NCBI GenBank assembly: GCA_016213105.1
Contig: JACRBN010000001.1
Location: 1-64,000, forward strand
Source: Chloroflexota bacterium
GTDB taxonomy: Bacteria; Chloroflexota; Anaerolineae; Anaerolineales; Villigracilaceae
Length of the DNA: 64,000 nucleotides
Reading direction: 5' to 3'
The notes under the pieces were generated by a model that was given only the letters and a program-made list of their open reading frames with translations, did not search any database and was not told where the DNA came from. A program made the position numbers and the translations under genes. Shown piece after piece: positions 1-64,000 of the stretch (position 1 is the stretch's first letter; every line of letters begins with the position of its first letter).

Positions 1-750
1 GGTGTAGCCGCCGCTTTCCATGTTGCGGAGGCGCGGGAGGAGTACCTCCATGTGTTTGCGGGCGGTGACGAAGTCGTTGGCGAGTGCGGCTTCGAGCACG
101 TTGTGATGTTCAAGCGGAGCGCAGGAGGCGGCACCGCCGATCCATGAAGTTGTGCCCCACAGGAAGTAGTCGAGCGCTTGATCGTCGGAGCCGCAGATCA
201 TTTGATAGCGGTCGCCGTAGCGCAGGCGGAACTCGAAGACGCGGGACATGTCGCTACTGGCTTCTTTGATGCCGATGATGTGATCGTATTTGGTCAGACC
301 GTCCATCACTTCGTAGCTGACTTCGGTGCCTGCGCGCCAGGGGAAGTTGTAAAGCACGATGGGAATTTTGACGGCTTTGGCGACGGCTTCGTAATGCGCG
401 AGCAGTTCGCGCTGGTTGGGACGTGAATACGGCGGGACGGCGACCATGAGCGCGTCGTAGCCCATCCCCTCGGCGATCTGCGAGTAGCGGACAACGTCGC
501 GCGTGGCGCCAGAGTTGGTGCCTGCAATAAGCGTCACCCGCCCGTCCACTTTTTCTTTGGTGAATTTGAAAACCTCCAGCCGTTCGGTTTCGGTGAAGGC
601 GTAGACTTCGCCCGTGGTGCCGCCTGGGACAAGCCCTGCGATCTTGTTGGCGATCAGGTATTCGATCAGTTGTTCAAGGACGGGGTAGTTGATGCTTTCG
701 TCTGCGTTGAAGGGGGTGACGATGGGGGCGTATATTCCTTTGAGTTGCAT
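1..750 (-). CDS. DapA-family aldolase/lyase, 3' end outside window
   Basis: This is the first 250 residues of a dihydrodipicolinate synthase / N-acetylneuraminate lyase superfamily protein; the 3' end runs off the window. The TIM-barrel start has the substrate-loop motif GGTTGE at residues 43-48. The family tyrosine is at Y134 (VLYNFP) and the Schiff-base lysine at K162 (GIKEAS). The ATG at 750 follows GGAG by about 6 nt. The family covers lysine biosynthesis as well as sugar-acid and hydroxyproline catabolism. There are no dap neighbours here, so the substrate cannot be assigned; an aldolase or dehydratase role is as likely as DapA itself. Confidence 0.88.
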   Translation of the reverse strand, partial: MQLKGIYAPIVTPFNADESINYPVLEQLIEYLIANKIAGLVPGGTTGEVYAFTETERLEVFKFTKEKVDGRVTLIAGTNSGATRDVVRYSQIAEGMGYDALMVAVPPYSRPNQRELLAHYEAVAKAVKIPIVLYNFPWRAGTEVSYEVMDGLTKYDHIIGIKEASSDMSRVFEFRLRYGDRYQMICGSDDQALDYFLWGTTSWIGGAASCAPLEHHNVLEAALANDFVTARKHMEVLLPRLRNMESGGYT

Positions 751-760
751 GAGGGCTCCA

Positions 761-792
761 GTGATCAGTTTTCAGTGGGCAGTAATCAGTAA
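761..792. repeat. ATCAGT-type dispersed repeat
   Basis: Short run of GTGATCAG/TTTTCAGTG/AGTAATCAGT units just upstream of the DapA-like gene. Related units occur at 18433-18465 and, in-frame, inside the oxidoreductase gene at 3767-3806. Confidence 0.6.
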
Positions 793-850
793 TTGGGGAT
801 TGGTAATTGAAGTTTACTGCCCCCTGTGGAAGTGGGCAAGGGATTGGGAA

Positions 851-928
851 AACCGTCCACGAATATAACCACGAATTCACGAATGGGGGCCGGCTATTCG
901 AGTATTCGTGGCCCATTCGTGGATGGTT
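851..928. repeat. CACGAAT-type near-palindromic repeat
   Basis: Imperfect long palindrome: the left half carries CCACGAAT and CACGAATGGG, the right half ATTCGTGG and CCCATTCGTGG. It lies between two minus-strand genes and could fold in RNA. No coding signal is seen in the 751-955 gap. Confidence 0.6.
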
Positions 929-955
929 CCCCAGAAATCAGAATTCAAGAGCTTA

Positions 956-2392
956 TCAGGAGAGAACAGGAGACGCCACCACCCGAAAACCCCCGAAGTA
1001 GTAGTAGAGGGCGACGCGGCTGTAGCCGAGGCGATACGTGCAACGCGCGGCGCTATTGTCGTTATAAAACGATCCGCCGCGAAGAACTCTACTGCCAGCG
1101 GCAGTCTCACTTTCGCGGCCATCGGTTGCTTTGTATGGATACGGCTTATACAGCGAATGGCACCATTCCCAAACATTGCCCGTCATGTCGGCGCAGCCGT
1201 AGGGCGAATTGCCACGCGAGGAATAGGAACCAACCGAGGTCGTACCGCCCTTTCCACCTTCACTGGTGTTGCAGTTATTTTTATCGAACTCATTTCCCCA
1301 GGGATATTCGCGCCCATCCGCGCCGCGCGCGGCTTTTTCCCATTCCGCTTCGGTGGGCAGGCGCAAGACCAGCCCGGCTGGCAGTTCGGCTTTGAGCAGG
1401 CCGTGCAGCCACTGGCAATAGGATATGGCATCCTCCCATGAGACGCGAACAACAGGATGGTCTTTTTTCTTTTCCCAGCCATCCACGGGATGTTTGATGC
1501 CTTTCGCTTTTGTGTAGGCAAAGTACAGTTCATTTGTGACCGGGAAGCGCGCCATCCAGTAATCGTAGGGAATGTCTACGGTGTGCTGGGGCTTTTCATC
1601 GCTTCCGCCGTTATTACTACCCATCAAAAACCTGCCCGCAGGCACGCGCATAAATTCCATGCCGCCCAGAATTTCGACCAAAAAGCCATCGTGTGTGTAT
1701 TGGTGCTTGGATGAAATTTGAGGGGCAGGCAGGGGCTTGGGCGTTTCAAGAACGGGTTTCTTCTCTTCCCGAACTTTCGCCTGCTGCGCTTCATATTCCT
1801 TGCGGGCGCGCTCCTCGGCTTCGGCGCGCAGGCGGTCTTCCATTTCACGGCGCACTTTTTCACGCGCCTCGCGCTGAATACGCTCCTGCAATTCCCTGAG
1901 GGCCTCTTCATCGGCCCGCTGTTTTGCCAGAGCCTCGGCATCCACGATTTCGATGCCCAGGCTCTCGGCGCGGCGCTTGAGGCTTTGCAATACATATTGA
2001 TAGGCGGGTTCCTGCCGCGGCGCTGGAAAATAATCCACGTAATGAAAAACACGCAGCCGTCTCGGCGGCTGGCAATCCTCCAGCCGCAGGGGAATGACGA
2101 AAATTTCCTCTTCGGGTTTGGTCAGGGCAAAATCCAAAACGAAGCGCAATTCCTTTTGGATATAGCCTTCCTTTGTCACTGAATTTTGGGAAAGGCAGGC
2201 AAGCACCGCGTGCGACTCTTCCACCGCTTTTTCGATGGCCAAATCCCAATCCTGCCCTGGCAATAACTTTTTTTCATCCAGCCAGGGATCGATCCAGCCT
2301 TCTGCAAGGAGACGGTCATATAACTCGCGCACAGCGGGTTTGTCATGGCTGGAGTGGCAGAGGAAGACGCGGAGAGGGCGGTTGATGGTCAT
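956..2392 (-). CDS. TIR domain-SUMF1 (formylglycine-generating enzyme-like) fusion protein
   Basis: 478 residues with three parts. Residues 1-150 are a TIR domain: RVFLCHSSHD at the first strand, DPWLDEKKLLPGQDW, and a conserved E81 in QKELR, where TIR NADases carry their catalytic glutamate. Residues 155-220 are highly charged and probably coiled coil. Residues 232-478 are a SUMF1/FGE-sulfatase fold (GRFLMGSNNGG, LRLPTEAEWEKAARG, GNVWEWCHS, LRGGSFYND, GGFRVV). The paired catalytic cysteines of true formylglycine-generating enzymes are not visible near the C-terminus, so this is probably a binding or structural version of the fold. The gene lies 30 nt downstream of a second TIR gene and is probably co-transcribed. 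A role in defence or signalling is inference. Confidence 0.88.
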   Translation of the reverse strand: MTINRPLRVFLCHSSHDKPAVRELYDRLLAEGWIDPWLDEKKLLPGQDWDLAIEKAVEESHAVLACLSQNSVTKEGYIQKELRFVLDFALTKPEEEIFVIPLRLEDCQPPRRLRVFHYVDYFPAPRQEPAYQYVLQSLKRRAESLGIEIVDAEALAKQRADEEALRELQERIQREAREKVRREMEDRLRAEAEERARKEYEAQQAKVREEKKPVLETPKPLPAPQISSKHQYTHDGFLVEILGGMEFMRVPAGRFLMGSNNGGSDEKPQHTVDIPYDYWMARFPVTNELYFAYTKAKGIKHPVDGWEKKKDHPVVRVSWEDAISYCQWLHGLLKAELPAGLVLRLPTEAEWEKAARGADGREYPWGNEFDKNNCNTSEGGKGGTTSVGSYSSRGNSPYGCADMTGNVWEWCHSLYKPYPYKATDGRESETAAGSRVLRGGSFYNDNSAARCTYRLGYSRVALYYYFGGFRVVASPVLS

Positions 2393-2422
2393 GGAATTCC
2401 CAATGCAAGTTTACATCACTTG

Positions 2423-3031
2423 CTACTCTTTTGGTTGTTTTTCTTCCTTCGTCACCCTGGTGCGATTCTCATCCCCCACTACCAGGTTGCCCGACACGTC
2501 GCCGTAGACGGTGACGTGGATGTCGCCCCGCGGCGGCGGAGCAGGCTGGGGTTGGGGCTGCGCTTCAGGGGAAGGTGTCACGCTGGAGGTGTGCCCTACG
2601 GTTTCGGCGCGCAAGCGAATGCTGGCCAGCACGCGCTGATAGGCCCAGTCCCTGCGGTCGGCGGGGAAGGCGTCCACGGGTTTCCAGGTGCGCAGGCGCT
2701 GCGGCAGGGAGCAATCGTCCAGGCGGACGGGGATGACGAAGACCGCGCCCTCGGGTTTCTCGTCGGCCACGTCCAGGGCCAGCCGCAGTTCGCGCTGGAG
2801 GTTTCCCTCCTGGGTGACGGAGCGGCTGGAGAGGAAGACCAGCACGGCATCCGCGTTGCGCACGGCCTTTTCGATCTCCAGGCGCGAGTCCTGCCCAGGC
2901 AGGAGGTCTTCCTCCTCCAGCCAGGGTTGAATCCAGCCTGCGGCGCGCAGTTTCTGGTAATACTCGCGCGCGGCGGCAATATCATGGGACGAGCAGGAGA
3001 GGTAAACGCGAAGGGATCGGTTGCTGGGCAT
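2423..3031 (-). CDS. TIR domain protein with beta-rich tail
   Basis: 202 residues. The N-terminal 150 form a TIR domain closely similar to that of the next gene (RVYLSCSSHD, PWLEEEDLLPGQD, E81 in QREL). A Pro-rich linker follows, then a tail with GDIHVTVYGDVSGNLVVGD. Tails of this glycine/valine pattern are often seen on bacterial TIR, caspase-like and NACHT proteins, where their function is unknown. The start has a good Shine-Dalgarno sequence (GGGAGG, 7 nt before ATG). It is the first gene of a two-gene TIR unit; NADase activity is possible from the conserved glutamate but not shown. Confidence 0.85.
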   Translation of the reverse strand: MPSNRSLRVYLSCSSHDIAAAREYYQKLRAAGWIQPWLEEEDLLPGQDSRLEIEKAVRNADAVLVFLSSRSVTQEGNLQRELRLALDVADEKPEGAVFVIPVRLDDCSLPQRLRTWKPVDAFPADRRDWAYQRVLASIRLRAETVGHTSSVTPSPEAQPQPQPAPPPRGDIHVTVYGDVSGNLVVGDENRTRVTKEEKQPKE

Positions 3032-3064
3032 GGGATTTCCTCCCTACGAATTATACTTTTTATG

Positions 3065-3130
3065 TGTCATTCTGAGCGTAGCGAAGAATCTCGGCGATGA
3101 TCTCAGAAACCCTTCGCTACGCCCAGGTGA
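3065..3130. repeat. TGTCATTCTGAGCG-type dispersed repeat
   Basis: Begins TGTCATTCTGAGCGTAGCGA and ends with a partial inverted copy (CCTTCGCTACGCCCAGGTGA). It lies between the TIR pair and the oxidoreductase. Relatives are at 10991-11094 and, inside a gene, at 19959-19982. Confidence 0.7.
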
Positions 3131-3132
3131 TA

Positions 3133-5277
3133 CTAAACAGTAACTATGCTTTTACTTCGAATCGACTCGACCGCCGCGAAGGTGGCCTGGGTCACGCCGA
3201 TCAACTGCTCATACGGGATGGGCGCCGCCCCGCCCGCGCGGATGGCTTTGGCGAGGGCTTCCATTTCGGCCTTCCAGCCCTTGTCCTGCGCCTTTCTTTC
3301 CTCTTTCCTCTTCCCATCCCGCACTGTTGTCAACGACACGAAGTCATCCAAAATCGCAATGCTCCCGCCGCAGAAGACTTCGACGCGTTCCTTGGGGAAG
3401 GATTTGTCGCCGTTGGCGAGATAGTCCACCACGCCGAGCGAGCCATCGGGGAAGGTGAAGGTCATCGAGACGTTGTCCTCGCGGTATTTGCCGCCGTTGG
3501 GCAGGGCCTGCGCCGTTACGCGGACGGGTGCCGCGCCGACCAGGAAGGTGATGAAATCCACGAAGTGACAGCCTTCGCCGATAATGCGTCCGCCGCCGAG
3601 GACTTCATCGTGCGTCCAATGGTTGAGCGGGATGTAGCCTGCGTTGACGCGATAATGCGCGTGCAGCGGTTCTTTGCGATTCGAGAGGAAAGCGAAAAGC
3701 GATTGGGCCAGCGGCGCAAAGCGACGGTTGAAACCAACCGTCAGCAAACCACTGGGCGTGTTTTGCAACTGTTCACTGATCACTGATAACTGTTCCCTGT
3801 TCACCGCCAACGGCTTTTCAACAAACACATGCTTCCCCGCGTTCAGCGCCTTGACCACCAAATCCGCGTGGGAATCGTGACGAGTAAGAATCGCCACCGT
3901 GTTGATATTCGGGTCGTTGAGGATTTCCTCATCCGACGAGGTGGCGTACTTGAAGCCGAACTTCTGACCCGAGTGCTGCGCGTGCAGTCCGCCCGAGGAG
4001 GCGATCCCGACCAGCTCGATGTCTTTGATATTTTTGATGGCAGGCAGGAGCATGGCATTGGCGTACAGACCCGCGCCCAAAACACCCAATTTACAGGTTG
4101 CAGGTTTGGAAGTTGAAACGTTAAACCTGACAACCTTCGAACCTTCCAACTTTCCAACCGCGTTCGCATAAGTCAGCAACACGCCCAGAAACGCTTCCTT
4201 CTTCTTGCCCGTGATGACCTCATACGCCTCCGCCGCCTGTTCGATGGGGAAGCGGTGCGAGATCAGCGGCTGGACTATCAGTTTTCCGCCCGCCATCAGT
4301 TCCACGACCGACTCGATGTTGCGGCCTTCCGTCCAGCGGATGAAACCGATGGGATAGTCGCGGCCTTCCTCTTCATAAGAAGCATCGTAGCGGCCAGGGC
4401 CGTAGGAGCGTGAGTTGATGAAGGAGAGTTCCTTCTCGTAGTAAATTTTGCGCGGGATGTTCAGTCCCACCGCGCCAACGGCCACCACGCGCGCGCGGTC
4501 GCGGGCGATGACTCCCGCCAGTTCGACAGGATCGTTCGAGGGAGTGTCCGCGCAGATCAACACCACGTCGAAGCCACAGTTGGCGGTGAACGCCACAGCG
4601 GAGTCCACGGCCTGGTCGCGGGTGACAGCCTCCAGTCCAAGCGAGGCGGCGAGGGCGATGCGCTGCGGGTCGATGTCGATGCCCATCACGCGGCATCCAG
4701 CGGCAATCGCGATCTGCGCGCCCAGCAATCCCAGCAAGCCCATGCCGATGACGGCCACCCGCTCCCCCACCTGCGGCTGGGCCAGGCGGAATCCGTGCAT
4801 GGCAATCGCGCCCAGGGTGGCAAAGGCCGCCGACTCGAAGTCCACCGAGTCGGGCAGCGGGATAAGCAAGTTGCGCGGCACGACGGCATACTCGGCGTGG
4901 ACAGCGAATCCGCCGCCCGCGCAGGCCACGCGTTGACCGACCTGGAAGCCCTGCATGTTTTCGCCCAGGCCGATGATGGTGCCCGCCGAGGAATAGCCCA
5001 GCGCCATCGGCTGGTCGAGGCGGCTGAAGGCGGCCTGCAGCGTGGGGACGATGCCTTCGCGTTTGGCCTTGTCGAGCACCTGCTTGACCAGGTCGGGACG
5101 CGAGCGGGCCTTGCCGAGATAGCTTTTTTCAGCGAACTCGACGACCATGCGCTCGGTGCCCGCGGACACGAGGCTGGTCGCCGTTTTGACGAGGGCCATC
5201 CCCGAGCGGGGGGTGGGCACTGGGACCTCCGCGATGGTGGTCGCGCCGTTCTTCATATTCTGGAGGAGTTGTTTCAT
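3133..5277 (-). CDS. Bi-domain oxidoreductase: MDR alcohol dehydrogenase fused to Gfo/Idh/MocA dehydrogenase
   Basis: 714 residues. Residues 1-370 are a medium-chain dehydrogenase (GYSSAGTIIGLG, GERVAVIGMGLLGLLGAQIA as NAD(P) site). Residues 395-714 are a Gfo/Idh/MocA dehydrogenase (LGVLGAGLYAN nucleotide loop, HVFVEKPLAVN with the catalytic-type lysine, GEGCHFVDF). Proteins of this architecture are usually found in surface-polysaccharide loci, but no glycosyltransferases are in view here. Two stretches resemble intergenic repeats of this genome: about residues 373-395, exactly at the domain junction, and about 491-504 (NREQLSVISEQLQN). A purine-rich low-complexity patch (KRKEERK) lies near residue 655. 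No clear Shine-Dalgarno sequence precedes the ATG. Confidence 0.88.
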   Translation of the reverse strand: MKQLLQNMKNGATTIAEVPVPTPRSGMALVKTATSLVSAGTERMVVEFAEKSYLGKARSRPDLVKQVLDKAKREGIVPTLQAAFSRLDQPMALGYSSAGTIIGLGENMQGFQVGQRVACAGGGFAVHAEYAVVPRNLLIPLPDSVDFESAAFATLGAIAMHGFRLAQPQVGERVAVIGMGLLGLLGAQIAIAAGCRVMGIDIDPQRIALAASLGLEAVTRDQAVDSAVAFTANCGFDVVLICADTPSNDPVELAGVIARDRARVVAVGAVGLNIPRKIYYEKELSFINSRSYGPGRYDASYEEEGRDYPIGFIRWTEGRNIESVVELMAGGKLIVQPLISHRFPIEQAAEAYEVITGKKKEAFLGVLLTYANAVGKLEGSKVVRFNVSTSKPATCKLGVLGAGLYANAMLLPAIKNIKDIELVGIASSGGLHAQHSGQKFGFKYATSSDEEILNDPNINTVAILTRHDSHADLVVKALNAGKHVFVEKPLAVNREQLSVISEQLQNTPSGLLTVGFNRRFAPLAQSLFAFLSNRKEPLHAHYRVNAGYIPLNHWTHDEVLGGGRIIGEGCHFVDFITFLVGAAPVRVTAQALPNGGKYREDNVSMTFTFPDGSLGVVDYLANGDKSFPKERVEVFCGGSIAILDDFVSLTTVRDGKRKEERKAQDKGWKAEMEALAKAIRAGGAAPIPYEQLIGVTQATFAAVESIRSKSIVTV
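3767..3806. repeat. ATCAGT-type repeat inside coding sequence
   Basis: CACTGATCACTGATAACTG-type sequence within the oxidoreductase gene, encoding about residues 491-504 in the Gfo/Idh/MocA half just after the EKP motif. It keeps the reading frame. Confidence 0.6.
4094..4159. repeat. AACCTTCCAACTTTCC-type repeat inside coding sequence
   Basis: Contains CAGGTTGCAGGTTTGGAAG on the left and CTTCGAACCTTCCAACTTTC on the right, an imperfect inverted repeat. It encodes about residues 373-395 and forms the linker between the two enzyme domains. Confidence 0.6.
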
Positions 5278-5400
5278 ATTGGTTGGGTCGTCTCACAGTG
5301 TGATGGAGTTTTATCAAATCATTTGGTAGTGGTAATTTGAGAAGTGTCGTGGCGCTGAATACCTACGGGTGCGATGTGGCATTCCGCGTACCCGTGATTT

Positions 5401-5425
5401 GGCGGGATACCATCCCGCCCCACAG
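5401..5425. repeat. GGCGGGAT..ATCCCGCC short palindromic repeat
   Basis: Perfect 8-bp arms around ACC, followed by CCACAG. A near-identical copy with the same CCACAG flank is at 57619-57646. Confidence 0.65.
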
Positions 5426-5568
5426 AAATCATCACTTCGTTTATGCCGCTACCATCATTTAATAATGTGGCCGAAAGTATACCCGAAATCAGTTTGGACG
5501 GCCTTGATCGTGAAATAAAACTCAAACATGACAATCATCCTTTTCACGATTAAGTTTTTCCTTAATTA

Positions 5569-5597
5569 TTGACTTCGAATTTTGCAAATGCTATTCT
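5569..5597 (+). promoter_or_regulatory. Probable sigma-70-type promoter for AOR
   Basis: TTGACT at 5569-5574, 17-nt spacer, TATTCT at 5592-5597. The leader is about 55 nt. It contains a small hairpin (CGCCG 5612-5616 / CGGCG 5625-5629) followed by seven T, which could act as an attenuator, then AAAGGAG before the ATG. Confidence 0.65.
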
Positions 5598-5659
5598 GAA
5601 ATCGGAGCACACGCCGCAGAATAACGGCGCATTTTTTTAATTTCCCAAAGGAGCTAATC

Positions 5660-7486
5660 ATGACACTCGGTGGATACGCAAATAATCTTGCCTGGATCGA
5701 CCTGACGGCGGGAAGGGTCGAGTTCAAGCCCATCCCAGAGGAGGACGCCCGTAAATACATCGGCGGACGCGGCCTCGGGGTCAAGTTCGTTTTCGACAAC
5801 GGGCCGCAGGTCGACCCGCTCTCCCCTGACAACATCCTATGTTTCATGAACGGCCCATTGACGGGTTCGGAAGCCAACATGAGCGGGCGCATGGCCATCG
5901 TCACCAAGTCCCCGCTGACGGGCACGGTGACCGACAGCCACCACGGCGGCTGGTCGGCGGCGCGCCTGCGCTGGGCCGGCTTCGACGGCCTGATCTTCAA
6001 GGGCAAAGCCGAAAAGCCTTCCTACGTGTACATTCATGACGGACAGATCGAGATCCTGGATGCGGCGGAAGTATGGGGCATGGGCGTCCATGACACCGTC
6101 AAGCATTTCAAGGAAAAATACGGCGAGAAGGATTTGACCGTCATCACCATCGGACCTGCGGGCGAGAACCTGGTCAAATTCGCCAGTTGGATCAACGAGA
6201 ACGATCGCGCCAGCGGACGCGGCGGCACAGGCTGCGTCGGCGGCTCGAAGAATCTCAAGGCGGTCGTTGTCAAGGCCGAGAAGAAGATCGTCAAGGCCGA
6301 AAACCGCGAGAAGTGGAAAGCCGCGCACTCCAAGGCGCTGGCCGAGATCATGGACGAGCGCGTGGTCACCTCCCCGCGCAAAGGCGGACTCTCCGTCTAC
6401 GGCACGAACGTGCTGATGAACATGACCAACGTCATCGGCGGCCTGCCCACCAAGAACAGCCAGTTCACCGGCTGGGAACATGCCGAGAAGGTCAGCGGTG
6501 AATTCGTCAACGCCAACATCCTGGTCGACAATCCCACCTGCCACGCCTGCCCGGTGGCCTGCAAGAAGGAAGTCGAGATCAAGGACGGCCCGTACGCCGG
6601 TCTGCGCATGGAGTCGGTCGAGTACGAACCCGCCTGGTCGGTGGGCACGAACTGCGGCAATGACGACATCCGCGTGGTGGCCAAGATGATCGACACCTGC
6701 AACGACATGGGCATGGACGCCATCGAGATCGGGCATCCGCTGTCCGTGTTCATGGAAGCCTCCGAGAAGGGCTTCACTAACGGCGACGGCAAACTTGCCT
6801 GGGGAGCCGGTGACAAGATGGTGGAATTGGCCTTCAAGATCGCCCACCGCGAAGGTCTGGGCAATGTGATGGCCGATGGCGCCGACGCGACCGCCAAGCA
6901 CTTCGGCCATCCCGAACTGGCCATGACCTGCAAGGGCCAGGGCATACCCGCCTACGATCCGCGCGGCATCAAGGGCATGGGCCTCGGCTATGCCACCAGC
7001 AACCGCGGCGCCTGCCACCTGCGCGGCTACACCCCCGCGGCGGAAGTGGTCGGCAACGTGCTCGGCCCGTCCACCGTGGCCGACCCGCTGGCCTGGAAGG
7101 GCAAGGGCGAGATGAACATGATCTTCCAGAACGTGCATGCCGTGACCGACTGCCTGGATCTGTGCAAATTCTCCACCTTCGCCGAGTCGCTGGATTCGTT
7201 CGCGGCCCAGTATGAGGCCATGACGGGCATCCCGTCTGATCCTGGTCATTTGCTCAAGGTCGGAGAGCGCGTCTACAACCTGGAACGCCACTACAACAAC
7301 CTGAACGGATTCCGCGAAGGCAGCGACACCCTGCCCAAACGCTTCACCACCGAACCGTCCACCATGGGCGGCAGCAAGGGCCAAGTTTGCGAGTTGGATG
7401 ATATGCTGGTCGAATACTACGACAAGCGCGGCTGGGTCAACGGCGTCGTCCCCGAAGCGAAACTCAAGGAACTGGAGATCATCTAG
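5660..7486 (+). CDS. aor: Tungsten-containing aldehyde:ferredoxin oxidoreductase
   Basis: 608 residues, the normal length for the family. It oxidises aldehydes to acids with ferredoxin, using a tungsten bis-pyranopterin and one [4Fe-4S] cluster, probably in the cytoplasm under anoxic conditions. Cluster ligands are visible as C294/C297/C301 (CHACPVAC) and C502 (LDLCKF). The N-terminal domain starts with YANNLAWIDLT and has GGRGLGVKFVFD. AAAGGAG lies 9 nt before the ATG. The convergent genes encode two MoaD-like proteins and a radical SAM maturase, a setting typical of tungsten AOR maturation. The exact aldehyde substrate cannot be read from sequence. Confidence 0.93.
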   Translation: MTLGGYANNLAWIDLTAGRVEFKPIPEEDARKYIGGRGLGVKFVFDNGPQVDPLSPDNILCFMNGPLTGSEANMSGRMAIVTKSPLTGTVTDSHHGGWSAARLRWAGFDGLIFKGKAEKPSYVYIHDGQIEILDAAEVWGMGVHDTVKHFKEKYGEKDLTVITIGPAGENLVKFASWINENDRASGRGGTGCVGGSKNLKAVVVKAEKKIVKAENREKWKAAHSKALAEIMDERVVTSPRKGGLSVYGTNVLMNMTNVIGGLPTKNSQFTGWEHAEKVSGEFVNANILVDNPTCHACPVACKKEVEIKDGPYAGLRMESVEYEPAWSVGTNCGNDDIRVVAKMIDTCNDMGMDAIEIGHPLSVFMEASEKGFTNGDGKLAWGAGDKMVELAFKIAHREGLGNVMADGADATAKHFGHPELAMTCKGQGIPAYDPRGIKGMGLGYATSNRGACHLRGYTPAAEVVGNVLGPSTVADPLAWKGKGEMNMIFQNVHAVTDCLDLCKFSTFAESLDSFAAQYEAMTGIPSDPGHLLKVGERVYNLERHYNNLNGFREGSDTLPKRFTTEPSTMGGSKGQVCELDDMLVEYYDKRGWVNGVVPEAKLKELEII

Positions 7487-7505
7487 TTCACCGACAAGTT
7501 AAAAC

Positions 7506-7534
7506 TGTAGTGCAAATTGGCAATTTGCACTACA
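7506..7534. repeat. Perfect palindromic repeat with core CAAATTGGCAATTTG
   Basis: 14-bp perfect arms around a single G. The 15-bp core occurs again inside the nadB coding sequence at 60617-60631. It is just downstream of aor. Confidence 0.85.
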
Positions 7535-7536
7535 AC

Positions 7537-7576
7537 AAGACAAAACGGACGGCCAGATGGCCGTCCGTTTTGTCTT
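7537..7576. terminator. Bidirectional terminator between aor and moaD
   Basis: Perfect 19-bp inverted repeat with a GA loop. GTTTTGTCTT forms the 3' side on either strand. It separates convergent genes. Confidence 0.85.
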
Positions 7577-7597
7577 CCATGTCATTGTGAGAGCTGG

Positions 7598-7876
7598 CTA
7601 CCCGCCGCCCACGGCAGGGAAGACATTGATCACATCATCGGCCTGGATGACGGTTTGAAAGTCATTGTCCATGAACTGAACGTCACGGCCATTGATGAAG
7701 AAATGGACGTGGCCGTACATGCGGCCGTCTGCGTTCAGCAATTCCTTCTTCATCGGGGGGAAGCGCTCGATGATCGAATCCAGCAATTCTTTGGCTGTGA
7801 CGCCGTGATCGACGGGAATCTCAACAGTCTTTCCACCCGCAATATCGCGCAGCGTTGCAAAAAAATTTACCTTCAT
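7598..7876 (-). CDS. moaD: MoaD/ThiS-family sulfur carrier protein ending in GG
   Basis: 92 residues with the ubiquitin-like beta-grasp fold (MKVNFFATLRDIAGGKTVEI, ADDVINVFPAVGGG). The C-terminal diglycine is intact, as required for adenylation and thiocarboxylation by MoeB-type enzymes. It probably donates sulfur in synthesis of the pyranopterin dithiolene for the neighbouring tungsten enzyme. It is the last gene of the minus-strand unit radical SAM - MoaD-like - MoaD. The separating hairpin at 7903-7938 may lower its expression. Confidence 0.85.
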   Translation of the reverse strand: MKVNFFATLRDIAGGKTVEIPVDHGVTAKELLDSIIERFPPMKKELLNADGRMYGHVHFFINGRDVQFMDNDFQTVIQADDVINVFPAVGGG

Positions 7877-7902
7877 AAGATTTTCTCCTGTAAGGTTGCA
7901 TC

Positions 7903-7938
7903 AAGACCCTAAACGGTTTTGAAAAACTTTAGGGTCTT
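7903..7938. repeat. AAGACCCTAAA..TTTAGGGTCTT inverted repeat
   Basis: 11-bp perfect arms, 14-nt loop, between the two MoaD-like genes. It could be a terminator or attenuator on the minus strand, or a dispersed element. Confidence 0.6.
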
Positions 7939-7940
7939 CA

Positions 7941-8249
7941 CTATTTGTCACGCATCACTTCGACGTTCATTTTACCGCTGGAGATCGGGGAGAACAGGCT
8001 GATCACATCGCCAGTTTGCAGCGAAGCTTCCATCGCACCGTCCAGGCGCGGATTGCGTCCATTTACGAAGATGGGCACATCCTGCCGCAGGCTGTTGTCA
8101 GCGTTGAAGAGTTGGGGGTAAAGATCGGGGAATTGTTCCACCAGATTCATGAACAGGTCGCGCAAGGTCACGACGCCATCCGCATCTGGGACGTCGAATG
8201 AATCCATTCCAATCAGCGTGCGCATGTTGGCATAAAAGCGGATCTGCAT
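7941..8249 (-). CDS. MoaD-like protein with C-terminal extension and no terminal diglycine
   Basis: 102 residues with a clear MoaD fold (MQIRFYANMRTLIGMDSFDV, VNGRNPRLDG, TGDVISLFSPISSG). It does not end in GG: the chain continues as ISSGKMNVEVMRDK. Canonical family members need a free terminal glycine to form the thiocarboxylate. Either the last ten or so residues are clipped first, as known for some QbsE/CysO-type carriers handled by JAMM proteases, or the protein has a non-carrier role. It lies between the radical SAM maturase and a normal MoaD, so a role in tungsten cofactor maturation is likely. Confidence 0.82.
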   Translation of the reverse strand: MQIRFYANMRTLIGMDSFDVPDADGVVTLRDLFMNLVEQFPDLYPQLFNADNSLRQDVPIFVNGRNPRLDGAMEASLQTGDVISLFSPISSGKMNVEVMRDK

Positions 8250-8282
8250 ACACTCTCCAAAGAGAGTATATCAAAAACGGAA

Positions 8283-8378
8283 TGTCATTGCGAGCGGAGC
8301 AATCTCCTGGCGACCAAGTTTTACCCTTTCAACAGGAGATTGCTTCGGGCGAAGATCAAGAGCGCCCTCGCAATGACG
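8283..8378. repeat. TGTCATTGCGAGCGGAGC-type dispersed repeat
   Basis: Starts TGTCATTGCGAGCGGAGCAA and ends with the inverted CTCGCAATGACG; the middle holds inverted copies of CAATCTCCTG / CAGGAGATTG. A similar element lies at 62924-63001 between nadC and nadA. It occupies nearly the whole gap between radical SAM and MoaD-like genes. Confidence 0.75.
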
Positions 8379-8383
8379 GATGA

Positions 8384-9649
8384 TTACGGACACTGAATGA
8401 TCCCCTGCGCCCACAGACATCCGCCGCACACGGGGGAAATGGTGTTGCCGAGACAGTCCTCCTCGTTGGCTTCCGAGAGGTCACAGCCGCCGCAAAAGGT
8501 GCAGGGAGCAAAGACGAAGTTGTGCAGACGTTCACGGTAGGATAGATATTCGGGGTCGAGCCAGATATCCTGCAATGACCTTTCACGCACGTTCCCAATG
8601 ACGTGTTTTTCGGACAGACGCGGCTTGCCGTGCAGGTAACTCATGTGCGTGTGCATCAACGGCCAGCAGGGACTGACGTCCCCCGTCCACGCGATGGACA
8701 TGGTGCCGCTCTCGACGAAGTTGCACACATCGTTGGCGCCGCCCCAGTTGTTGCCCGCATAGCTGACGTTGCAGCCGCTGTTGAAGGCCTCGGTCAACGC
8801 GACCTGGGTTTCCGCGTTGAAGTCGATCTTGGGCAGGCTCAGTTTCGGCAGGACAGGCGAAGGCATGTAGGCGATGTTACGCATGGTGCGCGTGTACAGA
8901 CGGTCTTTTTGCATTTCCTCGGTGGCAGGCTGGATGTTGCTGACCGAGTAATAACGCGCGCCGAAAGTCTGTCCCAACTGGATGATCTTCGGCAGGTCAT
9001 CGATGTTACGCTTCATGGCCACGAAGGCCACGCCGATCTCAGGGACGGGGAAATGACCCTTTTTACGGAGTCCGGCCAGGCGGCGGATGTTTGCCAGCAC
9101 GACGGGCAGTTCCGCGCCGAGGCGGACATCCGCGTAATGCTCGGGGGTGGCCCCATCCAGGGAAAGCCAGAGCACGTCGAGGCCCGCGTCGATCAGTTGG
9201 CGGGCGATCTTCTCGGTCAGGATGGTGCCGTTGGTGATGAGTTCCACCTTGACGCCCAATTCCTTGACGCGCCGAATCCATTCAACGGTCTTCGGGTGGA
9301 AGAGCGGTTCGCCGATGCCGCCGAAGTACACGTCGGGCATCGGGGACATCCGCTTCAGCCCTTCCAGGATGTGCTCGAAGGTTTCGTCACTCATGCGACC
9401 GATGGGCTGTTCCCAGGCGTTGCGGAAGCAGGTGATGCAATCCAGGTTGCAGGCCACCGTCGGCTCGATGTAGATTTTGGTCAAGTGTGTGATGGGGCGA
9501 TGGATGCGCACGAAGTTATGCCCTTCGTCGAGGCGGACCTTGTCCCCTGGATTCAGGCCATACTCCCGCGCCACGTCAGGCGGCAGGATGAGGCGTCCGT
9601 TTTCATCCACTTCCGCCCAGGCCGTGGTTGATTTTGTGGAAACTGTCAT
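8384..9649 (-). CDS. Radical SAM maturase of the tungsten-cofactor oxidoreductase type, with N-terminal AbrB-like domain
   Basis: 421 residues. Residues 10-50 resemble an AbrB/SpoVT swapped-hairpin domain (AEVDENGRLILPPDVAREYG). The radical SAM core follows with CNLDCITC (C67, C71, C74) and GGIGEPLFHP. The C-terminus is a SPASM-like Cys-rich region (CTFCGGC, CLGNTISPVCGGC, QCP) for auxiliary Fe-S clusters. Radical SAM proteins next to tungsten AOR genes are known as cofactor-modifying/maturase proteins, so a role in maturing the adjacent AOR is well supported by context. The start has AAGGAG 6 nt before the ATG. Its exact reaction is not established from sequence. Confidence 0.85.
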   Translation of the reverse strand: MTVSTKSTTAWAEVDENGRLILPPDVAREYGLNPGDKVRLDEGHNFVRIHRPITHLTKIYIEPTVACNLDCITCFRNAWEQPIGRMSDETFEHILEGLKRMSPMPDVYFGGIGEPLFHPKTVEWIRRVKELGVKVELITNGTILTEKIARQLIDAGLDVLWLSLDGATPEHYADVRLGAELPVVLANIRRLAGLRKKGHFPVPEIGVAFVAMKRNIDDLPKIIQLGQTFGARYYSVSNIQPATEEMQKDRLYTRTMRNIAYMPSPVLPKLSLPKIDFNAETQVALTEAFNSGCNVSYAGNNWGGANDVCNFVESGTMSIAWTGDVSPCWPLMHTHMSYLHGKPRLSEKHVIGNVRERSLQDIWLDPEYLSYRERLHNFVFAPCTFCGGCDLSEANEEDCLGNTISPVCGGCLWAQGIIQCP

Positions 9650-9735
9650 TCTTGCTCCTTACGATAAAGCGAATTCACACTAATCATATCCGTTTTCGAG
9701 AAAAAGGCACGTGATATAAGTTACAAAAAAACGAA

Positions 9736-9766
9736 TTACAAATCATGATGGGGGCGGTGATATAAT
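9736..9766 (+). promoter_or_regulatory. Candidate promoter for M29 aminopeptidase
   Basis: TATAAT at 9761-9766 with a loosely spaced TTACAA at 9736-9741 (19 nt). The -10 is good and the -35 weak. Confidence 0.5.
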
Positions 9767-9794
9767 TTTTACGTTCGAACTTCGAAAAGGAGCT

Positions 9795-10928
9795 ATGCCT
9801 GTGGCTGACACCCGTGTTCAGAAATTTGCAAAAGTGCTGGTGGAACATTCCGCCCGCGTCGCGCCTGGCGACCGCGTTTTGATCGAAGCGACCACCGCCG
9901 CCGAGCCGCTCATCCGTGAGTTGTACATCCAGATCCTGGAAAAGGGCGGCATCCCCCACCCAATGATCGCCCTGCCCGGCATGATGCCGTTCAGCCAGGA
10001 CGACATGTACGTGACCTATGCCAAAACCGATGCGCAGCTCGAATTCGTGCCGACCTTCTACAAGCTGGCTTACGATCAGTTCGAGAGCCGCATCCGCATC
10101 CACTCGGCGACGAACACGCGCGGCAGCAGCAACCTGGATCCCGTCAAAGCCGGCAAGCGCGGCAAGGCCCTGAGCGCCATCACCGAGGCCCAATTCCGTC
10201 GCGGCGCGGAGGGGACCCTCAAGTGGGTCACCACGCAGTATCCCACCGAGGCCTATGCCCAGGACGCCAACATGAGCCTGGATGAATACGAGGATTTTGT
10301 CTTCGGCGCGGTGCATACCAACGAGGATGATCCCATCGCATTCTGGCAGAGTGTGAAGGAAAAACAGCAAACCGCTGTCAATTACATGAAGGGCAAGAGC
10401 CAGGTGATCCTGCGCGGCCCGAACGTGGAGCTTTCGCTTTCGGTCAAGGGCCGCACGTTCATGAACTCGTACGGCACCTACAACATGCCCGACGGCGAGA
10501 TCTATACCGGCCCCGTGGAAGACTCGGTCAACGGCTGGGTCAAGTTCACCTATCCCGCCAATTACGGCGGTGTGAGCGTGGAAAACGCGGAAGTGACCTT
10601 CTCGAAGGGCCGCGTCCAAAAGGCGAAGGCCGACAAGAACCAGGATTACCTGCTCAAGACCCTCGAAAGCGACGCCGGCTCGCGCTACCTGGGCGAGTTC
10701 GCCATCGGCACCAACTTCGACATCCAGCGCTTCACGGGCCAGATCCTGTTCGATGAGAAGATCGGCGGTTCCTTCCACATCGCGTTCGGCGCGGGCTACC
10801 CCGAGACAGGCTCGAAGAACAAGTCCGCGATCCACTGGGACATGATTTGCGACATGCGCACCGACTCGGAAATTCTGGTCGACGGCGAGTTGTTCTACAA
10901 GAATGGACAGTTCGTGTTCGAGAAGTAA
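9795..10928 (+). CDS. M29-family metallo-aminopeptidase (thermophilic type)
   Basis: 377 residues, the usual length for family M29, which removes N-terminal residues from peptides in the cytoplasm using two metal ions. Metal ligands are recognisable: glutamates in MPDGEIYTGP and YLGEFAIG, and histidines/aspartate in GSFHIAFG and IHWDMICD. The ATG at 9795 is only 2 nt from AAAGGAG; a GTG at 9801 (residue 3) has better spacing and may be the true start. It is monocistronic, with a promoter upstream and a strong terminator downstream. Confidence 0.92.
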   Translation: MPVADTRVQKFAKVLVEHSARVAPGDRVLIEATTAAEPLIRELYIQILEKGGIPHPMIALPGMMPFSQDDMYVTYAKTDAQLEFVPTFYKLAYDQFESRIRIHSATNTRGSSNLDPVKAGKRGKALSAITEAQFRRGAEGTLKWVTTQYPTEAYAQDANMSLDEYEDFVFGAVHTNEDDPIAFWQSVKEKQQTAVNYMKGKSQVILRGPNVELSLSVKGRTFMNSYGTYNMPDGEIYTGPVEDSVNGWVKFTYPANYGGVSVENAEVTFSKGRVQKAKADKNQDYLLKTLESDAGSRYLGEFAIGTNFDIQRFTGQILFDEKIGGSFHIAFGAGYPETGSKNKSAIHWDMICDMRTDSEILVDGELFYKNGQFVFEK

Positions 10929-10953
10929 CCTGGGGTACAGGTTTAAAAGTTGG

Positions 10954-10987
10954 AAGGTTGAGGACTCATTCCTCAACCTTCTTTTTA
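10954..10987 (+). terminator. Rho-independent terminator after aminopeptidase
   Basis: AAGGTTGAGG / CCTCAACCTT stem (10 bp), 7-nt loop, then CTTTTTATT. Confidence 0.85.
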
Positions 10988-10990
10988 TTG

Positions 10991-11094
10991 TGTCATTCTG
11001 AACGACCCCTTCGGCATGCTCAGGGTAAACTGCGGAAGCGAAGAATCTCCATTTCAATTGGAGTAGAGACTCTTCGCTTCGATCAGGGTGACAC
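10991..11094. repeat. TGTCATTCTGAACG-type dispersed repeat
   Basis: About 104 bp: TGTCATTCTGAACG, then GGAAGCGAAGAATCTCCATT, then the inverted half AGACTCTTCGCTTCGATCAG ending GGGTGACA. It is the same family as 3065-3130. Confidence 0.7.
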
Positions 11095-11098
11095 TCCT

Positions 11099-11443
11099 TT
11101 AATAGAATCCCACTGATCGATCCATCTTCTGAGCATATTCGTCGATTCCGCCGCGCACGCTGAAGACGTTCTTCCAGCCCTGGGCAGACAGCCAGCCTGT
11201 GACCTGGGCGCTGCGCGATCCGTGATGGCAGAGGACGTACAACGTTCCCGCCTGGTTCAGCGCCGCATCGGACAGGGCGTTGACTCCCTCGCGCGCCAGG
11301 CGGCTCATCGGCACGATCTCCAGCCGCGGGTCAGTGAGTTTGGCGGACTCCAATTCGTACAACTCGCGCACGTCCAGCAGGATGAAGGCATCCTGCGATT
11401 TCAATTTTTGGGACAACTCTTCCACGGTAATTTCGGGGATCAT
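11099..11443 (-). CDS. Single-domain rhodanese-like sulfurtransferase
   Basis: 114 residues forming one rhodanese domain. The active-site loop is CHHGSRS with C72 as the persulfide cysteine, and LLDVRELYE is the conserved strand. Such proteins move sulfane sulfur in the cytoplasm; the partner is unknown. It lies 9 nt downstream of the UPF0316 gene and is the last gene of a probable glgP - UPF0316 - rhodanese unit. Confidence 0.88.
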   Translation of the reverse strand: MIPEITVEELSQKLKSQDAFILLDVRELYELESAKLTDPRLEIVPMSRLAREGVNALSDAALNQAGTLYVLCHHGSRSAQVTGWLSAQGWKNVFSVRGGIDEYAQKMDRSVGFY

Positions 11444-11452
11444 ATCGATGCC

Positions 11453-11983
11453 TTACGCGCGCCAAAAACCGCGATGCAGCGGGCGGACGTCCGCCGAAGT
11501 GACGAAGGCGTCTGGCCCGTTGGCATGGATGACCTCCTCGACGCGCGGAACATCCTTGCGCTGGACGCTGACACTGAGGATATGCACCATGCCATCCTTG
11601 CCGCGGGCTGGGATCTCGGTCACAGCAAAGCCAGCCTCACGCAGGCGCTCAGCCAGCACCACGCCGCGGCTCGGGCTGAATATCTGCAACTGGATGTGGC
11701 CGACAGCCAGGCGCTCCTCGATCCACATGCCCACCACGTTGCCCGCGGCAAAGCCGGCGGCGTAGCCGAGAACGTTCAGGGGATTATCGAGATGCGAGAG
11801 CACGCTGGTGATGGCGATGATATAGACCACCGATTGGAAAAATCCCAGCACCCAGGCGATGCCTTTGCGCCCGCGCACCACGAACAACAGGCGCAGGGTA
11901 TCCAGGGCCATATCCACCACGCGCAGGCCAAAAATGCTGAATGCGGCGATCCAGGCGGAGGGGGTTAGTAAAAATTCGAACAT
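11453..11983 (-). CDS. UPF0316-type membrane protein (DUF5698 + DUF2179)
   Basis: 176 residues starting MFEFLLTPSAW. This start is preferred over one 23 codons upstream because AGAGAGG lies 5 nt before it and the upstream residues come from a repeat. Two to three membrane helices are in residues 8-90 (AAFSIFGLRVVDMALDTLRL, GFFQSVVYIIAITSVL, AAGFAAGNVVGMWI). A soluble C-terminal DUF2179 domain follows (GRGV-like SRGVVLAERLREAGFAVT). Function is unknown; DUF2179 resembles regulatory ACT/PII-like folds. Confidence 0.85.
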   Translation of the reverse strand: MFEFLLTPSAWIAAFSIFGLRVVDMALDTLRLLFVVRGRKGIAWVLGFFQSVVYIIAITSVLSHLDNPLNVLGYAAGFAAGNVVGMWIEERLAVGHIQLQIFSPSRGVVLAERLREAGFAVTEIPARGKDGMVHILSVSVQRKDVPRVEEVIHANGPDAFVTSADVRPLHRGFWRA

Positions 11984-12003
11984 ATTGCCTCTCTCTACAA
12001 ACA

Positions 12004-12048
12004 AACGTCCCGCAGGTACCCGGCCTGTCGCCAGGCGGGACCCGCGGG
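12004..12048. repeat. GTCCCGCAGGT-type dispersed repeat
   Basis: GTCCCGCAGGTACCCGGCCTGT then CGCCAGGCGGGACCCGCGGGAC. It resembles the element at 63917-63955 and lies between glgP and the UPF0316 gene. Confidence 0.5.
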
Positions 12049-12070
12049 ACATGGTTACACAAGGATAAGG

Positions 12071-14245
12071 TTATTTCTTCTTGCCAGCGGGTTTGGGGGC
12101 AGGTTTGGGCAGGGCGGGAACGTACAATCGTTCGACGTATTCCTTGACCATGCGGCGGGTGCTGAACTGCGGCGTGACCGTGCGCAGGGATTCCTTCACG
12201 CGCTCGATCCACTCGCGCGGGAACCAGCTCACCGTGTCGCGCTCGTAATACATCGGGATGATCTCGTTCTCCAGCGTACTGTACAGGCTGTCGGCATCGG
12301 CCTTGTCCTGGGCATCACTGGATTCGACTTCGCGGTCCTCGCCGATGGCCCAACCGTTGCGGCCGTTGTAGGCTTCGCGCCACCAGCCGTCCAGGATGGA
12401 GAAGTTGAGCACGCCGTTCAGGCCGGCCTTCATGCCCGAGGTGCCCGAGGCTTCCAGCGGACGGCGCGGCGTATTCAGCCACACATCCACGCCCTGGACG
12501 AGGTAACGGGCCACGTTCATGTCGTAGTCTTCGAGGAAGACCAGGCGGCCGCCGTTCTCGGCCTTCTTGACCGTGCGGTAGATGTCCTGGATCAGACGCT
12601 TGCCCGGGTCGTCGGCGGGATGCGCCTTGCCGGCAAAGATGATCTGCACGGGACGGTTCGGCTGGTTGATCAGCTTGAACAGGCGCTCGACATCCGAAAG
12701 CACCAGGCTGGCGCGCTTGTAAGTGGCGAAGCGGCGCGCAAAGCCGATGGTCAGCGCGTAGGGGTTGACCAGCACGCCCGAAGCGACCACCTGCACGGGA
12801 TGGAATCCGCCGTGCGTCCAGCGGTCGCGGACGCGGTCGCGCAGGTAGAAGGCCAGTTTGCGCTTCTGGTGCATGCGCACTTCCCAAAGTTCCTCGGCGG
12901 GCACATCATTCAATTTCTCCCACAGGCCAGGCTCGTCAAGGTGGTCGAGCCAGTCCTCGCCGAGATATTTGCTGAGCAGGACGCGCAGGCGGCGGCCCAT
13001 CCAGTTGGCGGTATGTACGCCGTTGGTGATGTGCGTGATCGGGACATCGTCCTCATCCTTGACCTCGGGCCACAGGAAGTTCCACATCTTGCGGCTGACG
13101 TGTCCATGCAGTTCCGAGACAGCGTTGCGGCCGGCCGAATAGCGCAGGGCCAACACGCCCATGCTGAAGGATTCGCCCCACGACATCTGATGCCGCGCCA
13201 GGTCGATGAACTGTTCACGGTTCAGGCCGAGCTCGGGCCACAGGGCGCCGAGATATTTATCCATTAACCAGAGCGGGAACTCATCGTTGCCCGCAGGGAC
13301 GGGGGTGTGCGTAGTGAAGATGTTCTGGCCGCGGGTCCGTTCGAGCGCTTCGCCAACCGGCACGCCAGTGGCGACCAGTTCGCGCGCCCGCTCCACGGTC
13401 AGGAAGGCGGCGTGGCCTTCGTTCATGTGCCAGACCTGGGGGGTGTATTCCAGCGCGCGCAGGGCACGGACGCCGCCCACGCCCAGCAGCACTTCCTGCA
13501 TGACGCGCTTGTCGAGGTCGGACCAGTACAGGCGCGCGGTCAGCAGGCGGTCGTCCTGGCTGTTGCCGTCCACGTTCGAGTCGAGCAGGATGAGCGGGAC
13601 GCGTCCGACGCGCACTTCCCACAGGCGCAGGGCGATGAGGCGGTCGGGCATCTGCACGGATACGGTCAGGGGTTTGCCCTCCGCATCCAGGATCGGCAGG
13701 ACGGGCAGGTGATCGAAGTTCATCGGGTTATTGACCGCTTCCTGCCAGCCGTCTTCGGTGATGCGCTGGGAGAAGTAGCCCTGGGCGTACATGAAGCCCA
13801 CGCCCACAAGGGGCAGGCCCAGGTCCGAGGCTTCCTTCAGGTGGTCGCCTGCCAGCACGCCCAGGCCGCCCGAGTAAATCGGCAGGGTTTCGTGCAGGCC
13901 AAATTCCATCGAGAAATAGGCAATGGAATTCAGATCGGGGTGGGTGCGGGCCGACCACGCATCCTTCTGGGCGATGTACTCGTCGAAGGTCTTGAAGACG
14001 CGGTCGTACAGGTCAAGGTAGGCTTTATCCTGTGCAGCATCGTTGATTACGGAACGTTCCAGCTCGCGGAGCAAACGGATGGGATTATGCGAGAGACGTT
14101 CCCAAAGATCATTGTCGATGCGGTTGTAGAGACGCTGGGCATCGGGCTGCCAGGTCCACCACAGGTTATAAGCCAGCTCGCGCAGGCGCACAATGCGGCG
14201 CGGCAGGTCGAAATGATTGGGGAGTTTGGTGTGAAATGCGTTCAT
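12071..14245 (-). CDS. glgP: Alpha-glucan (glycogen) phosphorylase, GT35, short type
   Basis: 724 residues. It splits alpha-1,4-glucans with phosphate to give glucose-1-phosphate, using PLP. The PLP lysine lies in EASGTSGMKAGLNG near residue 605. Other family signatures are YFSMEFGLHETLPIYSGGLG, LAGDHLKEASDLG, THITNGVHTANW and GFARRFATYKRA. Length and the N-terminal NLWWTWQPDA segment fit the shorter maltodextrin/starch-type phosphorylases of thermophiles and Chloroflexi rather than the classic E. coli GlgP. The C-terminus is basic (KPAPKPAGKKK). Confidence 0.93.
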   Translation of the reverse strand: MNAFHTKLPNHFDLPRRIVRLRELAYNLWWTWQPDAQRLYNRIDNDLWERLSHNPIRLLRELERSVINDAAQDKAYLDLYDRVFKTFDEYIAQKDAWSARTHPDLNSIAYFSMEFGLHETLPIYSGGLGVLAGDHLKEASDLGLPLVGVGFMYAQGYFSQRITEDGWQEAVNNPMNFDHLPVLPILDAEGKPLTVSVQMPDRLIALRLWEVRVGRVPLILLDSNVDGNSQDDRLLTARLYWSDLDKRVMQEVLLGVGGVRALRALEYTPQVWHMNEGHAAFLTVERARELVATGVPVGEALERTRGQNIFTTHTPVPAGNDEFPLWLMDKYLGALWPELGLNREQFIDLARHQMSWGESFSMGVLALRYSAGRNAVSELHGHVSRKMWNFLWPEVKDEDDVPITHITNGVHTANWMGRRLRVLLSKYLGEDWLDHLDEPGLWEKLNDVPAEELWEVRMHQKRKLAFYLRDRVRDRWTHGGFHPVQVVASGVLVNPYALTIGFARRFATYKRASLVLSDVERLFKLINQPNRPVQIIFAGKAHPADDPGKRLIQDIYRTVKKAENGGRLVFLEDYDMNVARYLVQGVDVWLNTPRRPLEASGTSGMKAGLNGVLNFSILDGWWREAYNGRNGWAIGEDREVESSDAQDKADADSLYSTLENEIIPMYYERDTVSWFPREWIERVKESLRTVTPQFSTRRMVKEYVERLYVPALPKPAPKPAGKKK

Positions 14246-14364
14246 GGCGGGGCAATCATACCACGTGAGTCTTATTTTTGATTAATTTGTTTGGGCAATT
14301 AACAAAATCGTTGACTGCCGTTTTATCGGCTAAAATCCGCCCAAAAATCACGATGTACACGATT

Positions 14365-14400
14365 ACAACAAAAGTCCCCATCCCAAAGAGACGGGGACTT
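14365..14400 (-). terminator. Intrinsic terminator, minus strand
   Basis: AAGTCCCC / GGGGACTT stem (14372-14379 with 14393-14400), followed on the minus strand by TTTTGTTGT. It would end the kinase-lipoprotein transcript before glgP. Confidence 0.7.
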
Positions 14401-14452
14401 GGATGTCTTCCATGCGGTCATCGGTGCTGTGTTGAGATTATCGGAAAATTCA

Positions 14453-14480
14453 CGGAGTGCGGACTCAAGTCCGCACTCCG
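14453..14480 (-). terminator. Perfect 13-bp hairpin after lipoprotein gene
   Basis: CGGAGTGCGGACT / AGTCCGCACTCCG with a 2-nt loop, 19 nt beyond the stop of the minus-strand lipoprotein gene. The T-run is weak, so it may be a dispersed palindrome rather than a terminator. Confidence 0.55.
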
Positions 14481-14498
14481 ATGATTGATGGATAGGTC

Positions 14499-15506
14499 TT
14501 ACTTCTTCGGGCAGCGCTGCGGCTCTTCGTAGGTTCCGATGAAACCATACGCGTCGCGGCAAACATTGTCCATGGCATAGATGGCTTTGAGCGGATAGTA
14601 CTTCTCTTCCGCCTGTGGCGATCCTGCCTCTGCCTCGGTGTAGCGATCCACGTAGTCCAGGCTGGTGATATCCTTCAAGCCTGCATCTGCCAGCACCCCG
14701 TACATGAAACGATTCTCGGCCAGCGAGAGCTTGAAGGCGAATTGCACGGTTGCCAGTTTGCCTGCGTTGATGCGGACAAAGGCCAGGTCGTGATCGGCGC
14801 CCAGCCCGCCGTCGAAGATGATCTTGTCGTAGCCGTTGCCAGGCAGGGGCGCGTCAGTGTTTTCCGCTGAGAGGCCGCCCGTATCGTGGTCGGTATCCTG
14901 GACCACCTGCACGTTATCGGCGGACCATTCCACCTTGTAGGGCGGATGGGCCACGATGATGTAGTCGCCGTAACCATCCGCGTCCAGGTCCAACTCCACC
15001 GCATAGTGGATGCCCAGTGCGTTGTTCGGATTCGAGCCGACCAGCTGAATCGAGACGTAATAGAATTTTTCATCCCGACTTAGGTTGTAACTGACAATGT
15101 CCATGTCGGGGAGGTAGGTCATATCCTGCGTGAAGGGCCGCTCGAACAGGTTGACCTTGAATGAGTCGCCGAAGGGAGCGCGCTTCTCGGCCGCCGTATC
15201 CACGGAAGTCGCGTCGTAGATGAGCTTGCCCACGTCGACCGAGGTCGAGGGGATCAGCGCATGGGATATCACGACGGTGGGCGTGGGCGGCTCGACCGTC
15301 GGCGAGGGGATGGGGCTGGCTGTGGCCGTCGGCAGGTCGGTGTTCGTGGGCAGCGCCACCAGGGGCGGAGGCGTTTCGGTAAAGAGCGCGGGAGATGGAG
15401 GCGGGACGGGCGTGGGCGAAGCCAGTCCCGGGAAGGAGCATGCCAACATCACTGAAAGGAGGACGATCCCCGCCACAAGGGCCGGTCTGGAAGGAGAGGA
15501 TTTCAT
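14499..15506 (-). CDS. Secreted lipoprotein with Thr/Pro-rich linker, function unknown
   Basis: 335 residues. The N-terminal signal ends in the lipobox LLSVMLAC, so it should be anchored outside the membrane. Residues 30-80 are a TP-rich linker (PTATASPIPSPT). The remainder is a beta-rich domain with acidic motifs (ELDLDADGYGDYI) that could bind calcium. The start at 15506 is chosen over an ATG four codons upstream because GAGG precedes it at good spacing. It begins 13 nt after the stop of the Ser/Thr kinase gene and is probably co-transcribed with it. The family was not recognised. Confidence 0.8.
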   Translation of the reverse strand: MKSSPSRPALVAGIVLLSVMLACSFPGLASPTPVPPPSPALFTETPPPLVALPTNTDLPTATASPIPSPTVEPPTPTVVISHALIPSTSVDVGKLIYDATSVDTAAEKRAPFGDSFKVNLFERPFTQDMTYLPDMDIVSYNLSRDEKFYYVSIQLVGSNPNNALGIHYAVELDLDADGYGDYIIVAHPPYKVEWSADNVQVVQDTDHDTGGLSAENTDAPLPGNGYDKIIFDGGLGADHDLAFVRINAGKLATVQFAFKLSLAENRFMYGVLADAGLKDITSLDYVDRYTEAEAGSPQAEEKYYPLKAIYAMDNVCRDAYGFIGTYEEPQRCPKK

Positions 15507-15519
15507 GGGCGTCCTCATT

Positions 15520-17409
15520 CTATTGACTCACCACACAGCGAAAACCGACGTACGCGCCGTAATAGGCGGGGTCGAGCTTGAGGCGAATATCCGTGCGCAC
15601 GTTGCCGCCGTTGCCGCCAAAGGTATGCCAGGAACCGCCGCGCGCCATGCGCTCCCCGGTCTTGGTCAGATCCTCGCGGCCGTCACTGGCATCGTAGGGA
15701 TAGAAATCGAACAGCGAGGTGGTCCACTCCCAGACGTTGCCCGCCATGCCGAACACCCCGTACGGGCTGAGGCCGCTGGTGTACTGGTCGACCGGGGCGG
15801 TATCGCCCACACAGCCGGCGGAATTGGCCCGGCTGCAATCCACCCCTTCACCCCAGGGATAGGAACGGCCATCCGCGCCGCGGGCGGCGATTTCCCATTC
15901 CGCCTCGGTGGGCAGGCGCGCGCCGCGCCATTCGCAGTAGGTCTTGGCCATCTTCCAGTCCACATAGATGACGGGGTAATTGGCGAAGACCGGGTTCTCA
16001 TAATAGGAGCTGCGCGTGGCCGACCCGGACTGCAGGGGACGTCTGCACTCCCGCGCATACACGCAGGCATCATACATTTCATTCGTCACTTCGAATTTGT
16101 CGATGTAGAACGGCGCCACGGTCACTTTGTGGGCGGGGCGCGAATCGGCCTCGGCGTTGTCACTGCCCATGATGAATTCCCCGCCGGGAATGTAGCGCAT
16201 GGCGGCATTCTTGCCGTCCAAGATCTCCTCCGGGAAGGGCGTGAAGGTGGGAATGAGGGTCTCTGTCGGCGGCAGGTCGGGCAGGGGCGTCTCCGTGAAC
16301 GGGATCAGGGTCTGGGTGGGGGGCACGTCCGTGGGCGGCAGGGTGGAAGTCGCGGCGGCGGTGGCGGTCGGCGCGGCGAACATGCCCGGGTTGGCGCTGA
16401 CGAACAGGAGTCCGCCCACCACGCCCAACAACACCAGCGCCCCGATTCCCGCCAGCAGGAAGGGAAACGGTTTTTTGGCGGGCACAAGCGTGTGGGGCAG
16501 GTCGGCCTTGTTGATCTTTCCGGTCATGTGCTCGCGCAGGATTTCGGGCTTGGTATTGGTCGCATCCACCGCGCGGCCCGCCAGCAAATTCTCCAATTCC
16601 TGGACGAAGACCCGCACGCTCGGATAGCGGTCGCCGGGTTCCTTGGCCAGCACCTTGAGCAGCACCGATTCCACATTTTGCGGCAGATCCTGGATATACG
16701 ATTTGGGGAGCGGCAGGGACTCGGTGGCCTGTTTGAGCAGGATGCCGGCCGGGGTGTCGGCGGTGTAAGGCCGATGTCCGGTAATCATCTCATACAGCAC
16801 CACCCCCAGGGAATACAGATCTGACAGGGCTGTGGGTTCGCCTGTCCACTGTTCGGGAGCCATGTAATCGGGGGTGCCGATGCCGGTGCCTGAACTGGTC
16901 AGGTTGGTGGATTCCTTGTCCTTCTCGAACAATTTCGCCAGCCCAAAATCGCTCAGCAGGGGCTGGCCGTCCTCGGTCATCAGGATATTGGAGGGTTTGA
17001 CGTCGCGGTTGATGATGCCCCGTTCATGCACGTATTCCAGCGCGCGGCCGATCGGCAGCAACATGCGGATCGCATCCTTCCAGGGCATGGGTTGGCCGAG
17101 GCGCTCCTTGAGCGTGCCGCCTGGCACGTAGACCATCACGAGATAGGGAGAGCCGTCGTGCTCGCCGTAATCGATCACGCCGACGATGTTGGGATGCGAA
17201 AGTTTCCCCAGCGCCTTGGCTTCGCGCTCAAAGCGTTTCAGGAGCATGTCGATATCTTCCGGCGGGAAGGCCTCGCGGCGGATCACCTTGAGCGCCACCT
17301 CGCGTTCCAGGCGCGGATCATGAGCCTTGTACACCGTGGCCATGCCGCCTTCGCCCAGCAGCGAAAGAATCTGATAACGTCCGATAATATGCCCAATCAG
17401 CCCCGACAT
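15520..17409 (-). CDS. Membrane Ser/Thr protein kinase with extracellular SUMF1 domain
   Basis: 629 residues. Residues 10-275 are a PknB-type kinase: Gly-loop LGEGGMATVYKAHD, K41, DFG in LSDFGLAK and MAPEQW. The catalytic loop reads NRDVKPSN, with N in place of the usual H of HRD; the catalytic D is kept. A single membrane helix near 320-345 (LLAGIGALVLLGVVGGLLFV) leads to a TP-rich stalk. Residues 400-629 are a SUMF1/FGE-sulfatase fold (GGEFIMGSDN, RLPTEAEWEIAARG, GNVWEWT, ARGGSWHTFGG, GFRCVVS) without the two catalytic cysteines of formylglycine-generating enzyme. The outside domain probably senses a ligand. RBS AAAGGGA precedes the ATG. Confidence 0.9.
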   Translation of the reverse strand: MSGLIGHIIGRYQILSLLGEGGMATVYKAHDPRLEREVALKVIRREAFPPEDIDMLLKRFEREAKALGKLSHPNIVGVIDYGEHDGSPYLVMVYVPGGTLKERLGQPMPWKDAIRMLLPIGRALEYVHERGIINRDVKPSNILMTEDGQPLLSDFGLAKLFEKDKESTNLTSSGTGIGTPDYMAPEQWTGEPTALSDLYSLGVVLYEMITGHRPYTADTPAGILLKQATESLPLPKSYIQDLPQNVESVLLKVLAKEPGDRYPSVRVFVQELENLLAGRAVDATNTKPEILREHMTGKINKADLPHTLVPAKKPFPFLLAGIGALVLLGVVGGLLFVSANPGMFAAPTATAAATSTLPPTDVPPTQTLIPFTETPLPDLPPTETLIPTFTPFPEEILDGKNAAMRYIPGGEFIMGSDNAEADSRPAHKVTVAPFYIDKFEVTNEMYDACVYARECRRPLQSGSATRSSYYENPVFANYPVIYVDWKMAKTYCEWRGARLPTEAEWEIAARGADGRSYPWGEGVDCSRANSAGCVGDTAPVDQYTSGLSPYGVFGMAGNVWEWTTSLFDFYPYDASDGREDLTKTGERMARGGSWHTFGGNGGNVRTDIRLKLDPAYYGAYVGFRCVVSQ

Positions 17410-17712
17410 AGATAATTCCCTTTCAATTCAGGTAACGGCTTCCCATTTCATTTATAGCATTGGGAATAGAGGGATGAAAAACATCAGCGCCAATTATACC
17501 CAGCGCAATCATAAATTGCGCCTTTTTAAAGCGGGGAAAGCGCAAGTGGTAGCGTGGGTATTATATAAGCTGCATTCAAGCTTCCCCCCAATTCAGAGGA
17601 TTTTGTCAGACTCTCGAAATCTTTTGCCGCCCCACCCCAGGCGCGAATGGCTGGTCATTGTGCATTCCTGCCGTTTTGAACCATTTGGGACAAATCGCTG
17701 TAAAATGGAAGC
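17410..17712. other. Intergenic region between divergent kinase and lut genes
   Basis: 303 bp with no gene seen. It holds a terminator-like hairpin on the plus strand at 17503-17527 (GCGCAAT / ATTGCGC then CTTTTT) although no plus-strand gene precedes it. A possible minus-strand -10 (TATAAA) for the kinase lies at 17450-17455, and the lutA promoter is at the right end. Confidence 0.6.
17676..17706 (+). promoter_or_regulatory. Candidate promoter for lutA, leaderless
   Basis: TTGAAC at 17676-17681 and TAAAAT at 17701-17706 (19-nt spacing). The ATG at 17713 follows the -10 after 6 nt, so transcription would start at or next to the start codon. Confidence 0.5.
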
Positions 17713-18438
17713 ATGCTCAGCGTACAACTGTTCGTCACCTGCCTGATCGACTCCTTCTACCCGCAAGTTGGCGAGGCCGTCGTGAACGTGTTCCACCGCC
17801 TCGGCGTGGACGTGGACTTCCCACAGGATCAGACCTGCTGCGGACAGCCCAACTTCAACGCAGGCCTGCGCGAGGAGGCCAAACCCATCGCCCAGCACAC
17901 CATCCGCGTCTTCGAGGCTGTGCAGGGCGATGTGGTCATCCCCTCGGGTTCGTGCGCACACACGCTGCGTCACAATTACGCCGAACTCTTCGCGGACGAT
18001 CCCATCTGGCTGCCGCGCGCCCAGGCTTTGGCCGCGCGCACCTTCGAGTTCACCGAATACCTGGTGGACAAACTGGGCGTGACCGACGTCGGCGCCTGCT
18101 GGGACGGTCCGCTCACCTACCATGCCAGTTGTCACCTCAACCGCGGCATCAGCGTGGACCGTCAGCCGCGCGCCTTGCTGGCGAACGTGCGCGGCGCCGA
18201 GATCCGCCCGCTGCCCGAGGAATATGACTGCTGCGGCTTCGGCGGCATCTTCTCGGTGGAACATCCCGAGCTGTCGGCGGAATTCCTCAAACGCAAGATC
18301 GGCAATCTCGAAAGCACCCAGTCCCCCACCCTGGTCGTCGCGGATACGGGCTGCCTGATGCACATCGCAGGCGGGCTGCATCGCCAGCAGAAGACCCAGC
18401 GCGTGGTTCATATCGCAGAAGTTTTGAACAACCAGTGA
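17713..18438 (+). CDS. lutA: (Fe-S)-binding protein LutA/LldE-like, CCG domains
   Basis: 241 residues with two Cys-rich CCG domains (DQTCCGQPNFNAG near residue 42 and YDCCGFGGIFSVEHPELS near 175), plus HASCHLNRG and ADTGCLMHIAGG. This matches LutA/LldE, one subunit of the iron-sulfur L-lactate dehydrogenase complex that oxidises lactate to pyruvate. It is followed after 10 nt by a LutB-LutC fusion, which completes the complex. GGAAG lies too close to the ATG to be a normal RBS, and a -10-like box sits 6 nt upstream. Confidence 0.9.
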   Translation: MLSVQLFVTCLIDSFYPQVGEAVVNVFHRLGVDVDFPQDQTCCGQPNFNAGLREEAKPIAQHTIRVFEAVQGDVVIPSGSCAHTLRHNYAELFADDPIWLPRAQALAARTFEFTEYLVDKLGVTDVGACWDGPLTYHASCHLNRGISVDRQPRALLANVRGAEIRPLPEEYDCCGFGGIFSVEHPELSAEFLKRKIGNLESTQSPTLVVADTGCLMHIAGGLHRQQKTQRVVHIAEVLNNQ

Positions 18439-18448
18439 GAAGTGATCA

Positions 18449-20473
18449 GTGAATAGTGACCAGTTCCGTCAACGGATTCGCGTCTCGCTCGCGAATGAAC
18501 CTCTTCAAGAAGCGCTAGATGGCAACGCCAGGCGCCGCGTGGGCGCGCGCGTCAGCGCCTTCGGCTCCCTGCCCGACTGGCCCGAGCGCCGCCAGCGCGC
18601 CCACGCCGTCCGCGCGGACGTGATCGAGCACCTCGATTCATACCTGGAGCAGTTCATCCACAACGCCCAGACCAACGGCATCACCGTCCATCGCGCGCAG
18701 GATGCGGCGGAGGCCGTTTCCATCATCCTGAAGATCATTGATGATTCACCGCGAAAGGGCGAAGAGAATCAAAAAGACATCCGCGTTCATCCGCGCTCGT
18801 CCGCGTCCCGTCTGGTCGCAAAATCCAAATCGATGATCTCAGAGGAGATCGATCTCAACCACGCCCTCGCAGCGGCGGGACATCGCGCCGTCGAGACCGA
18901 CCTGGGCGAGTACATCGTGCAGCTGCGCGGCGAACGTCCCAGCCACATCATCACGCCCGCCGTGCATTTGCGCCGCAGCGACGTGGCCAAACTCTTCCAC
19001 GAACAACTCGGCATCCCCTACACCGAGGATATTCCCACCCTGACCAACACCGCCCGCAAGGTGCTGCGCGAAGTCTTCCTGACCGCCGACGTGGGCCTGA
19101 GCGGCGTCAACTTCGGCGTGGCCGAGACGGGCGGCATCTGCCTGGTCACCAATGAAGGCAACGGGCGCATGGTCACGACCCTGCCGCGCACCCACATCGC
19201 GCTGATGGGCATGGAGCGCCTCGTTCCCAGCCTCAACGATCTGGCGCTGATGCTGACACTGCTGCCGCGCTCCGCCACGGGGCAAAAGCTAAGTGTCTAC
19301 ACGCAACTCATCCACCGTCCGATGGACGGCCAGCAGCGCCACCTCGTCATCCTCGACAACGGCCGTTCGCGCCTGCGCAATTCGCCGCTGCGCGAGTCGC
19401 TGTACTGCATCCGCTGCGGCTCGTGTCTCAACGCCTGCCCCGTCTTCCGCGAACTGGGCGGACACGCCTACGGCGCGGTCTACTCGGGCCCCATCGGCTC
19501 GATCATCTCGGCGGGACTGTTCGGCAGCGAATACGCCCCGCTGGCGCAGGCATCCTCCTTGTGCGGCGCGTGCAAGGACGCCTGTCCCGTGGACATCGAT
19601 CTGCCGAAATTGCTGACGAGAGTACGAGCAGGTCAGGCCGAGAAAGAGGGAAAAAAGAGGAAAGAGGGTGAGGGATTGGCCGCCCCGCTCAAGCTGGGAT
19701 TGCAGGCCTTCAGCCTGGCCGCCCGCGCCCCGCGCCTGTTCGCCGCCTCGCAGAAATTAGCCGCCCTGGGAACGGGTCTCGTTTCCCCCTTCTCAGCCTG
19801 GATGCGCCTGCCCGCCGTCACGGGCTGGGGCTACAGCAAGGACTTCCCGAAGTTCGCAGGAAAACCTTTTCGGGAAAGATTTGTACGCCAGGCGGCAAAG
19901 CATGCGAAGGTTTTCGAAGCGCGGAAGAACGAGGAAACTCTCCATGCCGCGGAAGAGGTTCTTCGCTCCGCTCAGAACGACATGAACATGGCAATGCGCT
20001 TCACCGAAGAACTCACCGCACTGGGCGGACACGTCATTCCGACCCAAGATGCGACCGCTTCCATGATCGAGTTCCTGCGCGCCCGCGTCGTGGATCGCAT
20101 CCACCTGGAGCCGCACACGCTGGACGAATCCGCTCTGCTGGCGGCGGGCATCACGGTCACGCACGAGCCTGACCCAGCGGTGCGCGTGGGGGTGACAAAG
20201 GCCCTGCGCGGGCTGGCAGACACGGGGTCCGTGCTGGTCGTGGATGGGGAAGGGCATCCGCTCGAAGCGTCGCTGCTGCCTGAGGTGCATCTTGTTCTTT
20301 TGCGCGCCTCCGACATCCTGCCCTCGCTGGAGAACGCCATTCATCTATTGAAGGAAGCGCGCGCTGCGGCAGTCATCACAGGTCCCTCGCGCACCGGCGA
20401 CATCGAGATGACCCTGACCATCGGCGTCCACGGCCCGGGTGAAATCCACGTGTTTTTGGTTGAGAATCGGTAG
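18449..20473 (+). CDS. lutB: LutB-LutC fusion: Fe-S LUD-domain protein of lactate utilisation
   Basis: 674 residues. Residues 50-300 are a LUD domain (GLSGVNFGVAETGGICLVTN). Residues 305-400 carry two ferredoxin-like clusters (CIRCGSCLNACPVF; CGACKDACPVDIDLPKLL). After a helical region, residues 515-674 are a second LUD domain of LutC type (HVIPTQDATASMIEFL, ITGPSRTGDIEMTL, GVHGPGEIHVFLV). LutB and LutC are normally separate, so this is a fusion. Two segments look like genome repeats read in-frame: residues 100-120 (RVHPRSSASRL) and about 504-512 (VLRSAQNDM) at the LutB/LutC junction. A Lys/Glu-rich patch sits at 398-408. Confidence 0.9.
   Translation: MNSDQFRQRIRVSLANEPLQEALDGNARRRVGARVSAFGSLPDWPERRQRAHAVRADVIEHLDSYLEQFIHNAQTNGITVHRAQDAAEAVSIILKIIDDSPRKGEENQKDIRVHPRSSASRLVAKSKSMISEEIDLNHALAAAGHRAVETDLGEYIVQLRGERPSHIITPAVHLRRSDVAKLFHEQLGIPYTEDIPTLTNTARKVLREVFLTADVGLSGVNFGVAETGGICLVTNEGNGRMVTTLPRTHIALMGMERLVPSLNDLALMLTLLPRSATGQKLSVYTQLIHRPMDGQQRHLVILDNGRSRLRNSPLRESLYCIRCGSCLNACPVFRELGGHAYGAVYSGPIGSIISAGLFGSEYAPLAQASSLCGACKDACPVDIDLPKLLTRVRAGQAEKEGKKRKEGEGLAAPLKLGLQAFSLAARAPRLFAASQKLAALGTGLVSPFSAWMRLPAVTGWGYSKDFPKFAGKPFRERFVRQAAKHAKVFEARKNEETLHAAEEVLRSAQNDMNMAMRFTEELTALGGHVIPTQDATASMIEFLRARVVDRIHLEPHTLDESALLAAGITVTHEPDPAVRVGVTKALRGLADTGSVLVVDGEGHPLEASLLPEVHLVLLRASDILPSLENAIHLLKEARAAAVITGPSRTGDIEMTLTIGVHGPGEIHVFLVENR
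18747..18810. repeat. ATCCGCGTTCATCCGCG-type repeat inside lutB
   Basis: CACCGCGAAAGGGCGAAGAG then GACATCCGCGTTCATCCGCG and related triplets. It encodes about residues 100-120 in a region poorly matched to other LutB proteins (inference). Confidence 0.5.
19959..19982. repeat. TGTCATTCTGAGCG-type repeat inside lutB-lutC junction
   Basis: The reverse complement of these 24 bp matches the start of the intergenic repeat at 3065 at 22 of 24 positions. It encodes VLRSAQND at the fusion joint. Confidence 0.7.
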
Positions 20474-20529
20474 CTTATGGCCCCAAATCCAGCAGAAACG
20501 CCGGGTATGGCTGAAACGGTAATTTTTTC

Positions 20530-20558
20530 TTGCACGTTTATTTTATCTGTGCTAAAAT
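20530..20558 (+). promoter_or_regulatory. Probable promoter of the nusA operon
   Basis: TTGCAC at 20530-20535, 17-nt spacer, TAAAAT at 20553-20558. A second -10-like TATAAT is at 20623-20628, nearer the gene. Between them an AGAAGTGGG...CCCAC/TTTTCT hairpin (about 20593-20618) could terminate or attenuate. Confidence 0.6.
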
Positions 20559-20649
20559 GCCGCACGTTGACAAACCGATACTGGAAGCACCGAGAAGTGG
20601 GCAACCCCCACTTTTCTGCTTGTATAATGGAGCATGGAGCAAGAAACGC

Positions 20650-22536
20650 ATGACCAAGAGTGAATTCTCCCTCGCCTTCAACGAAGTGCTGGAGGAAAAA
20701 CAACTCTCCAAGGATGTGATCCTCGGGGCAATCGAATCCGCCATGATCTCGGCCTATCGGCGGGCGGTCAATGCATCCAGTGCGCAGCACGTGGAAGCAA
20801 AGGTCGACTCCGAAACAGGCAAGGTCATGATCTTCGCCGAAAAGGAAGTGGTGGAGGACGTTCAGGAGCAAAAGACCGAGGTCACCCTCGCGGACGCCCG
20901 CAGGGTCAACCCCGAGGCGCAACTGGGCGACATGGTCATCGTGGAGACCACCCCCGATGACTTTGGTCGCGTGGCTGCGCAAACTGCGCGCCAGGTGATC
21001 CAACAGCGCATCCGCGAAGCTGAACGTTCCAACCAAATGGTTTATTTCGAGCGTCAGATGGGCGAGATCGTCTCCGGCGTGGTGCAGGCCATCAACAACC
21101 AGGGCGTGACCGTCGGCCTGGATATGAAGGCCGAAGGCGTCATGCCGAACAACCAGAAGATCCCGGGCGAACGCCTGAAACTGCACGACCGTGTGCGCGC
21201 CGTGGTGCTGGAAGTCAAGGACGCCTCGCGCGGCCCGCAGATTATCCTCTCGCGCGCGCATCGCAATTTCCTGCGCCGCCTGCTCGAAAACGAAGTCCCC
21301 GAAATCTATCACGGCATCGTCGAGATCCGCGCCATTGCGCGCGAACCCGGCGCGCGCGCCAAGGTGGCCGTCTCCGCCACCCAGCAGGGCGTCGACCCGG
21401 TCGGCGCGTGCGTGGGCATCAAGGGTGTGCGCATCCAGGCCATCGTCAAGGAACTGCACGACGAAAAAATCGATATCATCCAATGGGACGTCGATCCCGT
21501 TATCTACATCTCCAAGGCCATTAGCCCGGCCCGCGTCAGCGGTGTCTACCTCAACGAGGCTGACGGCGCGCGCACGGCCACCGTGGTCGTCCAGGAGGAC
21601 CAGCTCAGCCTGGCCATCGGCCGCGACGGGCAGAACGCGCGTCTCGCCGCCAAGTTGACCGGCTGGCGCATCGACATCAAGTCGCTGATCGAGGCTGCGG
21701 GCGACGCACTCCACAAGTACACCAGCGATGCCAGTCTGGCCGCCATGCTGCCCTCGCTGGCCGAAATGGCGCCACAGATCGCGGAGAGCCTGGCCAAGAA
21801 GGCCGAGAACCGCCCGATCACGCCAGAGGAATACTCCAGCCTGACGCAATTCGTGGACCGTGTGGAACGCCGCACGAGCCAGATCAAAGAGGAAGCCGTC
21901 CGCGCCGAGGAGGAGAAGGTTACCGCCGCGCGCGCCGATGTGCCCGCCGCCGCCTTCCAGATGCCGCTCGACCAGATCGGCCTCAAGGAACACGTCTTCA
22001 ACATCCTCACCGAGGCTGGGTACGAAACGGTCGGCCACCTGCTCATGGCGTTCAAGACCGACTCGAACAAGGTGCTTGGCCTGCCCGGCGTTGGCCCGAA
22101 GGCCATGGCCAACATCGAAGAAGTGCTGGCCTCGCTCACGTTCCCCGAGCCTGAACCCGAGCCCGAGCCAGCTCCTGTCGCCGAGCCAGAGGCGACCGCC
22201 GCCTCCGCTGTCGAAGCGACAGAGGCCGTGGCCGTTACCGCAGTCGCAACCGAGGAAACTCCCGCCAGCGAAAAGCCTGCGAAACCCTCCAAGGCCAAGC
22301 CTGGCGAGGAAACCGAGAGTGAGTTTGCCAAGGACGGCGTCTCGCTCGATGAACTCTTCAGCATGAAGCCCGAAATCTTCACCGCCACAGACGCAACCGA
22401 CGAGGAAGCGCGCGATCAGAAGAAAGGCAAGAAGGGCAAGAAGAAGAATGTCGAGCTGGAATTCGATGAGAAACTCGGCGAGGTCGTGGGTCGCAAGCGC
22501 CACAAACGCGGCGACGAGGGCTGGACCGAGGAATAG
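20650..22536 (+). CDS. nusA: Transcription elongation/termination factor NusA
   Basis: 628 residues from [13 protein letters not shown]; the longer open frame upstream contains promoter sequence. Domains in order: N-terminal RNA polymerase-binding domain (1-115), S1 (about 130-200, [20 protein letters not shown]), KH1 and KH2 (about 210-350, [37 protein letters not shown]). A helix-hairpin-helix segment ([18 protein letters not shown]) follows near 475-500, then a long Pro/Glu/Ala-rich tail ending in lysines. The tail is longer than in many NusA proteins. It heads the block ylxR-infB-rbfA. The usual upstream rimP is absent. Confidence 0.95.
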
Positions 22537-22547
22537 TGTGAATCCCC

Positions 22548-22583
22548 TGGTTTCCCGCTTCGTGTGAAGACGGGAAACCAGGA
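22548..22583 (+). promoter_or_regulatory. Hairpin between nusA and ylxR
   Basis: CCTGGTTTCCCG / CGGGAAACCAGG, 12-bp arms around a 12-13-nt loop. No T-run follows, so it is not a standard terminator. It lies immediately before the probable ylxR ribosome-binding site (AGGA at 22580-22583) and could control its translation. Confidence 0.55.
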
Positions 22584-22587
22584 ATTT

Positions 22588-22917
22588 GTGATTAAGGTGC
22601 CTAAGAAACCTGTCCAGCGCATAAAGCATATCCCCCAACGCACCTGCGTGGGCTGCCGCACGGTCCTACCCAAGCGGCAAATGCTCCGCCTCGTGCGAAC
22701 TGCAGAAGGGATATTGGTGGACCCCACCGGCAAACTGGCCGGACGCGGGGCTTACCTGCACAACCGTCGCGACTGCTGGGAGCGCGCCCTGAAAGGCCCG
22801 CTGGCCCATGCCCTGAAATTGGAACTATCCGCGGCAGAACGTGAACGCCTGGAAGGTTTTATGACCTCGCTCCCGCAAGATGAGGAGCGCGGCGGGGATC
22901 CGCATGTGATCGATTAA
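22588..22917 (+). CDS. ylxR: YlxR family RNA/nucleoid-binding protein
   Basis: About 109 residues. The family motif is present (PQRTCVGCRTVLPKRQMLRL, then GRGAYLHNRRDCWERAL). YlxR is a small basic protein almost always found between nusA and infB, as here. The start is uncertain: GTG at 22588 has AGGA 4 nt upstream, an earlier GTG at 22564 lies within the hairpin, and another GTG is at 22597. Confidence 0.85.
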   Translation: MIKVPKKPVQRIKHIPQRTCVGCRTVLPKRQMLRLVRTAEGILVDPTGKLAGRGAYLHNRRDCWERALKGPLAHALKLELSAAERERLEGFMTSLPQDEERGGDPHVID

Positions 22918-23002
22918 CCTCTCGCTCACAGGTCCCCGCCGGTAAATTGGCAGGCCCCAGCCTGGCCCATTTACGATTTGCTATCCTTGAAGGAGGTGGC
23001 CT

Positions 23003-24778
23003 ATGAGCGAAAACGGACACAAGATCGAACTTCCGTACAGCATCGTTATCCGTGACCTTGCTGTAAAGATCGAAAAAAGCCCCATCGAGATCATCAAAAA
23101 ATTGATGACGAACGGCGTCATGGCGACCATCAACCAGGCAGTGGATTTCGATACTGCGGCGATTGTGGTGGCCGAATACGGCTTCGAAGCCGTGCTGGAA
23201 CAGGTGGAGGAGATCGAGCCCGAAGAAGCGGGCGAGGTGCCGCTGTGGCGTCAGATGATCGCCAAGGAGGATGCTGCCGCACTCAAGAGCCGTGCCCCCG
23301 TGCTGACCATTCTCGGCCACGTGGATCACGGCAAGACCAGCCTGCTGGACGTGATCCGCTCGGAGCACGTCGCCGAAGGCGAGGCGGGCGGCATTACCCA
23401 GCACATCGGCGCCTACCAGGTCGAACTCAAGGGCCGACTGCTGACATTCCTAGACACGCCGGGCCATGCCGCCTTTACCGCCATGCGCGCGCGCGGCGCC
23501 CAGGGCGCGGACATCGTGATCCTGGTGGTGGCCGCGGACGACGGCGTCATGCCGCAGACCCGCGAAGCCATCGCCCACGCCAAGGCGGCGCGCGTCCCAA
23601 TCATCGTGGCCCTCAACAAGATCGACAAGGCCAATGCCAATCCCGAGCACGTCAAACAGCAACTGGCCGAGACCGGCCTAATTCCTGACGAATGGGGCGG
23701 GAACACCATGATCATCCCCGTCTCTGCCAAGCAGAAACTGGGCATCAACGACCTGCTCGAAGCCGCCCTGCTGGTGGCCGATAACATCGAGATCCGCGCC
23801 AACCCGAACGGCAGGGTGATCGGTACGGTCATCGAGGCCGAGGTGGACAAGACCCGGGGAACGGTGACCACCCTGCTGGTGCAGAACGGCACGCTCGAAG
23901 TCGGAGACATCGTCGTGGCGGGAACGGCGCACGGAAAACTGCGCGCCATGACCGACTACACGGGCAAACCTGTCCGCAAGGCAGGCCCCTCCACACCGGT
24001 GGCAGTCCTGGGCTTGAACGAGATCCCCTCTGCCGGCGACGTGTTCCAGGTGGTCACGAGCGAGCGTGACGCGCGCGACATCGTCAGCGAACGGCACGAT
24101 ACCGCCAAGGCGCGCATCCAAACCAAGAAGGCCTCGCTCGAAGACCTGTTCGCCAACTTCAAGGCCGGCGAGGCCAGGGAATTGAACCTGATCCTCAAGG
24201 CTGACGTGCAGGGTTCTCTCGAACCGATCATGTCGGAGTTGGAGAAACTCGGCAAGGGCGAGATCGGCATCAAGATCCTGTATGCCGAAACGGGCAATAT
24301 CGGTGAAAACGACGTGATGCTGGCCTCGGCCTCGCACGCCATTATCATCGGTTTCAATGTGCAGGCCGACGTGGCCGCCCGCCGCCTGGCCGAAAAGGAA
24401 GGCATCTCGCTGCGCCTGTACGAGATCATCTACCGTCTAACCGAGGATATCGAGAAGGCCCTCAAGGGCATGCTCGAACCCGCGATCGTGGAAAGGGTCA
24501 TCGGGCGCGCCCAGGTGCTGGCCGTCTTCTCCGCCTCCAAGCTCGGCAAGGTAGCGGGCTGCAAGGTCACCGAAGGCGAACTGCGCCGCAACGCCCGCAT
24601 CCGACTCGTGCGCGGAGCGGATATAATCTACGAAGGCGACCTGGCCTCCCTGCGCCACGAAAAGGAAGACGTGAAGGAAATGCGCACGGGCTTCGAGTGC
24701 GGCGTCGGCTTCAAGAGCTTCACCGACATCCTGGTCGGCGACCAACTGGTCTGTTTCGTCATGGAAAAATCTGCGTAA
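23003..24778 (+). CDS. infB: Translation initiation factor IF-2
   Basis: 591 residues, a short IF-2 with little of the long N-terminal extension seen in E. coli. GTPase motifs: GHVDHGKTSLLD (G1), DTPGHAAF (G3), NKIDKAN (G4) and SAK (G5). It recruits formyl-Met-tRNA to the 30S subunit and promotes subunit joining. It has a very strong Shine-Dalgarno sequence, AAGGAGG, 6 nt before ATG. The residues 1-60 region holds the IF2 N-terminal domain (KIEKSPIEIIKKLMTNGVMA). Confidence 0.97.
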   Translation: MSENGHKIELPYSIVIRDLAVKIEKSPIEIIKKLMTNGVMATINQAVDFDTAAIVVAEYGFEAVLEQVEEIEPEEAGEVPLWRQMIAKEDAAALKSRAPVLTILGHVDHGKTSLLDVIRSEHVAEGEAGGITQHIGAYQVELKGRLLTFLDTPGHAAFTAMRARGAQGADIVILVVAADDGVMPQTREAIAHAKAARVPIIVALNKIDKANANPEHVKQQLAETGLIPDEWGGNTMIIPVSAKQKLGINDLLEAALLVADNIEIRANPNGRVIGTVIEAEVDKTRGTVTTLLVQNGTLEVGDIVVAGTAHGKLRAMTDYTGKPVRKAGPSTPVAVLGLNEIPSAGDVFQVVTSERDARDIVSERHDTAKARIQTKKASLEDLFANFKAGEARELNLILKADVQGSLEPIMSELEKLGKGEIGIKILYAETGNIGENDVMLASASHAIIIGFNVQADVAARRLAEKEGISLRLYEIIYRLTEDIEKALKGMLEPAIVERVIGRAQVLAVFSASKLGKVAGCKVTEGELRRNARIRLVRGADIIYEGDLASLRHEKEDVKEMRTGFECGVGFKSFTDILVGDQLVCFVMEKSA

Positions 24779-24788
24779 AAAAATAAGG

Positions 24789-24815
24789 GTAGAGCGGGAT
24801 AAACTCCCGCTCTAC
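24789..24815. repeat. GTAGAGCGGGA palindrome between infB and rbfA
   Basis: 11-bp perfect arms (24789-24799 and 24105-equivalent right arm at 24805-24815) around TAAAC, ending 7 nt before the rbfA ATG. It could be a dispersed palindrome or a regulatory hairpin, since rbfA lacks a visible RBS. Confidence 0.65.
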
Positions 24816-24822
24816 AAAATAT

Positions 24823-25191
24823 ATGCCCTCAGGAATTCGTTTACAACGTATTGCGGATCGCATCCGCCAGGAACTCTCGGAAATGCTCATCCGCGAGTTG
24901 AGTGACCCCCGCCTGCACATGATCCACGTCACGGATGTGCGGGTCGACCGTGAACTGGCCTATGCGGATATTTACGTCTCCGCCGTGGAAGGCCAGGAAC
25001 GCAGCAAGGAAATATTGGCGGGCCTGGAGAGCGCCAGCGGATTCATCCGCCGCGCCCTGGTGAGCCGCGTGGAACTGCGGGTTTTCCCGCGCCTGCGCTT
25101 TCACTGGGACCCCACCCCCGAGCATGCCGACCACATCGAGCAGGTGTTGGCGGAATTAAGAAAGAAAAGAGAAACTCAAAAGGAGATTTAG
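24823..25191 (+). CDS. rbfA: Ribosome-binding factor A
   Basis: 122 residues with the KH-like RbfA fold (RLQRIADRIRQELSEMLIREL, DPRLHMIHVTDVRVDRELAYADIYV). It acts in late maturation of the 30S subunit and 16S rRNA 5' end processing. Its position directly after infB is conserved in bacteria. No Shine-Dalgarno sequence is visible; the preceding hairpin ends 7 nt upstream, so translation may depend on coupling or on structure. Confidence 0.93.
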   Translation: MPSGIRLQRIADRIRQELSEMLIRELSDPRLHMIHVTDVRVDRELAYADIYVSAVEGQERSKEILAGLESASGFIRRALVSRVELRVFPRLRFHWDPTPEHADHIEQVLAELRKKRETQKEI

Positions 25192-25290
25192 CGTTATACT
25201 ATTGTCACAACTGAGCGCAACGCCAGCCCTTTCAGGATGGCGATTACAATGCAAGCCCTGCTCATACCTTCCCAAATTACAAAACGCTTA

Positions 25291-25296
25291 TATAAT
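25291..25296 (+). promoter_or_regulatory. -10 box (TATAAT) of a leaderless promoter
   Basis: Consensus TATAAT ends 6 nt before the ATG at 25303; no clear -35 and no Shine-Dalgarno sequence. Confidence 0.5.
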
Positions 25297-25302
25297 CGAA
25301 CC

Positions 25303-26259
25303 ATGCCAAGTGAGATCATAACCGACATAAAACAACGACTGGCCTCGGCCAGCCGTATTGTCATTGCCTCGCACGTGCGGCCTGACGGAGATGCAATAGG
25401 GGCCCTGCTGGGCCTCGGCCTTTCCCTGCAAGATGCAGGCAAACAGGTTCAAATGATATTGGTGGATGGCTGCCCGGCTTCCTTCCGATATCTGGCTGGC
25501 AGCGACCAGATCCAAAATGCGCCGCAAGGGGAACACGACACCTTCATCACGGTCGATTGCGCAGATTTCAAGCGGGTAGGCAAGATCTTCGAGAATTTCG
25601 GCCAGCCCGACATCAACATCGATCACCACGTCACCAACGAAAAATTCGGAAAACTGAACCTGATCGAGGCAGAAGAGGTGGCCACGTCGGCCATCCTCAC
25701 CAACCACCTGCCCGAATGGGATTTGAAGATCACCCAGCCCGTGGCGGCCGCCCTGTTGACAGGCATCATCACTGACACCTTGGGCTTCCGCACCGCCAAT
25801 ACCACGCCCGAGTCCCTGCGCCAGGCCGCCAGTTTAATGGAAACCGGCGTGGACATGCCCGAGATCTACATGCGTGCACTCGTGCGCCGCTCCTTCCCCT
25901 CCGCGCGCTATTGGGGGGCGGGCCTCTCCAGCCTGGAGAGCGAACACGGGATCGTCTGGGGCACCCTGACCCTGGCCGACCGCAAGCAGGCGGGCTACGG
26001 CGGTAACGACGACGCCGACCTCATCAACATCATTTCCGCAATCGACGGCAACAAGGTTGGGATGATCTTTGTGGAACAGGCCGACCAGCACGTCAAGATT
26101 TCGTGGCGCGCCCTCGAGCCTGGCATCAATGTTTCCCCAATTGCAAAACATTTTGGAGGTGGAGGGCACGCAGCCGCCGCAGGAGCAGACATTCCAGGGG
26201 CTTTGAGCGAAATCCAGCCACTCGTACTAAAGACTACAAAAATGATGTTAAATCTCTAA
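25303..26259 (+). CDS. DHH/DHHA1 family phosphoesterase (NrnA-like)
   Basis: 318 residues from MPSEIITDIKQRL. The DHH domain has HVRPDGDAIGALLGLG (metal-binding D residues), TVDCAD and DHHVTN (the signature). The C-terminal DHHA1 domain ends with GGGGHAAAAGAD. NrnA-type enzymes degrade short RNA (nanoRNA) and pAp, and often lie between rbfA and truB as here. The start is chosen because the upstream 22 codons contain the TATAAT box; the mRNA is probably leaderless. Confidence 0.9.
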   Translation: MPSEIITDIKQRLASASRIVIASHVRPDGDAIGALLGLGLSLQDAGKQVQMILVDGCPASFRYLAGSDQIQNAPQGEHDTFITVDCADFKRVGKIFENFGQPDINIDHHVTNEKFGKLNLIEAEEVATSAILTNHLPEWDLKITQPVAAALLTGIITDTLGFRTANTTPESLRQAASLMETGVDMPEIYMRALVRRSFPSARYWGAGLSSLESEHGIVWGTLTLADRKQAGYGGNDDADLINIISAIDGNKVGMIFVEQADQHVKISWRALEPGINVSPIAKHFGGGGHAAAAGADIPGALSEIQPLVLKTTKMMLNL

Positions 26260-26318
26260 GGAAAAAATAAGACAAATGTGTCATAATTGTCTAAATCATA
26301 TGCAAGGAGGAATGTAAG

Positions 26319-27242
26319 ATGAATAGTCAGGATGTCAAGAACGCCATATCGGGCGTTCTCGTTGTGGACAAGCCGGTTGGCATGACCTCACACGATGTCG
26401 TGCAGGTCATACGAAACGGCACAAGCCTAAGACGCGCGGGTCACACCGGCACATTGGATCCACGCGCTTCAGGCGTATTGGTAATTCTGGTTGGCCCGGC
26501 TGTGCGTTTGAGCGAGTACGTCTCCGCTTCGGACAAACGCTATCAGGCCATCATCCGCCTGGGTTCCACGACCGACACCTTCGATGCGGATGGGCGCTTT
26601 ACCCGCAGCAACGTCCCGGTCAATGTTACGGAAGCCCAGTTCGAGGAAGTGCTCAAATCCTTTATTGGCGAGATCGAGCAGACTCCTCCCCCCTATTCCG
26701 CTGTGAAGGTGCAGGGCCGCAAGGCGTATGAAATGGCGCGTCAGGGCGAGGAAGTGGATCTGACCCCGCGCAAGATCCAGGTGCATCACCTCGAAGTGCT
26801 CGAATGGGCGCCCCCCGAAGTGGTGGTGGATGTGCACTGCTCCTCAGGCACCTACGTGCGCTCGCTGGCCAATGACCTGGGCGAAAAGCTCGGCTGCGGC
26901 GCGTACCTCGTGGGCCTGCGCCGCACCAAGAGCGGCCGCTTCAGCCTGCGCGATGCCGTGCCGCTGCGCAAACTGCAGGAGGCCTTCACCGCGGGCAACT
27001 GGTACCAGTACCTGATCCCCGCCGCCGAAGCCCTCGGCGACTGGCCCGCCGTCGAACTCAGCCCCGATGAAGTCGAAGCTGTGCGCCACGGACACCGCGT
27101 CAAGGTCAAGGAAGGCAACACCGAGGCCAAGGTGCGCGGAGTCAGCACCCAGGGCGAACTGGTGGCGCTCATGGAGCTTGCCACTGCCGAAGATGGCTCC
27201 TCCGAGTGGCAGCCCAAAAAAGTCTTTTTCACCTCGGACTAA
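26319..27242 (+). CDS. truB: tRNA pseudouridine-55 synthase TruB
   Basis: 307 residues. It converts U55 to pseudouridine in the T-loop of tRNAs. The catalytic aspartate lies in HTGTLDPRASGVLVI; other motifs are DKPVGMTSHDVV, YQAIIRLG and SSGTYVRSLANDLG. The ATG has AAGGAGG 8 nt upstream, and a CATAAT box at 26282-26287 may give a separate transcript. A clear terminator follows, so truB ends the translation-factor unit. Confidence 0.95.
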   Translation: MNSQDVKNAISGVLVVDKPVGMTSHDVVQVIRNGTSLRRAGHTGTLDPRASGVLVILVGPAVRLSEYVSASDKRYQAIIRLGSTTDTFDADGRFTRSNVPVNVTEAQFEEVLKSFIGEIEQTPPPYSAVKVQGRKAYEMARQGEEVDLTPRKIQVHHLEVLEWAPPEVVVDVHCSSGTYVRSLANDLGEKLGCGAYLVGLRRTKSGRFSLRDAVPLRKLQEAFTAGNWYQYLIPAAEALGDWPAVELSPDEVEAVRHGHRVKVKEGNTEAKVRGVSTQGELVALMELATAEDGSSEWQPKKVFFTSD

Positions 27243-27250
27243 CACAGACC

Positions 27251-27277
27251 AGCCGCCGTTACCGGCGGCTGATTTTT
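27251..27277 (+). terminator. Rho-independent terminator after truB
   Basis: AGCCGCCG / CGGCGGCT stem (8 bp), TTAC loop, followed by GATTTTTAT. Confidence 0.85.
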
Positions 27278-27365
27278 ATCATCCCACACGGAACGTTCCG
27301 AAGGCTCCCAATACCGGGCCTGCTTCATCCAACCTTCGGGACAATGTTAATCACACCCATTCTCC

Positions 27366-28280
27366 ATGCGACATTATCGTTCCCTCAACGAAGTCTCCCT
27401 GCAGCACTCCCACCTGACCATCGGTGTTTTCGACGGTGTCCATCGCGGACACCGGGAGATCATCCAACTGGTCGCGGCGGACTCCCCTTCCGTGGTGATG
27501 ACCTTCACCCCGCATCCCGCCAATGTGCTCAGCGGTCACGAGATCAAATGCCTGACCACGCCCGACGAGCGCGCGGAGTTGCTGGGCGCCTTGGGCGTGG
27601 ACGTAGTCATCACCGAGCCGTTCACGCGCGAGCTGGCGGCGGTTTCCGCTTACGAGTTCATGGCGCGTCTCAAGCGCCACCTCGGGCTGGAACGTCTGCT
27701 CATCGGCTATGACTTCGCGCTGGGCAGGGGACGCGAGGGCAATGCGGCGCGTTTGACGGAAATCGGCCAGGAGCTGGGATTCACCGTCGAGGTGGTGCCA
27801 GCCGTCGGGGACGAGAGCGGGGTCATCTCCTCGACCGAGATCCGCAAATTGGTCTCGCTGGGAGACGTCGCCGCCGCCGCCGACCTGCTCGGGCATCCGT
27901 ATCAGATTGGCGGACCCGTCATCCACGGCGACCATCGCGGACGCACCATCGGCTTCCCCACCGCCAACATCGAGTATCCCGCGCGGAAGGTTCTGCCCGC
28001 CAACGGCATCTACGCCTGCTGGGCCTGGCTGGGAAACGAACGCACCCCCGCCGCCATCAACGTGGGCCTGCGCCCGACCGTGAAGGCTGACCAAGCCGTG
28101 CCCAACGTGGAAGCCTACCTGCTCGATTTCGACCGTGACATCTACGGCCAGTTCTTGAAACTCGAGTTTGTGGCCCGCCTGCGCGACGAGCTCAAATTCG
28201 ACTCGCTGGAGGCGCTGATCGAGCAGATGCGCGGGGATGTGGAAAAGACCCGTCAAATCCTGGCATCCAACGACTCCTGA
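27366..28280 (+). CDS. ribF: Bifunctional riboflavin kinase/FAD synthetase RibF
   Basis: 304 residues. The N-terminal FAD synthetase half has the nucleotidyltransferase motif GVFDGVHRGHREII and SSTEIRKLVSLGD. The C-terminal riboflavin kinase half has GDHRGRTIGFPTANIEY and INVGLRPT. Together they make FMN and FAD from riboflavin. It is the last gene of the conserved block and is followed by a strong terminator. No Shine-Dalgarno sequence is seen directly before the ATG. Confidence 0.95.
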   Translation: MRHYRSLNEVSLQHSHLTIGVFDGVHRGHREIIQLVAADSPSVVMTFTPHPANVLSGHEIKCLTTPDERAELLGALGVDVVITEPFTRELAAVSAYEFMARLKRHLGLERLLIGYDFALGRGREGNAARLTEIGQELGFTVEVVPAVGDESGVISSTEIRKLVSLGDVAAAADLLGHPYQIGGPVIHGDHRGRTIGFPTANIEYPARKVLPANGIYACWAWLGNERTPAAINVGLRPTVKADQAVPNVEAYLLDFDRDIYGQFLKLEFVARLRDELKFDSLEALIEQMRGDVEKTRQILASNDS

Positions 28281-28307
28281 CATTGGAAAGATCGCTAAAG
28301 TCGAATG

Positions 28308-28335
28308 AACGCCCCGTTGACGAACGGGGCGTTTT
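28308..28335 (+). terminator. Rho-independent terminator after ribF
   Basis: AACGCCCCGTT / AACGGGGCGTT stem (11 bp), GACG loop, then TTTTG. Confidence 0.9.
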
Positions 28336-28371
28336 GCTGTAAAGTAGCCAAAACCTTTCAAGGATGGGTAT

Positions 28372-28962
28372 ATGGATCCTCACTTTCCCCAAAATCTGCC
28401 GCAAGCCCGCACGGAAGAATCTCACCCCGAAATCACAAAACGCGATCTGGACCCCAACTTTACGTCGCCGCAGGCCGAGCAGGCCATGCAAAGCATCGGG
28501 GTGCAAAAAGCCTATAAAAACGCGGGCTCCCAATTCTATTGGATCGCGGGCCTGTCGCTGGTCAATACGCTGACGCAGGTCTTCAACGTCGGCTTTTACT
28601 TCGTGGCGGGCCTGGGCATTACGCAATTGATCGATGGGCTGGCCTTCCTGTTCGCGGAAGATTCCCCCGAGCTGCGCGGGATTCTTCTCGGCGTCGGCCT
28701 GTTCTTGGACTTCGGCATCCTGGCCATGATCGCGCTGCTGGGCTACCTGGCCACGCGCGGATATGTCTGGCCGGTCATCACGGGGATGGTTTTCTATGCC
28801 CTGGATGCGCTGCTGGTCGGCCTGCTCTTCAGGGACTTCATGGGGCTGATCTTTCACCTGTTCTTCCTTTGGCAGATATGGAACGCTTTGCGCGCCCTGC
28901 GCTATTGGAGGAACCTGGGGCAGAAGCCAACCGATGTTCCGCAAAACATCGGAACCCCCTGA
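28372..28962 (+). CDS. Small integral membrane protein, function unknown
   Basis: 196 residues. The first 55 are polar and probably cytoplasmic. Four hydrophobic segments follow: about 58-85 (WIAGLSLVNTLTQVFNVGFY), 100-128 (GILLGVGLFLDFGILAMIAL), 132-150 (YVWPVITGMVFYALDALLVG) and 152-175 (FMGLIFHLFFLWQIW). The C-terminus is polar. No enzymatic motif is recognised. AAGGATGG precedes the ATG, and the gene stands alone between terminators. Confidence 0.8.
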   Translation: MDPHFPQNLPQARTEESHPEITKRDLDPNFTSPQAEQAMQSIGVQKAYKNAGSQFYWIAGLSLVNTLTQVFNVGFYFVAGLGITQLIDGLAFLFAEDSPELRGILLGVGLFLDFGILAMIALLGYLATRGYVWPVITGMVFYALDALLVGLLFRDFMGLIFHLFFLWQIWNALRALRYWRNLGQKPTDVPQNIGTP

Positions 28963-29013
28963 CCTGTATCCGTTGTTGATCGTTTCATCAATTACCAGAG
29001 AGGCGGAGAAATT

Positions 29014-29580
29014 ATGAAATCTCGATTCGCGATCATGATTTGGCTGCTTGTCATCAGCGCCTGTTCAGCACCTCAAGTGACGCCAACACAAAATCCGCAG
29101 GAAGAAGCAACCGCAAGCGTAGTTGCCTACCCACAGGATGAACCCACCATCATCCCCACCGCAACCATGACCGACCAAGAGGTATTCGATGCCTGTGCCG
29201 AAACCATTAGGGCGTATGCCGCCAGTGATCGCTGCACCAACTGGGATGAATATCGGCAGCTCTTCTCACCGAAAAGCGGTGAATACAATACCACGCCAAA
29301 TCCAGAAAATTCAATTTATTGCTATGAGGTCGAGTCTGCCGAAGTGGTCAGGATATTGACCGCCGAAGAATGGTGGAACAAGGAAAACCCAGGGCGTGAG
29401 ATGCCCAAGGCTGCCCAGCCAGAATATCCTGGAGAACGCGTTTTCTATGTGGAAATCATGCCAAAGTTCAAGCCAGACATCACACCCATCCCGCCTCGTG
29501 AGTCTGGCAGTCTCAACAGATTTCTGATGTGGATGCTTCCCGAAAATGGGAAATGCCTGATACGAGACTACGGCTGGTGA
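29014..29580 (+). CDS. Lipoprotein, copy 1 of a tandem triplet
   Basis: 188 residues with a signal and lipobox (LLVISACS). After a short linker comes a shared block: YPQDEPTIIPTATMTDQ, FDACAETI, SPKSGEYN and a C-terminal MLPENGKCLIRDYGW. AGGCGGAG precedes the start. It is the most divergent of three adjacent paralogues. The conserved cysteines in the mature part may form disulfides outside the cell. Function unknown. Confidence 0.8.
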   Translation: MKSRFAIMIWLLVISACSAPQVTPTQNPQEEATASVVAYPQDEPTIIPTATMTDQEVFDACAETIRAYAASDRCTNWDEYRQLFSPKSGEYNTTPNPENSIYCYEVESAEVVRILTAEEWWNKENPGREMPKAAQPEYPGERVFYVEIMPKFKPDITPIPPRESGSLNRFLMWMLPENGKCLIRDYGW

Positions 29581-29592
29581 GAAAATGAAAAG
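29524..29592 (+). repeat. 69-bp direct repeat, copy 1 (lipoprotein gene junction)
   Basis: The 69 bp spanning the end of lipoprotein 1 and the start of lipoprotein 2 are identical to 30068-30136, 544 bp further on. Confidence 0.95.
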
Positions 29593-30124
29593 GGTCTTTC
29601 TTGTTACGATTGCGTTATTGGTCATCAGCGCCTGTTCAGCGCCTCAAAGCACATCGGTGGCAGGTGAACCCACCCCCATTGCCTACCCGCAGGATGAACC
29701 TACCATCACACCCACCGCCGCCATAACCGATCAACAGGTATTCAATGCCTGTGTCGAGACCATCACAAAATTCATGCAATCCAATCCATGTAAAGATTGG
29801 GATGCCTATCACGCGCTGTTTTCAACGAAAAGCTATGGATACAACGCAACCCCAATGGCAGAAAATGATCCGGCCTGTGATATGAAAGAGTCAGTGAAGA
29901 TCTTGCAGATTTTGACCGTCGAAGAGTGGTGGCGCATGGAAAATAACGGCAAAGACCTGCCAGAAGCAGCCCAACCAAACCTGCCTGGTGAACGGGTATT
30001 TTTTGTCAAAGTAGAAACAACCTGGCGTCCCGGCGTAGTGCCGCCTAGCCAAAACCCTGGAACAATGCTGATGTGGATGCTTCCCGAAAATGGGAAATGC
30101 CTGATACGAGACTACGGCTGGTGA
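29585..30124 (+). CDS. Lipoprotein, copy 2 of a tandem triplet
   Basis: 179 residues, signal MKRVFLVTIALLVISACS with lipobox. It shares with copy 3 most of its length (ETITKFM, NPCKDWDAYH, NDPACDMKESVKILQIL, WRMENNGKDLP). It ends in the same MLPENGKCLIRDYGW as copy 1. It begins 4 nt after copy 1, so the genes are co-transcribed and translationally linked. Function unknown. Confidence 0.8.
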   Translation: MKRVFLVTIALLVISACSAPQSTSVAGEPTPIAYPQDEPTITPTAAITDQQVFNACVETITKFMQSNPCKDWDAYHALFSTKSYGYNATPMAENDPACDMKESVKILQILTVEEWWRMENNGKDLPEAAQPNLPGERVFFVKVETTWRPGVVPPSQNPGTMLMWMLPENGKCLIRDYGW

Positions 30125-30136
30125 GAAAATGAAAAG
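30068..30136 (+). repeat. 69-bp direct repeat, copy 2
   Basis: Identical to 29524-29592; covers the junction of lipoproteins 2 and 3. Points to recent tandem duplication or gene conversion. Confidence 0.95.
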
Positions 30137-30674
30137 ACTTATCTCCCTTTTTGTGGCCCTGTTGCTTGTCATCAGCGCCTGTTCAACGTCTCAAAGCACA
30201 TCGGTGCAAGATGAACTCCCCCCCTTTGCCTACCCGCAGGATGAGCCTGCCATAATCCCCACCGCCACCATGACCGACCAACAGATATTCGATGCCTGCG
30301 CCGAGACCATCACAAAATTCATGAAATCCAACCCGTGCAAGGATTGGGATGCCTATCACACGCTGCTTTCAACGAAAAGCGGTTATTACAAGGCAACCCC
30401 GATGGCAGAAAATGATCCAGCCTGTGATATGAAAGAGTCGGTGAAGATCTTGCAGATCTTGCCAGTCGAAGACTGGTGGCAAATGGAAAATAACGGCAAA
30501 GACCTGCCAGGAGACCTCCACCCCATTCAGCCCGGGGAACTGGTATTTTTTGTCAAAGTAGAAACGACCTGGCGTCCTCATCCTGGCATAGTTCCACCCA
30601 CCATTGATAGCACGATCATGCGAATGCTTCCAGAAAATGGGAAATGCCTGATACGAACATTTGGTTCGGGATAA
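30129..30674 (+). CDS. Lipoprotein, copy 3 of a tandem triplet
   Basis: 181 residues with signal and lipobox (LLLVISACS). It is closely similar to copy 2 over the central block. Its C-terminus differs (MLPENGKCLIRTFGSG), as expected for the last unit of a tandem array. It begins 4 nt after copy 2 and ends before a terminator. Function unknown. Confidence 0.8.
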   Translation: MKRLISLFVALLLVISACSTSQSTSVQDELPPFAYPQDEPAIIPTATMTDQQIFDACAETITKFMKSNPCKDWDAYHTLLSTKSGYYKATPMAENDPACDMKESVKILQILPVEDWWQMENNGKDLPGDLHPIQPGELVFFVKVETTWRPHPGIVPPTIDSTIMRMLPENGKCLIRTFGSG

Positions 30675-30686
30675 AAAACATACTCC

Positions 30687-30719
30687 ACGCCCGAGGTAAT
30701 CACGCCTCGGGCGTTTTCA
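30687..30719 (+). terminator. Rho-independent terminator after lipoprotein triplet
   Basis: ACGCCCGAGG / CCTCGGGCGT stem (10 bp), 8-nt loop, then TTTTCATT. Confidence 0.9.
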
Positions 30720-30723
30720 TTGT

Positions 30724-30729
30724 TATAAT
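30724..30729 (+). promoter_or_regulatory. -10 box (TATAAT) upstream of ThyX-like gene
   Basis: Consensus -10 just after the terminator; no good -35 is visible. It leaves a leader of about 23 nt with AGAGGAG. Confidence 0.45.
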
Positions 30730-30758
30730 CCCTGCGACTTACCCAGAGGAGCCTCCCC

Positions 30759-32204
30759 ATGCCCGAGAGACAAATTTATCTGTTATCCCCCAAACAGCTT
30801 TCCCCCGAGACCATCGCCGTGGCCTTTGCCAAGACCTCGCGCTCGCCCGAATCCTTCCGGGACATCGCCGCCGAGTTGAGCGACGAGAAGTCGGCGCAAT
30901 TCCACGAGAAGTGGGTCGTGGGCTATGGTCACGCCTCGGTGGCCGAACATGCCGTGCTGCACATCGCCTTCGAGAACGTCTCGCGCATGGCGGTCGAATC
31001 CATCGAAAGCAATCGGCTGGCCTCCTACACGGAAAAGTCCACCCGCTACCAGAAATGGGACGGCGACGCCTTCAGCGTCCCGCCTGAACTGGAAGGTCAT
31101 CCGCTCAAAGAGGAATTCGTCCAGACCGTGCGGATGCTCTTCCAAACCTACGCCGACTCGCTGGCCCCCGTCCGCGCATTGGTGGAGCAGCGCGCCCCGC
31201 GCCGCGAAAACGAAAAGGACGAGGCCTGGGACCGTCGCATCCGTTCGCAGTACGTCGACTCGTGCCGCTTCCTGCTGCCCGCCGCCGCGCTGGCCAATGT
31301 GGGCATGACCGCCAACGCGCGCGTGCTGGAAAGCGCCATCCGCAAGATGCTGTCGCATCCGCTGGCCGAGGTGCGCCAGATCGGCGCGACCCTGCGCGAG
31401 ACGGCTAAAGCCGAGGTGCCCACCCTGGTCAAATATGCGGACGCGGTGCCGTATCTGATCGAGACAACAAAAGACCTTTACCACAGAGCACACAGAGAAC
31501 ACGGAGAAAAACAAAAAAACTCTGTGGACTCGGTGCCCTCCGTGGTGAATGATGAATGGTGCAACCTGGTTCATTTTGACCAGGATGCCGAGAAAAAGAT
31601 TTTAGCAGCAGCGCTGTATCGTTTTGGCGAAATGTCCTTTGCAGATGCACTGGCTTTCATTCAATCGCTTGCTGATGATGAACGAATCAAACTTGCCGAG
31701 TCCCTGCTCGGACGGCTGGGCAAATTCGACGAGCCGCTGCGTGAGCTGGAATATGCGGCCTATACCTTCGACCTGGTCATGGATCAGGGCGCATACGCCG
31801 AGTTCAAGCGTCACCGCATGATGACGCAGACGCCGCAATTGCTGACCGCCCGCCTCGGTTACGCCACGCCGCGCCTCATCAGCGAGGCGGGTTTCGAAGA
31901 CCGCTATCACGCCGCGATGGAGCAGGCCGCGCAGACCTACGAAAAACTGCACGCCTTCGACCCGCACGTCGCGCAATACGTCGTGCCAAACGGTTTCAAC
32001 CGCCGCGTGCTGGCCGAATTCAATTTGCGCTCGGCCTATCACTTCTGCCAGCTGCGCGCCGCCTCCAACGCGCATTTCTCGATCCGCAAGATCGCCCAGC
32101 GCGTGTATGAGGATCTGGCGCGCGTCCACCCGCTGTTGACCCGATCCATGCGCCTGCCCGAAGAGCCCTGGCAAAGCGTGGAAGAAAATTACTTCACGGC
32201 ATGA
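30759..32204 (+). CDS. Double ThyX-like protein (flavin-dependent thymidylate synthase family)
   Basis: 481 residues, about twice a normal ThyX (about 220-250). The first half has VVGYGHASVAEHAVLHIAFE and a ThyX-like motif NRLASYTEKSTRY. The second half has a second motif, KRHRMMTQTPQ. ThyX makes dTMP from dUMP using FAD and methylene-folate. Long proteins of this type exist in several phyla and their activity is less certain. Residues 241-265, at the middle, are encoded by a dispersed repeat (HRAHREHGEKQKNSVDSV). RBS AGAGGAG. The stop overlaps the next gene by 4 nt. Confidence 0.8.
   Translation: MPERQIYLLSPKQLSPETIAVAFAKTSRSPESFRDIAAELSDEKSAQFHEKWVVGYGHASVAEHAVLHIAFENVSRMAVESIESNRLASYTEKSTRYQKWDGDAFSVPPELEGHPLKEEFVQTVRMLFQTYADSLAPVRALVEQRAPRRENEKDEAWDRRIRSQYVDSCRFLLPAAALANVGMTANARVLESAIRKMLSHPLAEVRQIGATLRETAKAEVPTLVKYADAVPYLIETTKDLYHRAHREHGEKQKNSVDSVPSVVNDEWCNLVHFDQDAEKKILAAALYRFGEMSFADALAFIQSLADDERIKLAESLLGRLGKFDEPLRELEYAAYTFDLVMDQGAYAEFKRHRMMTQTPQLLTARLGYATPRLISEAGFEDRYHAAMEQAAQTYEKLHAFDPHVAQYVVPNGFNRRVLAEFNLRSAYHFCQLRAASNAHFSIRKIAQRVYEDLARVHPLLTRSMRLPEEPWQSVEENYFTA
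31481..31549. repeat. CCACAGAG..CTCTGTGG-type repeat inside ThyX-like gene
   Basis: Starts CCACAGAGCACACAGAGAAC and ends TGCCCTCCGTGGTGAA. The intergenic element at 55968-56037 has the same build (AACCACTGAGCCACG ... CGTCTCCGTGGTTCAA). It lies at the midpoint between the two ThyX-like halves, in-frame. Confidence 0.7.
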
Positions 32205-33130
32205 AACGCGCCCTGCTCCTCCTGGCCTTGTTTCTGACCGCCTGCGCCCCCCCAGCGGATTCGACCTCCGCGCCTGTCACCCTCGTCCCCTACTCGACCC
32301 ACACCCCCGCCCCAACCCTGCCCTGGACATCGGGCCTGGTGACCGCTTCGGCGGCATTGCCCTCGCCCACGCCTTTCGTCTACACTGTGGGACAGGGTGA
32401 TACGATGGGCGGCATCGCCCTGAAATTCAACGTCAAGATCGAAGACTTGCAGGCCGCCAACCCCGATGTCTCACCCAACAGCATGTCGGTGGGCCAGGTG
32501 CTCAAGATTCCCAGCGACCCCGAGAATCCCTCGGGAGAGCCGACGCCGCAGCCTGCCCCGTTCCGCGTGGAACAGACCGCCTGTCACCCCAGCGCAGACG
32601 GCGGGATGTGGTGCTTCGTGCTGGCCCGCAACGATTCCTCCACCGCGCTCGAAAACGTCAGCGCGCAGGTCACGTTGACCGACGCCAGCGGAAATCAACT
32701 CGCCAGCCAGCCCGCGCTGCTGCCGCTGAATATCCTGCCAGCGAACACCTCCCTGCCGCTGACGGTTTTCTTCGCCCCACCCATCCCCGCGGATGCGCGT
32801 CCGCAGGTGCAAATTCTGACCGCGATCCAGCTTCAGCCTGGGGATGCGCGCTACCTGCCCGCCTCGACGCAAAACGTCCTCGTGCAGGTGGATTGGAACG
32901 GTCGCAGCGCCCAAGTCAATGGACAGATTTTCCTGCCCGCCGAATCAAAAGCCGCCGCGTCCGTTTGGGTGGCCGCGACGGCATATGATGAGTTGGGTCA
33001 GGTGCTGGGAGTCCGCCGCTGGGAGGGGGGCGCGATTCCGCCTGGGACGAGTCTGCCGTTCGCCATGACGGTATCCAGCCTGGGCGGGGAGATTGCCAGG
33101 GTGGAAGTCGTGGTCGAAGCAAGACCTTAA
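32201..33130 (+). CDS. LysM-domain lipoprotein
   Basis: 309 residues. Signal and lipobox (LLALFLTAC) are followed by a TP-rich linker. A LysM domain lies at about residues 62-110 (YTVGQGDTMGGIALKFNVKI, NPNSMSVGQVLKIP-like), which binds peptidoglycan-type glycans. A C-terminal beta-sandwich of FxLYD type follows (VTLTDASGNQLASQPALLPL). It probably sits on the outer face of the cytoplasmic membrane. It overlaps the ThyX-like gene by ATGA, although no functional link is evident. Confidence 0.87.
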   Translation: MKRALLLLALFLTACAPPADSTSAPVTLVPYSTHTPAPTLPWTSGLVTASAALPSPTPFVYTVGQGDTMGGIALKFNVKIEDLQAANPDVSPNSMSVGQVLKIPSDPENPSGEPTPQPAPFRVEQTACHPSADGGMWCFVLARNDSSTALENVSAQVTLTDASGNQLASQPALLPLNILPANTSLPLTVFFAPPIPADARPQVQILTAIQLQPGDARYLPASTQNVLVQVDWNGRSAQVNGQIFLPAESKAAASVWVAATAYDELGQVLGVRRWEGGAIPPGTSLPFAMTVSSLGGEIARVEVVVEARP

Positions 33131-33154
33131 CCCACCCCCTCCACCCTTCGGGCA

Positions 33155-33200
33155 CCTCCCCCATTTTTCCGCCTGAAGTTCGGCGGAAAAATGGGGGAGG
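33155..33200. terminator. Perfect 19-bp inverted repeat, bidirectional terminator or repeat
   Basis: CCTCCCCCATTTTTCCGCC and its exact complement around an 8-nt loop, between convergent genes. Outer sequence (CACCCCC / GGGTGGGGG) extends the pairing imperfectly. Confidence 0.75.
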
Positions 33201-33217
33201 ACGGGTGGGGGCTGGGG

Positions 33218-34807
33218 TTATTTTCCTTCCAACCACATATAGCGTTCAATCGGAATATCGATGGGGGTAAAGACGTAGCCTTTCACATAGGGTTTGACCA
33301 GTTGATAACTCAGGCGATGCACCGTGAACAGCACGGGGGCGTCGTTTACGATCATCTGCTCGGCCTGCTGGTAGAGCGCAATGCGTTTGGATACGTCGCG
33401 TTCGACGCGGGCCTGTTCGAGCAGGGCATCCAGCGCGGGGTTGGAGTAGCCGCCGTTGTTCTGGGCCGAGCCGCTGTGGAAGAGCACGTCCGCGAAATTC
33501 TCGGGGTCGGGGTAATCGGCGCACCAGCCGCCGCCGAAGATCTGACCGTGATTGCCCGAGTAGATGGACTCGAGGTAATAATTAGGCTCGATGTTTTCGA
33601 CCGTGAGGGTCACGCCCAGGTTCTGCTGCCACATCTGCACCAGCGCAGCCACATCCGCGCCGACGTAGCTGCCCAGGCCGCCATCCGTGTAGACGATGGG
33701 CGGCAGGTTCGCGCCGTATTTGGATTGCCGCAGCAATTCGCGCGCCGCCTCGGGATCATAGGGCAGGCCCTCGAGCGCGATGTTGAAACCCGGCAGGCCG
33801 GGCGGATACAGGCCGATGGCAGGCAGGGCATGCCCGCGCATGACCACGTCGATGTATTGCTGGCGGTTGAAGGCCATGCTGAAGGCCTTGCGCACGTTGA
33901 CGTCATCGAAGGGCGGGCGGGTGGTATCGAAGACCACGTACCCCGTGCACAGGTTCACGCCCGTGAGCAGTTCGGTGTGCAGCGGCTCGGTCGGGTCGGT
34001 GAAACGCTCGATGGAATACACACCCGTGATGTCCACTTCGCCTGATTCGTACAGACGCTGGCTGTCGCCCGAGTACAGGTTGACCACCACGTACGGAATG
34101 GACGGCGCGCCCAGGTAGAAATCCGCGTTGGCCTGGTAGACCATGCGCTCGAAGCTGCGCCACTCGATCAACTTGTACGGGCCTGTGCCGTTCGGCTGGC
34201 GGTACCACTCCGTGCCCGACTCGACGTTGGATTGATCCACCACGAAGGCGGTGGGATAGGTCAGCTTGAGCAGGAAGTAGGGCTTGGGCGCATCGATGGT
34301 CACCTGCAAGGTGTGGTCGTCAATGACTCGCAGGCCGCTGATCTGATTCGCCTGGCCCGCGGCCACTTCCCGCACGCCGACGATGTCGCCCAGGTAGGTC
34401 ACGGCCGTATCCGAGGCAGTCTCGGGGCTGACGGCGCGCTCCCACGAATACACCACATCCTGCGCGGTGACGGGACGGCCATCGTGGAAGACCGCGTTGG
34501 GCCGCAGGTGGAAAGTGTAGGTCATGCCGTCCGCGCTCATGTCCCAGGTCTCGGCCAGGTCGGGCGTCAGGTTCAGGCGCGGATCGAAGGCGACCAGTCC
34601 GCTGTAGATGCGTTTGTCGCCCGAGCCGTGCGTGGTGGCGGGATCATATTCCCGCGGGTTGGTGGATTCGCCGCCCGACAGGACCAGCGCCCGGTCAAGC
34701 GGGATGTCCGATTGCGCCAGGGCCTGACGCGGCATCCCCGCGCTGACGAGGGTCACAACCAGGATCAGGCTGAAGACCAGCGCCGTGATTTTCTTGAGAT
34801 TAGCCAT
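33218..34807 (-). CDS. ABC transporter substrate-binding protein, family 5 (peptide/nickel type)
   Basis: 529 residues from MANLKKITALVF, which has AAAGGAGG 5 nt upstream and a Sec signal peptide cleaved near AQA/LAQS. The SBP_bac_5 fold is evident: LAETWDMSADGMTYTFHLR, VFHDGRPVTAQDVVYSWERA, NGTGPYKLIEW, KAFSMAFNRQQYIDVV. It would bind oligopeptides or similar solutes outside the cell. No permease or ATPase genes are next to it. It overlaps the upstream metallopeptidase-like gene by 8 nt. Confidence 0.9.
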   Translation of the reverse strand: MANLKKITALVFSLILVVTLVSAGMPRQALAQSDIPLDRALVLSGGESTNPREYDPATTHGSGDKRIYSGLVAFDPRLNLTPDLAETWDMSADGMTYTFHLRPNAVFHDGRPVTAQDVVYSWERAVSPETASDTAVTYLGDIVGVREVAAGQANQISGLRVIDDHTLQVTIDAPKPYFLLKLTYPTAFVVDQSNVESGTEWYRQPNGTGPYKLIEWRSFERMVYQANADFYLGAPSIPYVVVNLYSGDSQRLYESGEVDITGVYSIERFTDPTEPLHTELLTGVNLCTGYVVFDTTRPPFDDVNVRKAFSMAFNRQQYIDVVMRGHALPAIGLYPPGLPGFNIALEGLPYDPEAARELLRQSKYGANLPPIVYTDGGLGSYVGADVAALVQMWQQNLGVTLTVENIEPNYYLESIYSGNHGQIFGGGWCADYPDPENFADVLFHSGSAQNNGGYSNPALDALLEQARVERDVSKRIALYQQAEQMIVNDAPVLFTVHRLSYQLVKPYVKGYVFTPIDIPIERYMWLEGK

Positions 34808-36179
34808 GACTGCCTCCTTTGCGCCGCTGGGCCAGCACAACGCCCAGGACGATCACTCCGATCAATAAAGCAAAGACACAGCAGAAACACAGCAGGGCGA
34901 CCGTCAGGGCAAGCGGCGGGCCGCTGGGGGATAAGGTTGGGGCAATAATGGGCGTGTCATCCGCAGAGGAGGTGGGCACGATGTAGGGCGTCGGGGTCAC
35001 GGCCAGGGGAGCGCCCGAAACAGGCACGAAGGTCGGGACAAAGGTCGGGGTGGGCTGGGCGGTCGGCTGCGTGGAGACCGTGCGGGGCGCGGCCTGGATC
35101 GACTCCCGCCAGGCATCCTCCAGTCCGTCCACGTCGAAGCCATACACCGCAACGAGGGCCTCATCGATGGCCCCCCCGTCCCGCAGGCGCGTCAGCAGTT
35201 CGGTCATCTTGTCCTGGCCGCGGGTCTCGATAAGGAATTTGACGATGCTGTACGACTGGCTGTAGGACAGGCTGGCCTTGTCGGCCACTTCGGAGAAACC
35301 GACGCTGAGCGAGCGCACCGAGAGCAGGCTGTTGCTGCGAATGGCTTCGTCGAGCTGTGTGGCAGAATAAGCATCAAGCTCGCCCTCGGAATAGACGGCC
35401 AAACCTTCGTTGAGCCAGGTGGGCACGTCGCCCAGGCAGGAGAAGGTCAGGTGCCCGACCAGCACGTGGGTCAGCTCGTGAACGACCGTGTCGCGGTCCC
35501 AATCGGTATCCGCGCCCGAGGAGGTGCCCATGATGACGATATTGTGCTCCGAGAAGGCCATGCCGCCCGTCCACGAAGGCTCGTAGAGGATGGCGTCGCG
35601 CATGTCTTCGTAGTTGGGATACACGTACAAGTCAATGGGCGCTTCGGTATTCAGGCCCGATTGCCGCGCATTGAATTCGAGGCCGCCCACGCCCGCGGCA
35701 AGCATGTCCTGCGCGAAGGACTGGTCGACGCCATACCAATGTACGCGCAAGTCGCCCTGCGAGGTAGTCTGCCAGGGGTGGGCCGAGTCCAGCCAGGTGA
35801 CGGTCTTGCGCTCGGAGACGGCCTCGACACCCGACTCGTCGGTGAAATGCCAGCGCCACCAGATGGTGGCCCCGGGCGGCAGGGAACCGCTCTGACGCAT
35901 GTCCCAGGTCCACTCCACGTCGACGCTGTCGGCCAGGCTGAATTGCGGGAAGGCCTTGGCGAGCACCTCCCCACAGGTTTGCTGGGTGGTGCCATACTCC
36001 AGCGTGACCGCGGTGATGGCGGCGCTGCTTTGCAGGCGGGCGGAGAATGTGACGGTGTTGGGAAAATCGAGCGTGGCGGCGTCGCTGGTCACCTCCGGGC
36101 TGGGCGCGGCGAACGCGCCGCGCAAGGGCAGGAAGAGCAGGACGAACACGATCAAGAGGGGAAAAACCTTTACTCGCAT
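34800..36179 (-). CDS. Membrane-anchored metallopeptidase-like protein (peptidase MA type)
   Basis: 459 residues from MRVKVFPLL (AGGAGG, 4 nt before ATG); upstream codons lack coding support. Signal peptide (LLIVFVLLFLPLRGAFA), then a beta domain, then a gluzincin-like site: TVVHELTHVLVGH with a downstream glutamate in WLNEGLAVYSEGE. After a TP-rich stretch a C-terminal helix (ALTVALLCFCCVFALLIGVI) and RRKGG anchor it. It is translationally linked to the solute-binding protein gene, so it may supply peptides to it (inference). Confidence 0.83.
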   Translation of the reverse strand: MRVKVFPLLIVFVLLFLPLRGAFAAPSPEVTSDAATLDFPNTVTFSARLQSSAAITAVTLEYGTTQQTCGEVLAKAFPQFSLADSVDVEWTWDMRQSGSLPPGATIWWRWHFTDESGVEAVSERKTVTWLDSAHPWQTTSQGDLRVHWYGVDQSFAQDMLAAGVGGLEFNARQSGLNTEAPIDLYVYPNYEDMRDAILYEPSWTGGMAFSEHNIVIMGTSSGADTDWDRDTVVHELTHVLVGHLTFSCLGDVPTWLNEGLAVYSEGELDAYSATQLDEAIRSNSLLSVRSLSVGFSEVADKASLSYSQSYSIVKFLIETRGQDKMTELLTRLRDGGAIDEALVAVYGFDVDGLEDAWRESIQAAPRTVSTQPTAQPTPTFVPTFVPVSGAPLAVTPTPYIVPTSSADDTPIIAPTLSPSGPPLALTVALLCFCCVFALLIGVIVLGVVLAQRRKGGSHG

Positions 36180-36266
36180 GGAACCTCCTGTTGGATCCTT
36201 GACTGCGGCAACTATAACATGATATTCATCCTGCCCATTGCATACAAGAATGGAAACCACGCTTAA

Positions 36267-36295
36267 TTGACGCTTATACCCCTTGCATGTATAAT
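36267..36295 (+). promoter_or_regulatory. Strong sigma-70-type promoter of the ten-gene signalling cluster
   Basis: TTGACG at 36267-36272, 17-nt spacer, TATAAT at 36290-36295. The leader carries a small hairpin ACCCCTC / GAGGGGT (36306-36322) followed by TTATT. Confidence 0.8.
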
Positions 36296-36338
36296 CTCTA
36301 TATCCACCCCTCCCAGAGGGGTTTATTGAGGCCCATCT

Positions 36339-37145
36339 ATGGCTTTGCGCGGAAATTTACGCGATTTTACGATTACCCAACTGCTCAACCTGATCAACCT
36401 TGCCAGCAAGACGGGCACGCTCATTGTGGATGGTCCCAATGAGCAGGCTTTTGTCTCCTTTAGAGAGGGGAAGCTGGCCTATGCCCGCATTGGGCATGAG
36501 GAGAGCGCGCTGGCAGCGGTGCTGCATCGCGCCAATAAGTTGACGGCCAATCAATATCGCGCCATCGTGGAACGCGCCGGGCGGATGACCGACAAGGAGC
36601 TTGGCCTGCTGTTGATCAATGCGGGCTACGTCACGCAGGAGGATATCCTCCTCAACCTGCAGGGTTACTTCACCGAGGTCATTCGCCGCCTGTTCACCTG
36701 GGTGGAGGGCATCTTCCGCTTCGAAGCGGACATGCTGGCCCCCGAGGACCGTATCAACGTGCGGATGGACCTGGAGAACATCATCATCGAAGGCTCGCGC
36801 CAGTTGCGCGAATGGGAGCAGCTGCAGGACGAAATTCCCAGCCTCGAGATGGCGCTCAAGTTCACCGACCGGCCCCTCACCAACATCAACCTGAGCGTCG
36901 AGGAATGGCGGGTTGTCAAATTCATCAACCCGAAAAACACGATGAAGCAGATCGCCGTCGCATGCAAGATGAACGACCTGGAGATCCGCCGCATTGTGTA
37001 CGGCCTGCTACAGGCCGGCCTGGTGGAGATCATCCGCCCCGAGGGCGTGGTCATCCCGCCCAGTCCCAAGACGTTCCCGACCCAGGACAAGAACGAACAA
37101 AAATCTCTGATCAACAAATTGATTGGGCGCATCCGCTCGATGTAG
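36339..37145 (+). CDS. DUF4388 (PATAN-like) domain protein
   Basis: 268 residues. Residues 1-150 form a DUF4388 domain (MALRGNLRDFTITQLLNLIN, GTLIVDGPNEQAFVSFREGK, GLLLINAGYVTQEDI, EGIFRFEA), common in proteins tied to gliding, two-component signalling and GTPase switches. Residues 195-245 look like a winged-helix segment (EWRVVKFINPKNTMKQIAVA, EIRRIVYGLLQAGLVEII). It is the first gene of the cluster and is followed after 25 nt by a small GTPase, the usual pairing for this domain. Its exact role is unknown. Confidence 0.85.
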   Translation: MALRGNLRDFTITQLLNLINLASKTGTLIVDGPNEQAFVSFREGKLAYARIGHEESALAAVLHRANKLTANQYRAIVERAGRMTDKELGLLLINAGYVTQEDILLNLQGYFTEVIRRLFTWVEGIFRFEADMLAPEDRINVRMDLENIIIEGSRQLREWEQLQDEIPSLEMALKFTDRPLTNINLSVEEWRVVKFINPKNTMKQIAVACKMNDLEIRRIVYGLLQAGLVEIIRPEGVVIPPSPKTFPTQDKNEQKSLINKLIGRIRSM

Positions 37146-37170
37146 TCATCATGGAACAGAAGGATTGATT

Positions 37171-37710
37171 ATGCAAACGGTCAAGATGGTGGTAACAGGT
37201 CCCTTTAGCGCCGGCAAAACGGAGTTTATTCAGTCGGTCAGCGAGATCGATGTGGTCTCCACTGAACGCCGAATATCCTCCAGGGAGGAGCGCACGGTCA
37301 AGGATAATACGACAGTGGCCATGGACTTTGGCCGCATCACTGTGGACGAGGACCTGGTTCTCTACCTGTTTGGCACGCCCGGTCAGAAGCGCTTCGATTT
37401 CATGTGGGAAATCCTTTCGGAAGGCATGTTGGGATTCATCGTCATGGTGGACAGCACCCGCCCCGAAACCTTCCGCGAAGCACGCTCGATCCTGGAAACC
37501 TTCCGCGCCTACGCTCCGACCCCCTACGTGGTCGCCGCCAACAAGCAGGACAAGGAGGAGGCCTGGGACATGGATGACATGCGCCATGCCCTGCGCCTGG
37601 ATGCCAAGACCAAACTCCTGCCCTGCGTGGCCACCGACCGTCATGTGGTCAAGAACGTGCTGCTCGAACTTTTGTACAGCATCCTCGAAGAAATGGAAAA
37701 CGGAAAATAA
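37171..37710 (+). CDS. MglA/Arf-like small GTPase
   Basis: 179 residues from MQTVKMVVTG (AAGGA, 6 nt before ATG). G1 is GPFSAGKT at 10-17, G3 is GTPGQKRF at 68-75, G4 is NKQD at 124-127. The G3 motif has GTPGQ instead of DxxG, a form frequent in bacterial MglA-type proteins. It should cycle between GTP and GDP in the cytoplasm. No roadblock/LC7 (MglB-like) partner is in the cluster, so the DUF4388 protein may serve as regulator or target (inference). Confidence 0.9.
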   Translation: MQTVKMVVTGPFSAGKTEFIQSVSEIDVVSTERRISSREERTVKDNTTVAMDFGRITVDEDLVLYLFGTPGQKRFDFMWEILSEGMLGFIVMVDSTRPETFREARSILETFRAYAPTPYVVAANKQDKEEAWDMDDMRHALRLDAKTKLLPCVATDRHVVKNVLLELLYSILEEMENGK

Positions 37711-37735
37711 ATCCGACTGAGGATCTCAAACCGGC

Positions 37736-38536
37736 GTGTCCTCCATCACCACCGATCAAGGAATAGTACACTACGAAGTCTACGGACGCGGCCGCCCGGT
37801 CATTCTGCTACATGGATGGCTGGGTTCGTGGGGGTTATGGCAGGAGACCATGGCCTTCCTTGGCGCGTTTTATCGTACCTATGCGCTGGACTTTTGGGGT
37901 TTTGGCGAATCGGGCAAGAAACGCGGCAGTTATGCGGTGGATGATTTCGTCGACCTCGTCGATCAGTTTATGGAACGGCTGGGCATCGTGCAGGCGCCCC
38001 TCGTGGGACACAGCATGGGCGGGACGGTCAGTCTCTCGGTTGCCATTCGCTACCCCACGCGGGTCAGCAAGGTGGTGGTGGTGGGTTCGCCCATCGTCGG
38101 CTCCTCGCTGGCTCCCCTCCTGAAAGTATCAGGCTACCGGCCCATCGCATTCCTGCTCTTCAACATGATGGGCCCCTTCCGCGCCTGGATGAAATATTAC
38201 TACTCGCGCCAGATCTGCCGCGATCCGCGTTTTCCCAACATGATGGATCACGATCTATCTCGTACCACACTTGAATCCTTCCTGCGCTCGATAGCCTCCC
38301 TGCGCCGCACGGACCTGCGACCCTCCCTCAATCAGACCCACATCCCCGTGATGGGCATGTACGGCGACCGGGACAAGATCGTTCATCCGCTGCAATGGCA
38401 GCCTTTGCAGACCGGCATCCCCCAGGCGCAGATCGAACGCTTCCCCAACGCGGGCCACTTCCCTATGCTCGAAGAACCCAACGAGTTCAGCCAGAAGCTC
38501 AAAACCTTCCTGGATGCCGCGGTGGCTGTTTCATGA
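37736..38536 (+). CDS. Alpha/beta hydrolase, intact triad
   Basis: 266 residues starting with GTG. The oxyanion segment is LLHGWLGSW, the nucleophile elbow GHSMGG, the acid in MYGDRDKI and the histidine in NAGHFPM. This fits an esterase, lipase or haloperoxidase-like hydrolase. It is paralogous to the gene at 50321 at the other end of the cluster (both begin with IVHYE.GRGRP). The stop overlaps the start of the V4R gene. Its substrate is unknown; acyl esters are plausible given the neighbours. Confidence 0.88.
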   Translation: MSSITTDQGIVHYEVYGRGRPVILLHGWLGSWGLWQETMAFLGAFYRTYALDFWGFGESGKKRGSYAVDDFVDLVDQFMERLGIVQAPLVGHSMGGTVSLSVAIRYPTRVSKVVVVGSPIVGSSLAPLLKVSGYRPIAFLLFNMMGPFRAWMKYYYSRQICRDPRFPNMMDHDLSRTTLESFLRSIASLRRTDLRPSLNQTHIPVMGMYGDRDKIVHPLQWQPLQTGIPQAQIERFPNAGHFPMLEEPNEFSQKLKTFLDAAVAVS

Positions 38537-39153
38537 GCGAAGCTTTCCACTACCCGCTTCGGATGGGGCGACTCATCCTGCTGGGCATGGAGGAGATCAT
38601 TGGCCGCAACGGCGTCCATGCGGCCCTCAACCTGGCGTCCCACAGCGAATACATCAACAACTATCCACCCGCCTCGTCGGAGCGCAGCCTGCCCTTCAAA
38701 ACCATCAGCGAACTGCATGAGGCGCTGGAGCAGGCCTACGGTCCACGCGGGGGGCGCGGAGTGGCGCTGCGCACCGGTCGGGCGGTCTTTGCCTACGGCC
38801 TGCGCGAATATGGCTCCCAGCTCGGCCTGACCGAGATGGCCTTCCGCCTGCTGCCCCTGCCCACCAAACTGCGTGTGGGCGGCAAGGCCCTGGCGGAACT
38901 GTTCAATCACCAGACCGACCAGGTCGTGCGGCTGGAGGAAACCGAAAAATCCCTGCTTTGGCACATCGAGCGCTGCCCGCTGTGCTGGGAACGGCATAGC
39001 GAGGACCCCGTCTGCCACCTGGCGGTGGGGCTGTTGGAAGAATCGCTTTATTGGTTGAGCGGTGGTAAGATATTTAATGTGGAAGAAACGCAATGTATCG
39101 CGCGCGGTGATCCCACCTGCACGATCTGCATAGAAAAAACACCCATCACATAA
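38533..39153 (+). CDS. V4R-domain protein (4-vinyl reductase-like, ligand-binding)
   Basis: 206 residues starting at the ATG that overlaps the upstream TGA. The C-terminal V4R domain has the cysteine pattern CPLCWERHSEDPVCH and the ending EETQCIARGDPTCTICI. V4R domains bind small hydrophobic molecules or metals and are found in signalling proteins such as XylR and in archaeal adaptors. The N-terminal half is helical (GRLILLGMEEIIGRNGVHAA). It probably acts as a small-molecule sensor for the cluster. Confidence 0.82.
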   Translation: MSEAFHYPLRMGRLILLGMEEIIGRNGVHAALNLASHSEYINNYPPASSERSLPFKTISELHEALEQAYGPRGGRGVALRTGRAVFAYGLREYGSQLGLTEMAFRLLPLPTKLRVGGKALAELFNHQTDQVVRLEETEKSLLWHIERCPLCWERHSEDPVCHLAVGLLEESLYWLSGGKIFNVEETQCIARGDPTCTICIEKTPIT

Positions 39154-39192
39154 AGTCAGAATGTTGCAAGGGCGGGGAGACCCGCTCTTGCT

Positions 39193-39198
39193 TATAAT
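39193..39198 (+). promoter_or_regulatory. Internal -10 box (TATAAT), leaderless
   Basis: TATAAT ends 6 nt before the ATG at 39205. A GGCGGG-GAGA-CCCGCT hairpin lies just before it. The -35 is poor (TTGCAA at 39164-39169 is 23 nt away). Confidence 0.5.
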
Positions 39199-39204
39199 AG
39201 ACCC

Positions 39205-40482
39205 ATGCACAAAGTCATCCTGAACGCCCCCAAAATCATCGCCCCGTTTTGCGAGCCTGCCCGCGACCTGCGCGTGCAGAACTCGCCGCTTTGGCTGCAC
39301 CAGCGCAACCTGCTTGCCCCCTACGTGACGAGCGAACAGGAATTGCGCGCCAACGAACCCTTGCACCCCACCCGCCAGCCGACCCTGGTCTATCGCGACA
39401 ATCTATACTTCGACGAAGGCTACATCAGCGCCTTCATCGAGCAGGCCAAGAAGCGAAAACACGCTTCCCGCGCCGCCTTCTCTACAGAGGATCTGGCCTT
39501 CCGCGAACACGCCCTGCCTCTCTCGAACTCCTACAAACCCGCCGGGAGCGTGTACCTGGCCGACCTTTGGTATTACCCCAACGGCCCCGTGGCCGACGTG
39601 GAGCCGCTGGTCATCGATATGCAGGCGCGCGAGATCGGCTATTACCACGTTCCCACCTACATGGCCGACAAGAGCGGAGACCTGGTCTTTCAGGTGCCGC
39701 TGCGCTCCCTGCTGGCCATCGACTCGTGGGTGCATATTTACATCGCGGACGTGGTCTTCGGCCTGTTCGGACGCGGCGCGCGCTTCGAGAAACGTCTGGA
39801 TGAGGATTGGGTGTTCAAGATGGGCATTATCAGCAAGGCCGTCTACGAAGGCCGCCAGGTGCTGGAATGTTCGGAACTGGTCAAGATCGGCAAGAACTGC
39901 GTCATCGACCCGAGCGCCACCATCCACGGTCCGACCACCATCGGCGACAACGTCACCATCAACGCCGGCGCGGTGATCGAAAACTCGATCATCGGCAGCA
40001 ACGTCAACGTCTCGCAGGATGTGCAGATCATGCTCTCGGTGGTGGGCGATGGCACCTTCCTGCCCTTCCGCGCGGCGCTGTTCATGACCACCGTGATGGA
40101 AAACAGCATGATCGCGCAAAATACCTGCCTGCAAATGTGCGTGGTGGGACGCAACACCTTCATCGGTGCAGGCTCGACCTTCACCGATTACAACCTGATC
40201 CCCGCACCCATCCGCGCCATTGGCGGGGACGGGAAGTTGGGACCCTCCAACCGCCCGGTGATGGGCGGATGCGTGGGCCATAATTGCCGCATCGGCGCGG
40301 GCATGATTGTCTACCCCGCGCGCACCATCGAATCGGACGTGGTGCTGGCCGCGTCCAAGGAGCGCCGCGTGATCGACCGTGACATCCGCTTCGAGGACAG
40401 CGATCATCACCGCATGAAAGCCGCCCACATGCACCAGACTCCCTATCACCGCCATGAGCAGGCGGATTCGGAGTCGTGGTAG
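39205..40482 (+). CDS. Left-handed beta-helix (hexapeptide repeat) protein, acyl/nucleotidyltransferase-like
   Basis: 425 residues. Residues 1-215 are a domain of unknown fold. Residues 220-370 hold hexapeptide repeats (IGKNCVIDPSATIHGPTTIG, NVTINAGAVIENSIIGSNV, GRNTFIGAGSTFTDY, GHNCRIGAGMIVYP) typical of acyltransferases or the C-terminal part of sugar-nucleotide transferases. The last 40 residues are His-rich (DHHRMKAAHMHQTPYHRHE), possibly metal-binding. It ends 2 nt before the acyl-ACP reductase-like gene, so the two products probably act together. Confidence 0.8.
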   Translation: MHKVILNAPKIIAPFCEPARDLRVQNSPLWLHQRNLLAPYVTSEQELRANEPLHPTRQPTLVYRDNLYFDEGYISAFIEQAKKRKHASRAAFSTEDLAFREHALPLSNSYKPAGSVYLADLWYYPNGPVADVEPLVIDMQAREIGYYHVPTYMADKSGDLVFQVPLRSLLAIDSWVHIYIADVVFGLFGRGARFEKRLDEDWVFKMGIISKAVYEGRQVLECSELVKIGKNCVIDPSATIHGPTTIGDNVTINAGAVIENSIIGSNVNVSQDVQIMLSVVGDGTFLPFRAALFMTTVMENSMIAQNTCLQMCVVGRNTFIGAGSTFTDYNLIPAPIRAIGGDGKLGPSNRPVMGGCVGHNCRIGAGMIVYPARTIESDVVLAASKERRVIDRDIRFEDSDHHRMKAAHMHQTPYHRHEQADSESW

Positions 40483-40484
40483 GC

Positions 40485-41570
40485 ATGGACTCTTTCGCCT
40501 TCATCATCCATCCCATCGATCCAAAACGCGACGTCAGTCGTAAATTTCCCTTTCTGGGAAAGGTGCTGAGCGAGCGCCAGATCGATTTTTTCTCCACCTA
40601 CTTCCCGCCCGTTTACATTTCCGAGGTCGAGGGTATCACCTCGCAAGCCAACGGCAAACAGATCAAAGGCTGGTTCATCGCCTGTCCCTTCACGCCGCGC
40701 CGCATGATGGAATTGCCCGTACGCACGGTCTATCGTAAAATAGTGCAGACCGGGCATATGGCCGAGCGCCTGGGCGCGGATATCTTGGGCCTGGGCGCGT
40801 TCACCTCGGTGGTGGGCGACGCGGGTGTCACCATAGCGAACCAGTTGGAAATTCCCGTCACGACCGGCGACTCGTACACGGTGGCGCTGGCCGTGCAGGC
40901 CATCCGCGACGCCGCCAAAATCATGGATATCTCCATGCAGGATGCGACCGTGGCCGTGGTGGGCGCCACCGGCGCGATTGGCCGCGTGTGCGCCGAGTTG
41001 CTGGCGGCCGAGGCCGCCGAACTGCTGCTGGTGGCCCGGGACGAGAAAAAACTCGCAGAACTGCGGGAACGGCTCCAGGTCCAGGCCAAAAGCAGGCTGG
41101 TGACCAGCACGAAGATGGATGTGCTCTCGCGGGCGCAGTTGATCCTGACCGTGACCAGCGCCATCCACGACATCATCCGCCCGGAGCATTTGCTGCCCGG
41201 CAGCGTGGTCTGCGACGTGGCCCGCCCCCGAGATGTTTCTGCAATGGTGGCGGCGGCAAGAAATGATATATTAGTGATTGACGGCGGAATGGTCGATGTG
41301 CCAGGCCCCGTGAATTTCCATTTTAACTTTGGTTTTCCGCCTGCAAAGGCGTACGCCTGCATGGCCGAAACCATGGCCCTGGCGCTGGAAGGCCGCTTCG
41401 AAGACTACACCGTGGGCAAGGATATCACGGTGGAACGGGTCCAGGAAATCACCGCCATCGCCGAAAAACACGGCTTTCGTTTGAGCGGATTCCGCTCTTT
41501 CGAACGCGAAGTGACGCAAGAACAGATTGAAACTGTGCGTACGAATGCCCGAAGGGCGCGACGCAATTAG
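40485..41570 (+). CDS. Acyl-ACP reductase-like dehydrogenase (COG5322 type)
   Basis: 361 residues. It resembles the cyanobacterial long-chain acyl-ACP reductase that makes fatty aldehydes from acyl-ACP with NADPH. Matches include GAFTSVV, TTGDSYTVA (cyanobacterial form TTGNTHTA), the Rossmann motif VAVVGATGAIG at 157-166, IDGGMVDVPG, and AYACMAETMALALEG with C292 at the place of the reported catalytic cysteine. The N-terminus (HPIDPKRDVSRK) also aligns. No aldehyde-deformylating oxygenase is in the window, so alkane formation is not implied. Start chosen 2 nt after the upstream stop. Confidence 0.8.
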   Translation: MDSFAFIIHPIDPKRDVSRKFPFLGKVLSERQIDFFSTYFPPVYISEVEGITSQANGKQIKGWFIACPFTPRRMMELPVRTVYRKIVQTGHMAERLGADILGLGAFTSVVGDAGVTIANQLEIPVTTGDSYTVALAVQAIRDAAKIMDISMQDATVAVVGATGAIGRVCAELLAAEAAELLLVARDEKKLAELRERLQVQAKSRLVTSTKMDVLSRAQLILTVTSAIHDIIRPEHLLPGSVVCDVARPRDVSAMVAAARNDILVIDGGMVDVPGPVNFHFNFGFPPAKAYACMAETMALALEGRFEDYTVGKDITVERVQEITAIAEKHGFRLSGFRSFEREVTQEQIETVRTNARRARRN

Positions 41571-41585
41571 TATTTTGGAGGCCTT

Positions 41586-42476
41586 ATGGGAAATGCCCGC
41601 CTGCTGGTCGTGGAAGACGATATTGACATCGCCAATATGCTCAAAATCTACTTCACGGGGCTGCAATATGAAGTGGATGTAGCCAATCGCGGCGCAGACG
41701 CCCTGGAGAAGACCAAGCATGTGCTGCCCCACCTGATCGTGCTGGACATCATGCTGCCCGACATCGACGGGTATGAGGTTTGCCGCAACCTGCGCACCAG
41801 TACGCGCACCAGCCACATCCCGGTCATCTTCCTGACCCAGAAGGATGAGCGCAGCGACAAGCTGCAAGGGTTGGAACTGGGCGCGGACGACTACATCACC
41901 AAGCCCTTCGATATCGAGGAATTGAAACTGCGCGTGATGGGCGCCATCCGCCGCTCGGAGCGTGAGAGTCTCACCGATCCGCGCTCGGGCCTGCCCGCGG
42001 GACGCCTGATCGAGGAGCAGTTGCGCCGCATCATCCGCGAGGAAAACTGGGCGCTGCTCGACATCCGCGTCAACAACTTCGAGCCATTCCGCGACGTGTA
42101 CGGCTTCGTGGCGGGCGACGATGTGCTGCGCTTCACGGCCATGATGATCAGCGAGACCGTGGACGAAACCGGCTCGCCCTCCGATTTCATCGGCCATGCG
42201 GGCGGCGACAATTTCATCGTCATCACCAAGAACGAAGTGGCCGCGGATTTGAAGGCGCGCCTCAAGACCCGCTTTGCGGGAGAAGTGCTCACCCATTACA
42301 ACTTCATCGACCGCCAGCAGGGATTTGTGCAAGCCCCCAAGGCCGATGGCGGGATGGAAAAAGTCCCGTTCATGACGTTCTCGATCGGTGTTGTCTCACC
42401 GGCCCAGCAGTCATTTGCTGACATCCGTGAAATCACGGAACTGGCCGCCGAGGCTCGCCGACAGGACGGCGGTTAG
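41586..42476 (+). CDS. Response regulator with degenerate GGDEF domain
   Basis: 296 residues. The receiver domain (1-120) is complete: acidic pair E10-D12, phospho-acceptor D54 (IVLDIMLPD), T in FLTQKDE and K in YITKPFD. The second domain (130-296) has GGDEF-family shape (LTDPRSGLPAGRLIEEQLRR) but the signature reads AGGDNF and the substrate-binding residues are not conserved. It should therefore not make cyclic-di-GMP. It lies between the acyl-ACP reductase-like gene and the giant kinase, its likely partner. Confidence 0.87.
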   Translation: MGNARLLVVEDDIDIANMLKIYFTGLQYEVDVANRGADALEKTKHVLPHLIVLDIMLPDIDGYEVCRNLRTSTRTSHIPVIFLTQKDERSDKLQGLELGADDYITKPFDIEELKLRVMGAIRRSERESLTDPRSGLPAGRLIEEQLRRIIREENWALLDIRVNNFEPFRDVYGFVAGDDVLRFTAMMISETVDETGSPSDFIGHAGGDNFIVITKNEVAADLKARLKTRFAGEVLTHYNFIDRQQGFVQAPKADGGMEKVPFMTFSIGVVSPAQQSFADIREITELAAEARRQDGG

Positions 42477-42501
42477 TCCGTTATCGTGGTGATTTAATAC
42501 A

Positions 42502-45500
42502 ATGCTGGCCGGCCTCGATTTCAATATTGGGCTGTTAACCATCGGACTCGCGTCCCTCTTTTTGGTTTGGGCGGTCCTGAACATTTTGCCGCGCAGCCAG
42601 AACACAACCAAGGGGACAGGACCGACCCCAAATCTTCCCGAAATTCAACAATCGACAGATGCCGTGCTGATCGCCGAGGCGGGCGGGCGCGTGGGCTATC
42701 TCAACGCGCTGGCGCGCCAGTGGTTCGCGCTCGGCGAGGATGAGCCTGCCGATCTCGAACGCCTTGTCCGCCGTGTGCGCCCGATGGATGATTTCCTGGA
42801 TGTGTGTTCGCATCCCGGGCAAAAACGCCTGACCGTCAACGGGAAACTACTGGAGGCCACCTCGTACGAGGTGCCCGGGACATTCCCGATGGTGCTGGTT
42901 TCGTTCCGCGCACTCGACCTGACCCCCATCCTTGCCAACGGAGAGGTCAGCGATTCCATCCTCAAGGTGTCCACCGATTTCAGCCAGGCCATCGCATCCA
43001 GCCTCGATCTGGGAGCCACCATCCAGGCCGTGCTGGATAACGTGAACCGTCTGGTGCCGGCGGAAGTAATGGAACTGAAGGTCTGGGATAGCGCGCATCA
43101 GACGCTGGTCCCCTATTGGGGCCAGGAACCAGGCTCGGGGTCCCAGGGGGCAACACGGGCGACGGCATCCCAGTTTGGGGCGTTGACCGCCCAACTGGTC
43201 GATTCCAACCAGCCCCTGCTGATGGAACGGGAACGCATCCGAAAGGTCGATCCCATTTCACGCATCCAATCCTACCTGGGGCTGCCGCTCCTGGCGGGCG
43301 GGAACCTGGTGGGCACGCTCGAAGCAGGTCAGTTGGGCGCAGCCACCTTCGGCCAACATGACCTGGAATTGTTGCGCTTCATTTCCGGCCAGGCTGCGGT
43401 GGCTATCCGCAACTCGGTGCTGTACGAGGATGAACAACGCCGCGCCGCGGAACTGGCGGGCCTGGCCAACCTCACCCAGGCTGTGAGCGCCATCCGCGAC
43501 TCGAAGGAACTCTTCACCCGCCTGGTGGAAAGTATCGCGCCGCTCTTCGATGCGGAGATCGTCGGCTTCCTGCTGTACGATGAGACCCGCCGCCTCCTGG
43601 AGGGACAGGTGCCCTTCCGCGGACTGCCGCCTTCGATTGTGCAAATTTACCGCGCCACCATCACCCCCGACAGCCCGGCGGAGCGCATCCTTTCCTATCT
43701 CAAACCGATCCTGACCATCGACGCCTCGCAGGATGAGAACTGGCACACGCTTGGCCTGACCAACGTGGCCGTGGCCGCCAGCCTGCGCGATTCGGCGCTG
43801 GCGCCGCTCGTCTCGGGTGGACGCACGGTGGGATATTTGCAGGTCTCGCATCATCGCGGGGGCACGGCTCCGTTCACGAATGAGGAAGTCCGTTTGATGA
43901 ACATCGTCGCTACCCAGGCGGCGGCCATCATCGAGAACGCCCTGCTGGTGCAGCAATCCCGATCCCGCGCCCAGCGCTCGGATGCCCTGCGGCGCATCGC
44001 CAGCCTGTCGGCCTCCTCGGCCACGCTGAACGAGATACTCAAGTATTCAATGCAGGAATTGGTGCATCTCTTCCACGCCGACTCTGGCGGGATCTACCTG
44101 CTGGATGAAGAACGCGGGCAATTGCGAATGCACCGCGATTCGGCCTGGAACCTGCCCGAAAGCGCGTACGACGCCTCAGCCACACTGTACGTCGACAACC
44201 CCGAATTTCTGCTGACGGTCTCCCATACCCGCAGGCCTTTCATGTCGGGCCGCCTGAGCACCGACCGCCGTATCCTGTCCATTTACCGCCCGCTGAGCAA
44301 TGCCCTGCAAATGGAATCCGCCGTGGTGGTTCCGCTGGTGGTGCGCGAACATAATCTGGGCGAGTTGATGCTCGGCAGCAAGCAGGCCGAGCACTTCAGC
44401 GCCTTCGACTTGCAGGTGATCTCCACGGCGGCGGGACAACTGGCCGCCTCGGTGGAAAGCAGCCGCCTGCTCGGACAGACGGACACCTCCCTGCGCAAGC
44501 GGGTGGAACAGCTATCCTCCATCGCGCGCATCAGCCGCGAGCTGGGGTCATCGCTCGAACTCAAACACCTGCTCACGATCATCCACGAGGAAAGCCTGCG
44601 CATCCTGGGCGCCGCCTGCGGGACGATCCTGATCCTCGAGAACGGCGGCCAGGCCGCGGATATGAACGTAAAAATGGCCGTGGGATGCCCCGTCGATAAC
44701 GGGCTAAGCCCCCTGGATCAAAAGGTCATCCAATCGGAGGAAACCCTGATCGTGGCCGATTTCAATGCCAGCGGCGGACAGCCCCCACACGGCGACATCC
44801 GCTCGGCGCTGGTCTCACCGATCCTGTACCAGGGCCGTGCCGTGGGCGTGATCAATCTCCACTCGACACAACCGTCCTTCTTCGGGCCTGAGTCACAGGA
44901 GATCATCGAAGTTCTGGCCAACCAGGCGGCAATCGCCATCCACAACGCGAGCAAGTACATGGAGGAACGCCAGCGCGCCGAACTGCTGCACCGCCGCGCC
45001 GAGGCCTTCTCCAAGCTGACCGAGATCACCCGCACCCTGTACCAGGATCTGCCCCTGGAACAGGCGCTGTTGAGCATCGCGCAGAGCATCCGCGCCTCGA
45101 CACCGTTCCGCGCGGTGCTGGTCAGCCTGTACGAGCCCGAGACGGGCATGCTGCGGCGCGTAACGGGCGTGGGCTTCGCGCAGGAAATCCTGAACGAACT
45201 GCTCTCCCGCAAACAGCCGCTCGCGGGCCTCCAACAGTTGATGCGGCCCGAATTCAAGATCAGCCGCTCCTACTTCATCCCCGCCGACCAGACGCCGATC
45301 CTGCCTGCTGAAGTGCATTACGTATACGCCAATGCCCAGAATTCATTCGATGCGGTTCAGAACGCCTGGAATGCGGATGACTTCCTGCTCATTCCGCTGG
45401 AGGATGCGCAGGGCACTATGCTCGGCCACTTCAGCCTGGACGACCCCGCCGACGGCCTGCGTCCCGACCGCGCCACCATCGAGTCTGCGGAAGGCTTTGC

Positions 45501-48500
45501 CGCCCAGGCCGCGCTGGTCATCAGCAACAGCCAGCGCCTCAACAACTTCCAGAATCGCATCATTTCGCTCTCCGACGGCATCCAGAGACAGCAGAAACTG
45601 CTCAGCGTCAGCCAAAACGACCTGCCGATGCTCCTGCGCAAGGATCTCGAAACAACCATCGCCCTGCACAACCTGGAGCGCCGTGCCCAGCGCATCCGCG
45701 CGGGTCTGGCCATCACCGAGTCGGTCAGCCGCCAGTTGGATTCGATCTCCGCGCTCAAAGCCTTGGGCACCGAGACGTTGACCCAGTTGGGCATGTCGGC
45801 CGCCTTGATCGCCGAGAACGCCGCCGAAGGTCCGCGCCTGATGACGCCGCTGGGCAGCATCCCGCGCGCGACCAACGTGGAAGCCCTGTTCGGGCAGCGC
45901 AATCCGCTGCGCGTCGTGCTGCAAACAGGCGAACCGATCCTGACCGCCAACCTCGACGAGGATGACGAATGGCGGGATACCCCCCTGCTGACCTCCCTGC
46001 GCGCCAAGGGCATGATCTGTCTGCCCGTGGTTGTGAGGAACCAGATCGTGGCCGCCATGCTGGCCGTCACACCTGAGCCTCTGCCGACCTTCACCGATGA
46101 AGACCGCCAAGTGTACTTCCAAATCTCGCGCCAGACCTCGGTCATCCTGCAAAACATCCACCTGCTCAACGAAACCAGCCGCCGCCTGCAGGAAGTGGAT
46201 CTGCTGCTCGAGTTCAGCCGCCGCATCGCGGGCCTCTCCCCGGACGAGATGCTCAAGTCCCTGCTCGAAAGCGCGCGCCGTGTGATCTCCAATGCCCATG
46301 CGGGCGTGGCCCTGTTGTGGAACCCGCAGGTGGGTCTCCTGATCCCGCGCGCGATCACAGGCTACGCCGACAATGCCAGCCTGATGCGGGTGACCTATCG
46401 CAGCGGCGAGGCCCTGCCTGGCATCGTATTCGAGTCGCACAAGCCGCGCCGCGCAGACGAGATCAACTTCATGCGCGATTTTGCCTTGACCGCAGAGAAC
46501 CTCCTGCATTATCGCCAGGGCACGGGCGGACGCCTGCCCGTCTCCAGCCTGCTCATTCCCATCCTGGCGGGCGGCAAGAACCTCGGCCTGCTGGTGCTGG
46601 ATAACTTCAACACTGTGGCCGCCTTCAAGGCCGATGACGAAGCCCTGCTGGTTTCCCTGGCCCAGCAGTTGGCGCTCTCCCTGGAAAACGTCCGCCTGGT
46701 GCAAACGACGCAGGAACGCGCCAGCCAGATGGAGGCCCTGAACGAGGCCGCCGCCTCCCTGACCTCCAGCCTGCACAGCGAGGAACTGGTGGCGTCCCTG
46801 CTCGAACGGCTCCAACCGATCCTGCCCTACGATACGGCCACCCTGTGGCTGCGCGAAAAGGATCGCCTGGTGGTCTCCTCGGCGGTCGGCTTCCCCGATA
46901 ACGAAAGACGCCTGGGCCTGAGCACCTTCCTCGCTGACAGCGCCCTGTTCAACGAAATGTCGCGCAGCGGCCACGCCATCGCAATCGGCGATGTGCGCGA
47001 AGATATGCGTTTCCCGCAACTCGATTCCCCGCGCCTGTCCTGGCTGGGGATTCCGCTCTTCTCGAAGGGCGAGTTGACCGGCATGATCGCGCTCGAAAAA
47101 GGGCAGGCGTACTTCTTCCATGACGATTACGTTCAGGTGGCCATGACCTTTGCCAGCCAGGCCGCCGTCTCTCTGGATAATGCCCGCCTGTACGAGGACA
47201 GCCTCAACCGCGCCACCGAACTGACCCAGCGTTCCCAACGTCTGGCCTCGCTCAACCGTTTCTCCTCCTCCCTCAACGGCCTGCTCGATGCGGACCAGAT
47301 CCTGCAACTGACCTCCGAGGAATTGCGCCAGGCCATCAACGTGATGCGCGTTTCAGCGGTGGTCATCGAAGGCGACCGCGCCGTGTGGAAATCGTCCACA
47401 CCCGCCGCCACCCGCCCCCTGCCCCAGGTTCTGCCGCCCACCCCGCTGTTCGAGCGCCTGCGCGAATCCCTGGGTGTGTTCAACACCAGCAACGTCAGCC
47501 GTGAAAAGGAACTCGTCCCGCTGGCCGAGTTCGTCGGCGAGGACACGGTCTCCCTGCTGGCCCTGCCCCTGATCAGCGGCAGCGAATTACGCGCCCTGCT
47601 CTTTGCGCACACCAGCGAGGAAAGCTACTTCGGCCTGAATGAGATCGAATTGGCCCGCACCATCGCCAACCAGTCTGCCATTGCGCTAGAGAATGCCCGC
47701 CTGTACCAGGCCACCCTGCAAACGGCCCAGCGTCTCTCCATCATCAACGAGAGCAGCGCCGAGATTGGCGCCACCCTCGATTTGGAGCAAATCTACGCGG
47801 CAGTCGAACGCGCAGCCAAGAAGTTGATGCACGCCGAATCCTTCGTCATCAGCCTGTACGACGAGGCCAACAACGAAATCGAAGGCGTCTACCTGATCGA
47901 CCGCGGCGTGCGTGTACCATCCATCGTGCGCCCCATGAACGAAGATAGCCTGACAGGCCAGGTCATCCGCAGCGGCAAGCCGATCATGACCAATACGCCC
48001 GACACCACGACCCAGGCGGGCGGGGTGCAATACGGCTCGGGCGATGAAGAGCCGCTTTCGCTGCTGGCCGTGCCCATGGTCAGCCCGGGCGGCAAGGCGA
48101 CCGGCATGCTTTCGGCGCAAAGTTACGAACCCAACGCCTACAGCACAGACGACCTGCAAATCCTGGGCACGCTGGCGAACCAATCCATCGTGGCCATCCA
48201 GAACAGCCGCCTGTTTGCCGAAACCCAACGCCTGGCCCAGGAACTCGAACAACGCGTTGTCGAGCGCACCGCCCAGCTCTCGCGCGAACAGCAAAACACG
48301 GTCACCCTGCTGCGCATCCTCACCGAAGTCTCCTCCAGCCTCGACCTGGACCGCGCGCTCAACCGCACCCTGTCCCTGCTCAACGACGCCACAGGCGCCG
48401 AACAGGGCACCATCATGCTGCTCAATCCCGACGACAACCTGCTGCACTATCGGGCGGGATACGGCTACCTCTCCGAACGCTCGGACCCCAACTCCTCGCG

Positions 48501-49914
48501 CGGATTTACGCTCAAGGTCGGCGAGGGCCTGGCAGGCTGGGTCGTTCAGAATCGGGAAGCGGTGCTGGTGGATGATCTGTACAACGATCCGCGCTGGGTG
48601 CGTTCCAGCACGGGACAGGAACACCACAGTTCCATCGTCGCCCCGCTGCTGGTCGGCGAGGATGTGATCGGCGTGTTGATGATCTTCAACCGCGAGAAAT
48701 CCTTCTTCAGCCCCGATATCCTGAACCTGGTCAAGGCCATCGCCAGCCAGGTGGCTGTGGCGATCAACAATGCCAACCTGTACGAACTGATCCGCGACCA
48801 GGCCGAACGCCTGGGCAGTATGCTGCGCAAGGAAGAGGCGGAAGCCAGCCGCTCCCAGAACATCCTCGAAGCCGTGGCCGACGGCGTGCTCGTCACGGGC
48901 AGCGACAACGCCATCACCTTTGCGAACTCGTCCATCGAGCGCATTTTGGATGTGCGGCCCGACACCATGATCGGCCAGTCGTTGGAATCCTTCGGCGGGC
49001 TGTTCGGCAATACCGCCGAATTGATTGAGACCATCCGCCGCTGGTCAGAGGAACCCTCCGCCTTCGGGCGCGGCGACTCCTACGCCCAGCAGTTGGAACT
49101 GGAAACGGGCCGCATCGCCCTGATCCACCTGGCGCCCGTCATCTTCCAGAACGACTTCCTCGGCACCGTGTCCATCTTCCGCGACATCACGCACGAGGTC
49201 GAGGTCGACCGCCTGAAGTCTGAATTCGTCGCAACTGTGAGCCATGAGCTGCGCACCCCGTTGACCTCCATCAAGGGCTACGCCGACATCCTGCTGATGG
49301 GTGCGGCAGGCGCCTTCAACGAAAACCAGACGCACTTCCTGCAGATCATCAAGAACAACTCCGAGCGTCTCAATATTCTGGTCAACGACCTACTCGACAT
49401 TTCGCGCATCGAAGCGGGACGCGTCACGCTCATCCCGCAGCCCATCGACCTGCACGGCGTGGCCGAGGATGTGCTCGGCGAAATGCTCCGCCGCTCCCAG
49501 GAGGAGGGCAAACCCATGGCCATTTCGCTCGATGCGCCCAGGGACCTGCCGCGCGTCCTGGGCGATCCTGAGCGTGTCCGCCAGATCATTGCCAACCTGG
49601 TCGACAATGCCTACAACTACACGCCCGAAAATGGCACCATCAAGATCCGCATCCGCACCACGGATAATTCCGATATCCAGGTGGATGTGGAGGACAATGG
49701 CGTGGGCATCGCCATACCCGACCAGAATCGCATCTTCGAACGCTTCCACCGCGGCGAACATCCGCTTGTGCTGGCCACCCCGGGCACGGGTCTGGGCCTG
49801 CCCATCGTCCGCCAGTTGGTGGAAATGCACAGCGGGCGCATTTGGATGTACAGCCAGGGCGTGCCCGGCAAGGGCAGTGTGTTCTCCTTCACCCTTCCGA
49901 CACAAAGAAATTAA
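42502..49914 (+). CDS. Giant histidine kinase with about eleven GAF domains
   Basis: 2470 residues. One membrane helix lies at 8-28 (IGLLTIGLASLFLVWAVLNI). A PAS-like segment is at 50-150. Then about eleven GAF domains follow in series, with starts near 155, 318, 495, 670, 835, 1070, 1230, 1410, 1580, 1745 and 1930, most ending in a helix of form AIxIENARLY. A PAS domain spans 2110-2220, HisKA has H2248 in ATVSHELRTPL, and the HATPase has VDNAYNYTP (N box), DVEDNGVGI (G1) and GTGLGLPIV (G2). It integrates many inputs, probably small ligands, into phosphotransfer to the flanking receivers. Confidence 0.92.
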   Translation: MLAGLDFNIGLLTIGLASLFLVWAVLNILPRSQNTTKGTGPTPNLPEIQQSTDAVLIAEAGGRVGYLNALARQWFALGEDEPADLERLVRRVRPMDDFLDVCSHPGQKRLTVNGKLLEATSYEVPGTFPMVLVSFRALDLTPILANGEVSDSILKVSTDFSQAIASSLDLGATIQAVLDNVNRLVPAEVMELKVWDSAHQTLVPYWGQEPGSGSQGATRATASQFGALTAQLVDSNQPLLMERERIRKVDPISRIQSYLGLPLLAGGNLVGTLEAGQLGAATFGQHDLELLRFISGQAAVAIRNSVLYEDEQRRAAELAGLANLTQAVSAIRDSKELFTRLVESIAPLFDAEIVGFLLYDETRRLLEGQVPFRGLPPSIVQIYRATITPDSPAERILSYLKPILTIDASQDENWHTLGLTNVAVAASLRDSALAPLVSGGRTVGYLQVSHHRGGTAPFTNEEVRLMNIVATQAAAIIENALLVQQSRSRAQRSDALRRIASLSASSATLNEILKYSMQELVHLFHADSGGIYLLDEERGQLRMHRDSAWNLPESAYDASATLYVDNPEFLLTVSHTRRPFMSGRLSTDRRILSIYRPLSNALQMESAVVVPLVVREHNLGELMLGSKQAEHFSAFDLQVISTAAGQLAASVESSRLLGQTDTSLRKRVEQLSSIARISRELGSSLELKHLLTIIHEESLRILGAACGTILILENGGQAADMNVKMAVGCPVDNGLSPLDQKVIQSEETLIVADFNASGGQPPHGDIRSALVSPILYQGRAVGVINLHSTQPSFFGPESQEIIEVLANQAAIAIHNASKYMEERQRAELLHRRAEAFSKLTEITRTLYQDLPLEQALLSIAQSIRASTPFRAVLVSLYEPETGMLRRVTGVGFAQEILNELLSRKQPLAGLQQLMRPEFKISRSYFIPADQTPILPAEVHYVYANAQNSFDAVQNAWNADDFLLIPLEDAQGTMLGHFSLDDPADGLRPDRATIESAEGFAAQAALVISNSQRLNNFQNRIISLSDGIQRQQKLLSVSQNDLPMLLRKDLETTIALHNLERRAQRIRAGLAITESVSRQLDSISALKALGTETLTQLGMSAALIAENAAEGPRLMTPLGSIPRATNVEALFGQRNPLRVVLQTGEPILTANLDEDDEWRDTPLLTSLRAKGMICLPVVVRNQIVAAMLAVTPEPLPTFTDEDRQVYFQISRQTSVILQNIHLLNETSRRLQEVDLLLEFSRRIAGLSPDEMLKSLLESARRVISNAHAGVALLWNPQVGLLIPRAITGYADNASLMRVTYRSGEALPGIVFESHKPRRADEINFMRDFALTAENLLHYRQGTGGRLPVSSLLIPILAGGKNLGLLVLDNFNTVAAFKADDEALLVSLAQQLALSLENVRLVQTTQERASQMEALNEAAASLTSSLHSEELVASLLERLQPILPYDTATLWLREKDRLVVSSAVGFPDNERRLGLSTFLADSALFNEMSRSGHAIAIGDVREDMRFPQLDSPRLSWLGIPLFSKGELTGMIALEKGQAYFFHDDYVQVAMTFASQAAVSLDNARLYEDSLNRATELTQRSQRLASLNRFSSSLNGLLDADQILQLTSEELRQAINVMRVSAVVIEGDRAVWKSSTPAATRPLPQVLPPTPLFERLRESLGVFNTSNVSREKELVPLAEFVGEDTVSLLALPLISGSELRALLFAHTSEESYFGLNEIELARTIANQSAIALENARLYQATLQTAQRLSIINESSAEIGATLDLEQIYAAVERAAKKLMHAESFVISLYDEANNEIEGVYLIDRGVRVPSIVRPMNEDSLTGQVIRSGKPIMTNTPDTTTQAGGVQYGSGDEEPLSLLAVPMVSPGGKATGMLSAQSYEPNAYSTDDLQILGTLANQSIVAIQNSRLFAETQRLAQELEQRVVERTAQLSREQQNTVTLLRILTEVSSSLDLDRALNRTLSLLNDATGAEQGTIMLLNPDDNLLHYRAGYGYLSERSDPNSSRGFTLKVGEGLAGWVVQNREAVLVDDLYNDPRWVRSSTGQEHHSSIVAPLLVGEDVIGVLMIFNREKSFFSPDILNLVKAIASQVAVAINNANLYELIRDQAERLGSMLRKEEAEASRSQNILEAVADGVLVTGSDNAITFANSSIERILDVRPDTMIGQSLESFGGLFGNTAELIETIRRWSEEPSAFGRGDSYAQQLELETGRIALIHLAPVIFQNDFLGTVSIFRDITHEVEVDRLKSEFVATVSHELRTPLTSIKGYADILLMGAAGAFNENQTHFLQIIKNNSERLNILVNDLLDISRIEAGRVTLIPQPIDLHGVAEDVLGEMLRRSQEEGKPMAISLDAPRDLPRVLGDPERVRQIIANLVDNAYNYTPENGTIKIRIRTTDNSDIQVDVEDNGVGIAIPDQNRIFERFHRGEHPLVLATPGTGLGLPIVRQLVEMHSGRIWMYSQGVPGKGSVFSFTLPTQRN

Positions 49915-49924
49915 CGAGGCTTGA

Positions 49925-50302
49925 ATGACAAAAATTTTAATTGCCGAAGATGAACCCGATATCCGCGAACTGGTGGCCTTCACCCTGCGCTTTGCGGGCT
50001 ACGAAGTGGTGACTGCCGCGAACGGCGAAGAAGCCGTTCAGCAGGCGGTGAAGGAGATGCCCGACCTGGCCCTGATGGATGTGCGCATGCCGCGCATGAC
50101 CGGTTACGACGCCTGCCGCGCCATGAAGGCCAATCCTGAATTAAAAGACATCCCCGTTGTCTTCCTCTCCGCCAAAGGGCAGGAGGGCGAGATTGCCACG
50201 GGCATCGAAGCCGGCGCAGAGGAATACCTGCTCAAACCCTTTGCCCCCGATCAGCTTACCGAGCGCGTGCGCGCCATTCTGGGCAAGTTTGGAAAAAAAT
50301 AA
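49925..50302 (+). CDS. Single-domain CheY-like response regulator
   Basis: 125 residues, a receiver only. Acidic pocket E8-D9/E10, phospho-acceptor D52 (LALMDVRMPRM), S in FLSAKGQ and K in LLKPFAP. It begins 10 nt after the giant kinase and is almost certainly a phosphoryl acceptor from it. With no output domain it must act by protein contact or as a phosphate sink. Confidence 0.93.
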   Translation: MTKILIAEDEPDIRELVAFTLRFAGYEVVTAANGEEAVQQAVKEMPDLALMDVRMPRMTGYDACRAMKANPELKDIPVVFLSAKGQEGEIATGIEAGAEEYLLKPFAPDQLTERVRAILGKFGKK

Positions 50303-50320
50303 AGGACGATAGGCCGAGCA

Positions 50321-51100
50321 ATGAGCGCCATCATGATCGACGGATCCATTGTGCATTACGAAGCGTTGGGACGCGGGCGTCCCATCGTATTCCTGCACGA
50401 CTGGGTCGGCTCCTGGCGCTACTGGATTACCTCCATGCAGGTCGCATCGACCTCCTTCCGCGCCTATGCGCTCGATTTGTTCGGCTTCGGCGATACCGCC
50501 CGCGAATCGGTCAAATACTCCATCGAACAACAAGCCAACCTGCTCAATCACTTCCTGACCGAAATGGGCATCGGCAAGATCGCCATTGTCGGCCACGGGC
50601 TGGGCGCGCTGGTCGGCTTCCACTTCATCCAGCAGTTCCCGAAGAGCGTGGACCGCATCATGGCGATCACCTGTCCGCAAAGCGCGGAGGGCGTCAACGC
50701 CCGCATGAAGACGGCCTCCCCCTCCGAATTGGTGGACTGGCTCTCGAACCGTTCGCCCGAGGCGGTCACCGCCCTGGCAGACGCCTCCAAGGCGGACCCC
50801 CAAGCCATCGCCGCATCCATCACCAATATCCTGACGGACAACCTGCCCATGCGCGAGGCGCTGGTTCCCAGCCTGTTCGTGTACGGCCAGAACGATCCCG
50901 CCATCATGCCGCCCGTCGAAGACAGCCAAAATCCCTACTCGCTGACACACCAGATCATGCTCGAAAACGTCGGTCACTTCCCAATGATCGAGGACCAGCT
51001 CAAGTTCAACCGCCTGATGACCGACTTCATGGCGCTCGACTCGGGGGCCAGCCCCAAGGAATTGCAAATGAAGGAAGAGTGGAAACGACGGGTACGTTGA
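50321..51100 (+). CDS. Alpha/beta hydrolase-fold protein lacking the nucleophile serine
   Basis: 259 residues, paralogue of the hydrolase at 37736 (shared SIVHYEALGRGRPIVFLHDW, LDLFGFGDTA). The nucleophile elbow reads GHGLGA, with glycine where the paralogue has serine (GHSMGG). The acid (YGQNDPAI) and the histidine (VGHFPMIED) regions remain. It is probably not a classical serine hydrolase; a binding or scaffold role is suggested. It is the last gene of the ten-gene cluster. Confidence 0.87.
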   Translation: MSAIMIDGSIVHYEALGRGRPIVFLHDWVGSWRYWITSMQVASTSFRAYALDLFGFGDTARESVKYSIEQQANLLNHFLTEMGIGKIAIVGHGLGALVGFHFIQQFPKSVDRIMAITCPQSAEGVNARMKTASPSELVDWLSNRSPEAVTALADASKADPQAIAASITNILTDNLPMREALVPSLFVYGQNDPAIMPPVEDSQNPYSLTHQIMLENVGHFPMIEDQLKFNRLMTDFMALDSGASPKELQMKEEWKRRVR

Positions 51101-51143
51101 CCAGGGCAAACGGAAATCTGCCCTGAATTTTTCCGCGAACTTG

Positions 51144-51172
51144 TTGACGAGTTCATGGTCAAGTGATAAAAT
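51144..51172 (+). promoter_or_regulatory. Promoter of tRNA-Glu
   Basis: TTGACG at 51144-51149, 17-nt spacer, TAAAAT at 51167-51172; 18 nt before the tRNA. Confidence 0.78.
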
Positions 51173-51190
51173 CACGCCCGCTTCACTAAC

Positions 51191-51263
51191 GCCTCCATCG
51201 TCTAGTGGCCCAGGACGAAGCCCTCTCAAGGCTTAAACCGGAGTTCGAATCTCCGTGGAGGCA
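51191..51263 (+). tRNA. tRNA-Glu (anticodon CUC)
   Basis: The acceptor stem GCCTCCA pairs with TGGAGGC and the discriminator is A. Anticodon arm AAGCC-CTCTCAA-GGCTT gives anticodon CTC. The T arm has GTTCGAATC. CCA is not encoded. A terminator follows 9 nt later. Confidence 0.95.
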
Positions 51264-51271
51264 CAAAAAAG

Positions 51272-51298
51272 AGCCACCTCAATGGTGGCTTTTTGCTT
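51272..51298 (+). terminator. Terminator of tRNA-Glu
   Basis: AGCCACC / GGTGGCT stem, TCAAT loop, then TTTTGCTT. Confidence 0.9.
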
Positions 51299-51315
51299 AT
51301 GTAGACAAGGAAATC

Positions 51316-52269
51316 ATGAAATCCACTTCATCCTCCTATTCGCGCGGATACCTCATCGCCCTCACCGCCACCGCGCTCTGGTCGACCACGGGCATCCTGA
51401 TCAGTTACATCAGCCGCACCTATGCCCTGCCCTCGCTGGTGCTGGCCTTCTGGCGCGACCTGTTCGTGGCCTTCGGCATGATCGTGGGCCTCGCCATTTT
51501 CAGCCGCGCCCGCTTTCACCTGCCGCGCATCCACTGGGGCTTCCTGGCAGTCTACGGGCTGACCCTGGCCATCTTCAACACCGCCTGGACATTTTCCGTG
51601 CAATACAACGGCGCGGCAGTCGCCACGGTGCTGGCCTTCAGCTCGCCCGCCATCACGGCCATCCTGAGCCGCCTTGTGTTCAGGGAGGAATTCAGCCGCG
51701 TCAAGATCCTGTCCATCGTGCTGACCTCGGTGGGCGTGATCCTCGTCTCGGGCGCGATCGACCCGTCCATGTGGAAGCTCAATCCGCTGGGCATCATCTT
51801 TGGCCTGTTGACAGGGCTGTTCTTCGCCATCTACAATCTCGAAGGCACGCATGCCTCCAACCTCGGGATCGACTCGTGGACAGCCCTGCTGTACAGTTTC
51901 GGCGCGGCGGCGGTCTTCTTATTTTTCTTCAACCTCGGTGCGGATTTGTGGATGGGCAAAGCCCCGCTTTCGGATTTACCCTGGCTCGGCGCTTCGCTCG
52001 ACGGCTGGGGCTGGCTCTTCTTCCTGGGCGTTGCCCCCACCCTGGGCGGATTCGGGCTCTACACCCTCAGCCTGCGCTACTTGTCTCCCACGGTCACCAG
52101 CCTGATCGCCACCGCGGAGCCTGGCCTGACCGTGATCTGGGCCTACCTGCTCTTCGGCGAATTGCTAACGGCTCCCCAATTGATCGGAAGCCTGATCCTC
52201 TTTGCGGGCGTGGTCCTGCTGAGGTTGGGTGAAAAGCCAAATCCAGCCGAGATCACAGAGATGCCGTAA
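51316..52269 (+). CDS. EamA-family (DMT) transporter
   Basis: 317 residues starting MKSTSSSYSRGYL with AAGGAA just upstream. A longer reading frame begins inside the tRNA and is rejected. Ten hydrophobic helices in two EamA repeats (YLIALTATALWSTTGILISY; WGWLFFLGVAPTLGGFGLYT; FSSPAITAILSRLVFREEF; LIATAEPGLTVIWAYLLFGE). Members export amino acids, nucleotides or other small metabolites; the substrate is unknown. It is monocistronic. Confidence 0.9.
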   Translation: MKSTSSSYSRGYLIALTATALWSTTGILISYISRTYALPSLVLAFWRDLFVAFGMIVGLAIFSRARFHLPRIHWGFLAVYGLTLAIFNTAWTFSVQYNGAAVATVLAFSSPAITAILSRLVFREEFSRVKILSIVLTSVGVILVSGAIDPSMWKLNPLGIIFGLLTGLFFAIYNLEGTHASNLGIDSWTALLYSFGAAAVFLFFFNLGADLWMGKAPLSDLPWLGASLDGWGWLFFLGVAPTLGGFGLYTLSLRYLSPTVTSLIATAEPGLTVIWAYLLFGELLTAPQLIGSLILFAGVVLLRLGEKPNPAEITEMP

Positions 52270-52276
52270 CCGTAAA

Positions 52277-52297
52277 GGGCGCAGCAATGTTGCGCCC
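52277..52297. terminator. Hairpin between convergent EamA and MFS genes
   Basis: GGGCGCA / TGCGCCC stem with a 7-nt loop, in a 33-bp gap. The T-run is poor on the plus strand. It may be a dispersed palindrome working as a terminator. Confidence 0.55.
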
Positions 52298-52302
52298 CTA
52301 CA

Positions 52303-53505
52303 TTATTTGTAAATGGGGTCTTTCAACTGCGTGACCAACAGAACGCTCACCACCAACAGCCCAATCGCCAGCAGCAAGGCGGGCGTGAATGAACCGTCCG
52401 CGGTTTTCAACGCGCTCATGATGTAAACGAATACGACCGAGGCCTGGCCGAACAACTGGATCAACCCGTTCGAGGTGCCTTCGGGCGTGGGCTGGGTCAC
52501 CTCAGCGGCGTATTGCATCCCGACGGGCATGGCGCTGACCAGGAAGAATCCCATCAGGAAGGCGGAGGCAAACAACAGCGCGGGGGAGGTGGCGAAGGTC
52601 AGGCCGATCAAAAACGGGATCGCGCCGATGAAGGCGATCAGCAAATAGATTTGACGTTTGCGCTGCTTATCCGACAGCGCAGGGATGACCACCGCCCCAA
52701 TCACCCCGCCGACGATCATCAACGCGCCAAGCGTGCCCGCATCATTGGGCGTGAATCCGCGCGGACGGATGATGTTCTCGACCCAGGTGGTGATGCCGTT
52801 GAAGATTCCCAGCCCGATGAACGAGACCACGAGATACAGCCAGAACGGCTTGACCGTCAGCGCGTGTTTCAGGCCATCCAGCATCAGCGCGCGGACTTCC
52901 CCTCCAGGCGGGCAGGGCGGCGTGGGCGGCGTCTCGCGCGCCAGCAGGATGAACAAGACCGCTGAAAATGCTGCCGCGCCGCCGTAGATCAACTGCACGG
53001 TTGGGATGGACATCGTCTCGGTCAGGATGGGTGTCAGCACCATGCCGAGGGCCGTGCCGACCAGGTTCGCCAGCGTGACCAAGCCCACCGCGGTGGCGCG
53101 CTCTTCGAGGGCGAACCAGTTGGCAGGGACTTTCGTCCACGCGTTGAGCAGGAAAGGCTGCGAGGCGGCGATGCCGACCGTGCTCCACAGGACGAGCGTG
53201 TAATTCGCGCCCGCCAGTCCGCGCAGGATGCCGAAGATGCCCATCAGCACACAGCCGATGCTGACCGCCAGGCGGAAGCCGTAGGTGTCGATCACCCACG
53301 AGACGGGAATCGACAACGGGATGAAGGCAATCATGAACGACATCGCCAGCAGTCCGATCTGCAAATCGGTCACGCCGTAATAGGCAGCGGCGGGGCCTGT
53401 GATCGGCGCGTAGGCGATCCACAGGGTTTGGATGGTCAGGTTGATGAACATGAAGACAGCCAGCACCACCCAGCGGTAGGGATACAGTTTGTATTGGTCG
53501 GTCAT
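52303..53505 (-). CDS. MFS transporter (FLVCR-like)
   Basis: 400 residues with about twelve membrane helices. The opening YPYRWVVLAVFMFINLTIQTLW, the loop VIDTYGFRLAV (D-x-x-G-x-R, MFS motif A) and SFIGLGIFNGITTWVENI are typical of FLVCR/DIRC2-like major facilitators. Those in bacteria are mostly uncharacterised; solutes could be a sugar, amine or cofactor. It is the last gene downstream of the FGGY kinase in the minus-strand cluster, so it may import that pathway's substrate. Confidence 0.87.
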   Translation of the reverse strand: MTDQYKLYPYRWVVLAVFMFINLTIQTLWIAYAPITGPAAAYYGVTDLQIGLLAMSFMIAFIPLSIPVSWVIDTYGFRLAVSIGCVLMGIFGILRGLAGANYTLVLWSTVGIAASQPFLLNAWTKVPANWFALEERATAVGLVTLANLVGTALGMVLTPILTETMSIPTVQLIYGGAAAFSAVLFILLARETPPTPPCPPGGEVRALMLDGLKHALTVKPFWLYLVVSFIGLGIFNGITTWVENIIRPRGFTPNDAGTLGALMIVGGVIGAVVIPALSDKQRKRQIYLLIAFIGAIPFLIGLTFATSPALLFASAFLMGFFLVSAMPVGMQYAAEVTQPTPEGTSNGLIQLFGQASVVFVYIMSALKTADGSFTPALLLAIGLLVVSVLLVTQLKDPIYK

Positions 53506-53526
53506 GAGGGCTCCTGGTTCGCGCTG

Positions 53527-53640
53527 AGCGGAGCGACCCGTAGGGGAGCGCAGTCGAAGCGTGAGGTTTCTACAAACAAAATGTAAGGTGATTACTCGCC
53601 CTTCGACTGCGCCGCTATCGCGGCTCCGCTCTGGGCGAAG
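53527..53640. repeat. CTTCGACTGCGC-type dispersed repeat
   Basis: Left half GAGCGGAGCGACCCGTAGGG and GCGCAGTCGAAG; right half CCTTCGACTGCGCCGC and GGCTCCGCTCTGGGCGAAGG. It fills the gap between the FGGY kinase and the MFS gene. Confidence 0.6.
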
Positions 53641-53641
53641 G

Positions 53642-55213
53642 TTATTGATTCAATCTTTTATACACATTCTTCATCTGCTGATACACATCTTTAAACACCG
53701 CAAAGCGCTCGTCGTACACGCCACGATGGACGGACTGCGGCGCATACGTCCGCTTGAACTCGACCAGGCGCGGCACATCGCTGAACGAGATTTCGCCCAG
53801 CCCCACTGCCGCGATCCAGGCCGCGCCGCGCGCGTTGGCATAGATGGGATCACTGACCTGTTTGATCTCCACGTTCATCACGTCCGCGAAGATCTGGCAC
53901 CATACATCCGACTGCGCCCCGCCGCCGACGATGTTGATGCTGTGTACCTTGCGCCCTAGGAACTTCTCCACGGGCTGCAACAGCCAGCGCGTGTTGAAGG
54001 CGATGCCTTCCAGGAAGGCGCGGATGATGTCCTGACGATTATTGTGCAGGGAAATGTTGTACAGCCCCGCGCGCAGGTGACGGTCATCCACAGGCGCGCG
54101 CTCGCCCCAGATCCACGGCGTGTAAAGCACGCCATTCGAGCCCGCAGGCACGCGCATCGCAATTTGGTCGAGCACCTTGAAGATGTCGGGCACGTCGGCT
54201 TCCTGCAACAACTCGTCCTTGTGATAAATGACGTTGTCGCGCAGGAAGGTCAGGTTGCCGCCCGCCGTGGCTTGCAGCGCGGTCAGCAGGTAACGTCCAG
54301 GCACGGCGCAGGGGACAGAGGCCAGAGAGGAGGCGATGTCCGTCTTCTTGAACGGGACATGCGCCGTCATCCACGACGAGGTGCCGATGTAGAGGTGCAT
54401 GGCGTAATCTTCCACCGCGCCCGCACCGATGGCGGCGGCCGTGTTGTCAATGGCGCCCGCCACCACCTGTACATCCGCAGGCAACCCGAGCGCTGCAGCC
54501 ACGTCCGCTTGGAGCGGGCCGAGCACGGCGGTACACGGCACAATCTCGGGCAGTTTGGCGGAGTCCACCCCGCAGTCGCGCACCAGGCCTGGGTCGTAGT
54601 GGACAGCTTCGGGGGCGCGTTGGTCGGTCACCCAACTGGTCAGGATCGAGTCGTAGGTGGCGACGAAGCGTCCCGTCAGGCGCAGGTTGAGAAAATCCAG
54701 CACGTTCAGGAACTTGTAGGTGCGCTCATACACTTCGGGGAAACGGTCGCGGATCAGCAGCATGTGCGCGGCGGGATCCTTACCCGTCGGCGAGGGCATC
54801 CCGCCCGTCAGCCGCACCCAGCGCAGGATGCGGAACAGATCAATGCCGTCGAGGTTGAGCAGGCCGCCGAACTGCTTGCGCAGGTAGGGCGCGCCGCGCA
54901 TGTCCATCCACAGGATGCAGTTCATGAGGGCGTTGCCATCCTTGTCGACGGGGACGGTGCCCTCCCCTTGCGTGGAACAGCACACCGCCCGAATCGCGCC
55001 GACCTCAACCAGATCCCGCGCAAGCAGCCGCTTTGCCGCGGATAGGAACGCGCCCCACCACTCGTCGGGCGATTGCTCGGCGCCGCCATCAGACGTGACG
55101 TACAGTTGGACAGGCTCGGCCTCCCAGCCCAGCACTTTTCCGCTCACGGTAATGAGCGCCACTTTCATACCAGACGTGCCGAGGTCAACGGAGAGGATAG
55201 TGGGGTCGGTCAT
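53642..55213 (-). CDS. FGGY-family carbohydrate kinase
   Basis: 523 residues, the usual size. The N-terminal ATPase motif is ILSVDLGTSGMKVALI; further motifs are ILWMDMRG, GAIDNTAAAIGAG, YIGTSSWM and INIVGGGAQSDVWCQIFADV. FGGY kinases phosphorylate pentuloses, polyols or related sugars. It sits between a vapBC-type pair and an MFS transporter, in the same direction as a class II aldolase and an aminotransferase. The kinase-aldolase combination points to sugar or sugar-acid breakdown; the substrate is not predictable. Confidence 0.92.
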   Translation of the reverse strand: MTDPTILSVDLGTSGMKVALITVSGKVLGWEAEPVQLYVTSDGGAEQSPDEWWGAFLSAAKRLLARDLVEVGAIRAVCCSTQGEGTVPVDKDGNALMNCILWMDMRGAPYLRKQFGGLLNLDGIDLFRILRWVRLTGGMPSPTGKDPAAHMLLIRDRFPEVYERTYKFLNVLDFLNLRLTGRFVATYDSILTSWVTDQRAPEAVHYDPGLVRDCGVDSAKLPEIVPCTAVLGPLQADVAAALGLPADVQVVAGAIDNTAAAIGAGAVEDYAMHLYIGTSSWMTAHVPFKKTDIASSLASVPCAVPGRYLLTALQATAGGNLTFLRDNVIYHKDELLQEADVPDIFKVLDQIAMRVPAGSNGVLYTPWIWGERAPVDDRHLRAGLYNISLHNNRQDIIRAFLEGIAFNTRWLLQPVEKFLGRKVHSINIVGGGAQSDVWCQIFADVMNVEIKQVSDPIYANARGAAWIAAVGLGEISFSDVPRLVEFKRTYAPQSVHRGVYDERFAVFKDVYQQMKNVYKRLNQ

Positions 55214-55216
55214 TTT

Positions 55217-55618
55217 TCACCGCGCTACAAAGTTATGAATCGAGATGGCGAGATTGGGAAAACTCTTGAGCAGCGGCCCATCTGCTGTGACCAGGGGAAC
55301 ATTGAGTTGTTCCGCCAGAGCGACAAACTCACAGTCATAGGCTGTGCAGGTACTTCTTGAGACCAGATCAAGCACCCTGCTGGATTGCGGCGCAACCTGA
55401 CGCTTCGCCATGATCAGCAAGGCATCTGCCATGATTTCCTGCGCCTTTGTCAGCGTCATTCCGCGACGGATATAACCTGCCAGCGCATTGCGAAACTCGC
55501 TCTGCCATAACGGCGGCGATATCCAGTATGGATCCTTCCGCAGAACTTCCAAGGCAAGCGGCGTCTGGTCGCCAGTTACATGCAGATATAGGATGAGGTT
55601 GGTATCGGCAACAATCAT
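55217..55618 (-). CDS. PIN-domain toxin (VapC-like)
   Basis: 133 residues with the four acidic PIN residues: D5 (MIVADTNLI), E41 (QSEFRNAL), D95 (AYDCEFVA) and D113 (TADGPLL). VapC toxins are ribonucleases, often cutting tRNA. It overlaps the upstream antitoxin gene by 4 nt (ATGA) and ends 3 nt before the FGGY kinase, so it is embedded in a metabolic operon. Confidence 0.9.
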   Translation of the reverse strand: MIVADTNLILYLHVTGDQTPLALEVLRKDPYWISPPLWQSEFRNALAGYIRRGMTLTKAQEIMADALLIMAKRQVAPQSSRVLDLVSRSTCTAYDCEFVALAEQLNVPLVTADGPLLKSFPNLAISIHNFVAR

Positions 55619-55857
55619 TCCCGACCCTCATTGATCATCTTTTCAATTTCATCAGCGGAAACGACATAATCTGCGGTAAGTTCGCGCAGCTTGCGGGTGC
55701 GCTCCAGGGTGGCATCCACATCGATGGGCGGAATGGAAAACACCTGTTCCAGCACGAAGATAATCTCACTGTTGATACTGCGACGATTATTCTGTGCCTG
55801 GGTTTTCAGGCGTTCATAGATAGTGGGCGGCAGATTTTTGATGGTAATCGTAGTCAT
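55615..55857 (-). CDS. Ribbon-helix-helix antitoxin (FitA/VapB-like)
   Basis: 80 residues from MTTITIKNLP, with GGAG 6 nt upstream. The N-terminal ribbon-helix-helix motif (TTITIKNLPPTIYERLKTQA, RRSINSEIIFVLEQVF) is of the FitA/Arc type. The C-terminal tail (DYVVSADEIEKMINEGRE) would wrap the toxin. A perfect palindrome directly upstream is its likely operator. Confidence 0.88.
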   Translation of the reverse strand: MTTITIKNLPPTIYERLKTQAQNNRRSINSEIIFVLEQVFSIPPIDVDATLERTRKLRELTADYVVSADEIEKMINEGRE

Positions 55858-55868
55858 TTCGATCTCCA

Positions 55869-55893
55869 TAATGGTTCCATTTTGGAACCATTA
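55869..55893. promoter_or_regulatory. Palindromic operator of the vapBC-type pair
   Basis: TAATGGTTCC / GGAACCATTA, 10-bp perfect arms around ATTTT, ending 12 nt before the antitoxin ATG. A likely autorepression site for the antitoxin-toxin complex. Confidence 0.7.
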
Positions 55894-55967
55894 TGCAACC
55901 ATCGATATGTTTCGTCAAGAGTTTTTATGGCAAAGAATATTAGACGTCTTGCAAAAGTCCAAAGCCT

Positions 55968-56037
55968 AACCACTGAGCCACGAAGACACAGAGAAAACCA
56001 ATTAAAAACTCCGTGCCTCAGCGTCTCCGTGGTTCAA
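55968..56037. repeat. AACCACTGAG..CTCCGTGGTT-type dispersed repeat
   Basis: Near-palindrome with AACCACTGAGCCACG on the left, AACTCCGTGCCTCAG in the middle and GCGTCTCCGTGGTTCAA on the right. Same build as the in-gene element at 31481-31549. The rest of the 55894-56134 gap shows no gene. Confidence 0.7.
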
Positions 56038-56134
56038 AATGGTTTTTCATGAACATTCCCAGCAACTTATGCAAGATGTCTATTACAAGGCCGCCGAGGA
56101 CGGCGGCTTGAACACAAGGAGCGTCCCCAAAAAA

Positions 56135-57577
56135 TCAACACTGTGACAACACCGCTTCGAAACGCGCCAGCGCATCATCAATCACTTCATCCGTATCCGC
56201 CATGGAGGTGTACATGCGCGAACCTGCCAGCGTCACCAGTCCGTTCGCCATGTAGGCTGCGCCCATCTCTTCGATCATGTGCTTGCGCGGCTTGAGTTCC
56301 TTCAACAGGCGGATGGGATTCTTCAGGTCGAGCAGCATCACGCCCGAGGTTTCGAGGTGGACGATGGAGCCTTGATTGTAGGCTACGAAGGGCAGGCCGT
56401 ATTTCTCGATGATTTTCTGCAAACCAACGGTCAGGCGATCCCCCGCCCTGCCAGCGATGACGGGCGCATTCGTGCGTTCCATTTCGAGCAGAGCGTGATA
56501 GCCTGCCACACACGAAAGCGGATTGGCCGAGAGCGTCCCACCCACGTAGGCGCGTTCGCCCACGCCGCCGATGCCCGCCGCAAACGACATGATGACCTCG
56601 CGCCGCCCGCCGACTCCACCTGCCATGGGGTATCCACCCGTGACGCATTTACCGAAGACGGTCAGGTCAGGCTTGACGCCGAAGTAGCCCTGCGCCCCGC
56701 CCAGGCCGAGGCGGAAGCCCGTCACCACCTCATCGAAGATCAGCAACGCGCCGAACTCATCGCACAACTCGCGCACCTTCTGGTTGAAATCGAACGACAC
56801 AGGACGAGTCCCGCTCTCAGGGCCGACAGGCTCGACGATGACCGCCGCCGTCCCGCCGCGCACTCGATTGAAGATCAGATGTCGGCGCAGGGCGGCCAGG
56901 CTGTTCGGATAGAACTCCTCCGTGGCGCGGCTGGCTCCGCCTGGGATGCCCTTGGCTTCCAGCCGTCCCGTGCCAGGGACGTGCAGGCCGTAGACCATCT
57001 GGTCGCTCCAGCCGTGATACGCGCCACCAACCTTGATGACGTATTTCTTCTTCGTGAAAGTGCGCGCCGCGCGGATGGCGGCCATGACGCCCTCAGTGCC
57101 CGAGCCCAACATGCGGAACATCTCGATGGACGGCATGAAGCGCTGGATGAGCTGCGCCAGTTTCAACTCGTACTCGTGGAAGAGTCCCGTCACGGGGCCG
57201 CAGGTTTGCAGCATCTCGAAAACCTTCTCACGCACGGGCGCATAGTTGCTGCCCAGCACGGTTGGCCCGCCCGCTTGCAGAAAGTCAATGTAGCGGTTGC
57301 CGTCGGCGTCCCACAGGTAGGCGCCTTCGGCTTTTTCCATCGCAATCGGGAAGGGATAATTGAAGGCCAGGTTGTGCTGCACCCCACCAGGGATGATCTG
57401 CTTGGCCTCATCGGTCAACTGCTTCGAGCGGACACATTTGGTGTCGAAGTAGTTGAGATACTCGCTCATCTTCTCGCGTTCGACGGGCCGCAGCGGCTGG
57501 CTGACGAGGGCGTTCAGTTTTGCGTAGACTTCTTCCACATTAGGGTATTGGGAAATGGCGTATTGTTGTTGTGTCAT
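56135..57577 (-). CDS. Class III PLP aminotransferase (glutamate-1-semialdehyde aminomutase-like)
   Basis: 480 residues from MTQQQYAISQ, preferred over an ATG 11 codons upstream. The PLP lysine is in TVFGKCVTGGYPMAGGVGG; other signatures are GTEGVMAAIRAAR, YHGWSDQM and LLIFDEVVTGFR (D binding the pyridine nitrogen). Sequence style is that of glutamate-1-semialdehyde 2,1-aminomutases, but it is longer and lies with a class II aldolase rather than haem genes. It more likely acts on a catabolic amino or keto substrate. Confidence 0.88.
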   Translation of the reverse strand: MTQQQYAISQYPNVEEVYAKLNALVSQPLRPVEREKMSEYLNYFDTKCVRSKQLTDEAKQIIPGGVQHNLAFNYPFPIAMEKAEGAYLWDADGNRYIDFLQAGGPTVLGSNYAPVREKVFEMLQTCGPVTGLFHEYELKLAQLIQRFMPSIEMFRMLGSGTEGVMAAIRAARTFTKKKYVIKVGGAYHGWSDQMVYGLHVPGTGRLEAKGIPGGASRATEEFYPNSLAALRRHLIFNRVRGGTAAVIVEPVGPESGTRPVSFDFNQKVRELCDEFGALLIFDEVVTGFRLGLGGAQGYFGVKPDLTVFGKCVTGGYPMAGGVGGRREVIMSFAAGIGGVGERAYVGGTLSANPLSCVAGYHALLEMERTNAPVIAGRAGDRLTVGLQKIIEKYGLPFVAYNQGSIVHLETSGVMLLDLKNPIRLLKELKPRKHMIEEMGAAYMANGLVTLAGSRMYTSMADTDEVIDDALARFEAVLSQC

Positions 57578-57618
57578 GGGTTCTTCTTTCAAAAATATTC
57601 CGTTGTTCAATTAGAATG

Positions 57619-57646
57619 TGGCGCGGGATTCCATCCCGCCCCACAG
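57619..57646. repeat. GGCGCGGGAT..ATCCCGCC short palindromic repeat
   Basis: Near copy of 5401-5425, including the CCACAG flank; lies between the aldolase and aminotransferase genes. Confidence 0.65.
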
Positions 57647-57659
57647 CCTTGCCAGCAAT

Positions 57660-58346
57660 TTATTCTCCGCCTGTCTCCAAAATGCCCTGCTCCACTTTCT
57701 TCTGATCCTTGCGCAGCTTGGAGAAGGCAATCTCCCGCACGGCCAGCGGAATCTTGCTGACGGATTTCCCACTGCAAATCGCCAGCAGATAGGCCAGCGA
57801 GCACTTCTCCAGGATCTCGACATTATGCTCGGCGCGTTCCACGTCGTGACCGAGGCACAGCGCGCCGTGGTTCTGCATCAGGAAGGCGTTGTTATGAGTC
57901 TTGACGTGCTTCGCCACCGTGTCCCGTAAAAAGCCCGTGCCCGAAGGCGCGTAGGGAATGATCTCCACCGAGCGCCCGAGGAAGCGGGCCTGCTCGTCGA
58001 ACAGGGTGGGAATCGGGGATTTGATCAGCGACAGCGCGCTGGCGTAGACTTGATGCGTATGCACCACCGCGTTGACGTCGGGCCGCGCCTGGTAGATGGC
58101 GCCGTGCATGGCGCTCTCCACCGAGGGCGGGAGTTGGCCTTCGAGTGGTCGCAGTTCAAAGTCGAGGATGCAGACGTCCCCGGGGGTCATCTTCATGTAA
58201 TCGTAGTTGGATGGGGTGATGGCAAACGCATTCCGCCCCAGCACGCGGACGGATATATTGCCTCCCGTGGCCATCAGGTATCCCTTGCGGGTCAAACTTT
58301 GGGCGGTCTCCACCACCTGTTTTTTGTAAGAGTCGTAAGCTCCCAT
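57660..58346 (-). CDS. Class II aldolase/adducin-family protein
   Basis: 228 residues, typical size for L-fuculose/L-ribulose phosphate aldolase-epimerase relatives. Residues for the metal and catalysis: E78 (SVESAMH), H96 and H98 (VVHTHQVY) and H160 (LMQNHG). N-terminal GNISVRV matches the phosphate loop. It is the first gene of the minus-strand cluster. AGAGG lies about 6 nt before the ATG. The promoter overlaps two TetR-type operators, so it is likely the main regulated target. Confidence 0.92.
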   Translation of the reverse strand: MGAYDSYKKQVVETAQSLTRKGYLMATGGNISVRVLGRNAFAITPSNYDYMKMTPGDVCILDFELRPLEGQLPPSVESAMHGAIYQARPDVNAVVHTHQVYASALSLIKSPIPTLFDEQARFLGRSVEIIPYAPSGTGFLRDTVAKHVKTHNNAFLMQNHGALCLGHDVERAEHNVEILEKCSLAYLLAICSGKSVSKIPLAVREIAFSKLRKDQKKVEQGILETGGE

Positions 58347-58363
58347 GCAGCACCTCTTTTTGT

Positions 58364-58382
58364 ATCTTGACGATGTAAAGAT
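58364..58382. promoter_or_regulatory. TetR operator 1
   Basis: ATCTTGAC-GAT-GTAAAGAT, an imperfect copy of operator 2 with 8-bp arms. It covers the start-point region of the aldolase promoter. Its centre is 30 bp from that of operator 2. Confidence 0.7.
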
Positions 58383-58409
58383 TATAGGCCATCATCTTGA
58401 CAGCGTCAA
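58381..58409 (-). promoter_or_regulatory. Promoter of the aldolase cluster
   Basis: On the minus strand: TTGACG (58409-58404), 17-nt spacer, TATAAT (58386-58381). The -35 lies in operator 2. Confidence 0.75.
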
Positions 58410-58412
58410 GAT
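58394..58412. promoter_or_regulatory. TetR operator 2
   Basis: Perfect palindrome ATCTTGAC-AGC-GTCAAGAT. It contains the -35 hexamers of both divergent promoters. Confidence 0.75.
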
Positions 58413-58425
58413 TTGCGTCTAAGAT
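58397..58425 (+). promoter_or_regulatory. Promoter of tetR gene, leaderless
   Basis: TTGACA at 58397-58402, 17-nt spacer, TAAGAT at 58420-58425; the ATG follows after 6 nt. Confidence 0.75.
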
Positions 58426-58431
58426 TTCCCT

Positions 58432-59040
58432 ATGCCACGCAAAACCTACCACCACGGTGACCTGAAAAACGCCCTCATCCAGGCGGGCATCCACATCCTC
58501 GCCAAGGATGGCGTTGCGGGATTAAGCCTGCGCAGGGTGGCGGGCAAGGCAGGCGTCAGTCACGCCGCGCCGTATGCCCACTTCACGGATAAACAGGCGC
58601 TGATCGCCGCCATCTCCACCGAGGGCTATCGGAGGATCCACGAGCGCATCGAAGCCGCCGTCGCCGAATTCGAGGGCGACCCGTCCAGGCAGTTGCTCGA
58701 AGCGGCCTGGGCCTACGTGGATTTTGCGTTGACCGACCCCGCCCACTTCAAGATCACGTTCTCGGGCGTGATCGAAAAGGAGAAGGAGCACCCCGCCTTT
58801 GTGGAGATGTCGCAGAAAAGCTTCGGGGCGGTGATCAGGATTGTCGAAGCATGCCAGGCCCAGGGCGTGCTCGCAGCGGGCCCATCGGATCTGGCGGCCG
58901 TCAGCGTGTGGAGTCTCGTCCACGGGCTGGCCTCCCTCGTCCTCGAAGGGCAGGTATCCCACAGCCTGCTCGACCGCATGAGCGTGCGTGAGATGCTCGT
59001 CTTTTCGCTCAATCAAATGACAAAGGTTCCCATCCCATGA
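58432..59040 (+). CDS. TetR/AcrR-family transcriptional regulator
   Basis: 202 residues. The N-terminal helix-turn-helix is typical (HGDLKNALIQAGIHIL, GLSLRRVAGKAGVSHAAPYA, HFTDKQALIAAIS). The C-terminal ligand domain is of the WHG type (AWAYVDFALTDPAHFKITFS). It should repress itself and the divergent aldolase cluster through two matching palindromes in the 85-bp gap; the effector is probably a pathway metabolite. It is translated from a probably leaderless mRNA. Its stop overlaps the next gene by 4 nt. Confidence 0.92.
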   Translation: MPRKTYHHGDLKNALIQAGIHILAKDGVAGLSLRRVAGKAGVSHAAPYAHFTDKQALIAAISTEGYRRIHERIEAAVAEFEGDPSRQLLEAAWAYVDFALTDPAHFKITFSGVIEKEKEHPAFVEMSQKSFGAVIRIVEACQAQGVLAAGPSDLAAVSVWSLVHGLASLVLEGQVSHSLLDRMSVREMLVFSLNQMTKVPIP

Positions 59041-59741
59041 AATCTTATCGGTATCTCGCCCCCATCATGGCGGTCTTTGTGACCGTGCTGATCGTCAGCA
59101 ACATCGCGTCCTCGGCCAAAATTGTCGATCTGGGCTTCGCCGTCCTCGGCATGCCGCTGGCCTTCGACGCGGGCACCATCCTCTTCCCCATCAGCTACAT
59201 CTTCGGCGACATCCTGACCGAGGTGTACGGCTACAAAAATTCCCGCCGCGTCATCTGGACGGGATTCTTCTGCCTGGCGCTGGCTTCAGCCACCTTCTGG
59301 GCGGTCAGCCATTTGCCCGGCGAGAGCACCTGGCAGGGCTACGCAGGCGACGCCGCCTACAACGCCATCCTGGGCGGGATGAGCAGCGGTGGGATCGTGC
59401 TGGCCAGCCTGGCGGCCTACGCGATGGGCGAATTCAGCAACTCGACCATCCTCGCCAAAATGAAGGTGCTCACCCAGGGCCGCTGGCTGTGGACTCGCAC
59501 CATCGGCAGCACCCTCGTCGGCGAGTTGATCGACTCGGCCACCTTCATCGCCATCGCGACTCTTTTCGGCGTGTTCCCGTGGAGTTTGTTCGCGACGCTG
59601 GTCTTCACGAATTATGTGTTCAAGGTTGCCATCGAGGCTGCCATGACGCCTGTCACCTACCTGGCGGTGGGATACCTCAAACACGCCGAGAACGAAGATT
59701 ACTACGACCGCGATACGAATTTCAATCCGTTTGCGGCGTGA
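59037..59741 (+). CDS. yhhQ: Queuosine precursor transporter (YhhQ/VUT family)
   Basis: 234 residues with six hydrophobic helices. Family features: VTVLIVSNIASSAKIV, FPISYIFGDILTEVYGYKNS, GRWLWTRTIGSTLVGELIDS and FKVAIEAAMTPVTYLAVGYL. These ECF-unrelated membrane proteins import the queuine precursor preQ0/preQ1. It is translationally coupled to the tetR gene (ATGA overlap). That is an unexpected partner; the link may be transcriptional only. Confidence 0.88.
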   Translation: MKSYRYLAPIMAVFVTVLIVSNIASSAKIVDLGFAVLGMPLAFDAGTILFPISYIFGDILTEVYGYKNSRRVIWTGFFCLALASATFWAVSHLPGESTWQGYAGDAAYNAILGGMSSGGIVLASLAAYAMGEFSNSTILAKMKVLTQGRWLWTRTIGSTLVGELIDSATFIAIATLFGVFPWSLFATLVFTNYVFKVAIEAAMTPVTYLAVGYLKHAENEDYYDRDTNFNPFAA

Positions 59742-59891
59742 TCCCGTTTACAACAATCTGTCCCCACCTCAACACATGGACTTCGCCTGCGAACTGGACG
59801 CGAGTCCAAATGCGGCGCGTTGAGCCAGTCGAAACGGATTTCCACGTACTGAGCAGGCGGCTTTAGCACCGCGGCGCGTGGTGTTGAGAAT

Positions 59892-60248
59892 CTACCAAAC
59901 CCACATTGGAACATTGCTCTCTTTGGTAAACCACGCTGCTTCTGTCGTTCGGCGATCTTCTTGCTTCAGGGAAATTTCAATACTTGTTTCTTCCTCGAAT
60001 TGAAGCATTATTTTCTCATTATCAACGAATGCATCTTTGACCTTTTTGCTCACACATGAACAGAGTAAGTCAATAAAACCGAAATCATTCCGCGTGTATT
60101 TTTTGTTGTTTATGAATAAAACAGGATTGGTGATAGCAGTCAAACACGGACCATCGAAGCGCAATTGGAAATAGTCACGTACAAATTCGACAGAACTCAT
60201 TTCTGTGCCAACTAAAATAGCTAGCGGGTTTTCGACATTTGTTTTCAT
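59892..60248 (-). CDS. Small protein of unknown function, overlapping nadB stop
   Basis: 118 residues from MKTNVENPLAIL. The ATG overlaps the nadB TGA (ATGA), which argues that it is translated. The sequence is AT-richer than its surroundings. It is acidic and beta-rich with an aromatic C-terminus (WFTKESNVPMWVW). No membrane segment or known motif is seen. Base composition and position suggest a later acquisition; it could also be a domain unrelated to NAD synthesis. Confidence 0.65.
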   Translation of the reverse strand: MKTNVENPLAILVGTEMSSVEFVRDYFQLRFDGPCLTAITNPVLFINNKKYTRNDFGFIDLLCSCVSKKVKDAFVDNEKIMLQFEEETSIEISLKQEDRRTTEAAWFTKESNVPMWVW

Positions 60249-61858
60249 ATTAACCGATCCCCCACTGTCACCGAATCGACCCGATAATGACACCCGCGGC
60301 TCTGCCGATTATGCTGCGCGGACTGTGCCACGATCAGCGCGGCTTCGACCGCGTTGCGCAGGCCGATGAGTCCGTCGCTGAGTTTGGTGGTGCGGTAGAA
60401 GGTCTCGATCTCGTTTTGCAGGTGACGCAACTCGCGGATGGCGCGCGAGAGACGGTCACCACTGCGGACAAGTCCCACGTAGTGCCACATGATGTTCTGG
60501 ATGGTCTGCATATCGCCCTGGATCAACGCGGGGTCGCGGTCGTCGGTCAGGCCGCTTTCGTCCCACGGCGGCACGTTGTAGCGCAAATTGCTAATTTGCG
60601 CCTCCGTCGAGCGGGACAAATTGGCAATTTGTCCTACATGCTCCGCGGTTCGATTTCCCCACACCAACCCCTCCAACAGTGACGTGGACGCCAGTCGGTT
60701 CGCGCCGTGCAGACCCGTGCAGGAGACCTCGCCCACCGCGTACAAATTCGCGATGTTCGACTGTCCCCACTCGTCCACTTGCACGCCGCCGCAGAAATAA
60801 TGCGCGGCAGGCACCACGGGGATCGGCTCATGCGTGATGTCAATGCCCGCCTTGAGACAGGTCGCGTAAATGTTGGGGAAGCGTTCGCGGATCCACTCGG
60901 CATCCTTGTGTGAAGCGATGTCGAGCAACACGTACGTGTATGCGTTCTCGGTCATTTCCTGATGGATGGCGCGCGCCACCACATCGCGCGGCGCGAGATC
61001 CTTCCACTCAGGCGCGTACTTTTCCATGAACGGCTGTCCCTCGGGCGTGAGCAGAATCCCGCCCTCGCCGCGCACCGCCTCGCTGATCAGGAATCCCTCG
61101 GCCCCAGGCACGGCCAGCGCGGTCGGGTGGAACTGGACATACTCCGCGTTGATGATCCGCGCCCCCGCCCGCGACGCCATCGCCAGCCCGTCGCCGCGCG
61201 CGCCCACGGGGTTGGTGGTGTTTCGGTAAACGCGCCCCAGCCCGCCCGTCGCGAGAACCGTCACGCCCGCCAATGTCCGATGCACCGCGCCCTTGTTGCG
61301 GTCGAACACGTACGCGCCGTGACAGGTGATCGGCTTGTACGTGTCGAGCGGGTTGCGTGAGTGGTGCGGGTACGTGATCAGGTCAACGGCGGTAGCGTTG
61401 GTGAACCACTGGATGTTGGGCTTCGACTTGAGCAACGCGATGAGTCCGCGCTCGATGGCGCGACCCGTCCCATCGCCGACGTGCAGGATTCGACGACGCG
61501 AATGCGCGGCCTCCTGACCCCATTCCATCGCGCCGCCCTCGCTTCTGTCGAACGGGACGGCGGCCGCGGCAATCAGAATTTTTTCCAGCAACAGAGGTCC
61601 CTCCTCCGCCAGAATGTGCGCTGCGCTCGGCAGGGACGCGCCCGCGCCCGCCTCGAGGATGTCCTTCACCAGCAGGTCGGCGCTGTCGTCGGGACCGCGG
61701 CTGATGATTCCCCCCTGCGCATACCGTGTGTTGGACTCGTGCGGGTCAAGCTCGCGCGTGATGATGGTGATGTGACGGTTGGGAACTTCCGCCAACTTCA
61801 GCGCCGCCGTCGCCCCCGCGATTCCCGTGCCGATGATGAGTACGTCTGTTTGGAGCAT
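60245..61858 (-). CDS. nadB: L-aspartate oxidase NadB
   Basis: 537 residues from MLQTDVLIIGTGIAG; a much longer open frame into nadA is rejected. It oxidises L-aspartate to iminoaspartate, the first step of NAD synthesis. FAD site near the start, RYAQGGI, TGGLGRVYRNTTNP, HPTAL, ISEAVRGEGGIL and GEVSCTGLHGANRLASTSLLEGLVWG are all present. Between the flavin part and the C-terminal helical domain (PPWDESG) lie about 21 residues (QIANLSRSTEAQISNLRYNV) encoded by two palindromic repeats. It starts 2 nt after nadA ends. Confidence 0.93.
   Translation of the reverse strand: MLQTDVLIIGTGIAGATAALKLAEVPNRHITIITRELDPHESNTRYAQGGIISRGPDDSADLLVKDILEAGAGASLPSAAHILAEEGPLLLEKILIAAAAVPFDRSEGGAMEWGQEAAHSRRRILHVGDGTGRAIERGLIALLKSKPNIQWFTNATAVDLITYPHHSRNPLDTYKPITCHGAYVFDRNKGAVHRTLAGVTVLATGGLGRVYRNTTNPVGARGDGLAMASRAGARIINAEYVQFHPTALAVPGAEGFLISEAVRGEGGILLTPEGQPFMEKYAPEWKDLAPRDVVARAIHQEMTENAYTYVLLDIASHKDAEWIRERFPNIYATCLKAGIDITHEPIPVVPAAHYFCGGVQVDEWGQSNIANLYAVGEVSCTGLHGANRLASTSLLEGLVWGNRTAEHVGQIANLSRSTEAQISNLRYNVPPWDESGLTDDRDPALIQGDMQTIQNIMWHYVGLVRSGDRLSRAIRELRHLQNEIETFYRTTKLSDGLIGLRNAVEAALIVAQSAQHNRQSRGCHYRVDSVTVGDRLI
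60581..60634. repeat. Two palindromic repeats inside nadB
   Basis: 60581-60601 is GCGCAAATT-GCT-AATTTGCGC. 60614-60634 is GGACAAATTG-G-CAATTTGTCC. The second shares its 15-bp core with the intergenic palindrome at 7506-7534. Confidence 0.85.
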
Positions 61859-61860
61859 GG

Positions 61861-62904
61861 TTATCCTATCTCGATCATCCTCTGCACCGACCGCGCCGCG
61901 CGGACGCGGATGTCTTCGGGGACTTCGATCACGTAGCGATTGAGTTTCAGCGCGTTGAGCGTGTCTTCCATTGTGATCGTGTTCATGTGCGGACAGCGGA
62001 TCATGCACAGGCGCAGCATGTCCTTTTGTGGGTTCTCGGCGGCGATATTGTCGCCCATCGAGCATTCGGTCAGCACCAGATAGTGGGGGGCTTTTGAGTC
62101 GCGCACGAACTGGATCATGGCGTTGGTGCTGCCCGAAAAATCGGACGCGGCGGTGACATCGGGGCTGCACTCGGGGTGGGACAGCACTGCCACGTCGGGG
62201 AATTGGGCGCGCACGGTTTGGATGTCGTTCACGGTGAATTTCTCGTGGACTTCGCAGCGTCCGCGCCAACCGATCATCTGGAAATCACCTGCGGTGTCGA
62301 ACTGCAATCCATCCACGCCTTTTTTCGGGAAGATGATTTTCCTGCCCAACTCGCGCGCCACGTTTCCGCCCAGATACTCATCGGGCAGGAAGATGACCTT
62401 GTCGGTATTGAGCGACTGCACCACGGCCAGCGCATTGCCCGACGTGCAGCAAATGTCGCTCTCGGCTTTCACATCCGCGTAGGTGTTGACGTAGGTCACG
62501 ACAGGCACGCCAGGGAAGAGTGCTTTCAGGTCACGCACATCCTGCGCAGTGATGGCAGCCGCCAGTGAACAGCCCGCCTTGTCCGAGGGCACGAGCACGG
62601 TCTTGGACGGGTTCAGAATCTTGGCGGTCTCGGCCATGAACTCGACGCCGCAGAAGACGATCACATCCTTGTCGGTCTGCGCGGCCTTGCGGCTCAAGTC
62701 GAGCGAATCGCCTGTGAAATCGGGGATGGAGTAGAACAGCGCAGGCTCCATGTAGTTGTGACCGAGGATGACCGCGTTGCGCTCCACCTTCAACGCGTTG
62801 ATCTCCACGGCGATCTCGGCCTTGATGCGCAGTTCCACATCGGGGACAACCTTGTCGAGTTTCGCCCGCATTTTGTCGTACATGGCTTGAACTTGTTGAT
62901 TCAT
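61861..62904 (-). CDS. nadA: Quinolinate synthase NadA
   Basis: 347 residues. It condenses iminoaspartate with dihydroxyacetone phosphate to quinolinate, using a [4Fe-4S] cluster. Cluster-type cysteines are in KAGCSLA (C112), ICCTSGNA (C152/C153) and IRCPHMNT. Other motifs are ILGHNYMEP, VTYVNTYADVKAESD and LPDEYLGGN. GAGAGG precedes the ATG. It is the middle gene of nadC-nadA-nadB and follows a 78-bp dispersed repeat. Confidence 0.95.
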   Translation of the reverse strand: MNQQVQAMYDKMRAKLDKVVPDVELRIKAEIAVEINALKVERNAVILGHNYMEPALFYSIPDFTGDSLDLSRKAAQTDKDVIVFCGVEFMAETAKILNPSKTVLVPSDKAGCSLAAAITAQDVRDLKALFPGVPVVTYVNTYADVKAESDICCTSGNALAVVQSLNTDKVIFLPDEYLGGNVARELGRKIIFPKKGVDGLQFDTAGDFQMIGWRGRCEVHEKFTVNDIQTVRAQFPDVAVLSHPECSPDVTAASDFSGSTNAMIQFVRDSKAPHYLVLTECSMGDNIAAENPQKDMLRLCMIRCPHMNTITMEDTLNALKLNRYVIEVPEDIRVRAARSVQRMIEIG

Positions 62905-62923
62905 TATTTACCTCTCAGGGTTC

Positions 62924-63001
62924 GTCATTGCGAGCGAAGCGAAGCAATCCCCTGTTCGATGGGGGGACTGCTTCGGCGGAAGAACACTGCCTCACAATGA
63001 C
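62924..63001. repeat. GTCATTGCGAGCGAAGCGAA-type dispersed repeat
   Basis: GTCATTGCGAGCGAAGCGAA on the left, CTTCGGCGGAAG and TCACAATGAC on the right. It lies between nadC and nadA; same family as 8283-8378. Confidence 0.75.
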
Positions 63002-63005
63002 AGAA

Positions 63006-63842
63006 CTAGCGTATGTAATCAAAACTCACATCGAACACTTTAGCGGAGTGGGTTAGCGCGCCGGTGGAGATGAAGTCCACGCCCGTTTCGGCAATGCGGC
63101 GGACGGTCTCCAGCGTGACGTTGCCCGAGGCTTCCAGCTTGGCGCGGCTCGCCGTGCGCTTCACTGCCTCAGCCATCATCTCGACGGTCATATTGTCCAG
63201 CAGGATGCGCTCGACTCCCAGCCCGAGCGCGGACTCCACATCCTCCAGCGTGCGCGCCTCCACCTCGACCTCCAGCCTGCCCCCGTTTAAACGGGCGCGG
63301 CGCACCGCCTCGGCCAGGGACCCGGCGAAGTCGATGTGATTATCCTTGATCAGGATCATGTCGTACAAGCCGATGCGATGATTCTGCCCCCCGCCCAGGC
63401 GCACAGCCAGCTTGTCGGCCATGCGCAGGCCGGGCGCGGTCTTGCGCGTGTCGAGGATGACGGCCTTCGTCCCAGTCACCGCGTCCACGAATTGACGCGT
63501 CAACGTGGCAATGCCCGACATGCGCCCCATGAAATTGAGCGCGGTGCGCTCGGCGGTCAACAGCGCCCGCGCGGACCCCGAGGCCGTCGCAACCACCTGT
63601 CGGTTTTGCACACGGTCGCCGTCCGCGGCTTTGGGTGTGAAGAGGATACCCGCGTCCACGCTGGCGTAGACGGCGCGCGCCACGTCCAGGCCCGCGATCA
63701 CGCCGTCCTGTTTGGCGATGATCTGCCCGTCCAGGCTGGCAGCGGGCGGGATGATGCTGTTCGAGGTGGCGTCCCCCGCGCCGATGTCTTCCGCCAACGC
63801 ACGCTGGATGGCGGACAGGATGTCAGGGTGCAATGCTTCCAT
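63006..63842 (-). CDS. nadC: Nicotinate-nucleotide pyrophosphorylase (carboxylating) NadC
   Basis: 278 residues from MEALHPDILSAIQ, chosen because AAGGAA lies about 7 nt upstream and the upstream codons contain the promoter. It converts quinolinate and PRPP to nicotinate mononucleotide. Motifs: EDIGAGDATS, RTALNFMGRMSGIATLT, LDTRKTAPGLRMADKLAVRLGG, HRIGLYDMILIKDNHI, VEVEARTLEDVE and LDNM. It is the first gene of the nad unit. Confidence 0.95.
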   Translation of the reverse strand: MEALHPDILSAIQRALAEDIGAGDATSNSIIPPAASLDGQIIAKQDGVIAGLDVARAVYASVDAGILFTPKAADGDRVQNRQVVATASGSARALLTAERTALNFMGRMSGIATLTRQFVDAVTGTKAVILDTRKTAPGLRMADKLAVRLGGGQNHRIGLYDMILIKDNHIDFAGSLAEAVRRARLNGGRLEVEVEARTLEDVESALGLGVERILLDNMTVEMMAEAVKRTASRAKLEASGNVTLETVRRIAETGVDFISTGALTHSAKVFDVSFDYIR

Positions 63843-63876
63843 CGAGAGATTCCTTCGGTTGAAGATGAGTGCATGA

Positions 63877-63904
63877 ATTGTAAACCCATGAAAGGACGTG
63901 TCAA
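63877..63904 (-). promoter_or_regulatory. Promoter of nadC
   Basis: On the minus strand: TTGACA (63904-63899), 16-nt spacer, TACAAT (63882-63877). Confidence 0.65.
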
Positions 63905-63916
63905 GGAATAAAACAT

Positions 63917-63955
63917 CCCGCAGGTTTGCGGGCATCAGCCTGTCAAACCTGCGGG
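63917..63955. repeat. CCCGCAGGTTTG inverted repeat
   Basis: 12-bp perfect arms around a 15-nt loop (CGGGCATCAGCCTGT). Either the terminator of an upstream gene outside the window or a dispersed element like 12004-12048. Confidence 0.65.
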
Positions 63956-64000
63956 ACTATTTTTGCTCAGATTAGGGTCCAGTCGACAAGTCAAATCTGT

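Follow-up and report, generated by a model that had tools for sequence, protein, structure and literature searches.

What, if anything, do ten nearly contiguous genes for a small GTPase, a phosphorelay, ligand-binding folds and lipid-type enzymes do together? The question arises from positions 36339–51100 of the window, a 64,000-nucleotide stretch from a Chloroflexota bacterium of the family Villigracilaceae (class Anaerolineae; GCA_016213105.1), where ten intact open reading frames, A to J, follow one another on the forward strand (Table 1). The order and gaps given in the initial annotation were recovered on re-reading, and its domain names hold at the family level in profile searches (those of B and D were run with one extra codon ahead of each protein). 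The block is read here, tentatively and with a little less than an even chance of being right, as one Anaerolineae signalling system with a conservon-like kinase, a Ras-like GTPase and other partners.

Table 1. Genes and promoter-like elements of the block in window coordinates.
Feature	Position	Strand	Description	Evidence
P1	36267..36295	+	Promoter-like, TTGACG-17-TATAAT, 43 nt before A	11/12 vs consensus
A	36339..37145	+	DUF4388 (PATAN-type), 268 aa	PF14332 1e-26, 93.8 bits, cut-off 25
B	37171..37710	+	Ras-like small GTPase (Ras/Arf-type), GTPGQ type, 179 aa	Profile and motif
C	37736..38536	+	Alpha/beta hydrolase, 266 aa	Abhydrolase_1 4.7e-32; catalytic Ser in GHSMGG
D	38533..39153	+	V4R protein, 206 aa, CPxC motif	PF02830 37.4 bits, cut-off 31
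P2	39193..39198	+	TATAAT box, 12 nt before E start	Commonest form among relatives CTTTGATTTATAAT
E	39205..40482	+	Nucleotidyltransferase fold and left-handed beta-helix, 425 aa	Hexapep 2.7e-15; predicted model
F	40485..41570	+	PigE-N/AAR-type acyl-thioester reductase, 361 aa from ATG	Profile matches
G	41586..42476	+	Receiver and degenerate GGDEF (GGDNF), 296 aa	REC and GGDEF profiles
H	42502..49914	+	Histidine kinase, 2470 aa	Ten GAF, one PAS, HisKA 1.4e-20, HATPase 4.1e-28
I	49925..50302	+	Single-domain CheY-like receiver, 125 aa	REC profile
J	50321..51100	+	Alpha/beta-hydrolase pseudo-enzyme, 259 aa	Abhydrolase_1; GHGLGA, nucleophile Ser replaced by Gly

Conservation and breakup of the gene order

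From A to J, successive genes are separated by 25, 25, −4, 51, 2, 15, 25, 10 and 18 nt; the stop of C overlaps the start of D, and this −4 overlap recurs in 12/12 complete loci. F has an alternative start, the GTG at 40476. All ten genes stand in order in 12 of the 17 loci from other Villigracilaceae genomes, while the other five comprise two that leave the contig inside H, one that lacks only D, and two that keep E–J with A–D elsewhere. Outside the family, one locus from a different family of the class (L053) has all ten as well. In an overlapping set, 49 loci were fully covered and 37 of them read A to I, J lying mostly beyond the 10-kb flank; the two counts are not independent, since the E of 14 among the 17 same-family loci, and of four out of seven added later, recurs unchanged in that set. 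Order, strand and short gaps persist across families at 34–95% protein identity. The comparison of gene order that had been proposed with the initial annotation shows it kept well beyond the strain, rather than in this strain only, in line with a single signalling cluster in which a GTPase is combined with a phosphorelay and with ligand-binding folds. The ten genes are one conserved unit, and the conservation of their order excludes chance.

The unit can come apart. In genomes that we take to be of Chloroflexia type, three modules are unlinked (A-B, (D)-E-G-H(-J) and F), with E-G-H together in 9/9 loci, whereas in Anaerolineae they are joined. Of the 71 loci in which C and E can both be seen, 11 lack D, and F is kept in all 11; conversely, F is absent from four of the 73 loci that show E and G (L121, L126, L142 and L146; D kept in three), whose genomes hold F only as fragments or nothing clear. 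F is also missing from the block in L164–L166 and L174. D and F therefore go missing independently of each other, so that a ligand tying the two together becomes less likely, and F is dispensable. E is the constant core of the block.

Two promoter-like elements accompany these genes. Ahead of A, a promoter score of at least 10 within 150 nt was reached in 85 of 91 regions (the window among them, and some genomes entered twice), compared with 0.9% of base shuffles; the figure for the genome-contig set is 62/64. The near-consensus promoter of the initial annotation is thus conserved, but a single promoter is an incomplete account, since a second conserved promoter-like element lies between D and E. 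The 14-mer form of P2 has one site per genome, before E, in three of four genomes scanned; no site was found in the fourth (G297), where the reversed control pattern matched once. Scored as a pair of hexamers, the region before E does no better than shuffles, and the conserved element there is a −10 box only. A single transcript of the whole block is doubtful because E has this promoter-like element of its own, and the clean split into A–D and E–J in G055 and G120 is as the two elements predict.

A search of open-licence papers found no description of the block. What comes closest in print is a table of gene neighbourhoods, in which DUF4388, GTPase, hydrolase and 'glmU' genes from Anaerolinea thermolimosa are listed near the gene for a cytochrome cd1 (PMC8756737).

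Active and apparently degenerate members

A is the sole DUF4388 match of this genome at E 0.001. B, which matches only itself in this genome, is the best-conserved gene of the block within the family (86–90% identity), and its orthologs keep TPGQ in 82/82 and NKQD in 83/83; these motif counts, like those below for the receiver Asp, SHELRTP, CPLC, the Cys of F and the 83/84 GHSMGG of C, include up to five genomes twice. The GTPGQ form of the G3 motif is described for Groups 2–5 of the MglA family (PMC4316618), and by this motif B is placed there, as conservon-like. The earlier label "MglA-like" was right as to a GTPase and imprecise as to the group; MglA proper (Group 1) was rejected on the motif, and PDB MglA matches reach 6.5e-5 or weaker. 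Among the matches listed, GTPases approximately 40% identical to B come from Streptomyces, Thermus and Deinococcus.

The phosphorelay components appear intact. H has one N-terminal hydrophobic stretch (hydropathy peak at residue 11) and keeps SHELRTP in 73/73, and the receiver Asp is kept in 92/92 for G and 69/69 for I. GG(D/E)EF is the active-site motif of diguanylate cyclases. G does not carry it: GGDNF is found in 75 of the 89 orthologs read, with VGPDF and one GGDDF among the remainder, in agreement with the dead GGDEF domain first proposed.

The two hydrolases differ. C carries the GxSxG, Asp and His of a serine hydrolase, with GHSMGG in 83/84 orthologs plus 19/19 (the one departure is the gene in the J position of L163) and with Asp213 and His241 in 85/85 read; a search with C gave many hydrolases, none of them informative. 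The GxSxG Ser was found in none of the 31 J orthologs read, three of them of Chloroflexia type, which bears out the claim that the second hydrolase is dead. Asp occupies the nucleophile site in 5/15 family orthologs and 3/14 others. Epoxide hydrolases and dehalogenases use Asp as their nucleophile, so some J proteins may be enzymes. D, whose CPLC motif occurs in 60/74 orthologs, had no useful PDB match by sequence.

E was modelled from a 56-sequence alignment (pLDDT 82.5, pTM 0.80), an earlier model from 14 sequences having been poor (pLDDT 56). The model superposes on 5z09_E with Z 24.0 and rmsd 5.3 over 304 residues (Foldseek TM 0.53), and it shares its predicted two-domain fold with ST0452, GMPPB and eIF2B-type proteins (Z 24.0, 18.0 and approximately 16); where sequence matches have coordinates, these are confined to the beta-helix part. 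An N-terminal GxGxR is the signature of sugar-1-phosphate nucleotidylyltransferases. Unlike those proteins, E lacks it, the motif being present within the first 45 residues in 0/121 sequences (102 distinct), which lowered the candidacy of E as a working GlmU or pyrophosphorylase. "Beta-helix protein" was correct and is extended here by a pyrophosphorylase-type domain with the look of a degenerate enzyme. E may carry new chemistry at invariant residues of the beta-helix, its sites being judged by motif and fold; the comparison of that beta-helix with the catalytic histidine of GlmU is a lead and not evidence.

F matches PDB 4ppm_A and 6jzq_A and scores below the curated cut-offs of NF053554 (PigE; 231.1 of 850 bits) and TIGR04058 (136 of 449.7). 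Its ACMAET aligns with ACFAEA of 6jzq, whose Cys we take to be catalytic, and this Cys is kept in 83/83, as would be expected of an acyl-ACP reductase or PigE N-domain. PigE, a characterised relative, converts a thioester to an aldehyde (PMC8341465). F shares sequence family and cysteine position with PigE and the cyanobacterial acyl-ACP reductase and differs in being 361 aa long, without an aminotransferase domain and inside a signalling operon. A plasmid search with F gave 16 records, of which the five listed carry an aminotransferase annotation at 30–34% identity. Among 301 Chloroflexota genomes, 49 have both E (1e-30) and F (1e-50), four E only, four F only and 244 neither. The acyl metabolism once ascribed to the cluster thus rests on F, with C a possible second enzyme, and is qualified by the absence of F from 4/73 loci.

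Judged by their motifs, H, the receiver domains of G and I, and B all retain their active residues, while E, G and J keep enzyme folds without the diagnostic catalytic motifs. These three members, two of them already so described in the initial annotation, look like degenerate enzymes.

Relation to known GTPase and hydrolase modules

A conservon is defined by a histidine kinase encoded with a GTPGQ-type GTPase and small partners (PMC4316618). The block shares with the actinobacterial conservon (CvnA–D) the histidine kinase encoded with such a GTPase, but it has no Roadblock (CvnB) or DUF742 (CvnC) gene, neither domain being found in the ten proteins by profile search at E 0.01; instead, it has DUF4388, V4R, two receivers, E, F, two hydrolases and a ten-GAF kinase. 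The LPxR C-terminus of conservon kinases is absent from H of the window, which ends LPTQRN. A locus of conservon make-up in Streptomyces cadmiisoli reads nitrate/nitrite-sensing-domain protein, Roadblock, DUF742, GTPase.

In Thermus, DUF4388, GTPase and Roadblock genes lie side by side, so that the A-B adjacency is shared and the GTPase is approximately 40% identical to B. The GTPase of the Deinococcus locus is similarly close, and the gene before it is annotated as hypothetical. In these two loci, unlike the block, a kinase, receivers, V4R and a reductase are not directly beside. Loci of this type have a Roadblock at the locus, whereas the three Roadblocks of this genome are all on other contigs. 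One of them, 44% identical to the Thermus Roadblock, lies directly 5' of a second V4R gene (V4R') in 25/25 loci with a close V4R' ortholog (at least 67% identity, own genome counted), and a paralog of receiver protein G comes next after V4R' in 21 of these.

In RsbQ/RsbP-type modules, an alpha/beta hydrolase gene neighbours one for a kinase, cyclase or phosphatase with a PAS domain (PMC3183031). The likeness lies in a hydrolase gene beside a PAS-bearing kinase; RsbQ, considered here by its description, needs its catalytic triad, whereas J is without the Ser and sits after a multi-GAF kinase.

Candidate mechanism, rival readings and significance

In the proposed signalling system, H, probably held by its N-terminal helix, would integrate small-molecule cues through its GAF and PAS domains and phosphorylate both receiver proteins. 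The role of ligand sensors or adaptors, rather than of catalysts, would fall to the two degenerate enzymes, E of sugar-nucleotide type and the hydrolase J, together with V4R protein D, and the states of receivers and sensors would set the nucleotide state of B, which may act through its DUF4388 partner A. The conserved Roadblock-V4R'-receiver' locus would probably provide the Roadblock regulator in trans. Catalysis would be left to F and perhaps to C, whose task would be to make or clear a hydrophobic ligand, for example a fatty aldehyde. That A-B and E-J can occur apart counts against a single system.

The same genes could instead form a biosynthesis operon, in which F turns an acyl thioester into a fatty aldehyde, E and C process the product or pass it on to a lipid or glycan of the envelope, and regulation is all that the signalling genes contribute. 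The AAR/PigE match and Cys of F, the Ser of C, the sugar-nucleotide transferase fold of E and the co-occurrence of E and F in 49 of the 301 genomes agree with this; E without a pyrophosphorylase signature in any of 121 sequences, the loci missing F and a co-occurrence that tracks a few clades make it unlikely. That the block can split and lose single genes is what loose co-location of unrelated genes would give, but such co-location is hardly credible with order, strand and short gaps kept at 34–95% identity across families, an E-G-H core kept in a second group and a C/D overlap present in 12/12 complete loci. PATAN regulators are linked to cyanobacterial pili, and a switch of MglA/PATAN type for polarity or motility, steering type IV pili, was also considered. 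PATAN neighbours are known for some Group 1 and 5 MglA GTPases (PMC4316618), but B is not Group 1 by its motif, and PilT (E 1e-40) was detected in 0/18 same-family genomes and 1/53 genomes with E, compared with 49/301 overall. PilT being nearly absent where E occurs, control of type IV pili through PATAN-PilB was rejected as the main reading, and the switch itself is improbable, type IV pili being an unlikely output. Tad pili are reported near septa in Chloroflexales (PMC7332563); the "Patan" of a sul4 paper is a place name and no domain.

In a bacterial counterpart of TRAPP-Rab, V4R proteins (Bet3 fold) and a Roadblock protein would form a platform, with a hydrophobic ligand as its gate, and together control the nucleotide state of B. 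V4R is related to Bet3/TRAPPC3 (PMC2253512, PMC10933270), D lies two genes downstream of B, and Roadblock adjoins V4R' in all 25 loci, with the G paralog next in 21. The block is nevertheless retained where D is lost (11/71 loci), D goes with E-G-H apart from A-B in Chloroflexia-type genomes, and V4R is known as a ligand-binding domain, a role that the Asgard study also prefers (PMC10933270); this counterpart is quite unlikely. Slightly less probable still is its extension to a bacterial TRAPP-like switch in which B, Roadblock and V4R of Anaerolineae, from two conserved loci sharing V4R and receiver-pseudoGGDEF paralogs, would make up a single ligand-gated exchange platform, driven by the phosphorelay and read out by dead enzymes. 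In the archaeon MK-D1, GTPase genes are described as generally not in operons with such regulators (PMC10933270).

Bacterial Ras-like small GTPases are understood in few systems, such as Myxococcus polarity and Streptomyces conservons, and the block adds a conserved system from a phylum known here mostly through metagenome records. The three folds of TRAPP-Rab (GTPase, Roadblock and V4R) are present across two related bacterial loci; the TRAPP-like switch, if true, would mean that bacteria assemble the very folds by which eukaryotes activate Rab GTPases. On the favoured reading of one signalling system, a GTPase would be coupled to a phosphorelay and to three conserved pseudo-enzyme-like members, and the block may offer a case of enzyme folds used as sensors.

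Gene order and its conservation

The block consists of ten intact ORFs arranged head to tail: a DUF4388 protein (A), a small GTPase (B), an alpha/beta hydrolase (C), a V4R protein (D), a beta-helix protein (E), a PigE/AAR-like reductase (F), a receiver-GGDEF protein (G), a multi-GAF kinase (H), a single receiver (I) and a second hydrolase (J). The gaps range from -4 to 51 nt when F starts at its ATG. These ORFs bear out the ten-gene block, order and tight spacing described in the initial annotation, although several parts of its gene labels had to be renamed. The two opposite-strand genes to the left of A (see table) also flank A in locus L045 and, by eye, A-D in L216. The listed GTG start (51205) of the ORF following the block lies inside tRNA-Glu, so the start of that gene is probably further on.

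Features in the window and in related loci
Feature	Position	Strand	Remark
Peptidase-like and substrate-binding-protein-like genes	33218-36260	-	left of A, opposite orientation
P1, promoter-like element TTGACG-17-TATAAT	36267-36295		before A
Block A to J	36339-51100	+	ten ORFs
P2, variant of -10-type box	39193-39198		before E
tRNA-Glu (CTC)	51191-51264		directly after the block
Roadblock, V4R paralog of D, receiver-GGDEF paralog of G, often glycosyltransferase	L179:1881-4495 (own genome, C13); L182-L206		conserved second locus
~690-residue protein containing F	L063:5577-7631; L057:5592-7667; L061:11883-13940		Chloroflexia-type cases

Of the 301 Chloroflexota genomes searched for F, 18 belong to the window's family, counting its own, and all 18 gave a match of at least 70% identity. 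The 17 loci from other genomes of the family comprise 12 with A to J complete and in order, two in which the contig ends inside H (L036, L040), one lacking D alone (L041) and two with E to J (L042, L043). Seven added family loci agree, of which L173 and L178 are complete, L172 and L177 are cut, L175 and L176 lack D, and L174 lacks D and F; four of the seven also belong to a set obtained with an E profile. That profile found 465 stretches with E relatives in named genomes, and the best 80 of 465 were kept, sharing 14 genomes with the 17-locus family set. Its 49 fully covered loci, in which J mostly falls outside the covered flank, show A-B-C-D-E-F-G-H-I in 37, absence of D in five, E-F-G-H-I in three, A-B-C-D-E-G-H-I-J in three and E-G-H-I-J in one. 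A locus from a different family of the class, L053, carries the complete ordered set at 34-76% identity; L049, L050 and L051 show A-B-C-E-F alone, and L052, a short contig, carries F. In other families of the same taxonomic order, F is missing from L164 and L166, and L165 is confined to A-E. The order is thus kept well beyond the strain, and the block, as a gene set and a co-location, is real and conserved.

The block also occurs as separate modules. In genomes that we take to be of Chloroflexia type, E, G and H stand side by side in 9/9 loci (L159-L163, L168-L171), with D ahead of E in six. A hydrolase follows H in all three loci reaching at least 400 nt past it (L161, L162, L163); the remaining six stop no more than 264 nt past the kinase match. 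The DUF4388-GTPase pair lies at a separate locus in the four such genomes searched (L212-L215; GTPase 46-66% identical), and in three cases F lies elsewhere, as the C-terminal half of a protein of ~690 residues; two of these proteins were scanned, and their N-terminal halves matched nothing in Pfam. Genome G150 has no strong match to F. In genomes G055 and G120 the block is split, A-B-C-D being found at L216 and L217 and E to J at another locus. Modules that are apart in one group and joined in another argue for a common function.

Reductase F, conserved residues and the predicted fold of E

F matches the PigE-type structure 4ppm_A and the acyl-ACP reductase 6jzq_A in PDB and falls below both curated NCBIfam cut-offs; PigE is described as converting a thioester to an aldehyde (PMC8341465). 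E (1e-30) and F (1e-50) occur together in 49 of 301 genomes, with four F-only, four E-only and 244 with neither, counts on which a Fisher value is no test because the co-occurrence tracks clades. F is absent between E and G, leaving gaps of 237-406 nt, in 4/73 loci (L121, L126, L142, L146), where the remaining visible block persists; their genomes hold short F pieces (G419, G420 and G422, respectively, for the first three) or a weak match only (G421, for L146). No F was found in G104 or G367. The four F-less loci are evidence against a central role of F. D is absent in 11 of 71 loci showing C and E, and all 11 keep F, so that the losses of D and F are independent.

Residues kept and lost were read directly from the orthologs. 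B retains TPGQ (82/82) and NKQD (83/83), F its cysteine (83/83), H the kinase motif SHELRTP (73/73), and the receivers of G and I their Asp (92/92 and 69/69, respectively). The serine motif of C is present in 83/84 (the gene at the J position of L163 is the one without it) and in 19/19 of the first set. Both domains that had been called dead remain so described: G carries GGDNF instead of GGDEF in 75/89 orthologs, and the nucleophile serine of J is absent in 15/15 (ten Gly, five Asp), in 14 further loci including L163 (eight Gly, three Asp, two Asn, one Ala) and in L161 and L162 (Gly). As Asp might still act as a nucleophile, J is called a putative pseudo-enzyme with the reserve that its Asp variants may be catalytic.

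A model of E from a 56-sequence alignment (pLDDT 82.5, pTM 0.80) matched the sugar-1-phosphate nucleotidylyltransferase ST0452 (5z09_E; Z 24.0, rmsd 5.3, 304 residues; Foldseek 1.4e-11, TM 0.53), followed by GMPPB (7d73_F; Z 18.0, rmsd 3.3, 255 residues) and eIF2B (Z about 16). By prediction, E shows a nucleotidylyltransferase-type fold; where its sequence matches give coordinates, these fall in the beta-helix part, and the pyrophosphorylase signature was found in 0/121 sequences (102 distinct).

Promoter-like elements and predicted transcription units

The near-consensus promoter noted earlier holds as far as P1 is concerned, which is kept before A in 62/64 named-set loci (at least 10 of 12 consensus positions, within 100 nt), but probably not as the only promoter, as a second conserved promoter-like element precedes E. 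The two-hexamer score before B to I is at shuffle level. A TATAAT-like box is found before E in 51/79 regions, compared with 63/64 for A, 7/66 for B and at most one each for C, D, F, G, H and I. The box lies 12-30 nt, mostly 12-15, ahead of the start codon of E, its commonest form being CTTTGATTTATAAT (upstream regions of E, loci L072-L142), a proximity suggesting that the E-J transcript may be nearly leaderless. Upstream of it, an AACW-WGTT (AACA..TGTT) inverted repeat occurs in 21/80 regions versus 4.7 (sd 2.0) in base shuffles. Of four whole genomes scanned for the P2 14-mer, three have a single copy, always before E, and in the fourth it was not found. P1 together with the box before E predicts two units, A-D and E-J, in agreement with the block split of G055 and G120.

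GTPase partners and a proposed mechanism

Among the matches listed, B is ~40% identical to Streptomyces, Deinococcus and Thermus plasmid GTPases. The neighbors are DUF4388 and Roadblock in Thermus, a hypothetical gene and Roadblock in Deinococcus, and a nitrate/nitrite-sensing-domain protein, Roadblock and DUF742 in Streptomyces. The A-B pairing is already known, as some Group 1 and 5 MglA GTPases have PATAN (DUF4388) neighbors (PMC4316618). A search of the window's genome gave a single match each to B and to DUF4388; its three Roadblocks all lie outside the block. One Roadblock, 44% identical to that of Thermus over 95 residues, stands immediately ahead of V4R' (a paralog 46% identical to D) and a receiver-GGDEF protein paralogous to G (47% identical). 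A V4R match of some kind was found in 27/27 family genomes searched and a close V4R' (at least 67%) in 25, own genome included, with Roadblock ahead in 25/25 and the G paralog behind in 21/25. In Anaerolinea thermolimosa, homologs of A, B, C and E are listed near a cytochrome cd1 gene (PMC8756737, Appendix 2).

In agreement with the initial annotation, the ten-gene set was not found described as one system in the literature searched, and none of its genes is a known effector. Type IV pili are an unlikely output because PilT at 1e-40 is so rare (0/18 same-family genomes, 1/53 genomes with E); Tad pili are reported near septa in Chloroflexales (PMC7332563). V4R domains are kin of TRAPPC3 and are predicted to bind hydrophobic ligands (PMC2253512; PMC10933270). 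A bolder reading, in which B, Roadblock and the V4R (Bet3-fold) proteins would form a TRAPP-like, ligand-gated exchange platform, is rather improbable.

We propose that the block is a conservon-like system, its interactions, ligands and output all being inferred. Hydrolase-PAS sensing pairs such as RsbQ-RsbP are already known (PMC3183031). Kinase H would sense through its GAF and PAS domains and then phosphorylate G and I. Together with the putative sensors D, E and J, H would set the state of GTPase B, whose partner would be A and which would draw on a Roadblock encoded elsewhere.
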